From a candidate division WOR-3 bacterium (GTDB lineage: Bacteria > Hydrothermota > Tepidihabitantia > Tepidihabitantales > Tepidihabitantaceae), in contig JBDRUF010000010.1 of the NCBI GenBank assembly GCA_039801245.1, positions 1 through 44,306 on the forward strand: a DNA stretch of 44,306 bases. The letters run 5' to 3'. Every line of letters starts with the position of its first letter. Position 1 is the stretch's first letter. Positions 1 through 44,306 of this stretch are shown piece by piece. The position numbers and the translations under genes are program-made. The notes below the pieces were generated by a model that ran no database searches, had not been told where the DNA came from, and saw only the letters and a program-made list of their open reading frames with translations.

Positions 1-2
1 TG

Positions 3-110
3 ACTAAAAGGCTTTTTGAGGCGGGAAGGGTTTTAGGTATCAGGCTCGTTGACCACATCATTATCGCGCAGGATAGATATTACAGTTTTCGCACCCATGG
101 GCTACTTTAG
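3..110 (+). CDS. radC: RadC family (JAB/MPN domain) protein, C-terminal end only
   Basis: Reading from base 3, 35 codons run to a TAG at 108-110. The peptide begins TKRLFEAGRVLGIRLVDHII and ends SFRTHGLL. This is the characteristic end of RadC-family proteins (L-T-x-R-L-x-E-A-G-x-x-L-G-I-x-x-x-D-H-I-I-I and then a Y-x-S-F tail). The metal-binding JAMM motif lies upstream, outside the window. RadC was named as a DNA repair protein, but its role is unsettled. The reading frame is open to the window edge, so the gene is cut by the window and not broken. Confidence 0.85.
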   Translation, partial: TKRLFEAGRVLGIRLVDHIIIAQDRYYSFRTHGLL

Positions 111-128
111 GGAATAGGGATGCCCTAA

Positions 129-156
129 TTGACAATTGATATAGTTTTTTTAGACT
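129..156 (+). promoter_or_regulatory. Promoter of the Wzz gene, leaderless type
   Basis: TTGACA (129-134), a 16-nt spacer and TAGACT (151-156) form a sigma70-like promoter. Only six bases separate the -10 box from the GTG at 163, so the transcript should start at or next to the start codon. There is no Shine-Dalgarno sequence. Confidence 0.65.
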
Positions 157-162
157 CTGGGC

Positions 163-1359
163 GTGAACCGATTGGTTAATTACCTCGCCATAATTCTGAA
201 ATGGCGCAAGCTGATTGTTCTTAACACCGTTATTATCACCGTGATTGTGTTAGCGGTTTCGTTTATATTGCCAAAGCGTTATACCGCTACCGCGCAACTG
301 TTACCGCCAACAGATGAAGGGGATATTTTTGGCTTGACCAGTGTGCTGGGAACAGGGTTGGGTGGTTTGAGTAAGTTGCGCATCAGTGGTCTGGGGGGCG
401 CGGCAACCGCTTCGGATATTATGGCAGGCATACTCTCCAGTCGGACAATCGTGGCTAAGGTTGCTGATGAGTGCAGTATCGCCTACTACTATCGGATTAA
501 GCCGACAAAAACCGAGCTGGTGCAGAGGCAACTGCGAAAGATGACAAAGGTTGGTGTGGGGAGCGAGGGGATTGTGCGGATAAGTGTGGAGGCAAAGACC
601 CCGCACCTCGCAGCGAAGATTGCCAATGCCTATATCAGCGAACTGGACAATTTTCTCCGCACATCAAATATCAGCCGGGGTCATAATATGCGGGTTTTCT
701 TAGAAAGGCGGCTGGGAGAGATGGAGAAAACGCTCGCTATTGCCCAGGAGTCGTTAAAGGTATTTCAGGCTCGGCACAAGGTTGTTGCCGTTGATGAGGA
801 AACCAAGGCGGCAATTGATGCCTATGCCCGGCTCAAATCCCAGGCTTATGTAAAACAGGCAGAACTGGAGGCGATTAAGGATATCTCCAGCCCTGACAAC
901 CCTTACTACATTAATCTTCAGCGGGAGGTGCAGGCTTTCTCAGACCAGTTGCGGCAGCTGGAGCATGGTGGAGCAAAAGGTTTTGGCGTTGGCTTTGGTG
1001 TCTCTTTTGAGCATCTGCCTGAGGTGGGTGCGGAGTTTGCGCGGCGTTATCGGGACTATCGGATTTTGGAGGAGGCGTATGCGATGCTCTATCAGCAGTA
1101 TGAGTATGCCAAGGTGTTGGAGGCTCGGGATGCGCCGACATTAACCGTCTTGGACTATGCGGTGCCACCGCAGCGCCACAGTTTTCCCAAACGGAGTATC
1201 TTCACGATAGGAGGGTTTGTATTTAGTCTTGCCCTTGGGGTTGGTTTTGCCTTTATTAGTGAGTATTTTGAGTATCTGCGCCGGGTGAAGGCAGAAGAGT
1301 ATGCCTCTTGGGTGACTCTTTGGGCTGAGGTGAGGCGGGCATTCCGTGGGCATCTGTAG
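163..1359 (+). CDS. Wzz/GNVR-type polysaccharide chain-length determinant protein
   Basis: A 398-residue inner-membrane protein with the Wzz topology. One membrane segment lies near residues 16-37, followed by a long periplasmic part rich in helix-forming sequence (about 165-270). The closing proline-rich stretch (PPQRHSFPKRS) leads into a second membrane segment near 345-368 that contains GG and G-x-G spacing. Proteins of this class set the length of O-antigen, capsule or exopolysaccharide chains. No C-terminal tyrosine kinase domain follows, so this is the kinase-less form. The start is GTG, chosen because a promoter ends six bases upstream. It converges with the minus-strand membrane protein, with only three bases between the stops. 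The flippase, ligase and glycosyltransferases downstream support a role in the same polysaccharide pathway. Confidence 0.85.
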   Translation: MNRLVNYLAIILKWRKLIVLNTVIITVIVLAVSFILPKRYTATAQLLPPTDEGDIFGLTSVLGTGLGGLSKLRISGLGGAATASDIMAGILSSRTIVAKVADECSIAYYYRIKPTKTELVQRQLRKMTKVGVGSEGIVRISVEAKTPHLAAKIANAYISELDNFLRTSNISRGHNMRVFLERRLGEMEKTLAIAQESLKVFQARHKVVAVDEETKAAIDAYARLKSQAYVKQAELEAIKDISSPDNPYYINLQREVQAFSDQLRQLEHGGAKGFGVGFGVSFEHLPEVGAEFARRYRDYRILEEAYAMLYQQYEYAKVLEARDAPTLTVLDYAVPPQRHSFPKRSIFTIGGFVFSLALGVGFAFISEYFEYLRRVKAEEYASWVTLWAEVRRAFRGHL

Positions 1360-1362
1360 CTT

Positions 1363-2712
1363 CTACTTACGAATGATTCCCCGCAGGAACTGAGGGTCAT
1401 ACCAGTCCCAGACCCGTGCGGGATTTTTGTCAACATCAACAGGCTCGGCGTTCCATCTTTCTGTTGCCCGGTTCATGGCACAGTTGAGATGGATAAGAAA
1501 ACTTATTGTGGCACTAAAAATAAATAGCGATGTTAAAACCGTTCTTTTAAAGTGGTTGAGGGTGGGGAGTTTTTTAAAAACCGGGATTAGGAAGTAGATA
1601 AAATAAGGGATGACATCGGTAAAGTAACGAGGACCCAGGGTATGGCCACCATACCAGTTGGGAAAGGCGGAGATGACAATCCAATGGAGGAGGATGATAA
1701 TGATCAAAACGATATCAATCTCCTCCTTTTGATGCCGCAACTTTTCAACCATCCCGTAGATTGAAAAGAGTAATACCGGCGAGAAAACGAATACCCCCCG
1801 ACTGGGGCTGAAAAGGGTGCCCAAAAGTCCCTCAAGGAGATGCGTGGTTGAGGTGGCACTTTGGAGATAATATGGCGAGAGGGGAAGATGATAAATATGG
1901 AGGTTATAAAGAACAAACGGGACAAGGATGGCAAGACCCCAGAAGAGATAAAGTAGGAAATAACGGCGATAGTAAAGAAAGACATAGATGGAAAAGGCGA
2001 TGATGGCGATGGCGTTGGTGGGGCGGCAAATAAACGAAAAACCCAGGGGCAGGCTGAGAAACTGCACGAGGGCTGGTTTTGTTTTTGCTTTAATAACCAA
2101 GAAAAGGGCGATGGTTAAAAGCAATATGGAGGGCGTATGTTGCCACAGAGCCCGACTGGCAGTTGACCATGCCGGAGTGGCGAAGGCAAATAGAAGGGCT
2201 ATTGCGAGCGCGCCGTTCCTCTTTAAATGAAACAGGGCTAAAGAATAGATAAATAGGGCGGTAATGGCAACAAACAGGGATGCTATTATCACCTCGGCAA
2301 GTTGGTGAGCGGTGATAACTGTTAATTGTGATGGTGGTTGACTCATTAATCTTTTCACAAGGGCTTCCAGAGGAGGAAAGGTTTGGAAGAGGAGGGGAAA
2401 TACCTTATCAAGAATATAAACAAATGGTATTGCCAAAATGGAGGCACCGATGGGATAACGGAAATAGATATGACCATCGACAAATTCATACAGATAGGAG
2501 GGTTCCTTGAGGACGAGAGGGCGATATTCATCTAAATCGGTGTTTCCTTCCTTAATAATACTCATCGCGGTATGAATAGACCAGCGGGAGTCATCAGAGG
2601 TGGCGTTAAGGCTGACGGAATGAAGGAGAAAGACAACGAAAAACATAACAATCGCTGTCAGGGTGTTTTTGGATTTTGAACCTCCTGAACATTCAGTTTG
2701 GTTTGACCACAT
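1363..2712 (-). CDS. Polytopic membrane protein, GT-C (ArnT/PMT-like) glycosyltransferase candidate
   Basis: 449 residues with about ten hydrophobic segments. An N-terminal membrane helix is followed by an extracytoplasmic loop containing an acidic pair (TSDDSRW) and a short motif YFRYPIGAS. GT-C glycosyltransferases use an acidic residue in this first loop and lipid-phosphate sugars as donors, so transfer of a sugar to a protein or lipid outside the inner membrane is plausible. I do not see a decisive family signature, and 'membrane protein of unknown function' remains possible. It is transcribed opposite to its neighbours, with its own promoter immediately upstream of the ATG. Its stop lies three bases from the Wzz stop. 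Confidence 0.6.
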   Translation of the reverse strand: MWSNQTECSGGSKSKNTLTAIVMFFVVFLLHSVSLNATSDDSRWSIHTAMSIIKEGNTDLDEYRPLVLKEPSYLYEFVDGHIYFRYPIGASILAIPFVYILDKVFPLLFQTFPPLEALVKRLMSQPPSQLTVITAHQLAEVIIASLFVAITALFIYSLALFHLKRNGALAIALLFAFATPAWSTASRALWQHTPSILLLTIALFLVIKAKTKPALVQFLSLPLGFSFICRPTNAIAIIAFSIYVFLYYRRYFLLYLFWGLAILVPFVLYNLHIYHLPLSPYYLQSATSTTHLLEGLLGTLFSPSRGVFVFSPVLLFSIYGMVEKLRHQKEEIDIVLIIIILLHWIVISAFPNWYGGHTLGPRYFTDVIPYFIYFLIPVFKKLPTLNHFKRTVLTSLFIFSATISFLIHLNCAMNRATERWNAEPVDVDKNPARVWDWYDPQFLRGIIRK

Positions 2713-2718
2713 AACAGC

Positions 2719-2747
2719 ATCGTATAAAAAAAACCTATCTAAGTCAA
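2719..2747 (-). promoter_or_regulatory. Promoter of the GT-C-like gene, leaderless type
   Basis: On the minus strand, TTGACT (2747-2742), a 17-nt spacer and TACGAT (2724-2719) end six bases before the ATG at 2712. An alternative -10 (TATACG) gives a 15-nt spacer. There is no Shine-Dalgarno sequence between promoter and start. Confidence 0.5.
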
Positions 2748-2755
2748 TGAGTAAT

Positions 2756-2783
2756 TTGACACCCTTCAGGTATTTTTTAAACT
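2756..2783 (+). promoter_or_regulatory. Promoter of the flippase gene
   Basis: TTGACA (2756-2761), 16 nt, TAAACT (2778-2783). The ATG at 2806 follows after 22 nt with a weak purine run (GGGTGAG). It lies only eight bases from the oppositely oriented -35 of the membrane-protein gene, making a compact divergent promoter pair. Confidence 0.5.
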
Positions 2784-2805
2784 TGGTTGTGGGTGAGATT
2801 TTATA

Positions 2806-4284
2806 ATGGCTTCTTTACCATCATTGGACGCTGACCACCCCGTCGTAACCGGGCGGCTGATTGCTGCCAATACCTTTTTCCTTGCGATTGCCGATATTGC
2901 CAATAAATTGATTATGTTTGGATTTTATGTGGTAATAGCCCGGAAACTTAGTGTTGAGGATTACGGGGTGCTTTCCTTCGCACTGGCATTTGTAACAATG
3001 CTGGCGGTCTTCTCGGATCTGGGGTTAGGAACAATAACCGCCCGTGGTGTTGCTCGGGATAAAAGAAATGCTGCCAAGTATGTGAGAAACGCCTTGGGGA
3101 TAAAACTTTTTGCCGCCTTTGGGGTAGTAATCTTGATTATTGTCTTGGTGAACATTTTGGGCTACCCTTGGCGGACGGTTAAAATAGTCTACATCACCAG
3201 TGTGTTTGTTCTTGAGACCGCGTTTACCTCCTATTTTGTATATGTATTTCAGGGATTCGAAAGGATGCATTGGACCTCGTTGACCCGTCTACTGCAGAGT
3301 GGAATTTTAATTGTGGGGGCGCTACTTATCCCTCCAGGTGCGAAAGCGGTGGAGATGTTTGCCCTTTTATATGTCGTGAGTGGTTTTATTGCCGCCCTTT
3401 TTGCCTTCGTAGTTATTTCCTGCTTTTTTGTCAGACCGGGACTCAGTTTTGACCTCTCAGAGTGGCGCAATATGATTCAGGCGGCAGCACCTGTGGGAAT
3501 AACACTTATCCTTGTTACCTTTTATTACTGGAACGGCTCAACATTTCTCTCCAAGATTCACGGGGATGCGGCAGTTGGCATCTACACTGCGGCTTACAGG
3601 TTGGCGCTGGCGGTCACCTTCCTCGGGCTTGCCTTTTCCAGTGCCCTTTATCCGGTGTTTTCCCGGCTTTTCGTCTCCGATTTGCCCCGGTTGCAAAAGG
3701 CTTTTGAGAGAGCGTTGAGGTATATGACATTACTGATGGCACCAATTGCGGTAATCGGGAGCGTCTTACCAAAACCCATTACACTCCTGGTGTATGGTTC
3801 GAATTATGGAGGGACGGTTGGGGTGTTGGCGGTAATGATATGGTGGAGTTTTTTTGCCTGCCTCAATTCCTTAATCAGCAATTACTTTATCGCAATAGAT
3901 AAACCGGTTGTCGGGACAATTCAAGCGGCAATCTCTTTGGGGGTTAATGTCTTGGGTAATATTATTCTTATCCCCAAGTGGGGAGCGATTGGTGCGGCAA
4001 TTGCGATTGTGAGTGCGGAGGCGATTGGCACAGGCTACCTGTTTATCAGGCAGTTGAAAACTGCCGCTGGAATCAAATTCAGCCGTTTTGTGATAATTTT
4101 GCTGTTAGGGTTTGGCGCTGCAATTCCAGTGGGAGTGGTTGCGCTGGTTGGGCGGAGCTGGAATCTTTTGGCGGTTTTGGTGTTGAGTGCGATTGTTTAT
4201 ATGATTTTTCTCCTATTAACAGGTGGTATTAATCGCCAGGATTTGAAGTTTGGCTATGCGTTGTTGAAAAAACAGAATGAGTGA
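2806..4284 (+). CDS. Polysaccharide flippase, Wzx/RfbX (MATE-like MOP superfamily)
   Basis: 492 residues with 12 to 14 predicted membrane helices. The N-terminus has the typical Wzx opening (NTFFLAIADIANKLIMFGFY, then VIARKLSVEDYGVLSFALAF). The R-x-L-x-x-x-x-Y-G signature marks oligosaccharide flippases of the polysaccharide transport family. These export undecaprenyl-linked repeat units across the inner membrane. The ligase gene starts eight bases before this stop codon (ATGAGTGA), so translation of the two is probably coupled. Context (Wzz upstream; ligase and glycosyltransferases downstream) fits a Wzx/Wzy-type pathway. Confidence 0.88.
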   Translation: MASLPSLDADHPVVTGRLIAANTFFLAIADIANKLIMFGFYVVIARKLSVEDYGVLSFALAFVTMLAVFSDLGLGTITARGVARDKRNAAKYVRNALGIKLFAAFGVVILIIVLVNILGYPWRTVKIVYITSVFVLETAFTSYFVYVFQGFERMHWTSLTRLLQSGILIVGALLIPPGAKAVEMFALLYVVSGFIAALFAFVVISCFFVRPGLSFDLSEWRNMIQAAAPVGITLILVTFYYWNGSTFLSKIHGDAAVGIYTAAYRLALAVTFLGLAFSSALYPVFSRLFVSDLPRLQKAFERALRYMTLLMAPIAVIGSVLPKPITLLVYGSNYGGTVGVLAVMIWWSFFACLNSLISNYFIAIDKPVVGTIQAAISLGVNVLGNIILIPKWGAIGAAIAIVSAEAIGTGYLFIRQLKTAAGIKFSRFVIILLLGFGAAIPVGVVALVGRSWNLLAVLVLSAIVYMIFLLLTGGINRQDLKFGYALLKKQNE

Positions 4285-5710
4285 GGTTTTAGGGGTAAAG
4301 GCGTTTTCTTTTAAAAAAGGGCAGTTGCACCTTTTCCTCATATTTGAGACGGGTCTTATTCTAATCTTTCTTTTTTTGCTCTATTTGGGTCTTCCCGGTT
4401 TGGCAATTGCGGTGCTGATAGCCCCTTTTCAACTGTTATTATGGGCTTTGCTCGTTAATGATATCCAAAGGGTGCTCGTGGCCTTTATGACCTTTTTGCC
4501 ATTTTCTGGTGTCTCGTTTTTTCCCCCGCCTTATGACAGGTATATTTTTTTCACAGGAACAGTTTTTCTTTTGGTTTTTTTGAAAATGACAGATTACCTG
4601 GGTGCGGAGGGGTTAAGACCGAAGACCGAAGAGGAAAGGGCAAGGTCTGCTGGTTCGCACACACCGGTGATTTCTCTTAAATGGGTGCCATTTCTCTTGT
4701 TGGGAATATGGACGGTTCTTTCCACGGTCAATGCCATCCGGCATGGGTGGGGTCGCGGCTTTCTATTAGTGATGACAGCAATTACCGTTGAGGTGTTGAT
4801 AATCGCCTATTTCTTGGCAACAGCGCCTAAGGCAATTGAGGATGTGAAAAGGTTGTTATATCTTCTGGTGGGGATGACAGTTTTGGTGGTGATATTAATC
4901 ACTCTCCTTTCCCCCTCGCGTGATGTGATCTGGGGTCTAGGAGGAAGAATGATTAGGTTGCCTCTCACCGAGGTCAATCTTAATACCGTGGGCTTTTTTG
5001 TAGGTCCTGTGGCGGTTTTGGCATTGGGGATGGCAGAGGGAGAGAGTCAAAAAAGGGAGCGTTTTTTACTTAGGGTCGCGGTGGTTTTCCTTGTGATTAT
5101 GCTTGTTCTCACAAAGTCACGCGGCTCTTGGTTTGGATTTGGTGCTGCTTTTCTTTATCTTTTGATAAGAGCCCGCTCCCCGTGGCTGCTTTTCCTGGCG
5201 GTGGTCTTAGCTATAGGGATAACCGGGCTTTCCATTTTCCGGGGTGTCTTTTTAGGAAGGCTTGAGAGTGTGAGTGCCTATGACCCCTCGCTTTTTGGAC
5301 GGGCGATATTATGGAACTTCGCCTATAATATTGGCAAGGCCAACTGGCTTTTTGGTGTGGGGATAGAGAACTTTCGTTATGTGAAGCACTTTTACGGTTT
5401 TCCGCTACCTCTTTCCCGAGGATTGGACTTCAATTCCCATAATATCTATCTGGAAATTTTTGTGGATTTAGGGGTTGTTGGGCTTTTTGCTTTTATCTGG
5501 TTGTTGGCTGGTGCCTTTATTCGGTATTTAAAGGTGAAAAGGGAGTGGGAGGGATGGGGATTAAGTCTTGGTTTGAGCGCAGCGCTTGTTGCCTATTGCA
5601 TCCACGGGCTGGCTGACTGTGTTTTATTTATGCCCGGCGTTTTTGCCTTGCTGGGAGTTTTTATAGGGTTGAGTATCGCTATCGAGCGCTTGGCGGCTAA
5701 GTATACATAA
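4277..5710 (+). CDS. O-antigen ligase / Wzy polymerase family membrane protein
   Basis: 477 residues, about 11 to 12 membrane helices, with the family motif SHNIYLEIFVDLGVVGL near residues 388-404 inside the large late loop. Wzy_C/WaaL proteins join undecaprenyl-linked glycan either to another repeat unit (polymerase) or to an acceptor such as lipid A core (ligase). Sequence alone does not separate these roles, but the neighbouring Wzz favours a Wzy/ligase of the same pathway. A charged insert near residues 114-121 coincides with a 7-bp tandem repeat (4616-4636). The last codons, including the TAA, overlap the edge of a dispersed element that also occurs at 29781-29894, so the C-terminus may have been reshaped by that element. 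Confidence 0.85.
   Translation: MSEVLGVKAFSFKKGQLHLFLIFETGLILIFLFLLYLGLPGLAIAVLIAPFQLLLWALLVNDIQRVLVAFMTFLPFSGVSFFPPPYDRYIFFTGTVFLLVFLKMTDYLGAEGLRPKTEEERARSAGSHTPVISLKWVPFLLLGIWTVLSTVNAIRHGWGRGFLLVMTAITVEVLIIAYFLATAPKAIEDVKRLLYLLVGMTVLVVILITLLSPSRDVIWGLGGRMIRLPLTEVNLNTVGFFVGPVAVLALGMAEGESQKRERFLLRVAVVFLVIMLVLTKSRGSWFGFGAAFLYLLIRARSPWLLFLAVVLAIGITGLSIFRGVFLGRLESVSAYDPSLFGRAILWNFAYNIGKANWLFGVGIENFRYVKHFYGFPLPLSRGLDFNSHNIYLEIFVDLGVVGLFAFIWLLAGAFIRYLKVKREWEGWGLSLGLSAALVAYCIHGLADCVLFMPGVFALLGVFIGLSIAIERLAAKYT
4616..4636 (+). repeat. Heptamer tandem repeat (AGACCGA family) inside the ligase gene
   Basis: Two exact AGACCGA units and a third imperfect one (AGAGGAA), in phase with a 7-bp period. The same unit occurs in the intergenic array at 41880-41907. 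It encodes a hydrophilic KTEEER-type insert between membrane helices. Confidence 0.6.
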
Positions 5711-5810
5711 AAATATACAAAATTAGAGGGATAAAATTGAGTTATCTTTCGGATTTCCGTAACTTAGCCGTAGTTCACTTTTTCCGAGATACTATCCCCG
5801 GGGCGATTTT
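5698..5810 (-). repeat. Dispersed ~110-bp element, copy 1 (minus orientation)
   Basis: The reverse complement of 5810-5698 aligns almost without gaps to 29781-29894. Shared blocks include AAAATCG, GCTAAGTTACG, AACTCAATTT and GTATATTTTTAT, in the same order and spacing. The half from GCTAAGTTACG onward is roughly three quarters identical by hand count; the first part is looser. No long open frame is shared. The element begins within the last codons of the ligase gene and fills part of the 266-bp gap before the GT4 gene. The remainder of the gap (5811-5916) shows nothing recognisable. Confidence 0.65.
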
Positions 5811-5916
5811 GGTCCTCGTCGTCATATCAGCCCGAAAGAGCAAAACCAGGTTTTGGGTAATTTAAGGGCGTAAGGGAATTTTTGCGGGGGGAGATGTGGT
5901 TGAGTTGTAACTTGGC

Positions 5917-5944
5917 TTGACTGAGGGTGATTTGCCTCTATACT
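5917..5944 (+). promoter_or_regulatory. Promoter of the glycosyltransferase operon
   Basis: TTGACT (5917-5922), 16 nt, TATACT (5939-5944). The ATG at 5977 lies 32 nt downstream. The only purine-rich site (GCGAGGTG) is too far away to be a standard ribosome binding site. It probably drives the three overlapping glycosyltransferase genes. Confidence 0.65.
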
Positions 5945-5976
5945 TTGCGAGGTGAATATTTCCTGCGGCTATCATT

Positions 5977-7089
5977 ATGCGGATTGGCGTTGACGGCATC
6001 TCCTTTGCCTTTGAGTTTACCGGGGTGGGCAGGTATTTGCTCAGTATGCTCCAGGAGCTGGTGCAAGTGGTTAGTGCCGATGAGGTTATCATCTATTCAC
6101 CAAAGCCAATTGACCTTTGCCTTCCGGGAAGCAACTATCGCATCCGCACAGTGCCGAATTTGTTGTCTCGCCGACCCACGCTTTGGACACAGTTTATTCT
6201 GCCGGGGTTGCTGAAAGAGGATAAAATTGATGTTTTCTGGGCGCAGCCGACCAATCTGCCACTCCGACTCAAACATCCTTGCCGCCGGGTTTTGACCCTT
6301 CACGACCTGGTCCCATATATTGCACCGGAAAGTATGCAGTTGCGGGCGCTTTTGCGGATGCGGCTGCTTTTGAAGCCGGTTGCCAATGCGGCAGATGTTG
6401 TTGTGTGTGTGTCGGGGTTTACGGCAAAGATGGGAGAGAGGTTTTTAAGACTTAACGGCAAAAAGATTAGAGTGGTGAAGGAGGCGGCTGCCTTTGGTTT
6501 TAAGCCGCTGCCCAAGGAAACGGCACGGGCAATTGTGAGGGAGAGGTTTCACCTTGATGGCGACTATCTCATTTTTGTCAGCACGATTGAGCCCAGAAAA
6601 GACCATCCCACCCTATTCAAGGCGCTCAGGCTGGTTCCTGAGGCGCCGTTATTGGTTTTAGTGGGCTCCAGGGGCTGGAGGTCAAAGGGGGTCTTTCAGG
6701 AGATGGCGAGGCTCGAGAAAGAGGGAAGGGTGCGTTATCTCGGAAAGGTTGCCGACGAGGACCTGAGAGCGCTTTACAGTGCGGCGCTCCTGGCGGTTTA
6801 CCCTTCACGGTATGAGGGGTTTGGCCTGCCGGTGTTGGAGGCGATGGCTTGTGGGTGTCCGGTCCTTTCCAGCGACTCGTCAAGCCTGCCCGAGGTCGGG
6901 GGTGAGGCGGCGGAGTACTTTCGCAGTGGTGATCACGAGGACCTTGCCAAAAGGTTAAGGGGGTTGCTTAGAAACGAAGAACGGCTAAAGGAAATGGTCC
7001 GGCAGGGTTTTGAGAATGTCAATAAATTCAGTTTTCGCAAGGCGGCTGAGGAGTTGGTGAAAATATTCCGGGAAGTGGTTTATGACTAA
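5977..7089 (+). CDS. Glycosyltransferase family 4 (GT-B fold)
   Basis: 370 residues with the GT4 layout. The N-terminal half opens with MRIGVDG and a G-V-G-R-Y-L loop. The C-terminal nucleotide-sugar domain contains STIEPRKDHPTL (the 'x-x-x-x-R-K' donor loop), then RYLGKV and the E-x7-E signature YEGFGLPVLEAMACGCPV near residues 286-303. GT4 enzymes transfer sugars from nucleotide donors with retention of configuration, here presumably to a lipid-linked polysaccharide unit at the inner face of the membrane. The specific sugar cannot be read from the sequence. The next gene starts eight bases before this stop. Confidence 0.9.
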   Translation: MRIGVDGISFAFEFTGVGRYLLSMLQELVQVVSADEVIIYSPKPIDLCLPGSNYRIRTVPNLLSRRPTLWTQFILPGLLKEDKIDVFWAQPTNLPLRLKHPCRRVLTLHDLVPYIAPESMQLRALLRMRLLLKPVANAADVVVCVSGFTAKMGERFLRLNGKKIRVVKEAAAFGFKPLPKETARAIVRERFHLDGDYLIFVSTIEPRKDHPTLFKALRLVPEAPLLVLVGSRGWRSKGVFQEMARLEKEGRVRYLGKVADEDLRALYSAALLAVYPSRYEGFGLPVLEAMACGCPVLSSDSSSLPEVGGEAAEYFRSGDHEDLAKRLRGLLRNEERLKEMVRQGFENVNKFSFRKAAEELVKIFREVVYD

Positions 7090-8248
7090 ACCAATTATTG
7101 CGCTTGATGCGCGGCGGGCGGTCAGGCGGATGAGTGGCATCGGGAACTATGTTTTGCAACTGGCGCGTTATCTACCCAAATTGGCCCCTGAGTTCAGATT
7201 TGATTTGCTCCTTGACCGCCCCCTAAGACCGGATACGGTACCCGATGGCTGCAGGCAACAGGTGATGGGTAGGTTTGTCGGTGATGGCACACCCTTGGCA
7301 AAATTTTATTCGCCATTCTGGTTGAACCTTTATGTGCCGAAGTATCTTGAGCGAAATGAGGTAGCGCTTTTTCACGGGACAAATTTCGTCAAGCCGCTTT
7401 GGGCAAAATGCAAAACGGTGGTAACAATTCACGACCTTTCGTTTCTGCGCCTCCCTAAGGCATACGGTCCTATTTACCGGCGCTATATGAAACTGCAGGT
7501 CCAATTAGCCTTGCGAACAGCAAAGGCAATCATTACCGGCAGTAACTCGGCAAAAAGGGATTTAATTGAGATTTTAAGGGTTCATCCGGAGAAAATTACA
7601 GTCATTTATAACGGGGTTGGGGATGATTTTCTTAAAAGACACCCTGAATCCTATCTCCAACAGGTGCGGTTGAAGCTGAACTTGCCCAGCCGCTTCATCC
7701 TTTATGTGGGTGTTATTGAGGTGAAGAAGAATCTCATTCCTTTGATTGAGGCGGGTGTCAATGTCATTAAGAAGGGGCTGGCGGATGCACTTATCCTTGC
7801 CGGGAGGGATGGGAGAGGTGCGAATAAAATTAAAGGGTTTGTTCGGAAATTGGGGCTGGAAAAAGATGTGAGATTTTTAGGGTTTGTCCCGCAAGAGTTA
7901 CTTCCAGGACTCTACTCTTTGGCACGGGTGGTGGTTTTTCCTTCCTTATATGAAGGGTTTGGTCTGCCGGTTTTGGAAGGGATGGCTTCAGGGGTGCCGG
8001 TGATTCTTTCCGGTTCTTCCTCTCTTCCGGAGGTCGCCGGTGATGCGGGTTTTATTCTTAAAGAAGCTACCTCTAACGAGATTGAACATGCTTTACGAAT
8101 GGTACTGGGGAATGAGTCATTATGGCAACAGTTGCGGGAGCGGGGGTTGAAGCGCGCCCAAGGGTTTAGCTGGCGAGAGTCGGCGGCAAAGCATCTTGAG
8201 GTCTATCGTAAAATTCTACTTGAGACTAAACGTGGAGACAATGTTTAA
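7082..8248 (+). CDS. Glycosyltransferase family 4 (GT-B fold), second copy
   Basis: 388 residues, clearly related to the gene before it. It has an N-terminal IALDARRAVR...GIGNYVLQLAR, a donor loop GVIEVKKNLIPL, KDVRFLGFVP and the E-x7-E motif YEGFGLPVLEGMASGVPV near residues 296-313. The pair probably arose by duplication and then diverged. It overlaps the preceding gene (ATGACTAA) and the following gene (ATGTTTAA) by eight bases each, so the three glycosyltransferases behave as one translationally coupled unit. Confidence 0.9.
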   Translation: MTKPIIALDARRAVRRMSGIGNYVLQLARYLPKLAPEFRFDLLLDRPLRPDTVPDGCRQQVMGRFVGDGTPLAKFYSPFWLNLYVPKYLERNEVALFHGTNFVKPLWAKCKTVVTIHDLSFLRLPKAYGPIYRRYMKLQVQLALRTAKAIITGSNSAKRDLIEILRVHPEKITVIYNGVGDDFLKRHPESYLQQVRLKLNLPSRFILYVGVIEVKKNLIPLIEAGVNVIKKGLADALILAGRDGRGANKIKGFVRKLGLEKDVRFLGFVPQELLPGLYSLARVVVFPSLYEGFGLPVLEGMASGVPVILSGSSSLPEVAGDAGFILKEATSNEIEHALRMVLGNESLWQQLRERGLKRAQGFSWRESAAKHLEVYRKILLETKRGDNV

Positions 8249-9395
8249 TATCATTGCCATCGTATTTTTTTGGCTACCGCTTGGATTATTGACTTATCAC
8301 TGGTTTGGTTTCCCTCTTATTCTCTGGCTCTTGGTAAAAATTTATCGCTCGAAGACGCCACAAGGGGAGGGGTATCAATTGCCCAAGGTAACGGTAGCCA
8401 TTGCTGCTTGGAATGAAGAGTTAACGATAGAAGCCAAACTGCATAATTGTTTGAGCCTTGAATATCCTAAAGAAAAGATGGAAATTCTTGTTGGGACAGA
8501 TGCGGTTACTGACCGCACTAACGAGATCGTGTTGCGTTTTGCAGAAAATGATTCTCGTATTCACTTGATCACTGTATCGGAGCGCATCGGCAAGAGTGCG
8601 GTAATTAACCTTCTCGCAAAGGAGGCAAGCGGTGATGTCATCCTTTTTACCGATGCTGATGTACTCCTCGAGCCAAATACATTGATGGCAGGGGTGAAGC
8701 ATTTTTATGACCCCAAAGTGGGACTCGTTCTCCCAGCTTACAAACGGGTAAATAAAGAGGGAGTAGCTCCAGAGGGGTTATGGGATAAATATGAGAATAA
8801 AATCAAGGAGATGGAAGGTAAGTTAGGAGTGGCTGTTGGGGTTTACGGTTGGGCGATGTTTATGCGGAGGTCCGCGTTTTACCCCCTACCTCCTGATACT
8901 ATAAATGACGATTATGTTCTCGGGATATTTGCATTCCGCCGTGGTTATAGGTCTGTTTATGAACCCAATTCAATCTCTTGGACGAAGATTGAACCGCCTG
9001 AAATCGAGTTCAAAAGAAAGATGAGGATAAGTCGCGGGAACGCACAGCAGTTCTTTCGCTACAGTGACATTCTTTTACCCAAGTACGGACTCGTTGCTTT
9101 TGTCTTTTTTTCTCACAAGTATCTACGCTGGCTTGGTCCGTTTTTTCTTTTGTCGATGTTTGCTGCCAGCGGTATAAATGCTCGCACGCCCTTCTTTTTG
9201 TGGATGTTTGTTCTTCAACTTATTATATACAGTACCACGCCCTTACTTCTCTGGATGCGGGGATTTTGGCGGAAATTTCTTTTCCCCCAATACTTCATTT
9301 GGACAAATCTGGCTTTACTCGCAGGCTATTGGCAATTTTTATTTGGAAAACGATTAAAGTATAATTGGTTAAGGACTGAGCGGAGGATTGATTGA
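8241..9395 (+). CDS. Glycosyltransferase family 2, membrane-attached
   Basis: 384 residues from the ATG at 8241. An upstream in-frame start at 8196 would run deep into the previous gene and precede the natural N-terminal membrane helix (MFNIIAIVFFWLPLGLL). The GT2 core has KVTVAIAAWNEE, a D-x-D-type motif in VILFTDADVLLEP, and a later NDDYVLG acidic motif. Residues after about 285 form three membrane helices. This is the layout of processive or lipid-linked GT2 enzymes such as those acting on polyprenyl phosphate or making exopolysaccharide. It is the last gene of the glycosyltransferase operon; pdxJ follows with its own promoter. Confidence 0.87.
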   Translation: MFNIIAIVFFWLPLGLLTYHWFGFPLILWLLVKIYRSKTPQGEGYQLPKVTVAIAAWNEELTIEAKLHNCLSLEYPKEKMEILVGTDAVTDRTNEIVLRFAENDSRIHLITVSERIGKSAVINLLAKEASGDVILFTDADVLLEPNTLMAGVKHFYDPKVGLVLPAYKRVNKEGVAPEGLWDKYENKIKEMEGKLGVAVGVYGWAMFMRRSAFYPLPPDTINDDYVLGIFAFRRGYRSVYEPNSISWTKIEPPEIEFKRKMRISRGNAQQFFRYSDILLPKYGLVAFVFFSHKYLRWLGPFFLLSMFAASGINARTPFFLWMFVLQLIIYSTTPLLLWMRGFWRKFLFPQYFIWTNLALLAGYWQFLFGKRLKYNWLRTERRID

Positions 9396-9422
9396 GGTTT
9401 ACTTTGGACCCAAAGAGATAAA

Positions 9423-9451
9423 TTGACAGTTAGCAGTTTCTTCTATAAAAT
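9423..9451 (+). promoter_or_regulatory. Promoter of the pdxJ-secDF operon, leaderless type
   Basis: TTGACA (9423-9428), 17 nt, TAAAAT (9446-9451), then eight bases to the ATG at 9460. An overlapping TATAAA gives a 15-nt spacer. There is no Shine-Dalgarno sequence. Confidence 0.6.
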
Positions 9452-9459
9452 CGGCAATA

Positions 9460-10179
9460 ATGCGAACACTTTCGGTTAATATTGACCATATCGCCACGCT
9501 CAGGCAGGCGCGACAGGAGAGTTTTCCTGACCCGGTGCAGGCAGCGGCTCTGGTTGAGTTGGGCGGTGCAGATGGCATTACCGTGCATCTCCGTCAGGAC
9601 CAGCGGCACATCAACAGGCGAGATGTAAAACTCCTGCGCACAACAATCAAGACGGAACTGACTGTGGAGATGGCGGCAAAGCCAGAACTGGTTCGTTTTG
9701 CTCGGCTGGTGAAACCAGACCAGGTAACGCTGGTGCCCGAGGTGATTACTGAGGTGACAACAACCCAAGGGCTTGATGTGCTCAAAGAGCGGCGACGGTT
9801 AGCGCGCGTGGTAGCGGATTTACGAAAGGCAGGAATCAGGGTTTGTATATTTATTGAGCCCGATCCGGCTCAGATTAAGGCAGCAAGAGAGATGGGCGCG
9901 CAGGTGGTGGAGTTAAATACCGACCGCTACAGTAAGGAGCCGAAGCGGAGGCAGTTTCATCTTCAGCGTTTGCAAAAAGGTGCGGAGGCGGCGAGAGAGT
10001 TAGGGTTAAGCGTTCATGTGGGGCATGGACTTGATTATTTAAATGTCGTGCCGATTTTGGAGAACAATATCGCTGAGGGCTTTTCCATCGGGTTTGCGAT
10101 TGTTGCCCGGGCGGTTTTTGTCGGTTTGAAGGAGGCAGTGGCAGAAATGAAAAGGCTTATCCAGGAGGTGCGGACTTGA
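9460..10179 (+). CDS. pdxJ: Pyridoxine 5'-phosphate synthase
   Basis: 239 residues, the usual PdxJ length. It condenses 1-deoxy-D-xylulose 5-phosphate with 3-amino-2-oxopropyl phosphate, the last ring-forming step of the DXP-dependent vitamin B6 pathway. Family signatures are present: NIDHIATLRQAR at the N-terminus (first strand and catalytic histidine), GADGITVHLRQDQRHI (substrate-binding loop), VELNTDRY in the middle, HVGHGLDY and the closing GFAIVARAVF. The ATG at 9460 sits eight bases from a -10 box. It is the first gene of an operon with secD and secF. A TTGA junction (10176-10179) makes the pdxJ stop overlap the secD start. Confidence 0.95.
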   Translation: MRTLSVNIDHIATLRQARQESFPDPVQAAALVELGGADGITVHLRQDQRHINRRDVKLLRTTIKTELTVEMAAKPELVRFARLVKPDQVTLVPEVITEVTTTQGLDVLKERRRLARVVADLRKAGIRVCIFIEPDPAQIKAAREMGAQVVELNTDRYSKEPKRRQFHLQRLQKGAEAARELGLSVHVGHGLDYLNVVPILENNIAEGFSIGFAIVARAVFVGLKEAVAEMKRLIQEVRT

Positions 10180-11843
10180 GAGGCGCAAAAATCAAGATCG
10201 CCATCTGGCTGATTGTTTTTGTTATTGCCGGGGTAGTACTTTATCCCAGTTTTCAGCTCTATGTGCTTTTACCCAGACAGGAGCGGTCATTGAAGGAGCG
10301 GCTGGCACAGGCACCAACCGCAGCGGACAGCCAGCGGGTTTTGACCGAGATTAGCGAGTTCAACCGTCATAAAGCTGCACTTTATGAAAAGAGGATTCTC
10401 CATCTTGGGCTGGATTTGGTCGGTGGGATGCATGTGGTTCTGGATGTGGATAGAAGTCAGTTGACTGAAGAGGAGGCAAAAAGGGCGCCAGAGCTGGCGC
10501 TTGAAGTTATCAGGAACAGAATTGACCAGTTCGGCGTTTTTGAGCCGACAATTCAGAAGACCGATAAGGGCAGGATTTTAGTCCAGTTACCCGGCGTTGA
10601 CCGGGAGCGGGCATTGAACATCATCAAGCAGCCAGCGCATCTCACCTTCCAGTTGGTTGAGGAGAAGGCAAAGGTTTATGATGCCCTGAAGACAATCGAT
10701 GAGCGTTTGCAGGCGTTAGGTGTGGTTAAAACAATCGCAGAATCGGCAACCACACCGGGAATTGATAGCGCGGGTAGGGAGGCGGCGCCGGGTTCTCTTT
10801 TGAGTTATCTGCGCGGTGAGGGTGATGAACTGGATTTGATGATTTCTGCTGCCGACACAGCGGTTTTTTCCAGCCTCTTAGAAAAGGGAAAGGAGTTCTG
10901 GCCACAGGGTTATGAGTTCAGGTTTGGTCCAGTTGAATCTGAAGAGTATGCCAAGGTTGTGCGGGTTTATCTGTTAAAGAGCGAGCCGGAATTGGTGGGA
11001 ACAAGGTTGCGTAGGGCAGAGCCGGCAATTTATCAAGGCACAGACCTTGAGCGGGCAAACACCTGGGTGGTGAATTTTGAACTTGATCGGGAAGGGGCAG
11101 CAAAGTTTGCCTCGGTTACCGGCAGGAATGTGGGCAGGAGGCTGGCGATTGTCCTTGACGGGGTTGTCCGTTCTGCACCGAGGATTCAGGAGCGGATTCC
11201 CAATGGTAGAGGTCAGATTACGATGAATGACCGCAGGGGAGACAAGGCGCGGGATTTGTCCATTGTCCTTAATTCCGGTGCCCTGCCCGCGCCGGTGCAG
11301 GTGGTTGAAGAGCGCTCAATCGGTGCATCTTTAGGTGCGGATGCAATTAGGCGAGGGCTTTTGGCCAGTCTTGTTGGTGCGGTTGTGGTGATTGTTTTTA
11401 TGCTAATTTATTATGGTGTTGGTGGTGTTCTTGCGGATATCGCCCTTTTCTTAAATATGTTTCTATTACTTGCGGTGCTGGCGGCTTTAAGGGCAACACT
11501 TACTTTGCCGGGTCTTGCCGGCATCGCTTTGACCATCGGGATGGCGGTTGATGCCAATGTCTTGGTTTTCGAGCGTATCCGCGAGGAGTTGCGTGCGGGC
11601 AAGACGCCGATGGCAGCGGTTGATACTGGATACGAGCGGGCGCTGGTGACCATCATTGATGCGAATGCCACGACCATCATCACCGCGATTGCCCTTTATT
11701 TCATCGGCACAGGACCGGTGCGCGGTTTTGCCATTACCTTGGCGGTTGGTCTGGTCATCAATGTGCTTACCGCGGTATTTCTGACGAGGTTCATCTTTGA
11801 CTGGTTCCTTGCCCGTTTTGAGGTCAAAACCTTAAGGATATAA
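10176..11843 (+). CDS. secD: Protein translocase subunit SecD
   Basis: 555 residues. It has one N-terminal membrane helix and a large periplasmic P1 region (LGLDLVGGMHVVLDVD, then IRNRIDQFGVFEPTIQ), followed by the NGRGQITM segment. Five further membrane helices carry the RND-type signatures GASLGADAIRRGL and GMAVDANVLVFERIREEL. SecDF uses the proton gradient to pull proteins out of the SecYEG channel. It starts with TTG, supported by a good Shine-Dalgarno (CCAGGAGGTG) and by overlap with the pdxJ stop. SecF begins one base after the stop. Confidence 0.95.
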   Translation: MRGAKIKIAIWLIVFVIAGVVLYPSFQLYVLLPRQERSLKERLAQAPTAADSQRVLTEISEFNRHKAALYEKRILHLGLDLVGGMHVVLDVDRSQLTEEEAKRAPELALEVIRNRIDQFGVFEPTIQKTDKGRILVQLPGVDRERALNIIKQPAHLTFQLVEEKAKVYDALKTIDERLQALGVVKTIAESATTPGIDSAGREAAPGSLLSYLRGEGDELDLMISAADTAVFSSLLEKGKEFWPQGYEFRFGPVESEEYAKVVRVYLLKSEPELVGTRLRRAEPAIYQGTDLERANTWVVNFELDREGAAKFASVTGRNVGRRLAIVLDGVVRSAPRIQERIPNGRGQITMNDRRGDKARDLSIVLNSGALPAPVQVVEERSIGASLGADAIRRGLLASLVGAVVVIVFMLIYYGVGGVLADIALFLNMFLLLAVLAALRATLTLPGLAGIALTIGMAVDANVLVFERIREELRAGKTPMAAVDTGYERALVTIIDANATTIITAIALYFIGTGPVRGFAITLAVGLVINVLTAVFLTRFIFDWFLARFEVKTLRI

Positions 11844-11844
11844 T

Positions 11845-12750
11845 ATGAGGATTATTGGCGATACCAACATACCTTTTGTGCAAAGGCGCAGGTTTTTCTT
11901 TGTTCTCTCAGCGGTCCTGGTTCTGGCAAGTGTGCTTTTGATTGTTATCAAAGGTTTCCGTTACGGGATTGATTTTACCGGTGGAAGTCTTGTTCAGGTT
12001 CACTTTTCTCGCCCGGTGAAGATTGATGCGGTGAGGCAGGCGCTGACAGCAATGGGCGAAGGCGGCGCCTCAATCCAAGAGACCGAGACCGGTGATTTTC
12101 TCATCCGGGTGAAACCCTCGGAGAAGTCGGGTGATGAGTCCAGCTTCTCGGTTAAATTGAGGCAGCAGTTTGCCGCATCTTTTCCTGATAACCCCTTTGA
12201 AATCCTGCGGGATGAGGCGGTTGGTCCGCGCATCTCCAAGGAGTTGCAGAGCAAGGTTATCTGGGCGGTCCTTCTCGGAATTATCGGCATTCTTATCTAT
12301 GTCAGTTTCCGGTTTGACTTCAGGTTTGGCACCGGCGCGGTCCTGGCGCTGGTTCATGACACGCTCATTACTCTGGGTTGCTGCTCGCTTTTCAACAAGG
12401 AAATCACCATTACCCTGATTGCGGCAATTTTGACCGTGATTGGTTATTCGGTTAATGACTCAATTGTTGTTTCTGACCGCATCCGCGAGGATACGAAAAA
12501 GGTGCGTAAGGGAGGCTTTGCCGAACTCTGCAACCGGGCAATAAATCAGACCCTGAACCGCACAACCATAACCGCGCTTACCACCCTTTTTGTTACCATT
12601 GCCCTTTTGATTCTGGCTTCGGCAGAGATAAGGGATTTCGCCTTTGTTCTGACCATTGGCATCGTCATCGGCACCTACTCCTCAATCTTTATTGTTGCCA
12701 ATCTGGTTGTGGAACTGGAGAGCCGTTTTCCGACCAAGCGCCGGCGTTAA
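11845..12750 (+). CDS. secF: Protein translocase subunit SecF
   Basis: 301 residues with the SecF layout. The N-terminal helix is followed by YGIDFTGGSLVQVHF and a periplasmic domain. A five-helix membrane domain contains VGPRISKEL, LVHDTLITLG, VIGYSVNDSIVVSDRIRE and the NRTTITALTTLFV segment. It forms the SecDF complex with the adjacent secD product and assists export across the inner membrane. The stop TAA at 12748-12750 is followed immediately by a heptamer repeat array that separates this operon from pgpA. Confidence 0.95.
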   Translation: MRIIGDTNIPFVQRRRFFFVLSAVLVLASVLLIVIKGFRYGIDFTGGSLVQVHFSRPVKIDAVRQALTAMGEGGASIQETETGDFLIRVKPSEKSGDESSFSVKLRQQFAASFPDNPFEILRDEAVGPRISKELQSKVIWAVLLGIIGILIYVSFRFDFRFGTGAVLALVHDTLITLGCCSLFNKEITITLIAAILTVIGYSVNDSIVVSDRIREDTKKVRKGGFAELCNRAINQTLNRTTITALTTLFVTIALLILASAEIRDFAFVLTIGIVIGTYSSIFIVANLVVELESRFPTKRRR

Positions 12751-12752
12751 AT

Positions 12753-12836
12753 AGTTCTTGGTTATTAGTTTTTGGTTTTTAGTTATCAGTTCTATAACCA
12801 CCAAACCAAAAACCACAAACTAAAAACTATGAACCC
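12753..12836. repeat. Inverted pair of heptamer tandem arrays before pgpA
   Basis: 12753-12794 is six consecutive 7-bp units of the form RGTTNTT (AGTTCTT, GGTTATT, AGTTTTT, GGTTTTT and variants). 12795-12836 is six units of the complementary type (CAAACCA, AAAACCA, CAAACTA, AAAACTA and variants). Together they make an imperfect 84-bp palindrome able to form a long hairpin. The last units include the pgpA start codon. A related array is at 19206-19240. Confidence 0.75.
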
Positions 12837-13299
12837 CAAACTCAAATTCTGGTTTCAGGCGGCATTGGGTTCGGGTCTTTTCACCGGTTATTTTCCTATA
12901 GCACCGGCAACGGTAACAAGTTTTTTTACCTTAATTCCCGCCTTTTTTCTCTGCCGGCTGCCTTTGCTCTCGGCACTTATTATCGTTATGGTTTTTTTCC
13001 TCGGGGTCTGGCTTGCCGATGATTTGGAAAAGGTATGGGGAAAGGACCCGAAAAGGGTGACGATTGATGAGATTTGCGGCACACTTATCACCTTCTTTTA
13101 TCTGCCAGTATCAATCTGGGGTCTTGTCCTCGGGTTTTTCCTCTGGCGCGGTTTTGATGTTTTGAAACTGCCCTTTATCAACCAGATTCAGAGGGTAAAA
13201 GGGGGCTGGGGGGTGATGCTGGATGATGTCCTTGCCGGTGTTTGTGCCAATGTGGTTTTAAGGGTTTTGGTTTTGTTAATTCCCTGGTTAAGGGGTTGA
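12829..13299 (+). CDS. pgpA: Phosphatidylglycerophosphatase A
   Basis: 156 residues from the ATG at 12829. It removes the terminal phosphate of phosphatidylglycerophosphate to give phosphatidylglycerol at the inner membrane. Family features are GYFPIAPATVTS near the N-terminus, the acidic motif DDLEKVWGKDPKRVTIDE with metal-binding aspartates and glutamate, and GGWGVMLDDVLAG near the C-terminus, between hydrophobic helices. The longer frame from 12772 would translate the heptamer repeat as protein, so I prefer 12829, which gives the usual family length. There is no Shine-Dalgarno; the repeat hairpin surrounds the start and could influence initiation. The cinA gene follows after two bases. Confidence 0.88.
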   Translation: MNPKLKFWFQAALGSGLFTGYFPIAPATVTSFFTLIPAFFLCRLPLLSALIIVMVFFLGVWLADDLEKVWGKDPKRVTIDEICGTLITFFYLPVSIWGLVLGFFLWRGFDVLKLPFINQIQRVKGGWGVMLDDVLAGVCANVVLRVLVLLIPWLRG

Positions 13300-13301
13300 A
13301 T

Positions 13302-14525
13302 ATGAGATGCGAGATTATCATTGTTGGTGATGAGGTTCTTTTGGGCAGGGTGGTTGATACCAATTCTGCCCTGATTGCGCAGCGGCTGGAAAAAATCGGG
13401 ATAAGTGTCAGCCGGGTTATCCGGGTCGGTGATGACAAGGAGGCGATCAAGCGGGCGCTTGCCGGGGCATTGGTCCTTTCCCGGCTGATTTTTGTTGCCG
13501 GCGGTTTCGGACCGACCCCTGATGACAAAACCCTGGATGCTGTGTGCGAACTCCTTGAGCGCAAGGTTTTAATGCATGAGCCCACACTCAAGAGAATCAG
13601 CGCCTTTTTTGAAAAGAGAGGTCTGCGGATGCCAGAGATGGCAAAAAGGCAGGCTCTTGTCCCTGAGGGTGCGGCTGTCTTTGAAAATCCCTTAGGGATG
13701 GTGCCAGGGATGGTACTGGAGCATCAGGGAGGCACAGTTGTGCTTTTGCCCGGAGTGCCGCAGGAACTTGAGGTTTTGCTTGACAGAGGGGTCCTTGAGC
13801 ACCTCAAGGCAAGGTTTGCCCCAGAAAAGGTTTACCATTCAATCCTGAAGACATTTGGTGTGATTGAATCAAGGGTTGCACCAAAGGTAATAAGAACGGT
13901 TAAGAAATATCCTTTGGTTTCTGTCGGTTTTTATCCCTCGGTTTTGGGGGTTGACTTGCTTTTTTCTGGCAGGGATGAAGAAATGGTTAATGCTTGTGCC
14001 GATGATGTGGCGGGTTTTCTCAAGGAGCGGGTTTACGCCCGGGAGGAGAAGAGCCTGGCTGAGGTTGTGGGTGGGATTTTAAAGGAAAAGGGGCTAACCC
14101 TTGCCACTGCCGAATCCTGCACCGGCGGGCTTGTTGGCGACCTCTTGACCAATGTTCCGGGCAGTTCTGAATATTATCTTGGCGGTGTTGTTGCCTATTC
14201 AAACAGGATTAAGATGAAGGTTTTAGGTGTGCGGGAAAGGACGCTTGAGAATTTTGGCGCGGTTAGTGCCCAATGCGTGAGGGAGATGGCTCTTGGTGTG
14301 TGCCGGGTTATCGGTGCTGATGCGGGTATTGCGGTTTCCGGGATAGCGGGTCCTGGAGGCGGGACAAAGGAGAAGCCGGTCGGTCTGGTTTATATCGGGG
14401 TTGCATTTAAAAACAGGGTGAAGATAGAGCGGAGGATATTTTCCGGGACGAGAAGGATAATTAAAGAGCGTTCTGGATATGGTGCGCTTGACCTTCTGCG
14501 CCGGGTTTTGACAAAGGGGTTATGA
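13302..14525 (+). CDS. cinA: CinA-like protein (NMN amidohydrolase / competence-damage family)
   Basis: 407 residues from the ATG at 13302; an earlier in-frame ATG at 13242 lies inside pgpA. The N-terminal half is a MoCF/MoaB-like domain (CEIIIVGDEVLLGRVVDTNS, then VAGGFGPTPDDKTLDAV). The C-terminal half is the CinA_C domain with ATAESCTGGLVGDLLTNVPGS, VVAYSNRIKMKVLGV and the AVSGIAGPGGGT motif. The family recycles pyridine nucleotides by deamidating NMN, and some members hydrolyse ADP-ribose. It ends in an ATGA overlap with thpR. Many bacteria have recA after this pair; here recA is absent. Confidence 0.93.
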   Translation: MRCEIIIVGDEVLLGRVVDTNSALIAQRLEKIGISVSRVIRVGDDKEAIKRALAGALVLSRLIFVAGGFGPTPDDKTLDAVCELLERKVLMHEPTLKRISAFFEKRGLRMPEMAKRQALVPEGAAVFENPLGMVPGMVLEHQGGTVVLLPGVPQELEVLLDRGVLEHLKARFAPEKVYHSILKTFGVIESRVAPKVIRTVKKYPLVSVGFYPSVLGVDLLFSGRDEEMVNACADDVAGFLKERVYAREEKSLAEVVGGILKEKGLTLATAESCTGGLVGDLLTNVPGSSEYYLGGVVAYSNRIKMKVLGVRERTLENFGAVSAQCVREMALGVCRVIGADAGIAVSGIAGPGGGTKEKPVGLVYIGVAFKNRVKIERRIFSGTRRIIKERSGYGALDLLRRVLTKGL

Positions 14526-15082
14526 GCGAGAAGGTTCGTTCCTTTGTTGCGGTGGACACATCGGAACAGGTGAAGTCTGAACTTGCCCGGCTGATTGGAG
14601 AACTCAAGGTTAGGACCCAACTGAATGTGAAATGGGTAAAACCCGAGCAGATGCATCTCACCCTTGTTTTTTTGGGTGAGGTGAGTTTGGATTTTATCCA
14701 AAGGGCAAAGATTGAACTGGGCGCGGTTGCGCAAGGGTTCGGACCATTTGATTGCCGCTTGAAGGGTCTGGGCGGTTTTCCCAGTACCAATAAGGCAAGG
14801 GTTTTGTGGGCGGGTTTGGAAAAGGGTGAGGATGAACTCAAAAGGTTGCAATCCGCGGTTGCAGAGGCGCTCAAAAGGATTGGCTATGTGCCCGAAAAGA
14901 GACCCTTCAGCCCGCATCTGACCCTGGGCAGATTAAGAGAGCCGGACAGTATTGGATTTATTCAAGGGGTTTCGTTTGCCAGTTCAAACTGGCTTGTTAA
15001 AGAACTGATTTTATTCAAAAGTGAACTAAAGCCCACCGGTCCTGTTTATACGAAAATTTCTCAGTTTCCGCTCAAGGGTTGA
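14522..15082 (+). CDS. thpR: RNA 2',3'-cyclic phosphodiesterase (LigT/ThpR, 2H family)
   Basis: 186 residues carrying the two H-x-T-x motifs of the 2H phosphoesterase superfamily. These are HLTL near residue 41 (in EQMHLTLVFLGE) and HLTL near residue 138 (in FSPHLTLGRLR). The opening VRSFVAVDTS is also typical. The enzyme opens 2',3'-cyclic phosphates on RNA and was first described as a tRNA 2'-5' ligase. It overlaps cinA by four bases and ends the pgpA-cinA-thpR unit. The 193 bp between it and the converging YVTN gene hold no recognisable feature. Confidence 0.92.
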   Translation: MSEKVRSFVAVDTSEQVKSELARLIGELKVRTQLNVKWVKPEQMHLTLVFLGEVSLDFIQRAKIELGAVAQGFGPFDCRLKGLGGFPSTNKARVLWAGLEKGEDELKRLQSAVAEALKRIGYVPEKRPFSPHLTLGRLREPDSIGFIQGVSFASSNWLVKELILFKSELKPTGPVYTKISQFPLKG

Positions 15083-15275
15083 ATTAGAATTTTCCCCCTG
15101 AAATCTACCCCCGGGGTCACTCCCCCTGTCATATCCTTTATTTTATTCCATTTTAGATTGGCGGCTGAAATTATTATCGCAAGGCAATGAAAAATAAGGA
15201 CTTTAATGAAATATGCATCTAAATTATTAAACTGCAAACCAGTAACTATTAAATGTTCTCTAACTTTTGTTTAAA

Positions 15276-17648
15276 TCATTTCACTACTTGGAACTTTCTG
15301 ACCTGATTGCCACTCTCAAGGAAATAGACACCGGGGCTCATATCTTTGAGAGGTAAGGTCAGTTCCTTTTCATCAAAAGGTGGGGCGATTATCCTTATCA
15401 ACTTTCCTGAAGGGTCAAAGATTCTTATGAGACCAGCGTTTTGCGGCAGGCTGACAGCAACAGCCGATTTTGCCGGGTTGGGATAGACTCTTAACGATGG
15501 TCGGTCAACGGGGCGCGGAGAGCGTTCTTCTGCAACCCCGGGCATTTCATCCCGAATCACCGAAATGCTATGACCGTAATGGTTCGCTACATAGACCCGG
15601 TTTTGCGCCGGATTCCAGACCATCGCTTTGGGCCTGTTGCCGACACCGATAGTTGTAACAATCTGGTTGGAACTGCCGTCAATTATTGTCAGGTTGTTGC
15701 TGAATGAGTTGGCACAATATACCTTATTGTTGAATGGGTTGTAAAGCAGAGAAGATGGACCATCGCCGACCGCAATCGTTGTTATGATATTAGAAGAGCT
15801 GCCGTCAATTACGCTGACATTATTGCTCACCGAATTGGTACAGTAGACCTTGTTATTTTGGGGGTTATAGCATAATGCTGCAGGACCACTATCCACCGCT
15901 ATGGTTGTCAACACCTCATTGGTCAAGCCGTCAATGATAGTAATATCGTTGCTCCAGTTGTTGGCGCAGTAGATACGGTTGTCCTGACTGTTATAACATA
16001 GGGCGCGCGGGTTATCACCAACGCTGACCGTAATAAGAATTTCATTTGTCTCGCCATCAATCACTGTGACATCATCGCTTTCCCTATTGGCACAGTAGAC
16101 CCGGTTGGTCTGCGGGTTGTAGCAGAGGGTGGGGTCGCCATTTCCAACTGTTAAGGTTGCCAGAACCTCGTTTGTCGCTCCATCAATCACGAACACTCTA
16201 CCTGCGGAAGCGCCATACACCTTATTGCTCTGTGAATTGTAACAGAGCGCATAAATCCAGTAGGGTTCAAGTTTCACTGTCGTTATCACCTCGTTGGTAG
16301 CGCCATTAATTATTGTAACGCTGTAACCGCCGCCGTTGGCACAATAAATCTTATTCTCCTGGGGATTGTAGCAGAGCGCTTCGGGAAATGTTCCCACTCT
16401 CAGGGTGGTCAAAAACTGGTGGGTTTCGCCGTCAATTATGCAGAGTTTGTAGTGCGGACGGCCGGTGGCTACATAGAGTTTATTGTTCTCAGAATTATAA
16501 CCTAAGGCAACCGGTATGAACGCAGCAACTGGAATCGTTGTCAGCACCTCATTGGTTTCGCCACCAATCACGCTGATGTCCTCAGATTCATAATTAACTG
16601 AGTAAATCTTGTTGTTCTGAGGATTGTAACAGAGAGACCATGGTGCTTCCCCAACCTCCACATTTCCCAGCACTTCGTTGGTAACTCCATCAATCATGGT
16701 AACAGTTTCATGCCCTACATTTGCGCAGTAAACTCTATTATTAAGAGAATTGTAACATAATTTCTGCGGTACAGCGTCGACCTTCACAGATGTCAAGAGC
16801 TCGTTGGTGGCACCATCAATTATGCTCACATCGTCGCTCATAGAATTGGCGCAATAGACCTTGTTACCCTGTGGGTTATAGCATAGCGCCCAAGGTCCTT
16901 CCCCTACGGGAACCGTTGCCAGCACCTCATCAGTAGTCCCGTCAATAACAGTGACATTATTGCTGTATTCATTTGCGCAATAGACACGGTTAGTCATTGA
17001 GTTATAACACAGGGCAGAAGGATAATCGCCAACTGCAACTGTTGCTAACACTTCGTTGGTTGCGCCATCAATGACCGTCACATTGTGGCTAAAGAAGTTG
17101 ACACAGTAGACTTTGTCGTTCTGGGGGTTGTAGCAGAGTGCGACAGGACGAGCGCCAGTGGAAACAGTTGCAAGCACCTCGTTAGTCTCGCCATCAATTA
17201 CGGTCACATTATCACTGCGGTTATTTGCACAGTAAACCTTATTATCCCGCTCATTGTGACAGAAGGCAATCGGATAGGTGCCGACCGTAACTGTTGCGAT
17301 AACTTTATTGGTGGCACCATCAATTACATAAACACCCTCTCTATCATTGCAACAGTATATTTTGTTGTTCTGGGAATTGTAACCCATCGCCCAAGCACCA
17401 CCGTCTAAAGGTATCTTTGCTGTCTTTTCGTCGGTTGTGCCATCAATGACAAGAACGCAGTCACTCTCCTCGCTGCCGACATAGATGGCGTTGTTTGCAG
17501 GATTATAGATAATGTGCTGCGGTTCGTCGACACCAACCATCGTGTCCGGCAGATAGATTGTTGTTTCCAGCCACTGGCTGAAAACAAGCGCTGGGAAAAG
17601 AAGGCAAATCGCGCTCAAAATTAATAACGAGCACCGGCACTTCTTCAT
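15276..17648 (-). CDS. Secreted YVTN beta-propeller protein with a T9SS-type C-terminal sorting domain
   Basis: 790 residues. A signal peptide (MKKCRCSLLILSAICLLFPALVFS) is followed by about 16 YVTN-type units of 40-43 residues, spanning roughly 40-715. The consensus is YN[PS]QNNKVYCANxxSNNVTVIDGATNEVLATVxVG. The end (YPNPAKSAVAVSL, then IRIFDPSGKLIR and SPGVYFLESGN with a basic tail) matches the 'Por secretion system / T9SS type A' sorting domain fold. Sixteen units suit two adjacent seven- or eight-bladed propellers; units 8-11 are irregular and may mark the boundary. From unit 4 to unit 14 the second position alternates strictly between NP and NS, and nine units carry a C-x9-C pair. The ATG is supported by a Shine-Dalgarno (AAGGAGG) and a strong promoter. 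The ligand is unknown; a surface adhesion or binding role is plausible. Confidence 0.85.
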   Translation of the reverse strand: MKKCRCSLLILSAICLLFPALVFSQWLETTIYLPDTMVGVDEPQHIIYNPANNAIYVGSEESDCVLVIDGTTDEKTAKIPLDGGAWAMGYNSQNNKIYCCNDREGVYVIDGATNKVIATVTVGTYPIAFCHNERDNKVYCANNRSDNVTVIDGETNEVLATVSTGARPVALCYNPQNDKVYCVNFFSHNVTVIDGATNEVLATVAVGDYPSALCYNSMTNRVYCANEYSNNVTVIDGTTDEVLATVPVGEGPWALCYNPQGNKVYCANSMSDDVSIIDGATNELLTSVKVDAVPQKLCYNSLNNRVYCANVGHETVTMIDGVTNEVLGNVEVGEAPWSLCYNPQNNKIYSVNYESEDISVIGGETNEVLTTIPVAAFIPVALGYNSENNKLYVATGRPHYKLCIIDGETHQFLTTLRVGTFPEALCYNPQENKIYCANGGGYSVTIINGATNEVITTVKLEPYWIYALCYNSQSNKVYGASAGRVFVIDGATNEVLATLTVGNGDPTLCYNPQTNRVYCANRESDDVTVIDGETNEILITVSVGDNPRALCYNSQDNRIYCANNWSNDITIIDGLTNEVLTTIAVDSGPAALCYNPQNNKVYCTNSVSNNVSVIDGSSSNIITTIAVGDGPSSLLYNPFNNKVYCANSFSNNLTIIDGSSNQIVTTIGVGNRPKAMVWNPAQNRVYVANHYGHSISVIRDEMPGVAEERSPRPVDRPSLRVYPNPAKSAVAVSLPQNAGLIRIFDPSGKLIRIIAPPFDEKELTLPLKDMSPGVYFLESGNQVRKFQVVK

Positions 17649-17675
17649 TTATTCCTCCTTGTTATCTCTATAGTA

Positions 17676-17703
17676 ATTATAACATAGAAATCTAATTTGT
17701 CAA
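17676..17703 (-). promoter_or_regulatory. Promoter and ribosome binding site of the YVTN gene
   Basis: On the minus strand, TTGACA (17703-17698), 16 nt and a perfect TATAAT (17681-17676). An AAGGAGG at 17660-17654 lies five bases before the ATG at 17648. This is the closest match to the sigma70 consensus in the window, suggesting high expression of the secreted protein. Confidence 0.75.
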
Positions 17704-17746
17704 GAAGTCTTGTCGGGGATTTCAGGGTTTGTTTGTTGCCATCCGC

Positions 17747-17776
17747 TTGACTTTTACTGAGAAGCGGGCATATTAT
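17747..17776 (+). promoter_or_regulatory. Promoter of the nfeD-slipin operon
   Basis: TTGACT (17747-17752) and TATTAT (17771-17776) with an 18-nt spacer; CATATT gives 16 nt. A strong Shine-Dalgarno (GAAGGAGG) lies just before the ATG at 17838, so this is a leadered transcript. Confidence 0.5.
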
Positions 17777-17837
17777 ATTTATTGAGGCAGAATGAGTTGA
17801 TGTGGCTGGCGTTAATCCAGAGTAGAAGGAGGCTATT

Positions 17838-18281
17838 ATGCCTGTTTTAAAGCCGATTGTCTGGATTATTTTGGGTCTGGTGTTGGCGGCGCTGGAGATG
17901 GTTGTTCCCGGTCTGGTCATTATCTGGTTCGGTCTTGCCGCGGTTATCACCGGTGTTTTGTCAATCTTTATTCATAACCCCTATTTTCATTATGCGGTAT
18001 TTCTGCTCTTGTCCGGGCTGGGGATTTTTCTGGCGCAGTGGATTGGGAGAAGGATAACAAAGCCCGAGCCCGAGCCGGTTGGGGCGTTGCGATTGTCAGG
18101 TGCGATTGGTGTGGTGGTCAAGGATATCAAGCCGCCGGAGTTGGGAAGGGTAAAGGTTACCGGTGAGGAGTGGCTGGCAGAGTCAAATGTGGCAGTTGAT
18201 GCCGGAGTAAAGGTACGGGTTTTAAGGGTTGAAGGAACCCGTTTGATAGTTGAGCCAGTTGAGGAAAGGAGCGAAAAATGA
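17838..18281 (+). CDS. NfeD family protein, short form
   Basis: 147 residues. Membrane helices lie near 8-25, 29-48 and 53-70, followed by a soluble domain (about 75-140) with the OB-fold features of NfeD C-termini: [14 protein letters not shown], then [14 protein letters not shown] and [17 protein letters not shown]. Short NfeD proteins lack the ClpP-like protease domain. They act with stomatin-type SPFH proteins in membrane microdomain organisation. The downstream slipin gene overlaps by an ATGA junction, the standard pairing. Confidence 0.9.
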
Positions 18282-19201
18282 CCGTTTTAATTATCGTCAT
18301 TGTATTTTTCCTTTTTATCTGGGCGGTTTTGGGTCTGAAGATTGTCCGTCCCTATCAAAGGGGCGCGGTTGAGCGGTTGGGGAAGTATCAGCGCCTGGTT
18401 CAGCCAGGTTTGAACTTCATCATTCCGTTTTTAGAGCGGCTGATCAAGGTGGATATGCGGGAGCAGGTTGTGGATGTGCCGCCGCAGGAGGTCATCACCA
18501 AGGACAATGCGACCGTGACCGTTGATGCGATTGTCTATTATGAGGTTACCGACCCGGTGAAGGTTTTGTATAATGTAGCAAATTTCCGTCTCGCAACAAT
18601 CAAACTGGCACAGACCAATCTACGCAATGTGATTGGCGATTTAACCTTAGATGAGTCGCTGACATCAAGGGAGAGGATTAATGCCAAGTTGCGGGATGTT
18701 TTGGACGAGGCAACCGATAAGTGGGGGGCAAAGGTAACCAGGGTGGAGTTGCAGCGGATTGAGCCGCCAGGTGATGTGACTGAGGCGATGCACCGGCAGA
18801 TGAAGGCTGAGCGTGACCGCCGGGCAATCGTTTTGGAGGCAGAGGGTGTCAGGCAGGCAGCGATTCTCAAGGCTGAGGGTGAGAAGCAGGCAAGGATACT
18901 GGAGGCAGAAGGTCAGGCAGCAGCGATTCAAAGGGTGGCGGATGCGGAGAAGTACAAACTCTTAACCGTTGCTGAGGGTGAGGCGCAGGCGATTGAGCGG
19001 GTTTACGCTGCAATCCATAAAGGCAACCCGACCAAGGATTTGATAACCATCAAGTATCTTGAGGCGCTGGCAAAGATGGCTGAGGGCAAGGCGACAAAGA
19101 TGTTTATTCCCTATGAGGCGTCAGGTGTCTTGAGTGCGCTGGCGATGATTGCCGATGTCTTGAAGGAGAAAGCGGGCGAAAAGGACGAGGGTAAAGTATA
19201 A
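18278..19201 (+). CDS. SPFH/band 7 protein, slipin (stomatin-like)
   Basis: 307 residues. One N-terminal membrane helix is followed by the SPFH domain: [31 protein letters not shown], then [32 protein letters not shown], near residues 22-180. An alanine- and glutamate-rich coiled coil follows (about 185-250, with repeated EAEG/KAEG units). These proteins oligomerise at the inner membrane in lipid-raft-like domains and are often scaffolds for quality-control proteases. It is translated together with the NfeD partner (four-base overlap). Confidence 0.92.
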
Positions 19202-19205
19202 GATT

Positions 19206-19240
19206 GGTTCTTAGTTCCTGGTTCTTAGTTATTTGTTTTT
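19206..19240 (+). repeat. Heptamer tandem array (GGTTCTT family) before the P-type ATPase
   Basis: Five 7-bp units in phase: GGTTCTT, AGTTCCT, GGTTCTT, AGTTATT, TGTTTTT. They are followed at 19242-19262 by weaker units of complementary type (ACTATGA, ACTATTC). It is the same family and arrangement as 12753-12836, again in the gap just upstream of a start codon (ATG at 19268). Confidence 0.65.
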
Positions 19241-19267
19241 GAACTGCGACTATGAACTATTCACGGT

Positions 19268-22027
19268 ATGGCAGATTGGCATCTTAAGAGCATCCAAGAG
19301 GTTGTTCGGGAGTTAGGTTCGGACCTGAATAAGGGTTTGAGTTCTGAGGAGGTTCGGCGCCGGCTAAACAGTTTTGGCAGAAATGAGTTGAAAGAACAAG
19401 GGGTAAGAACCCCTTTATCAATCTTTCTTTCCCAGTTTAAATCAATTTTGATAATAATACTCATAGTAGCCAGTGTGATTTCTCTGTTCATGCGTGAATT
19501 TATTGATGCGATTGCGATATTTGCGATTGTTCTCTTGAATTCCATATTGGGTTTTGTGCAGGATTTCAGGGCGGAAAGGACGATGCAGGCGCTCAAGAGG
19601 CTGGCGGTCCCAAAGGTGCGGGTGCGCCGTGACGGACACATAATGGAGGTTTCCGCTCGTGAACTTGTCCCGGGTGATATCGTTCTCTTAGAGGCGGGCG
19701 TTCATATTCCGGCTGATGGCAGATTAATAGAGGCGGTGAATTTGCGGGTTTCTGAGGCGACTTTGACCGGAGAGTCCGAGCCGGTGGATAAGAGCATTGC
19801 GATTGAAAATACAAAATGCAAAATGGAAAATGGGGATGAGATCCCCCTGGTAGAGCGCAAAAATATGGTCTATATGGGAACAGCGGTAGTTGCGGGTAGG
19901 GGTGCAATGATTGTCACCACAACCGGAATGAATACCGAATTGGGGAAGATTGCCGAGATGCTTCAGACAGTCAAACGGGAGCAGACACCCCTGGAGAAGC
20001 GGCTCGTGCGATTGAGTAAAGAGCTGGCAGTTGGGGTGTTGATAATAGTAGGTGTAATTTTTGTCATTGGGGTGATGAGGGGAGGCGATTTAAAGACAAT
20101 GTTTTTGGTGGCGGTGAGTATGGCGGTGGCGGCTGTTCCCGAGGGTCTGCCCGCAGTGGTCACAATCACTCAGACTCTGGGCGCAAGGCGGATGCTTACC
20201 CGCAATGCGCTCATTCGACGACTCAATGCGGTTGAGACCCTTGGGTCAGTTACAGTTATCTGCTCGGACAAGACGGGGACATTAACTCAAAACAGGATGA
20301 CGGTGACGATGCTGGATGTGGCTGGTGACCGTTTGGAACTGTCTATTAACGATGGCGAAAGGGTGAGACTGCTTCAGGGAGCATCGGGTCAGGCGTTTGT
20401 GCTTCTGATTGCGGGGGGGGTACTTTGCAACGATGCTGTTATGGAAGAAAGAAATGGTGGTGTCAAGGTAATTGGTGATCCAACCGAAGGTGCGCTCGTT
20501 GTTCTCGGGGCGAGATTTGGATTGACTCAGGAGGTTTTGCATAAACTTTTGCCAAGGATTGCTGAGGTGCCTTTTTCATCAGAGCGGAAGAGAATGAGTA
20601 CCATCCACAGGTTGGAGGGTAATGGGTTATCTTTAGATGAGGCCAGAGGCAATGAGCTCCTCTTGTTGGAGACGCTAAGGGAATTTAGTTTAGATGGCGG
20701 CAGGTTTGTTTTTACCAAAGGGGCGGTGGATGTAATTTTGGAGTTATCAGCTTCGGTCCTTATTGATTCAAAATTTCAATCTTTGGATGAAGAGTGGCGG
20801 GCACGCATAATCGAGGGGCATAACAGGTTGACACAAAATGGTATGAGGGTACTGGGGGTGGCTTTTAGACCTTTAAAAGATATTGAAACAGCACATTGTC
20901 CCGAGATGCTGGAAAAGGAACTGTGTTTTGTCGGTATGATAGGAATGATCGACCCAGCAAGACCGGAGGTGAAGGATGCGGTTAGGGAATGCCGGCAGGC
21001 AGGAATAAGACCGGTAATGATTACCGGTGACCATCCCCTTACCGCGATGTATATTGCCTCTGACATTGGCGTTGAAGTTTCAGAAGAAGAGAATGCGTGT
21101 GTGACCGGAGCCGATTTGGCAAAAATGTCGGTGGAGGAGTTAAAACCCATAGTAGCGAGGACTAATGTCTTTGCTCGGGTGGCACCAGAGCACAAACTGA
21201 AGATTGTTATGGCGCTTCAGAGTTTAAATGAGGTGGTGGCGATGACGGGTGATGGTGTGAATGATGCACCGGCATTGAAAAAGGCGGATATTGGGGTAGC
21301 AATGGGGATCACGGGTACGGATGTGGCAAAGGAGGCGGCGGAGATGGTTTTGCTTGACGACAACTTTGCCACGATTGTAGCGGCGGTTAAGGAGGGCAGG
21401 ACGATTTACGATAACATCAAAAAGTTCATCCGCTATACCTTTGCTTCGAATGCTGGAGAAATTATTGTAATGCTGATTGCACCGTTCTTTGGTATGCCTT
21501 TGGCTCTGACACCATTACAGATTCTTTGGGTAAATCTTGTGACAGATGGTTTACCTGGTTTAGCATTAGGTATTGAAGGACCGGAACGGGATGTAATGCG
21601 CAAACCCCCAAGACCATTGGGTGAAAGTATTTTTGCCCACGGGATGGCATTTAATATCATCTGGTCTGGGGTATTTTTGGGACTCCTGTCTTTTTTCCCA
21701 GGCTGGTGGGCGTGGCGCAATGGTAACCCTGCTTGGCAGACAATTATCTTTACAGTGCTGACGATGGGGCAATTATTTCATTCCCTCTCCCTGCGTTCAC
21801 AGAGGGAATCTGTATTTACTTTTGGGTTTTTCACCAACCGCACTCTTATAGGCACCTTCATAACTACCTTGATTCTCCAACTTGGATTGATTTATTTGCC
21901 GATTGCTCAGCGGATTTTTCAGACACACTCACTCCCGTTACCACAACTTTTGATCATTCTCGCATTGAGTTCTATGGTTTTCTGGGTTGTGGAACTGGAA
22001 AAACTCTTTCGGCGGCACTTTCAATGA
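19268..22027 (+). CDS. P-type ATPase of the P2A (SERCA/PMCA-like) class, probable calcium exporter
   Basis: 919 residues with the complete P-type core. TGES (about 167-170) is the actuator motif and [10 protein letters not shown] carries the phosphorylated aspartate at D334. The hinge [12 protein letters not shown] is present. Ion-site residues of calcium pumps are visible: PEGLP in helix 4 (291-295), N-A-G-E in helix 5 and NLVTDGLPG in helix 6. The likely role is ATP-driven export of Ca2+ (or Mn2+) across the inner membrane. A hydrophilic insert near residues 180-190 coincides with a 7-bp tandem repeat (19805-19832), and the nucleotide-binding domain has an extra loop near 450-470. The stop overlaps the TamA-like start (ATGA). 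Confidence 0.92.
19805..19832 (+). repeat. Heptamer tandem repeat (CAAAATG family) inside the ATPase gene
   Basis: Four in-phase units of S-AAAAT-R (GAAAATA, CAAAATG, CAAAATG, GAAAATG). The array encodes a polar insert just before the conserved [10 protein letters not shown] motif. Because 7 is not a multiple of 3, gain or loss of one unit would shift the frame. Confidence 0.65.
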
Positions 22028-23739
22028 TTACGACCATTTCTTTACTCTTGGTAATAGGGATTACCGGTCAGGTGGACGCTGTGAAGTTTGCCGGCAACCG
22101 CTCTTTTCCGACACGCCTCCTGCGTTCCCTCATCCAGACAAAACCAGGTCAGCCCCTAATGAATGCCCAACTGGTAGATGACGTTCGTACACTTGAGAAC
22201 TTTTACACCCACAACGGGTTTTTTGCCGTCAAGATTGAAAAGGGGATTGAGAAGATAAAAGGGAAAACGGTAGTTAAATTTTATATTAACGAAGGAATGC
22301 GCAGTAGGATTAGTGATATCGTGATTACAGGCAATTATTTCTTTTCTGTGTCGCGCCTCAAATCACTTTTGCCATTCGGTGTCAAAGATTATTACAACCG
22401 GGACCTCGTAGTTCTTGGTGCCCACAATCTCCGCAACCTTTACCTTGACAATGGGTATCCTTTCGTTCAAGTTCAAGACACCGTTACCGTTACCGCCACC
22501 TCTGTTACCGTCTGCTATATTATTGAAGAAGGTCCGTGCTCCTATATCCAGGCGATTCGTGTCAGGGGAAATAAGAGCGTTGCTACCCCTACGATTTTAA
22601 GGACTATCGGCCTCGCCCCACGGGAAAAATTCTCCCGTTATCGCTTAGAGATGGCGAAACGTCGCCTTTACGCCAGTCGGCTTTTCTCCCGGGCCCATTA
22701 CTATGTTATTAAAAACGACTCCTTTCCTGATAGCGTGACGATAAGGTTTGACGTTGTCGAACAAAAACAAAAGGGCATTGGTATCGGCATCGGGGTGGAA
22801 ACTCCGCCGAGCCGAGTCTTAATCTCTCTTGACTGGGAACATAACAATCTCCTCAATCGGGGGCAAATGCTATTTGCGGCAACTAGCTTCGCAATACCAA
22901 TTACCAGCTACCGTGAACCACTCAGCGCCTACCGCTTCAACTTTGATATCACTTGGCGTGTTCCTTATTTATTCTATCAGCGAATTGATTTTCAGACGCA
23001 CCCATTTTTTTACTATGAAAAATTGGACTCTACCAGATTGCGTGAATATGGAATTGAGACCGGAATGAGTCGTGATATCGTTCCTCTTCTGCGGCTCGGG
23101 ATTTTCAACCGGCTGCGTCTCGTGGCTGATACTAGCAGGGGGATTACAAATTCCCTTGCCCTGAATTTGATTTACGACAACCGTGATAACCTCTTGGACC
23201 CACGGCAGGGATTTTATATCCTACCAGTAATGGAAATTGCGGGTGGACCTTTTTTGGGTGATAACCACTTTGTGCGGGGAAGAGCCGATTGCCGCGTCTA
23301 TCGAACAATCGGCCCGGCATTTGTTGTAGCAATCAGGGTTGCCGGTGGGAGGGTAGTGCCTTACGGCCGGTCAACCACTATTCCTTATTATGAAGAATTT
23401 TTTCTTGGGGGTGCCAACACCCTTCGGGGATACAATGAACGTTCCCTTGGTCCTGATACCGCTCAATCCGGAAGATACGGCCCGATAGTGGTTAATACCA
23501 ATCTTGAGCTTCGAACCCCGTACTTTTTCCGCTGGGTTGGTGTGGTGAGTTTTCTTGACCTTGGCCAAGTTGCTCGGGAGAGTGATATTATCCTTCGAGG
23601 CGTTGATGCTGGTGCCGGAATAGGAATCAGAGTGAAAACGCCGATTGGTCCTATTCGCCTTGACTGGGGGAAACGGTTAAAGGCGGCACCGAGAGGGGAT
23701 TTAGGTAAAATTTATATTGGGGTACTTCATGCCTTCTAA
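22024..23739 (+). CDS. Omp85-family outer-membrane assembly protein, TamA-like (BamA/TamA)
   Basis: 571 residues from the ATG at 22024. The frame is open from 21733, but only this start gives a signal peptide ([19 protein letters not shown]) and the ATGA overlap with the ATPase. Three POTRA domains can be read (about 18-90, 91-170, 172-260, each with a V-x-x-G-N motif). A 16-strand-type barrel follows with the Omp85 loop signature FFLGGANTLRGYNE (the VRGF/LRGY motif), then PIGPIRLDWG and a C-terminal aromatic (HAF). Three POTRAs, a length near 575 and the adjacent TamB-like gene favour a TamA role (insertion or export at the outer membrane) over BamA itself. Its presence is the clearest evidence for a diderm cell. 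Confidence 0.88.
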   Translation: MITTISLLLVIGITGQVDAVKFAGNRSFPTRLLRSLIQTKPGQPLMNAQLVDDVRTLENFYTHNGFFAVKIEKGIEKIKGKTVVKFYINEGMRSRISDIVITGNYFFSVSRLKSLLPFGVKDYYNRDLVVLGAHNLRNLYLDNGYPFVQVQDTVTVTATSVTVCYIIEEGPCSYIQAIRVRGNKSVATPTILRTIGLAPREKFSRYRLEMAKRRLYASRLFSRAHYYVIKNDSFPDSVTIRFDVVEQKQKGIGIGIGVETPPSRVLISLDWEHNNLLNRGQMLFAATSFAIPITSYREPLSAYRFNFDITWRVPYLFYQRIDFQTHPFFYYEKLDSTRLREYGIETGMSRDIVPLLRLGIFNRLRLVADTSRGITNSLALNLIYDNRDNLLDPRQGFYILPVMEIAGGPFLGDNHFVRGRADCRVYRTIGPAFVVAIRVAGGRVVPYGRSTTIPYYEEFFLGGANTLRGYNERSLGPDTAQSGRYGPIVVNTNLELRTPYFFRWVGVVSFLDLGQVARESDIILRGVDAGAGIGIRVKTPIGPIRLDWGKRLKAAPRGDLGKIYIGVLHAF

Positions 23740-23748
23740 TAAAACAGT

Positions 23749-26700
23749 ATGAAATTGTTGAGGCGGCTTTTACTGATTTTGCTGGGATTACTCCTTTTTC
23801 TTTTAGTGGGGTTGTTTATATTCCGCCAAGAGATTGGCAGATATGTTCTTAGAAGGACAGTCATTGCATTAGGCAAGGCGATACACTGGGAAGTAAGTTA
23901 CAAAACAATTGAAGGAGACATCTTTACCCATCCTCGGATAACGGGACTCTGTCTCACCCGGCAGATGGACACCATATTTATATCAAAACTGGAGGTTAAA
24001 TACGACATCTTCGCACTGGTGCAGCGGCGAATAGTCCTCTCAAGTGTGAAGATTATTGACCCTGACATCCGGATTACCCAAAGGGTAACAAAGGAAGTGA
24101 TTAAAGAAGGCAAAACAACCTTCGCATTTCCAAATTTGAGCGTGCGGCAGTTAGAAATAATAAATGGCAAGGTGACCCTGGCTGGTTTAAAACGGATTGA
24201 CTCCATAGGGTTGAAATCAAATTTCTCATGTTCCGGTACGCTCCTTAAACTGCAAGTTGATTCTGCTGGTTGTCGGCTGACACACGAAGGTCTTTCTATT
24301 AAGTCCCTAACCACAGAGGTAAGACTTGATGAAGGTTTATTGACCGTAAGCAATTTACAGATACTTACTGTTTCCTCAGAGTTGGCGGCTGGGTTTAGCT
24401 TGGATATAAATTCAGGTGCGATTGCGGTTGATACATTCAATCTCAGCTTAAATATTCAAGAAATAACCAAGATTCCCGGGAGGGTGCGGTTACAAGGGAA
24501 GGGAAGAATCGGCGAACAAATAAGGTTCCAAGCGAACTCTTGGATAGGAGGTCTTTCCTACCAACAACTCTCCCTCCCCAGTTTCTCGGGTAGTTTTGCC
24601 ATAGCCGATTCAACCCTAATCCTGCGATTGGGTGGGGCAAATGAAACACTGGGCGGTTTTGCGCTTGACGCCGAATTCAACTTGGCTAATTTTCTTTTCA
24701 ACGCCCACATTACTCTTGATAATGTGCCCGTTAACAAATTTAAGTCTGGCCTCCCGAAATTTTTGCTTTCAGCGACTATTTCCGCTGATGGCAAACTAGG
24801 TACCATTGCCCATTTACTAAAGAAAGAGGATGCAAAAATCAAGGGAGATTCAATTAATCTACTATTACGGGGTAGTGCTAAGGAATTAGGGGTTGATACC
24901 CTATATGCTACAGTGAAGTATCATGGGCAACAGACCGAGTTGCGGGAGTTGGTGCTTTCCGGCTCCGCAGGAAAGTTTCGATTTGCAGGTGTGGCAAGAA
25001 AAGGCTTTGTTGTTGCTGCCACTGAAATGGGAAATTTCGATCTGGGGGTTGCGGGCAAGTTTTTGTCTCTACCACTCACTGGTAGGGCCGATGGCGCGCT
25101 GCAGGTGGTATTGTTAGGTGATAGCTGGAAATTTACTGGGTTAGTGCACTTTGATGGGTTAGGAGTTGGCGGGATGGAAGTGACGCGTGGTCTCATCCAG
25201 GCGGACTTAACAGGGAGCGGGTTTTTAAAGAAGCCTCTCGAGAACACGATTTATGGGCGGATAGCAGTCGGTGGTGAGGGTGTGAGGATATTGGGGTATG
25301 AGTGGAACTGGGCGCAGTTTGTCTGGACCGGACCTGAGTTTGATTTCCAAGTAGAGAAAGATAGGCAACGGCTTTTGGCTACAGGCGACGTCTCTTTCGA
25401 GAAATCTAATATTCTTGCAGTATTACGCACGTTTGAGTTTACTATTAACGAGGAGACGCTGGAACTCTATGATTCCTGCTGGGTCAAGGTAGGAAGGGAT
25501 TCGCTATTGATCAGCGGGTTGAAGATAAATATTGCAGATGGAGAAATGGAGTGCAATGCCAGTGGCCGGATAGGCACAATGCCGCAACTAGGCATTCGCG
25601 CTCGAAATCTTAACCTTCGCAAGATTAAGGAGCTTTTAGGATTGAACGCCGATTTATCAGGAAATTTAAACTTTGACCTCTCGGGGCAGGACACCTTTTT
25701 CTTTTCTTGGAGCGGTGCTGATATTGAGCTGCCGGCAGCTAATATTACCTTTAAGTACATTGATGGTAGCTTGCTTCTGACCAAAGGCTTGTTATTTTTG
25801 AACTCACTGAGATTTGTTCACGAGCGAGATACCAGTATTATCAGCGGCATTTTCCAATATGAGGTGAAGGATGGGTTTCATTTTACCAGGATGGATTTCG
25901 ACCTTCACCTTGCAGACCCTGGCACCTGGCCTTTTGTTGTAACAAGACCTTATGTGGAGATACAGGAAGGTAAACTTTACGGAATCGCACAGGTATTCTG
26001 GCGGCCCCAAGATTTGAGCGTCACAGGTAGAATCCGGGTTCAGGACGGATTTCTCACTGTTCCTTCAGTCGACGGGAAAGTAGACCGTTTTCAAGCAGAA
26101 CTCACATTAAAGGACAACCGTATCATCTTGGAAAAACTGAGTGGGACGACCACAAAAGGGATATTGACGGCAGAGGGTTTTCTTCAATTAAATCCATCCG
26201 GGCGCTGCGATTCCCTCCGTTATACAATTTCTTTCACCGGCGCCTCCGCTGCGCCCATAACTGGTGTTTATGCAATTGGTGATGGTGAAGTTAGTGTATC
26301 TTGGCGGGAGGGGGAAAAGGCATTTATCTCTGGAGGTGCAGTTATTACCGAAGGTTTAGCCACCATCGGATTTGGTGGGCAGCCTTATAAAGTGGCCAGT
26401 GATTCAGGGGGTGTAGATTATGATATAACTGTCAAGGCAGAGCGGGGGGTTTGGTTACGTAATCGAGATGCGGACATTGAACTGGCAGCAGACCTAATTG
26501 TGAGGAGAGTTGGGGAGGAAGCGCTGTATTCGGGAGAGATGGTTGTAAAACAGGGTAGTGTCTATTACCTTGACCATATCCTTCGCATAACCGAAGGCAG
26601 ACTCCTATTTGAGAATTCAAGCCAATTTGACCCCCAACTTAATATAACCGCCGAATGTCCCGTACCCGGGAAAAGGGAGAATGCTCCCGAGAAGATTGTT

Positions 26701-27147
26701 TTAAGCCTAACAGGTAGGCTCTCTTCCCCTTCCTTTAGTTTCTCCTCCGAACCACCTCTCTGGGACGAAACCCAGATTATTACCTACCTTAGCCTAAATG
26801 TGACAATGGATGAACTCTCGGCGTTAGAAGAGAAGGAGTTGATTTCGCGGCTGCTATCTGAACGGCTCCTCGGTTACTTTCAGACACAGGCTTCTAAACG
26901 GGTGCGGGATTTCATCGGTCTTGATTACCTTGAAATTCAAACTGGGCTTACCGGTGACGAGACCAGGGTCACGGTCGGCAAATATGTTGGGCGGAATCTT
27001 TATGTTTCTTATACCCAGAACTTCACGGGAGAACTGCAACCGGCTTTTAGAATTGAATACAATCTCGATCAGCGCTCCGAACTTCTTGCCGAGCGTTCTT
27101 ACGAGGGTAGGTATTCCTTCCGCTACCGCTTCAAACTCCGCTTCTAA
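23749..27147 (+). CDS. TamB/DUF490 (AsmA-like, bridge-type) envelope protein
   Basis: 1132 residues. An N-terminal membrane anchor (about 5-27) precedes a very long, beta-rich body built of amphipathic repeats. The C-terminal region from about 870 is the TamB_C domain: VSWREG..., then TGRLSSPSFSFSSEPPLWDETQIITYLSLN, where the 'S-x-P-x-x-x-x-x-I-x-x-Y-L' element is diagnostic. It ends in an aromatic barrel-like strand (YRFKLRF). TamB proteins span the periplasm and are thought to move phospholipids or help TamA with outer-membrane proteins. The gene lies nine bases after the TamA-like gene, and its stop overlaps the priA start by one base (TAATG). Confidence 0.88.
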   Translation: MKLLRRLLLILLGLLLFLLVGLFIFRQEIGRYVLRRTVIALGKAIHWEVSYKTIEGDIFTHPRITGLCLTRQMDTIFISKLEVKYDIFALVQRRIVLSSVKIIDPDIRITQRVTKEVIKEGKTTFAFPNLSVRQLEIINGKVTLAGLKRIDSIGLKSNFSCSGTLLKLQVDSAGCRLTHEGLSIKSLTTEVRLDEGLLTVSNLQILTVSSELAAGFSLDINSGAIAVDTFNLSLNIQEITKIPGRVRLQGKGRIGEQIRFQANSWIGGLSYQQLSLPSFSGSFAIADSTLILRLGGANETLGGFALDAEFNLANFLFNAHITLDNVPVNKFKSGLPKFLLSATISADGKLGTIAHLLKKEDAKIKGDSINLLLRGSAKELGVDTLYATVKYHGQQTELRELVLSGSAGKFRFAGVARKGFVVAATEMGNFDLGVAGKFLSLPLTGRADGALQVVLLGDSWKFTGLVHFDGLGVGGMEVTRGLIQADLTGSGFLKKPLENTIYGRIAVGGEGVRILGYEWNWAQFVWTGPEFDFQVEKDRQRLLATGDVSFEKSNILAVLRTFEFTINEETLELYDSCWVKVGRDSLLISGLKINIADGEMECNASGRIGTMPQLGIRARNLNLRKIKELLGLNADLSGNLNFDLSGQDTFFFSWSGADIELPAANITFKYIDGSLLLTKGLLFLNSLRFVHERDTSIISGIFQYEVKDGFHFTRMDFDLHLADPGTWPFVVTRPYVEIQEGKLYGIAQVFWRPQDLSVTGRIRVQDGFLTVPSVDGKVDRFQAELTLKDNRIILEKLSGTTTKGILTAEGFLQLNPSGRCDSLRYTISFTGASAAPITGVYAIGDGEVSVSWREGEKAFISGGAVITEGLATIGFGGQPYKVASDSGGVDYDITVKAERGVWLRNRDADIELAADLIVRRVGEEALYSGEMVVKQGSVYYLDHILRITEGRLLFENSSQFDPQLNITAECPVPGKRENAPEKIVLSLTGRLSSPSFSFSSEPPLWDETQIITYLSLNVTMDELSALEEKELISRLLSERLLGYFQTQASKRVRDFIGLDYLEIQTGLTGDETRVTVGKYVGRNLYVSYTQNFTGELQPAFRIEYNLDQRSELLAERSYEGRYSFRYRFKLRF

Positions 27148-28919
27148 TGTACTGCGAAGTTGCCCTTCCCCGAGCCCCGCTTGATGCACTCACCTATACA
27201 TTTGACCCAACCCAGGTTTCCACATTAGAACCTGGTGATTTACTCCTCGTTCCTTTATGCAAGAAACCGGTTTTAGGTGTGGTATTGAGGATTACCGAGG
27301 TTCCACTTTGCCCTGATAAGGATATCCAACCGGTTCTGAAAGTTCTAAAAAAGCAGGTCGTATCCCCAGAACTGCTTTCCCTCGTGCGTTGGGTGGCAGA
27401 TTACTATCTGTGCCCTGTGGGGGAGGTGTTGGGTCTGGTCGTGCCTAATATTACTCCTTCCTTTTTTTCAGAAGAGCATTGCTCATCCGGAATTGGGAAA
27501 TCGGTCAAGCAAGAATTTTCTGTTACCGTTGCTACTCGGGTTGATGATTTCAGGGCAAGGGTGCAGAAATTCATTGCGGAGGCGCTTGGTTGTGGTTCGG
27601 TCTTGTTTTTAATGCCCGAGCCATATTTTGCTGAATGGCTGCCGTTTCTTCAGAACAGTTTTGTTAATGCGGTGATTGAGTATCACCATCACCTGACCCA
27701 AAGACAATTACGTGCTAACTGGTTTTCTCTGCTTGCAGCGGACCATAAAGTGGTCGTCGGCGTCCGGCGAGCGGTCTGGGCACCGGTTAAAAATCTCGCG
27801 GGAATAGTGATTATCAGCGAACATTCCCAGGGGTTTAAGGAAGAACGTCAGCCTAAATACCATGCACGGGATGTGGCAATTATTCGAGCGAGGTTTGCCT
27901 CCTGTCCGGTTTTAATCCTTGACCCCACACCAACTCTTGAGACCTGGTGGAATGTCAGACACCGGCGTTTTAAGATAGTTGACCGTTTGCGGCTCCCTCG
28001 GTTCAGAGAAAATGTTTTCGTTGTCGATATGCGCCGGCACCAGAAGGAGGTTGTTTCACCGAGGCTCTTGCGCGAATTAAATCTTGCCCTCGAGAGAAAG
28101 AAGTCAGCGCTTCTCTATATCAATCGGTTGGGTTTGGCGAGATTTGTTGTCTGCGAGGATTGTGGTCAGGTGCTTAAATGCCCCAATTGTCTGGTGCCGG
28201 TTTTGGTTACCGGGACGGCCGTGGTCTGCAAGCTCTGCGGTTATACCTCAGGGGCGCCTGACTTTTGCCCTCGGTGTCAAGGGACACAATTCCTCTTCCG
28301 GGCCCCTGGGGTGGAAATGGTTGTGCGTAGTTTGGAGAAACTTGGTATCAAGGCGCGGATTTTCAGCAAGGATGATAACCACGCCCAGGTTTTAGTGGGG
28401 ACAAGAAGGATGCTTTCGTGTGAGGCGGAAAGGGATTTGGGCTTGATTGCGCTTGTCAATTTTGATACTGAGCTTGCCCTGCCCGATTTTCGCAGCCGGG
28501 AAAGGGCTTTTACACTGCTTGTTGAACTTCTACAACGGGCGGAGCGCGCACAGGCGCGGTTGGTGATTCAGACCTACCGGCCTTTTGACCCGGTGATTAA
28601 CCTTGCCCTTGCCGGCGACCTGAGGGGTTTTATCAAAGAGGAGTTGAGGATACGCCAGGAGGCGGGGTTTCCACCGTACCGGCGTTTAGTTGCGCTCACG
28701 GTGAAGGGAAAGGACGAGAAAAAGGCAAGGTCTGAGGCTCTGGCACTGATGCGTGATTTAGAAAAAATCCCGGGGGCGGAGGTTTTTAATCCGATGCCCC
28801 TGAGGATTATATTAAAACTGCCGCGGGAGGTGATGCCGGGAAGGGTGATTTCCCGAAGCCTTCTGAAAAGAAAGGGTGTTAAAATCAAGGTGGATGTTGA
28901 CCCGCTGAAGGTTATTTAG
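27147..28919 (+). CDS. priA: Primosomal protein PriA (N'), apparently without helicase ATPase motifs
   Basis: 590 residues; ATPase-active PriA is usually 700-830. The N-terminal DNA-binding domain is recognisable (MYCEVALPRAPLDALTYTF, then WVADYYLCPVGEVL). The eight zinc cysteines are intact at 336, 339, 345, 348, 361, 364, 374 and 377. The helicase motifs are not. The region that should hold the Walker A loop (GVTGSGKT) passes directly to SVLFLMPEP. The DEEH box is ISEH (223-226). The GSATPSLES motif reads LDPTPTLET, and the AGRAGR motif VI has become LQRAER. The PriA C-terminal domain (AGFPPYRRLVALTVKG) is present. Helicase-dead PriA proteins are known in Actinobacteria and Deinococcus. It probably still serves as a DnaB-loading scaffold at stalled forks. 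Confidence 0.9.
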   Translation: MYCEVALPRAPLDALTYTFDPTQVSTLEPGDLLLVPLCKKPVLGVVLRITEVPLCPDKDIQPVLKVLKKQVVSPELLSLVRWVADYYLCPVGEVLGLVVPNITPSFFSEEHCSSGIGKSVKQEFSVTVATRVDDFRARVQKFIAEALGCGSVLFLMPEPYFAEWLPFLQNSFVNAVIEYHHHLTQRQLRANWFSLLAADHKVVVGVRRAVWAPVKNLAGIVIISEHSQGFKEERQPKYHARDVAIIRARFASCPVLILDPTPTLETWWNVRHRRFKIVDRLRLPRFRENVFVVDMRRHQKEVVSPRLLRELNLALERKKSALLYINRLGLARFVVCEDCGQVLKCPNCLVPVLVTGTAVVCKLCGYTSGAPDFCPRCQGTQFLFRAPGVEMVVRSLEKLGIKARIFSKDDNHAQVLVGTRRMLSCEAERDLGLIALVNFDTELALPDFRSRERAFTLLVELLQRAERAQARLVIQTYRPFDPVINLALAGDLRGFIKEELRIRQEAGFPPYRRLVALTVKGKDEKKARSEALALMRDLEKIPGAEVFNPMPLRIILKLPREVMPGRVISRSLLKRKGVKIKVDVDPLKVI

Positions 28920-29706
28920 GCTTATTTGACAGCCGGGAGATATTTTTGCGCAACCTTGCTGCCATCGTTGTTTGCGTAGTCGTGTCAATGTAGGTGAGTG
29001 CGGCCAGATAAGCCTCTCGGGCGGTTATCGTATCAGCGGTCTTTTCTGCAGCAGCACCTAAGTTATTGAAGAGCCAGGCGGCAAGTTCACCTGGCGGTTC
29101 GAAGAGAGAGTCAAGCGCCTGGCGGCTCAACTGGTAATAGGTAAGAGCGCTTTCCGGCATTGAGTAGAACTGGAAAAGATAGCCGCTGTTAAAGCCCAAA
29201 TTTGCGAGTAGTCCGTAGAAGGCGTTCTTCTCGGCTGGGGGTAGGTTTTGCCTTGATGAATTGAGGATTGTGATGCCCTCCTGAAATGCCCTCAGGGCGT
29301 TTTGGGGTTGTCCCAGTTCAAAATAGGAGTAGCCGATGTAGAGAGAAATGGCTGCCTGTTCCAATCGGGGACGCTTGGGCTGAAGTTTGGTGAGGCGGGC
29401 AATGGCATCCCGCAACTCGCGGTTGGCAATCATCGTGTCCACCTGGGAAAGAGAGCGTTTCAGGTCAAAGGGAAGGGCGGCCAGGGTTAGGGTGTCAATG
29501 AAAACCCTGCCCAACATCCGGGTGTAGGTTTCCAGGTCCTCCTGGGCAAGTTCCACAGTTTCTCTATCGGTCTGGCTGCGCGGGGGTTGGGAGAGGATGC
29601 GGGCGAGGAGAAAAAGGATAAATACGATGGCGACACCGCTTACAATCCAAACCCAGTATTTGGGTGAACGGGTTTTTGAGAGGGGTTTTCGCTTTACTTT
29701 CTTCAC
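28912..29706 (-). CDS. Membrane-anchored tetratricopeptide (TPR) protein
   Basis: 264 residues. A basic N-terminus (KKVKRKPLSKTRS) and a single membrane helix (about 17-36) precede an extracytoplasmic helical domain. It contains TPR-like pairs, for example AAISLYIGYSYFELGQPQNALRAFQEG near 117-144, followed by a second pair and a third ending in REAYLAALTY. TPRs bind partner proteins; the partner is unknown. The start is GTG five bases after a -10 box. The 3' end overlaps the end of priA on the other strand by eight bases. It is divergent from the histidine kinase gene, and the ~110-bp dispersed element lies between them. Confidence 0.75.
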   Translation of the reverse strand: MKKVKRKPLSKTRSPKYWVWIVSGVAIVFILFLLARILSQPPRSQTDRETVELAQEDLETYTRMLGRVFIDTLTLAALPFDLKRSLSQVDTMIANRELRDAIARLTKLQPKRPRLEQAAISLYIGYSYFELGQPQNALRAFQEGITILNSSRQNLPPAEKNAFYGLLANLGFNSGYLFQFYSMPESALTYYQLSRQALDSLFEPPGELAAWLFNNLGAAAEKTADTITAREAYLAALTYIDTTTQTTMAARLRKNISRLSNKPK

Positions 29707-29711
29707 GTCAA

Positions 29712-29739
29712 ATTTTAATAACTATTAAGAGGCTGTCAA
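29712..29739 (-). promoter_or_regulatory. Promoter of the TPR gene, leaderless type
   Basis: On the minus strand, TTGACA (29739-29734), 16 nt, TAAAAT (29717-29712), then five bases to the GTG at 29706. No ribosome binding site is possible in that space. Confidence 0.65.
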
Positions 29740-29780
29740 AATGGTGTATAAGGGGGGATTTTTTATTCAAGTGTGGGGTC

Positions 29781-29894
29781 AAAATCGTCGGGGGGACCGC
29801 CCCTTGGCAAAAACTGTTATTGAGCTAAGTTACGAAACTGCAAGGATTAACTCAATTTCACCCCACTGAATTTAGTATATTTTTATATAAACTT
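29781..29894 (+). repeat. Dispersed ~110-bp element, copy 2 (plus orientation)
   Basis: This is the counterpart of 5698-5810, with shared blocks AAAATCG, GCTAAGTTACG, AACTCAATTT and GTATATTTTTAT in order. Internally TTGGCA and TAAGTT lie 16 nt apart (29804-29831), resembling a weak promoter. It sits in the 330-bp gap between the divergent TPR and kinase genes. Outside the element and the two promoters, the gap (29895-29989) is AT-rich and shows nothing recognisable. Confidence 0.65.
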
Positions 29895-29989
29895 GGTGTT
29901 TGGCTTCTGCCCACAGATATTTTTTAAAGAAGGCAATTTTTTATAATAGTCCCAAGGTTGGTGGTTGCCGATTTCTTTTCTTATATTTC

Positions 29990-30017
29990 TTGACTTTTGA
30001 GATTGACGGGCTATGAT
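29990..30017 (+). promoter_or_regulatory. Promoter of the histidine kinase/PorX-like operon
   Basis: TTGACT (29990-29995), 16 nt, TATGAT (30012-30017). The TTG start at 30037 follows after 19 nt with a modest AAAGG ribosome binding site. Confidence 0.65.
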
Positions 30018-30036
30018 AGATTGGAAATAAAGGTTA

Positions 30037-31293
30037 TTGAATCGTTTTAAATTCGGCTTCGGACCAAGAGCGTTACAGGTCTATTTCGTCATCGGCCTGT
30101 TAGGATTTGCCGGGGTCTGGTTTTTCTATTCCCAGTTTCTATTATTGCGGCTTTCCCGGGAATACCACAGTTATGCGACAACCCTTTTTCAGCAACTGGA
30201 AGCCGAGACCCAGTTGCGGACAAGGATTTATGCGCGGTTTATGAGCCAGATTACCGAGCCTGATGAGGCGGGTTCACCAGAACTGGACATTATCTTTGAC
30301 GAGGTGATTCAGAAGATTGACTTTCCGGTGGTCATTACCGCCCCGAATGGCGCGCCGGTCGCATTTCGCAACATCAGTAATCCTGAAACCGGTTATAGCG
30401 CACTTTTACAGGAGGTTGAGCGGCTTGACAAGGAGCATGAGCCGATTCCGGTTTTGGTGCGGGAGGGTGACTCGCTGCGCTGCCTTAATGTTATTCATTA
30501 CGGGGTATCACCGGCGACCGTTACCCTCAGGCAGATTACCAGTCAACTCACCCAATCGGTCAGGCAGTTGCGGCTTTTTTCGCTGATGCAGGCCTTGCTT
30601 TTCTTGGGGTTTGTCCTGATAGGTGTTATGGGCGTGTTGGAATACAAGCGCCGGGAACAGGAGCACATCTGGACCGCGCTTGCCAAGGAGACCGCGCATC
30701 AACTGGCAACACCGGTTTCCTCAATATCTGCCTGGCTGGAGGTCCTTAGGGAAAGCGGGCAGGGGGAGATTGCTCAGGAGATGGATGAGGACTTAAAGAG
30801 GATGAGGGAGGTCTTGAGTCGTTTCAGCCGCATCGGGCTTCCCCCAGATTTGGAAAGGGCGCCTCTGGGTGCGATTGTTAATCGGGCGGTTGATTTTGTC
30901 CGGCGGCGCGCCCCCAAAGGGATAAAGCTCGTGCTGGAGGTTATTGATGACCCGCTGGTTTTGGTGGATGCGGTGCTCCTTTCCTGGGCGATAGAAAATC
31001 TCTTGAAGAACTCTCTTGATGCGATTGGCGAAAGGGAGGGCGAGGTGAGGGTTCGGCAGTTTTTGAGTCCGGACCGACGCTGGGTTGAGGTTGAGATAAC
31101 CGATACTGGCGAAGGTGTCAAGATAGAAAGGCTGTTTGAGCCCGGTGTTACCACCAAGCCTTACGGCTGGGGTGTTGGTCTCACCCTGTCAAAGAGGATT
31201 GTTGAGGGGTATCATCAGGGGAGGCTGATTTTGAAAGAAAGCGCTCCGGGCAAAACGGTATTTGCCCTTTACCTGCCGACAGCCGGGAGCTGA
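30037..31293 (+). CDS. Sensor histidine kinase linked to a PorX-like regulator
   Basis: 418 residues from a TTG start supported by promoter spacing and AAAGG. A membrane helix (about 12-32), an extracytoplasmic sensor region of about 150 residues and a second helix (182-203) lead into the kinase core. The phosphorylated histidine is H221 in AKETAHQLATPVSS, a variant of the AKE-x-AHQ-x-x-TP box typical of kinases in the Bacteroidota/FCB group. The N box (N325 in NLLKNSLDAI), DTGEG (356-360) and GWGVGL (377-382) complete an intact ATP-binding domain. The PorX-like gene starts one base after the stop codon, so the two very likely form a two-component pair. In Porphyromonas the equivalent kinase role is assigned to PorY. 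The signal is unknown. Confidence 0.88.
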   Translation: MNRFKFGFGPRALQVYFVIGLLGFAGVWFFYSQFLLLRLSREYHSYATTLFQQLEAETQLRTRIYARFMSQITEPDEAGSPELDIIFDEVIQKIDFPVVITAPNGAPVAFRNISNPETGYSALLQEVERLDKEHEPIPVLVREGDSLRCLNVIHYGVSPATVTLRQITSQLTQSVRQLRLFSLMQALLFLGFVLIGVMGVLEYKRREQEHIWTALAKETAHQLATPVSSISAWLEVLRESGQGEIAQEMDEDLKRMREVLSRFSRIGLPPDLERAPLGAIVNRAVDFVRRRAPKGIKLVLEVIDDPLVLVDAVLLSWAIENLLKNSLDAIGEREGEVRVRQFLSPDRRWVEVEITDTGEGVKIERLFEPGVTTKPYGWGVGLTLSKRIVEGYHQGRLILKESAPGKTVFALYLPTAGS

Positions 31294-31294
31294 T

Positions 31295-32806
31295 ATGAAA
31301 ATCCTCTGGATTGACGACGAGATTGACCTCTTGCGTCCCTTTATCTACTTTCTTGAGAAAAAGGGGTATTCGGTAGCGACCGCCACCAATGGACCGGACG
31401 GGCTCAAACTGCTAAAAGAAACGGTGTTTGACCTCATCCTCCTTGACCAGATGATGACCGGAATGCAGGGGTTGGAGGTTCTGCGCCGGATTAAGGAGAT
31501 TGATCCGAATGTCCTCGTCGCGATGGTGACCAAATCCGATGATGAGGCGTTGATCAACGAGGCGCTGGGCAAACTGGTTGACGACTTTATTATCAAGCCC
31601 TTTACCCCGACGCAACTCTTGGCGGTCCTCAAGCGGCTCCTCGAAAAAAGGCGTCTGATTGCCGCCTCAATCGGCGAGGAGTTTGTGCGCACAATTAATG
31701 AGGAACGTGACCTTACCACCCCGCAGGACTGGCGCGCATACTACCAGGTGCTCAACTACTGGCAGAATCTCTTGGCGCGCTTTGGTGATGCGGCACTCAA
31801 AGAACTTCACTACACCTTTCGTCAAGAGGCAGATACCCGCTTCGGAAGGTTTGTTGAGGACAACTATTCTGACTGGCTTAAAGGCAACGGTCCGTTGATG
31901 AGCCACCGGCTGATTACAGATTTTGTCAGACCGAACTGGGAGGAGAAGCAGACCTATCTCATTCTGCTCGATTCAATGCGTTTTGACCAGTGGGAGGCGA
32001 TTGTCCCCCTTTTGCGCGACCATTACCAAATCCAATCAAACTATTATTACTCCATTTTGCCGACCGCCACCCCTTATTCCCGAAACGCCATCCTCAGCGG
32101 ACTTTTGCCATTGGAGATTTTCCGGCGCTACCCTCACTGGTGGGTTTTTGAGGAGAGTGGGCAGAATCGGTTCGAAGAAGAGCTCCTCGCCGAAAACCTG
32201 CGCCGATTAGGTTTCAAGGGGCGTTTTTCCTTTATCAAGGTCGCCAGGGGCGAAGAACTCGCTGCGGCAAGACCGGTTATCTTTGACACCAATGTCAGAC
32301 TGACAGTAATGGTTGTTAACTTCCTTGACCTCTTGATTCACTCGGTCAGGCAGACCCGACTTTTAGATGAAATCATCCCCGACGACGCCGCGCTCGTAGG
32401 TGCGACGAGGATATGGTTTGCATCCTCCCCAATACTTGAGCTGTTAAGACAGCTCTCAACAAAAAACTGTCGGGTCATTATTACCTCTGACCACGGGTTT
32501 ATCAGGGCCAATCGTCCGACACTCATTTACGGCTCCAGGGAAATATCGGCAAACCTTCGCTACAAACATGGTGCCGCGCTCAGGGTGGATACCCGAACCG
32601 CCCTCCTCTTAAACCATCCGGAGGATTTCTTCTTACCGGTTGAGCATCCGGGGGTGAAGTTTGCCATTGCCCGTTCCGACTATTACTTTATCTATCCTAC
32701 TAAACCTAAGGAATACGAAAAAACTTATAAACACACCCTCCAGCATGGTGGCATCTCACTTCAGGAGATGATTGTGCCCTTGGCACTCCTCAAACCTCGG
32801 TGCTGA
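31295..32806 (+). CDS. porX: PorX-like response regulator: receiver plus PglZ domain
   Basis: 503 residues from the ATG at 31295; an upstream in-frame start at 31262 lies inside the kinase gene. The receiver domain (1-120) has D7/D8, the phospho-acceptor D51 in LLDQMMTGM, T79 and K101 in IIKPF. A helical linker (about 125-215) precedes the PglZ domain of the alkaline phosphatase superfamily. Candidate metal and catalytic residues are D226 (LLDSMRFD), T257/T259 (LPTATPYSRNA), D345 and H349 (NFLDLLIHS), and D399-H400 (SDHGF). Length and domain order match PorX, the Porphyromonas regulator of T9SS genes whose PglZ domain is a zinc phosphodiesterase acting on oligonucleotides. There is no DNA-binding domain. 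Two proteins in this window with T9SS-type sorting ends are plausible clients of the system it controls. Confidence 0.88.
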   Translation: MKILWIDDEIDLLRPFIYFLEKKGYSVATATNGPDGLKLLKETVFDLILLDQMMTGMQGLEVLRRIKEIDPNVLVAMVTKSDDEALINEALGKLVDDFIIKPFTPTQLLAVLKRLLEKRRLIAASIGEEFVRTINEERDLTTPQDWRAYYQVLNYWQNLLARFGDAALKELHYTFRQEADTRFGRFVEDNYSDWLKGNGPLMSHRLITDFVRPNWEEKQTYLILLDSMRFDQWEAIVPLLRDHYQIQSNYYYSILPTATPYSRNAILSGLLPLEIFRRYPHWWVFEESGQNRFEEELLAENLRRLGFKGRFSFIKVARGEELAAARPVIFDTNVRLTVMVVNFLDLLIHSVRQTRLLDEIIPDDAALVGATRIWFASSPILELLRQLSTKNCRVIITSDHGFIRANRPTLIYGSREISANLRYKHGAALRVDTRTALLLNHPEDFFLPVEHPGVKFAIARSDYYFIYPTKPKEYEKTYKHTLQHGGISLQEMIVPLALLKPRC

Positions 32807-32818
32807 CTTTGCCTTAAC

Positions 32819-35800
32819 CTATACCTCTACTATTTCCGGTAAGGCGGTGAAGACAACAAATTTCTTGACAGCTCTCCCCGGGAAAAGTTCGGCGCAGGCA
32901 CGGGCATAATAAATCAACTGGGTGGCGTAGTAATGTTCCTTCAGCGCTAAAATCTCCTCCTCCTTCACCCTTAGAGTCTTGTAATCATAAATATGAACCG
33001 CATCCGGCTTGAGAATAACCCGATCGATCCTGCCGGTCCAGATAGTTTTCCCATCGTGATACATTATCGGTAGTTCCACGAAAGAGTTGGGTTGGGGTCG
33101 AACTATTTCCCAGACTGGGGATGAGACCAGCCCCTTAACAGTTCTCAGTATTTCCCCATCCAGTTTTTCAGCAATCTCTTTAGAGAAGCCCTTAATTCGG
33201 AGAAGGCGGGCTGTTTCCTCTTCCAACCGGGGGCTAAAGGGGTCAAGTTTACCGAGAGAGATTAGTTCCAGTAGCCGGTGCAGGGTTTCGCCAATGCCGA
33301 GGGCTTCATCCGAGTGTTTTTGTAGTTCGTGGGGGGTGTATTTTGTTACTGTGCGCACCTGGGGTGGTGGGGAGGGGAGTGGTGGTTCAATTCTGATTAG
33401 CGGTACAGAGGTAGGATGCTCCTCTGTTCCTCCTGACACTTCAATCTGCAGGATTTCCTGCGGCGTTGTTATGGAGAGTCCGGGAAGGTTTCTTGCAACC
33501 TCAAACCCGTGGTCAGTTCTCTTCAACCCCAAGTGATTAATCAACCATTCCAGCCTTGTTCCTTCAGGAGAGGATGTGTCCCAGACCCCGGTCAGGAAAA
33601 GGGCATCACGTGCCCTGGTGCAAGCCACATAAAACACCCTTTTTTCCTCCTCGATTACCTTTTCAAGATACTCAGCGTGGAGGGGGTGTAACCTTCTTAC
33701 CGAGCCTTCTTCAATGTATGAAAATATTACCTCCCCAAGGGCATTTTCCTCCACCACCAGTTTCTCCTTATATGTCTCCCTTTGCAGGACTCTTTCATGA
33801 AGCCCGGGATGAAATACTATCGGAAATTGGAGCCCCTTTGCCGAATGCACGGTCATAATTTGCACCGCGTTCATTTCTTCGTTAGGAATCTCGGCCTTGG
33901 GTTCATCCTTATTTGACTGTTCAAGCAAACTTTTAATTCGCAGCGGGGTCTTGCCGGCAAGTTCCTCCTCTTGGATGATGTGGATGAATTTCCTGATGTT
34001 GGCCACTCTTTGCGGTTCGCTGAAGACCTCCCACGCCTTTGTTTTGAGTAAAATATGGTCAACGAGAGAATATAAAGGTTCGTAGTTGACCTTTCTCAGG
34101 GCGTCCCCTAAGATTTTTCGTGCCCGCTCGAGCCCCTCGGACGGTTCTCGGGCGAGAGCGTCGAGGCGTTCCCATAATGTCGGTTCCTTTGTTTCGCCCT
34201 TCGTCATCCAGAGAAAAATGTCCCTTTCCGGGATATTGAACAACGGACCGCGCAGGGTGATGTAGAGCGCGGTGTCATCCGCCGGGTCAACAAGAAAGGA
34301 AACCAGGGCGGTGAGATACCTGACTTCGCTTTCTTCATAGAAGCCGGTGCCCCCAACAACCACAAATGGGATGTTTTCCTTGCGCAGAGATTTTTCCAGT
34401 GCTGGTAGTATTCCCTGGCGGCTGCGGATGAGAATGGCGATGTCTTTGTATCGGCAGGGGCGAACAATTTCTGATGCATCAAGGGATGAGTCTGAAACCT
34501 TGAAGTTGGTGGCAATAAGGGCTTTGATCGCGCGGGCGAGATTTTGGGCGTCGATTTCCCTTTTATCAGCGATACTTAAAACCTCTTGTCTCGGCTCAAG
34601 GATTATCGCTACCTTTCCCTGTTCTTTCCCAATGCGTCGGCACACAAAATGTCGGTAACGGGAGCGCCAGGGTTCCTTATTTTCAGTGGGGTTCATAAGT
34701 TGCGAAAAAAGGGCGTTGGTGAAATCAATTATTGCCGGCAGAGAGCGGTAGTTCTCTTGAAGAGTTACTGTTTCTACCTTTTCACTGCCCAGCCATTGTT
34801 CAAGTTTTTCCTTGGCTTTGAAAAATAACTCCACCCGGGCGTTGCGGAACATATAGATTGACTGCTTATCATCACCAACGATGAATATTGTCGGCGCGAC
34901 CCCCAGCTCCCTTTTTAACCCCTCTCCTGAGCGCCACTCCTCGGTGAGTTTATCAATAATCCCCCACTGGAGAAATGAGGTATCCTGAAACTCATCCACA
35001 AGGATATGGTCGGTGTGCTCGTCAAAGATATAAAGGATATTCTGCCATTCAGATTCCTCGGTCAATAGTCTCAAGGCAAGCAGTTCCATATCGTCATAAT
35101 CCACCACTCCGAGCCCCTGTTTCATCTCGTTGTAGGTCGCAAGAAAACAGTCCTGAAAAAGGTGCCACCTTTGTTTAAACAGGTTGAAATCATTCAGAAC
35201 AGCAATCAGATTGCGATAACGAACCATATCAGCTGCCCAACGGCGTTCCCTTTCAGAAAGACCCCTTATTCTCGGCGTGTTTTGCGTAGTCATAAACACA
35301 GATTGATGATCGGCGATGGTCTTAAAAATCCGCTCAATCACACCGGGATTACCTAAATCTTCTGGAAACAACTCCTGATAATTTTTAATTCTCTCAAACC
35401 CAGCCGGTTCTCTTTTTAACCGCTCAGCCAGTTCCTTAACTGAGTTTATGTCAAAACCCCTTGGTTTCGCTCTGAGGGCAACGGTTCTTTTTTCAAAAAG
35501 GTGGTCAAGAAACTTAGAAAAGTTTTTCCAGCCCTGAATGTGTTCGCGAGTTATGAGGCTGATTAAGAGTGAGCGGTAATCTGCGAGGTCGTTGTTTTCA
35601 GCGATTTTCATCAGGGCATCGTACTTTGCCTGTCGCCAGAGGTTCTTAGCGTCGGTTAAGGCAGCAGGGTTGGGATCGATATTCAAAAGGTCGGCAAAGC
35701 GTCGGACAAGTGAAAAACAGAATGAGTGAATGGTGGAGATGCGCAGGCGCAGGATATTCTCCCGCAATATGTTATAGATTTCTGGATTCCGCTTGCGGGC

Positions 35801-35977
35801 ATTGTTAAGAATTCTTTCCTTCATCTCTACTGCCGCCTTATCGGTAAAGGTTAGGGTCAGAATCCGTTCCGGTTTCACACCCGCCTCCACGAGTTCTAAG
35901 TAGCGATAGCTTAACTGTTCAGTTTTACCCGACCCCGCCGGTGCGAAGACGATTTTACTTTTTAGGGGAGGCGTCAT
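32819..35977 (-). CDS. addA: UvrD/Rep-type helicase-nuclease, AddA-like (RecB family)
   Basis: 1052 residues. The SF1A helicase is complete: Walker A at 12-19 (APAGSGKT), TLTFTDKAAVEMKERI, the DEFQDT box (ILVDEFQDTSF), VGDDKQSIYMFRNA, TVHSAKGLQFPIVF and FYVACTRARDALFLTG. The C-terminus is a RecB-type nuclease: GRIDRVI, then IYDYKTL with QLIYYARA following. AddAB complexes resect double-strand breaks for RecA-dependent repair. The ATG directly abuts the stop of the AddB-like gene. It converges with the PorX-like gene, with 12 bases between stops and no terminator visible. Confidence 0.9.
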   Translation of the reverse strand: MTPPLKSKIVFAPAGSGKTEQLSYRYLELVEAGVKPERILTLTFTDKAAVEMKERILNNARKRNPEIYNILRENILRLRISTIHSFCFSLVRRFADLLNIDPNPAALTDAKNLWRQAKYDALMKIAENNDLADYRSLLISLITREHIQGWKNFSKFLDHLFEKRTVALRAKPRGFDINSVKELAERLKREPAGFERIKNYQELFPEDLGNPGVIERIFKTIADHQSVFMTTQNTPRIRGLSERERRWAADMVRYRNLIAVLNDFNLFKQRWHLFQDCFLATYNEMKQGLGVVDYDDMELLALRLLTEESEWQNILYIFDEHTDHILVDEFQDTSFLQWGIIDKLTEEWRSGEGLKRELGVAPTIFIVGDDKQSIYMFRNARVELFFKAKEKLEQWLGSEKVETVTLQENYRSLPAIIDFTNALFSQLMNPTENKEPWRSRYRHFVCRRIGKEQGKVAIILEPRQEVLSIADKREIDAQNLARAIKALIATNFKVSDSSLDASEIVRPCRYKDIAILIRSRQGILPALEKSLRKENIPFVVVGGTGFYEESEVRYLTALVSFLVDPADDTALYITLRGPLFNIPERDIFLWMTKGETKEPTLWERLDALAREPSEGLERARKILGDALRKVNYEPLYSLVDHILLKTKAWEVFSEPQRVANIRKFIHIIQEEELAGKTPLRIKSLLEQSNKDEPKAEIPNEEMNAVQIMTVHSAKGLQFPIVFHPGLHERVLQRETYKEKLVVEENALGEVIFSYIEEGSVRRLHPLHAEYLEKVIEEEKRVFYVACTRARDALFLTGVWDTSSPEGTRLEWLINHLGLKRTDHGFEVARNLPGLSITTPQEILQIEVSGGTEEHPTSVPLIRIEPPLPSPPPQVRTVTKYTPHELQKHSDEALGIGETLHRLLELISLGKLDPFSPRLEEETARLLRIKGFSKEIAEKLDGEILRTVKGLVSSPVWEIVRPQPNSFVELPIMYHDGKTIWTGRIDRVILKPDAVHIYDYKTLRVKEEEILALKEHYYATQLIYYARACAELFPGRAVKKFVVFTALPEIVEV

Positions 35978-38806
35978 CTAATCTCCGGCATCTTTAAATG
36001 CTTCTTTCCCGCAGGTGAAGTGGAAATCGCAGTTTTCACAATTACTCAAGCTGCTGGGGGCGGCTAAAAATTTACCTTTACGGATATCGGCAACGATGTT
36101 AACCGTCCGCTCAATCGCCGCTTTGATTAACTCCTCAACCCTGGCGTTTTTATTTGCCAAGAATTTTAATCTTACGGAACGGAGGCTGTAAATACCCATA
36201 TTTTCTATCTGGAGATTTTGGAATTCCTCATCCTGAGACAGGAGATAGGCATAAAGTGGTAACTGGATGTGCGCATGGGCATTGATATCAGGAGAACCGG
36301 TTTTGTAATCGATTATACGGAGAAGGTTGTTTTTGCGGTCAATGCGGTCAATTCTGCCCAAAAGGTTAATGTCGGGTTTAATTGACCCATAGACACGTTT
36401 TTCTGTTTTTACTGGCTGAAAGCCATCGGCGCGAAGTTCCCTTTCGTATTCCACTAACTTGACAAAGAGATTTTTCAGGATGCGGTAGGTGACTTCTCTC
36501 CAAAAGGCAGGTAGAGTAATATTATTTAACTCCTGGTCAATGATTTCACCTGCGATTTTTCCAATATCCTCAACTGGAATTGGTCCCTCTTGATAGATTC
36601 TCGCCAGGATCCGGTGGGCGATAGAACCCCACATTCGGGCGTCAATTTCAAATGTCGGTTCGGGCGGTGTCTTTAGACCCAGGATATTATAGAGATAAAA
36701 TTGATAGGGACAGCGGAGGTAGCTTTCCAGCGTCGTGACATGGAATTTGGCGTTGGCTCCAAACCGCCGGTTCAACTCCTGTTTAATTTCCTCGTCACCT
36801 GAGAAATCAACCGTAAGGATGACATCTTCAAAAAGGCAATGCTTTTGGCGACCGCGATAGATTTGCTCCTCAACCTCAGAAAAAATAATCTCGCCATCGT
36901 GATACTTCACCGGTTCGGTTTCTATAAATGGTGTGCGCAAGACCGGTTTGCCGTTCCTGGATTCGTGATAGCTCAAAAAGGGGGTGTTCGGGCTGGACTC
37001 GAGGGTGCGACGGAAATGGAAACGCTGCCAGTCACGGTGCCACTCAATATCAGGCATCCCGAGTTTCTTGCGCACCGAATCGGGTAGAATTGGGTCAGGG
37101 TGGTAAGAGCCCGGCAGGTCGGTTTCGGTGAGACCAGCAAAATAAAGGTTAGTCGGATTCAGACCGAGGGTCTCTTCCATCTTCACAACCGTCACTCCCC
37201 CTCGGTCAGATTCAGGGGTTTTGATTTTTAGACCGATAAGGTAGGAGAGGGTCTTAATAAAAGAGGACCTCGAATCCTTTTGTTCACCGAATTCGGCGGC
37301 AAAGATAGCGATGGCATCGAGGATGTCGTAGAGTGACTTGCGGTCAAGGCGTAACTGCTCAAACCAGGGTTGTTCTGGGCTGATGTTTGAGCAGAACTCA
37401 GCGGTCTTGAGGAACTGCTTCAGTCTGCGTGCCTGATTACCGATCGTCCCTGCTGGTTCGAGAATTTTCTCAGTGAGACCGATTGCCTGACGGACCCGGG
37501 TCTGGAGTTCAAGAAGAAAATTCCTTTCCCAATCTTCCGGTTCAGTCTCCTCCTGGGCGAAAATCCGATTGGCGATGTTAAGCCAGTTGTCTTTTCCTTT
37601 GATGATGCCGGCGCGGCGAGAGAGGTAATTCAAGGATTGAGCGGCAAGGTTGCGTCCTCTCTCGTCTTTGTCATCAGGAAGTCTCAAAAGATAAGGGAGA
37701 TAGGGGGACGACAGGGCAGCACAGGTGGCAATCCGTTCATAGTCAGTATCAAGGGCACGGAGCAGTTCCAGGACACAAACAATCGGTGGTGAAGAGGAAA
37801 GTGTTGTCCGGGGATAAATTGTAAAGGGGATTGAATACTGGGGGAGGATGCGAGTGATGAGGGGTGCGTAATCTGATAAGCGTGGAAAGACAATATAGGT
37901 TTCCGCAAGGTTGGTATCTTCCTCGCGACTTCTAATGTTTCGGGCGATTCCGATTATTTCCTCTTCAGGGTTAGGGAACTTATAGAGCGGTGGGTTGGGA
38001 GGTTCAAAATCGACTTTAACCTCTTCAATCTCCAATCCGGGGGACTGGCTGAAGAAATTAACAAAGCGCTCACCAAGGGCATAATCCCTATCCCCCTCTT
38101 TAAAATATGTCCCCGCAAATGTCATTTCGGCATTCTCAACCAGGGCGCTCAAGAACTTTTCCTCAAGGTTGTTGGGAGCAACAAAACTGTCAAGGATAAG
38201 AATGCGGGGAGAGGGATGGTAATCGGAAATATGGTTTGCCGCCTCAAGGATAGAATCCTCATTGTCTATCGAGCCATGTTTTTCTAAGGTTGCGTTATAT
38301 AGAGTTAAGGTATACCAGGCATCCAATGCCCGGCGAAGCGGTTTCTCGTAGCCGGCTAAGGTCTCCTTAAGGACCGTAGGGATGTCCTGCTCTTTTTCTC
38401 TGGGCACATGCCTTTTGACATCAGCGACAAAGTCTCCAATTGCCCGGGCATAAGCAAGGGTTATCTTTTTACCTTTTTCTACAAACAGGTTTTTGATTAA
38501 CAGCGGTTTGAGTTCATCAGGGAAAAGCCGCTTATCTGAGGTGTAATCGCAGATTTCGCGGGCGAGTTGCCCTAAGGTGCGAAAAACGGGCGGGACAAAG
38601 GCCTTTCTGCCCCAGAGGCGGGCGAAGAGTACTTGCGTTGCGCGCAGTTTGCGCGGGCTTGGTGTGAGGTAGAGTATCTCTTGTGGTTGGGCACCTGTTG
38701 CCAGTGCCGCACGGAAAAGGAGTTCGGTACTGTTATAACAGTTAAAGGGAAAAAGGAATAGTTTACGCTTCTTGTTCAACTTTTGCCGCTTTTTTCCTTG
38801 CCTCAA
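35978..38806 (-). CDS. addB: AddB-like protein with PD-(D/E)XK nuclease and iron-sulfur cysteines
   Basis: 942 residues. The N-terminal part (from FLFPFNCYNSTELLF) follows the inactivated-helicase fold of AddB but has no Walker A motif. Residues beyond about 699 are the RecB-like nuclease: C699 in CPYQF, H-R near 732, D820, and D833/K835 in IDYKTG. Cysteines 699, 923, 926 and 932 match the 4Fe-4S cluster that staples AddB-type nucleases. It should pair with the adjacent AddA. The start is uncertain: ATG at 38806 lies inside the small basic gene upstream, while a TTG at 38779 would begin just before the conserved sequence. Either implies coupling to the small gene. Confidence 0.85.
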   Translation of the reverse strand: MRQGKKRQKLNKKRKLFLFPFNCYNSTELLFRAALATGAQPQEILYLTPSPRKLRATQVLFARLWGRKAFVPPVFRTLGQLAREICDYTSDKRLFPDELKPLLIKNLFVEKGKKITLAYARAIGDFVADVKRHVPREKEQDIPTVLKETLAGYEKPLRRALDAWYTLTLYNATLEKHGSIDNEDSILEAANHISDYHPSPRILILDSFVAPNNLEEKFLSALVENAEMTFAGTYFKEGDRDYALGERFVNFFSQSPGLEIEEVKVDFEPPNPPLYKFPNPEEEIIGIARNIRSREEDTNLAETYIVFPRLSDYAPLITRILPQYSIPFTIYPRTTLSSSPPIVCVLELLRALDTDYERIATCAALSSPYLPYLLRLPDDKDERGRNLAAQSLNYLSRRAGIIKGKDNWLNIANRIFAQEETEPEDWERNFLLELQTRVRQAIGLTEKILEPAGTIGNQARRLKQFLKTAEFCSNISPEQPWFEQLRLDRKSLYDILDAIAIFAAEFGEQKDSRSSFIKTLSYLIGLKIKTPESDRGGVTVVKMEETLGLNPTNLYFAGLTETDLPGSYHPDPILPDSVRKKLGMPDIEWHRDWQRFHFRRTLESSPNTPFLSYHESRNGKPVLRTPFIETEPVKYHDGEIIFSEVEEQIYRGRQKHCLFEDVILTVDFSGDEEIKQELNRRFGANAKFHVTTLESYLRCPYQFYLYNILGLKTPPEPTFEIDARMWGSIAHRILARIYQEGPIPVEDIGKIAGEIIDQELNNITLPAFWREVTYRILKNLFVKLVEYERELRADGFQPVKTEKRVYGSIKPDINLLGRIDRIDRKNNLLRIIDYKTGSPDINAHAHIQLPLYAYLLSQDEEFQNLQIENMGIYSLRSVRLKFLANKNARVEELIKAAIERTVNIVADIRKGKFLAAPSSLSNCENCDFHFTCGKEAFKDAGD

Positions 38807-38873
38807 GCCGGCGCCGCCTTTTCATTTCCCAGCGGTGTCGCATCCGCTTGAGTTTGGTTTTACTTCTTGCCAT
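38763..38873 (-). CDS. 36-residue strongly basic protein, function unknown
   Basis: The frame is ATG to TAA, with a Shine-Dalgarno (AAGGAG) a few bases upstream and an 11-base gap to the secreted-protein stop. The product begins MARSKTKLKRMRHRWEMKRR and continues as a lysine/arginine-rich helix ending in an acidic tail. About 16 of 36 residues are K, R or H. The composition, length and R-x-R-W-x-x-K-R-R-R-R core recall very small ribosomal proteins such as eL41 or the actinobacterial bS22 type, but I cannot assign a family. It overlaps the 5' end of the AddB-like gene, so it may also act as a translational leader. Confidence 0.6.
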   Translation of the reverse strand: MARSKTKLKRMRHRWEMKRRRRLEARKKAAKVEQEA

Positions 38874-38884
38874 AGCGCTCCTTT

Positions 38885-40270
38885 TTATCTGACAATCACA
38901 ACCTTTGCTACGCAGTTTTTATACCGAATCAGATACACCCCGCTATTACTTTCTAATTTGATTAGGCCCAGTTTTGTGCCATTGACAGAGTAAAGTTCGC
39001 TCTCAGGGTCGGTGAAAACTGGAATGCAGGTATTTTCCCCGCCTCTTATGATAGTGGGTAACAAGTGTGTTTGATAGCGACTGTTTCCCTTTTCCGTAAT
39101 GCCGGCAAAGGGTGCGCTGTGGATGCAGTAAAGTTCGGTGTCAGCAGGAGTTTCAATAATTGCCAAGACATGACCGCAATGGCTGGTGTCAATGGTAATT
39201 GCGCCACCGGTGGTATGTGAATCCGCCCGAATTGGCGAATTGTACCACCGTCCGGTACAGTTGGAGCAGTGATAGAGCTGTTCAGCAATGATGTTGCCGT
39301 TGATGAGTTGCCAGGTAATGTGGATATTGGTGTCATCCATACAAAACCCCTGCATCTGGGCACTGGCATCAGCGGTAATTCGCTGATAAGGGTCCCAGTT
39401 GGTTGAGTTGGGCGGGCGATGGAGATAATGGGTGCGGAATGGCATACCCCAGCCGTCATTGCCGCTGGCGACCAAAAAGAGTTCCTCACCCGCATAAGCG
39501 GCAAGCGCGGAAATATAATCGTAATTGTTGGCGGTGATAAGAACTTCATAGGACCAGTTGGTGTCCCCAGGGGCAGAGTTTTCTGCATGGTGAATGTGGT
39601 AATCAGGATAGTTGCCCCCGCGATAGGTGATATGGGCAATACCAGATGGCGAGACCGCAAGATGGGGCATTGCACCGGTACCAAAATCACCAAGTTGGCT
39701 CTGGCGGAGGATTGAGGTTTCCCAGATGCCATCGCGTTCCCTTGCATAACCGATGCGATATGCCACCCCTGGTTCCCTTGTCACCCAGGCGATATGGACA
39801 GATGAGTCCTTCTCCAGGGCGATTGTCGGTGTCCAGTCCTGGACTGTGTCCTTGGTTAGCCGAATTACCTGCCAGGCACCAGGGCAAAGCTTTTTTGCAT
39901 AGCAGAGTTCAGCACTGTCGGCAAAATTCTGGATAAAGGCGATATGGGCAACACCGGTGGTCTTTCCCGCTGTCAGGGCAATATGAACGGCAACCATTTC
40001 GGCAATGGTCTCAGGAACCGACCAGTTTGAATCTGGTGGTTTGCAGGAGTAAAGCAGATAGTTTGGTCCAGCACCAAGCCTTTCTACCCAGGCGGCATGG
40101 AGCGTCCCGGTGTTGTCACAGGCGAGGGATTGCATTGAGACGGTCTTGCGCGCACGGGTGTGGGTGAGTGTATCCATCCCGGTGGTGATCCAGGCGCCAA
40201 ATAGCGGCAGGGGAGACGCAAGGGTAATAAAAAATGTCAACCCATTAATCGGTAACCTTGAAAACCTCAT
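38885..40270 (-). CDS. Secreted repeat protein (BNR/Asp-box-like) with a T9SS-like C-terminal domain
   Basis: 461 residues if started at the ATG at 40270 (in-frame ATGs at 40273 and 40279 would add 1 or 3). The signal peptide MRFSRLPINGLTFFITLASP is followed by recurrent strands of the form 'HIAW/HITY': LHAAWVERL, VAHIAFIQN, VHIAWVTRE, AHITYRGGN, IHITWQLIN. They are spaced about 45-65 residues apart and suggest a sialidase-type propeller without visible catalytic residues. The tail (ELYSVNGTKLGLIKLESNSGVYLIRY, ending in VVIVR) resembles the C-terminal sorting domain of T9SS cargo. The start codon lies inside the end of the preceding EF-like gene (26-bp overlap). It is surprising to find such a gene in an operon with asnS and addAB. 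Confidence 0.7.
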   Translation of the reverse strand: MRFSRLPINGLTFFITLASPLPLFGAWITTGMDTLTHTRARKTVSMQSLACDNTGTLHAAWVERLGAGPNYLLYSCKPPDSNWSVPETIAEMVAVHIALTAGKTTGVAHIAFIQNFADSAELCYAKKLCPGAWQVIRLTKDTVQDWTPTIALEKDSSVHIAWVTREPGVAYRIGYARERDGIWETSILRQSQLGDFGTGAMPHLAVSPSGIAHITYRGGNYPDYHIHHAENSAPGDTNWSYEVLITANNYDYISALAAYAGEELFLVASGNDGWGMPFRTHYLHRPPNSTNWDPYQRITADASAQMQGFCMDDTNIHITWQLINGNIIAEQLYHCSNCTGRWYNSPIRADSHTTGGAITIDTSHCGHVLAIIETPADTELYCIHSAPFAGITEKGNSRYQTHLLPTIIRGGENTCIPVFTDPESELYSVNGTKLGLIKLESNSGVYLIRYKNCVAKVVIVR

Positions 40271-40502
40271 CATGTTCATGCACCCGGCAAGATACCTTCA
40301 TCCCTGCCTCCTGTCCGATTTCTATCCGCTGAACCGGCTGGTGCTCTATCTGCAGGGATTCAACAACCTGGGTGTGGTCGGTGGTGTGGCCCTTGATGTG
40401 AATTTTGTCGCCAACCGCAATTGCTCCATCAGTAGCCTTGACAACCGCCACACCAATCTTCCCGAAGTAATGGGTGATGATGCCAACCTTTGTTTCGGGC
40501 AT
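40245..40502 (-). CDS. Small translation-factor-like protein (EF-Tu domain 2 fold)
   Basis: 85 residues: VGIITHYFGKIGVAVVKATD, then AVGDKIHIKGHTTD, QVVESLQIEH and GMKVSCRVHEHDEVFKV. This is the conserved pattern of stand-alone proteins annotated as 'translation elongation factor-like', which correspond to the beta-barrel domain 2 of EF-Tu/IF2-type GTPases without a GTPase domain. Their job is not established. The start is firm: a full Shine-Dalgarno (AAGGAGGT) lies a few bases upstream. It follows asnS by 12 bases, and its end overlaps the start of the secreted-protein gene. Confidence 0.85.
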   Translation of the reverse strand: MPETKVGIITHYFGKIGVAVVKATDGAIAVGDKIHIKGHTTDHTQVVESLQIEHQPVQRIEIGQEAGMKVSCRVHEHDEVFKVTD

Positions 40503-40514
40503 TTTGACCTCCTT

Positions 40515-41804
40515 TTAAGGATAGACCTTTTCTAAGAGCCGGGGAAAAGGGATTGTTTCCCGGACATGCCTTAAGCCGCAAATCCAAGCAACGGTGCGCT
40601 CCAGACCCAGACCAAAACCGGAATGGGGAAAGGACCCGAACCGGCGCAAATCAAGATACCATTGATATGCCTCTTTTGGCAGTTTGAACTCCTCAAGCCT
40701 TTTTTCCAGTTCCTTTAGGTCATCCTCCCGCTGGCCGCCACCGATAATCTCGCCATAGCCCTCAGGCGCCAGCATATCAACACCTAAGGCAAGTTCGGAA
40801 TTCTCCGGTGCCCGCTTCATATAAAAAGCCTTGATTTTTGCCGGAAAGCGGTGAATCATCACCGGTCTATCAAATGACTGGCTTATAACTGTCTCCTCAT
40901 CGCCGCCAAAGTCATCCCCGAACTCTATCTTGACATTGGCTTTTTTGAGGACCTCAAGCGCCTCAGCATAGGTGATTCTCGGAAAAGGCTTTTTCACCGC
41001 CTCAAGTTTTTTGATGTCTCGCTCAAGGGTGTTGAGTTCCTTTTGCCTTTTCTCTAATACCCTGGTGATGAGTGCGCAAATCATATCCTCCATCAAGTCC
41101 ATGGTTGCGTTCAGGTCGTAGAAGGCCATCTCCGGCTCAAGCATCCAGAACTCGGTCAGATGGCGTCTGGTCTTTGACTTCTCTGCCCGAAATGTCGGAC
41201 CAAAACAGTAGGTCTTGCGCACCGCGGCACAGAGCGCCTCATTGTAGAGCTGACCGGACTGGGTAAGGTAGACCTGTTCACCATAGTAGTCAACCGGGAA
41301 TAGGGTGGTTGTGCCTTCAACCGAGGCGGGGGTGAGGATGGGCGTGTCGCAGCAGAGAAAGCCTTTATCATCAAGGTAGTCGCGCAGACTTTTGATGATT
41401 TCCGCGCGGATGCGCAGAATCGCATGCTGGCGCCTTGAACGCAGCCAGAGGTGGCGGTGTTCCATCAGAAATTCTATCCCGTGCTCCTTTGGTGAGATGG
41501 GATAAGGGGCAGAGATGGCAATCGGCTTCAGGTCGGTGGCGGAAAGTTCATAACCGCCAGGAGCGCGCCTGTCCTCCCGGACAACCCCCTTCACCTCAAC
41601 ACAGGACTCCTGCGGAATGGAGTCGGCAAGTTCAAACGCCTTTTGTGATACCTCTCCGTTAAGAAAGACGCACTGGATGATGCCGGTCCCATCGCGCAAA
41701 AGCAGGAAGTGAATCTTGCCTGAGGAGCGCTTGTTATAGACCCAGCCGGTCAGGGTCACCTCTTTGCCTGTCTGCGTGCCGATTTTATCAATAGTGATAT
41801 CCAC
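40515..41804 (-). CDS. asnS: Asparaginyl-tRNA synthetase
   Basis: 429 residues, the normal AsnRS length. It charges tRNA-Asn with asparagine. The N-terminal OB-fold anticodon domain (VTLTGWVYNKRSSGKIHFLLLRDG) is followed by the class IIb catalytic core. Motif 2 is FRAEKSKTRRHLTEFWMLEPE. The C-terminal part has GGGQREDD, and motif 3 is GFGLGLERTVAWICGL, followed by RETIPFPR, typical of AsnRS. The presence of AsnRS implies direct tRNA-Asn charging. The start is GTG, six bases after a -10 box and without a Shine-Dalgarno. It heads the minus-strand operon that may extend to addA. Confidence 0.96.
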   Translation of the reverse strand: MDITIDKIGTQTGKEVTLTGWVYNKRSSGKIHFLLLRDGTGIIQCVFLNGEVSQKAFELADSIPQESCVEVKGVVREDRRAPGGYELSATDLKPIAISAPYPISPKEHGIEFLMEHRHLWLRSRRQHAILRIRAEIIKSLRDYLDDKGFLCCDTPILTPASVEGTTTLFPVDYYGEQVYLTQSGQLYNEALCAAVRKTYCFGPTFRAEKSKTRRHLTEFWMLEPEMAFYDLNATMDLMEDMICALITRVLEKRQKELNTLERDIKKLEAVKKPFPRITYAEALEVLKKANVKIEFGDDFGGDEETVISQSFDRPVMIHRFPAKIKAFYMKRAPENSELALGVDMLAPEGYGEIIGGGQREDDLKELEKRLEEFKLPKEAYQWYLDLRRFGSFPHSGFGLGLERTVAWICGLRHVRETIPFPRLLEKVYP

Positions 41805-41810
41805 GATTTG

Positions 41811-41838
41811 ATTTTAAGGGTGCAACCGAAAAAGTCAA
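41811..41838 (-). promoter_or_regulatory. Promoter of asnS, leaderless type
   Basis: On the minus strand, TTGACT (41838-41833), 16 nt, TAAAAT (41816-41811), then six bases to the GTG at 41804. No T-box or other leader can fit. Confidence 0.7.
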
Positions 41839-42103
41839 GCGGTTAAGACCGTCTGGCAAAAACCCGTTCAACTCCCAAAAGACGGGAGACCGAAGACGGA
41901 AGACCGGATTAATTCCAACGCATCTTTCACCTTTGATTTTCCCCTGCACATTTCCAACATCTTGACAAACAACCCCATAACCCTTACCCCAAAGGGGGCT
42001 TCCCCGGGGGTGGTGGAGGGGACGGGCATCAAATTTCCATCGTCTTAAAAGTCAAATACTTAGCTAATCGGTAAATGCGAAAATTTATGACTTATGGAGT
42101 AGG
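41839..42103. other. Intergenic region with no gene seen
   Basis: This is most of the 352-bp gap between the divergent asnS and lipoprotein genes. It contains the heptamer array at 41880-41907 and GC-rich patches near 41990-42030 (CCAAAGGGGG, TTCCCCGGGGG). These patches do not make a clean stem followed by a T-run. I see no open frame or RNA structure I can name. Confidence 0.5.
41880..41907 (+). repeat. Heptamer tandem array (AGACCGA family), intergenic
   Basis: Four in-phase units: AGACGGG, AGACCGA, AGACGGA, AGACCGG. The same unit occurs inside the ligase gene at 4616-4636. Confidence 0.7.
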
Positions 42104-42130
42104 TTGACAGGCGTCTGATAAAAGTATAAT
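42104..42130 (+). promoter_or_regulatory. Promoter of the lipoprotein gene
   Basis: TTGACA (42104-42109) and TATAAT (42125-42130), with a 15-nt spacer that is one base shorter than the others. An AGAGG-type ribosome binding site lies before the ATG at 42157. Confidence 0.55.
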
Positions 42131-42156
42131 TATAGGCAAATAGAGGTAAGAGGAAA

Positions 42157-42621
42157 ATGAGATGGTTTAAGGGAATATTTTGGATGCTGGTCTTGTCCTT
42201 CTTTTTTTTCACTGGCTGTAAGTGGGGTTCTCAATTTGTGCCGACAATATCACAGGGTGTCTGGGGAAGGGTTGAATTTTGGGAGGGTAATTTCCAGCCT
42301 GGCGAACCTGGAGGCAAGATTACATATGTTAAAAGAACCATTCTATTCTTTGAGAAAACCAGTTTAGACAGTGTAGTTCAGGACAGTTGTGACCCTCGTT
42401 TCTTTTTGGTGGTTAATTCCCAATTGGTGGGTTCGACAGAGAGTAACAGGGATGGATATTTTCAAATCCACTTGCCGGAGGGTGAGTATTCGGTTTTTGT
42501 ATGGGAAAAGGATAGGTATTACGCAAATTTGATTGATGGCAATTACATCTTTCCGGTGAGGGTAGAAAAGGACAAACTGACCAAAATACTTCTTGTTATT
42601 GACTATTTGGCATACTATTAA
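42157..42621 (+). CDS. Small lipoprotein with a carboxypeptidase-regulatory-like beta domain
   Basis: 154 residues. A lipoprotein signal ends in FFTGC, with the lipidated cysteine at 21. The mature part is beta-rich, and TESNRDGYFQIHLPEGEYSVFV near 93-114 is the core of prealbumin-like 'carboxypeptidase regulatory' domains. These domains usually mediate binding or structure at the cell surface. No enzyme motif is visible. It is monocistronic, with its own promoter, and converges with the LarA-like gene across 44 bases without a terminator hairpin. Confidence 0.75.
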   Translation: MRWFKGIFWMLVLSFFFFTGCKWGSQFVPTISQGVWGRVEFWEGNFQPGEPGGKITYVKRTILFFEKTSLDSVVQDSCDPRFFLVVNSQLVGSTESNRDGYFQIHLPEGEYSVFVWEKDRYYANLIDGNYIFPVRVEKDKLTKILLVIDYLAYY

Positions 42622-42665
42622 TCGGGTTTGGTTAAAGGAACTGCTGATTTCTTAAATTAAAAGGT

Positions 42666-43898
42666 TTATGTGACCACCGGCACGAGTGAGCCGGCATCAG
42701 GGATGATGTAAATGGTGGCGTTTTTGCCGAGTTTTTCAAGGGCAAAGTCAAGCGCAGCCTGGATTGAAGAAAAGGGGTGCATAAATACGCTTCTGATGAG
42801 CTCATCTTTGACCCCGGGCATCACCGTATAGAGTTGTGCCTTCTGCATTATCCGGGCAAGACGGGCAGCCTTGTGCCAGCCCAGAACCTCAGGCGGTTTC
42901 ATATTTAAAAGTTCATCAGGTGTTGAACAGGACTGAAGGACTCTGACAAAATCGTCGTTGCCAACGCCATCATAACAGGGAGAGACGGTAATCTGGATGC
43001 CATTTGGTTTTAATGCTGGAATGGCAAATTCAACCGCCCGCTGGGACTGGTAGAAGTTGATGGTATAGGGCGTCTGAAGGACGCTTAAAATGATGTCTGC
43101 CTTCTCTTTTAACGGCACCGCAAAGACCTTATAGGCGTCCAGGCAGGCTTTTTCAAACGAGGTGAATAAATCGCCACAGTGAACTGAAAGGAGGTTGTGT
43201 TTTGAGTCCTGAACCAGTTGGATGGAAAAGACCGGTTTGGGAACCATCCTTGCCGCCTCGGTCATATCAAGATGAACCGGGTTTTCTTTGAGTGAGAATG
43301 GGGCGGATGCCGGGTGGAGCAAAAGGTTGTGGTTCTGGGCGATGGTTTTTATGCCGGCAATCCCCGGGATAAAGCATTTTCTGCCACCGGTATAACCGGC
43401 AAAGTAATGGGGTTCAATGGAGTTAATCGTAATAATTCTTTCTGCCCAGATGAGCGCGCGGTTCAGTTCAACCTCGGTGCCAAACCTGGTTTTTCCTAAA
43501 AAGTAGAGAGAGGGTCTGTCTCTGCAATCGTGCTGGATGATGCGCCCTTTTATCCGCTCAAGGATTTCCTCGCCGATGATGTTTTTCAGTTCCTCCTCTT
43601 TTGCCTGGCGGTGGGTGCCCAAACAGATGAGGTATTTTGTGTCCCTTTTGTTCAGTTCCTCTTCAAGGAGTTTCAGAATCGGCTCGTTGGGTGTTGGGCG
43701 GGTGTAGTCGTTTAAAAGGACAAGGATGCGGTGAGAATCGGCGATAAAATTTTTTGCCTCCTGTGCTGCCTTACTGATCGCAGAGTTGATGTCGCAGAAT
43801 GAGGTTTCAAACCGGTTGGGCTGAAGAACCCCAAGGAGGTTTTTTTCAGGAACCGAGACCTGTTCAGTTCTGTTGTCACAGGCTATTTTCAGGTCCAT
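42666..43898 (-). CDS. LarA-family (DUF2088) nickel-pincer-dependent racemase/epimerase homologue
   Basis: 410 residues. The N-terminal LarA domain contains LLNDYTRPTPN (61-71) and H96 in LGTHRQ. The central motif EPHYFAGYTGGRKCFIPG supplies H164 and K174, the lysine that holds the nickel-pincer nucleotide cofactor in lactate racemase. H190/H195 follow in NHNLLLHP. LarA itself racemises lactate, but the family covers many 2-hydroxyacids and the substrate here cannot be read. None of the cofactor-making genes (larB, larC, larE) is in the window. The ATG lies eight bases after a -10 box; the promoter overlaps that of purE. Confidence 0.85.
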   Translation of the reverse strand: MDLKIACDNRTEQVSVPEKNLLGVLQPNRFETSFCDINSAISKAAQEAKNFIADSHRILVLLNDYTRPTPNEPILKLLEEELNKRDTKYLICLGTHRQAKEEELKNIIGEEILERIKGRIIQHDCRDRPSLYFLGKTRFGTEVELNRALIWAERIITINSIEPHYFAGYTGGRKCFIPGIAGIKTIAQNHNLLLHPASAPFSLKENPVHLDMTEAARMVPKPVFSIQLVQDSKHNLLSVHCGDLFTSFEKACLDAYKVFAVPLKEKADIILSVLQTPYTINFYQSQRAVEFAIPALKPNGIQITVSPCYDGVGNDDFVRVLQSCSTPDELLNMKPPEVLGWHKAARLARIMQKAQLYTVMPGVKDELIRSVFMHPFSSIQAALDFALEKLGKNATIYIIPDAGSLVPVVT

Positions 43899-43906
43899 AT
43901 CGTTAA

Positions 43907-43934
43907 ATTATAAATCGGCAACCGGACTTTACAA
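43907..43934 (-). promoter_or_regulatory. Promoter of the LarA-like gene, leaderless type
   Basis: On the minus strand, TTGTAA (43934-43929), 16 nt, a perfect TATAAT (43912-43907), then eight bases to the ATG at 43898. Confidence 0.65.
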
Positions 43935-43956
43935 GGATTGAGGATGTTAATATGAT
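43928..43956 (+). promoter_or_regulatory. Possible promoter of purE, leaderless type
   Basis: TTTACA (43928-43933), 17 nt, TATGAT (43951-43956), then five bases to the ATG at 43962. Its -35 box occupies nearly the same bases as the -35 of the divergent LarA-like gene. Confidence 0.5.
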
Positions 43957-43961
43957 TAGTT

Positions 43962-44306
43962 ATGGTAAACAGAGACAAACCGGTGGTAGCGATTTTGATG
44001 GGTAGTAATAAGGACCTTGAGGTGATGGGTGAGGCGAAGCGGGTACTGGATGAGTTCGGGGTGGAGAGCGAGATACAGGTGATTTCGGCACACCGGACGC
44101 CTGAGAAGTGCCGGCGGTTTGCCCGGGGGGCGGCAAAAAGAGGTATAAAGGTGATAATTGCCGGTGCGGGTAAGGCGGCTCATCTTGCTGGTGTTGTTGC
44201 CAGTTATACCACCTTGCCGGTGATAGGTGTGCCGCTTGATGCGGGGTTGGGTGGCTTGGATGCGCTTTTGTCAACTGTCCAGATGCCTGCGGGTGTGCCG
44301 GTGGCA
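43962..44306 (+). CDS. purE: N5-carboxyaminoimidazole ribonucleotide mutase, N-terminal part
   Basis: 115 codons from the ATG at 43962 to the window edge, with no stop. The sequence reads [15 protein letters not shown], then [16 protein letters not shown] (the SAHRTP active-site motif with its histidine), [18 protein letters not shown] and [10 protein letters not shown]. It rearranges N5-CAIR to CAIR in purine synthesis. Class I PurE is about 160-170 residues, so roughly 50 are missing to the right of the window. It is divergent from the LarA-like gene, with overlapping -35 boxes. Confidence 0.93.

Follow-up and report, generated by a model that had tools for sequence, protein, structure and literature searches.

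A PorX-type regulator and its adjacent histidine kinase in a candidate division WOR-3 genome with T9SS-like export genes and no recognisable PorLMN motor

The type IX secretion system (T9SS) has been called restricted to Bacteroidota (PMC10951265, PMC5005315), is assigned to the Bacteroidetes-Chlorobi-Fibrobacteres group by another source (PMC12421860), and possibly occurs in further FCB phyla, on a list that does not include WOR-3 (PMC11285876). Among its regulators is PorX. In the solved PorX, phosphorylation drives formation of a dimer and is tied to a zinc-dependent phosphodiesterase activity (PMC11320123). In Porphyromonas gingivalis, PorX acts on T9SS genes via SigP (PMC4800418); binding of PorX to PorL, a motor protein, is described as well (PMC5005315, PMC10951265). 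Its mode of action, whether through gene expression by SigP, binding to the PorL motor or phosphodiesterase activity, has been called controversial (PMC10951265). The porX and porY genes of P. gingivalis lie about 1000 genes apart (PMC5005315), which agrees with the statement in the initial annotation of our sequence that the two are unlinked in Porphyromonas. In a literature search that covered few subscription journals, neither a kinase-porX operon nor the presence of T9SS parts in WOR-3 was found described.

The stretch of DNA that was analysed (44,306 nucleotides, hereafter the window) comes from a candidate division WOR-3 bacterium and carries such a gene pair on its plus strand. The first gene (30037-31293) encodes a sensor histidine kinase of 418 aa with a TTG start and a TGA stop, in which the Pfam domains HisKA (29.5 bits) and HATPase_c (54.9 bits) are found, together with two predicted transmembrane helices (residues about 12-37 and 183-201) and an alpha/beta extracytoplasmic domain. 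Its H-box reads KETAHQLATPVSS, and the phospho-acceptor H221 (codon at 30697-30699, plus strand) is invariant in an alignment of 18 kinases (alignment A2). The second gene (31295-32806) starts with ATG, a single base after the kinase stop codon, and encodes a PorX of 503 aa, composed of a receiver (residues 3-112; Response_reg, 88.1 bits), a helical linker and a PglZ/alkaline-phosphatase-type domain (residues about 220-503; PglZ, 62.2 bits). The open reading frames and Pfam matches thus bear out the initial description of an intact kinase and receiver-PglZ pair one base apart. A promoter-like site, TTGACT-16-TATGAT (29990-30017, plus strand), a consensus match only, is located 19 nt upstream of the kinase start codon. 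We regard it as probable that a dedicated PorX kinase-regulator operon of this kind governs a T9SS-like export system that is without a recognisable PorLMN motor.

The identity of the regulator is clear. The model NF052313 (T9SS_RR_PorX) matches residues 2-502 at 535 bits (cut-off 300), so a chance match to PorX is excluded, and the protein can be aligned along its full length with the solved PorX from Flavobacterium johnsoniae and P. gingivalis, at 34-36% identity. The AF2 model has a pTM of 0.81, and in a Foldseek search of the PDB with this model the best 17 matches were all PorX (E about 1e-45 to 1e-48, TM about 0.7). Moreover, the zinc and reaction residues reported for F. johnsoniae PorX, D237, T271, D360, H364, D414, H415 and H499 (PMC11320123), correspond in order to D226, T259, D345, H349, D399, H400 and H484 of the window PorX. 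These seven residues show zero substitutions in an alignment of 80 PorX proteins, with gaps in one or two rows, and the phospho-acceptor D51 (codon at 31445-31447, plus strand) is aspartate in 80 of 80. The initial annotation had listed H221, D51, D226, D345, H349, D399 and H400 as intact, as indeed they are; two essential residues that it did not mention are likewise intact, namely T259, the nucleophile, and H484, the seventh of the metal ligands. Receiver position 98 is Phe in the window PorX, and in the alignment of 80 it is Tyr in 62 and Phe in 18.

The window was also said to hold two proteins with sorting domains, and one of them stands. The minus-strand gene at 15276-17648 encodes a beta-propeller protein of the YncE type that carries a T9SS type A sorting domain at its C-terminus (residues 721-790; TIGR04183, 31.5 bits, cut-off 23; PF18962, 32.3 bits), and its product is probably a T9SS cargo, judging by this domain. 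The other, a predicted secreted protein (38885-40279, minus strand), ends by eye in something like a degenerate sorting domain and matched none of the sorting-domain models. Several neighbours were observed besides. A polysaccharide export and biosynthesis cluster (163-9395), comprising a chain-length determinant, a flippase, an O-antigen ligase and several glycosyltransferases, could supply the surface glycan onto which cargo is attached by a PorU-type sortase. At 21733-27147 (plus strand) an Omp85/POTRA protein adjoins a TamB-domain protein (118.6 bits); together they resemble the TamA/TamB pair of outer-membrane assembly. Immediately 3' of porX (32819-38806, minus strand) are a UvrD-helicase/PD-DEXK nuclease of 1052 aa and a PD-DEXK protein of 942 aa, which are AddAB-like, and at 42666-43898 (minus strand) there is a homologue of the LarA-type nickel-pincer racemases, whose best match, the malate racemase LarAH6 model, gives 309 bits, below the cut-off of 500.

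The source genome measures 1.70 Mb in 70 contigs and is 97% complete. NCBI taxonomy places candidate division WOR-3 in the phylum Caldifarciminota, not in Bacteroidota; the organism is therefore outside Bacteroidota as had been supposed, and the reservation that a member of Bacteroidota would make the finding routine does not apply. SprA is encoded by a single frame of 1896 aa (473 bits, cut-off 200), and 19 of 20 genomes of the class have SprA above the cut-off. A PorU-type sortase with a C25 protease domain matches its model along the full length with 415 bits, just short of the cut-off of 420, which some of its relatives exceed. The gene directly following PorU belongs to the PorV family: it reaches 159 bits with the PorV/PorQ family model (cut-off 90) and stays below the narrower PorV equivalog NF033710 (79.1 bits, cut-off 250). 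Sorting-domain matches (TIGR04183) number 84 in the source genome versus 22 in the 4.2-Mb genome of Leadbetterella (Bacteroidota). In addition to PorU, several further large open reading frames like C25 peptidases (gingipain-type fold) occur at C59, C29 and C3 of the source genome, and these are possible T9SS cargo.

No such matches were obtained for the motor and ring. The models for PorL and PorN detected nothing in 14 WOR-3 genomes and that for PorM nothing in 20, while in the positive control Leadbetterella they gave 377 bits for GldM/PorM, 220 for GldL/PorL (TIGR03513) and about 135 for GldN/PorN. PorM, PorL and PorN were also below the cut-offs in the tried genomes of Zixibacteria, KSB1, Ignavibacteria, Cloacimonadota, Gemmatimonadota, Calditrichia and Poribacteria, and one GldL match in a Bacteroidia genome, with 19.7 bits, was below the cut-off as well. 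The three proteins could be too diverged for the models. Nevertheless, SprA of WOR-3 reaches roughly one quarter of the score obtained in Leadbetterella, which is well over the cut-off, so that an equally diverged motor should have shown. As judged by these models, then, the source genome appears to have an export system in which the PorL/PorM/PorN motor and ring are not detected. A set without motor has a precedent, since a survey of Bacteroidetes gives for an 'Incertae sedis' set Sov, PorU, PorV, PorX, PorY and SigP and no PorK, PorL, PorM or PorN (PMC7323717). The proposal of T9SS-like export outside Bacteroidota, for which the initial annotation had called for a search of core components, is thus upheld for SprA, PorU, PorV and the candidate cargo with C-terminal sorting domains (CTD), so that the case of every core component being absent does not arise; for PorL, PorM and PorN, which were not detected, it is not, and the system is incomplete in comparison with the known T9SS.

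Far from being confined to this genome, the pair is the usual arrangement in WOR-3 and in several further phyla. The kinase precedes porX in 27 of 30 loci of the WOR-3 class; of the three exceptions, one is truncated at the end of its contig and two come from a genus where one genome has the kinase elsewhere. In 80 named porX loci taken from a genome-wide scan, the kinase was adjacent in 39 and near in 4, these linked loci belonging to WOR-3, TA06, Zixibacteria, Eisenbacteria, Gemmatimonadota, Poribacteria, one Calditrichota and others. At all testable loci of Bacteroidota, Ignavibacteria, Cloacimonadota and KSB1, the kinase was not found within 4 kb of porX (less at contig ends).

An H-box with the pattern [KR]E[TAS]AHQ[LMIF][AG][TS]P is common to the linked kinases. 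When profile A2, built from the linked kinases, was run on 15 genomes that have PorX, linked or unlinked, it found one outstanding kinase per genome in 15 of 15. In the unlinked genomes the best kinase scored 196-459 bits and the next about 130 or less, for example 339 and 113 bits in Leadbetterella, 412 and 105 in Ignavibacteria, and 459 and 120 in KSB1, and these unlinked members have nearly the same H-box. The kinase tree agrees with the PorX tree (Spearman 0.78, with 0 of 999 permutations as high), an agreement that speaks for joint inheritance, not interaction, since vertical descent alone would also produce it. Two of the three other located kinases in the source genome lie within 50 bp of another receiver. 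A Foldseek search with the kinase model returned generic kinase cores, and the sensor domain was not identified by these matches.

Whether this kinase is PorY deserves particular attention. The pair may represent the classical PorXY, the kinase being a diverged PorY; the two genes would then have kept the linkage of the common ancestor, which was lost later in Bacteroidota. The unlinked relatives in Bacteroidota and Ignavibacteria are 396-407 aa long, with two transmembrane helices and the histidine at H192-198, which matches P. gingivalis PorY (395 aa, transmembrane helices at 14-36 and 149-173, H193; PMC5005315); moreover, the family kinase is unlinked in PorX-bearing Bacteroidota genomes, and porX and porY co-occur with T9SS genes (PMC10951265). 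However, the PorY model NF052314 (cut-off 350) scored the Leadbetterella member at 43.5 bits and another from Bacteroidota at 63.9 bits, under generic models such as AtoS, and the window kinase was not among the best 25 matches listed for it and therefore scores 28.6 bits or less. An identification of the unlinked Bacteroidota kinase as PorY from its topology and H-box was withdrawn because NF052314 gave no support, and two other Leadbetterella kinases that were scanned, out of 23 kinase hits, are PnpS/PhoR-like and AtoS-like, not PorY. A diverged PorY is accordingly a reading that we hold to be somewhat doubtful, though one to be taken seriously. An equation of the window kinase with PorY was not borne out, as judged by the model and not by PorY sequences, and the kinase is probably a PorX-associated one distinct from PorY as NCBI models it. 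We propose tentatively, and with slightly less than even confidence, that PorX has an ancestral, non-PorY kinase whose gene adjoins porX in WOR-3 as well as in Zixibacteria, Eisenbacteria, Gemmatimonadota and others, that this kinase persists, unlinked and unrecognised, in Bacteroidota, and that PorX together with it governs export without PorLMN; if this is true, motor binding is a late addition to the function of PorX. The family member of Leadbetterella (locus L105, genome G061) is unlinked and found in a genome with PorL, PorM and PorN, and it is a candidate for an unrecognised PorX kinase of Bacteroidota.

As to how the operon would govern export, the membrane sensor kinase would phosphorylate D51 of PorX, a phosphotransfer within the window pair that we infer from the adjacency of the two genes. 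Phosphorylation of D51 would then yield a PorX dimer, coupled to the zinc-dependent PglZ phosphodiesterase acting on a nucleotide-type substrate, which is chemistry known from the relatives of this protein. The output of PorX would adjust T9SS-like export by the SprA translocon, the PorU sortase and the PorV shuttle, with dozens of CTD cargo. Binding to PorL in the manner of CheY should not be this output because the genome has no recognisable PorL-PorM-PorN, and gene expression or oligonucleotide turnover would be likelier. That the pair controls the T9SS is suggested by co-occurrence and by the known role of PorX in Bacteroidota.

PorX might instead serve a separate role in nucleotide signalling or envelope stress, its co-occurrence with SprA reflecting shared ancestry only. 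Motor binding is unavailable to it without PorL/PorM, PglZ domains act also in anti-phage BREX systems (PMC12839542), and some genomes with SprA have no detected PorX. The latter are several incomplete genomes and the 97%-complete, scaffolded G031, and their assemblies are fragmentary or have N gaps; PorX may be dispensable in some SprA genomes. Co-loss of PorX and the kinase in G031 and G058 was considered as a natural experiment and dropped, for the pieces of sprA in these assemblies stop at N runs and the absence of both genes may be an assembly gap. In these two single-contig WOR-3 assemblies (loci L183, L184 and L185), sprA is broken at or near N runs, and in G058 its N-terminal part lies about 30 kb off on the opposite strand, so scaffolding errors are probable. 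Against a role apart from the T9SS, PorX over the cut-off is present in 53 of the 61 genomes across the class, PorX and SprA are each found in 0 of 14 controls, and PorV is present in all 14 of the PorX genomes from other phyla that were tested for it. Furthermore, no other BREX gene was recognised around porX and the matches to the defence library were weak PglZ-domain ones only, and a BREX or other defence locus was rejected. A role unconnected with export is, on this evidence, unlikely, and we retain the reading that the operon governs T9SS-like export.

Gain of the operon from Bacteroidota by horizontal transfer might be suspected because PorX was described first and mostly there, but it is scarcely credible, being rejected by both trees: most WOR-3 PorX, including that of the source genome, form one group apart from Bacteroidota and Ignavibacteria (support 97), the kinase tree shows the same WOR-3 grouping, and a second WOR-3-labelled PorX group, on a separate branch, is likewise outside Bacteroidota. 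The state of linkage requires only three changes on the PorX tree.

The controversy over PorX gains from these genomes, for WOR-3 separates the options: PorX, its partner kinase, SprA, a sortase and dozens of cargo are present with no recognisable PorL/PorM. The role of PorX there should not need the motor, since none is recognisable, and this suggests that PorX has a motor-independent job. WOR-3, Zixibacteria, Eisenbacteria and Poribacteria can be added to those phyla where T9SS-type parts have been proposed to occur (listed in PMC11285876), and the question is raised of what powers SprA in them. For Bacteroidota genomes whose PorX looks like an orphan, the conserved pair points to a candidate PorX kinase. 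We consider the most useful points to be the widespread conserved pairing, a kinase that is probably not PorY, and the persistence of PorX without a recognisable motor.

Compared with known systems, the window PorX has a PglZ phosphatase domain homologous to that of BREX-3 PglZ (NF033449, with 93.6 bits below the cut-off of 250), but its PglZ is fused to a receiver and no other BREX gene was recognised in the window. With the PorX of P. gingivalis and F. johnsoniae (PDB 7PV7, 8TED, 8P6F) it has in common the REC-helical linker-PglZ architecture, the seven residues, the phospho-Asp, the Thr/Lys switch and the fold; it differs in being linked to a kinase, in having Phe98 where most have Tyr, and in coming from a genome where no PorL/GldL was found. 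P. gingivalis PorXY likewise combines a membrane histidine kinase of similar topology with PorX, whereas in WOR-3 the genes are adjacent and the kinase fails NF052314. The source genome resembles those with a T9SS in having SprA/Sov, a C25-domain PorU in tandem with PorV, and CTD cargo, while PorL, PorM and PorN are undetected and SprA has 1896 aa versus a 2474-aa open reading frame in the Leadbetterella control. Finally, the 'Incertae sedis' set, as given in the accessible part of PMC7323717, lies inside Bacteroidetes as then defined and is presented there with no mention of kinase-PorX linkage, but it is like the WOR-3 set in combining, without PorLMN, the components Sov, PorU, PorV and PorX.
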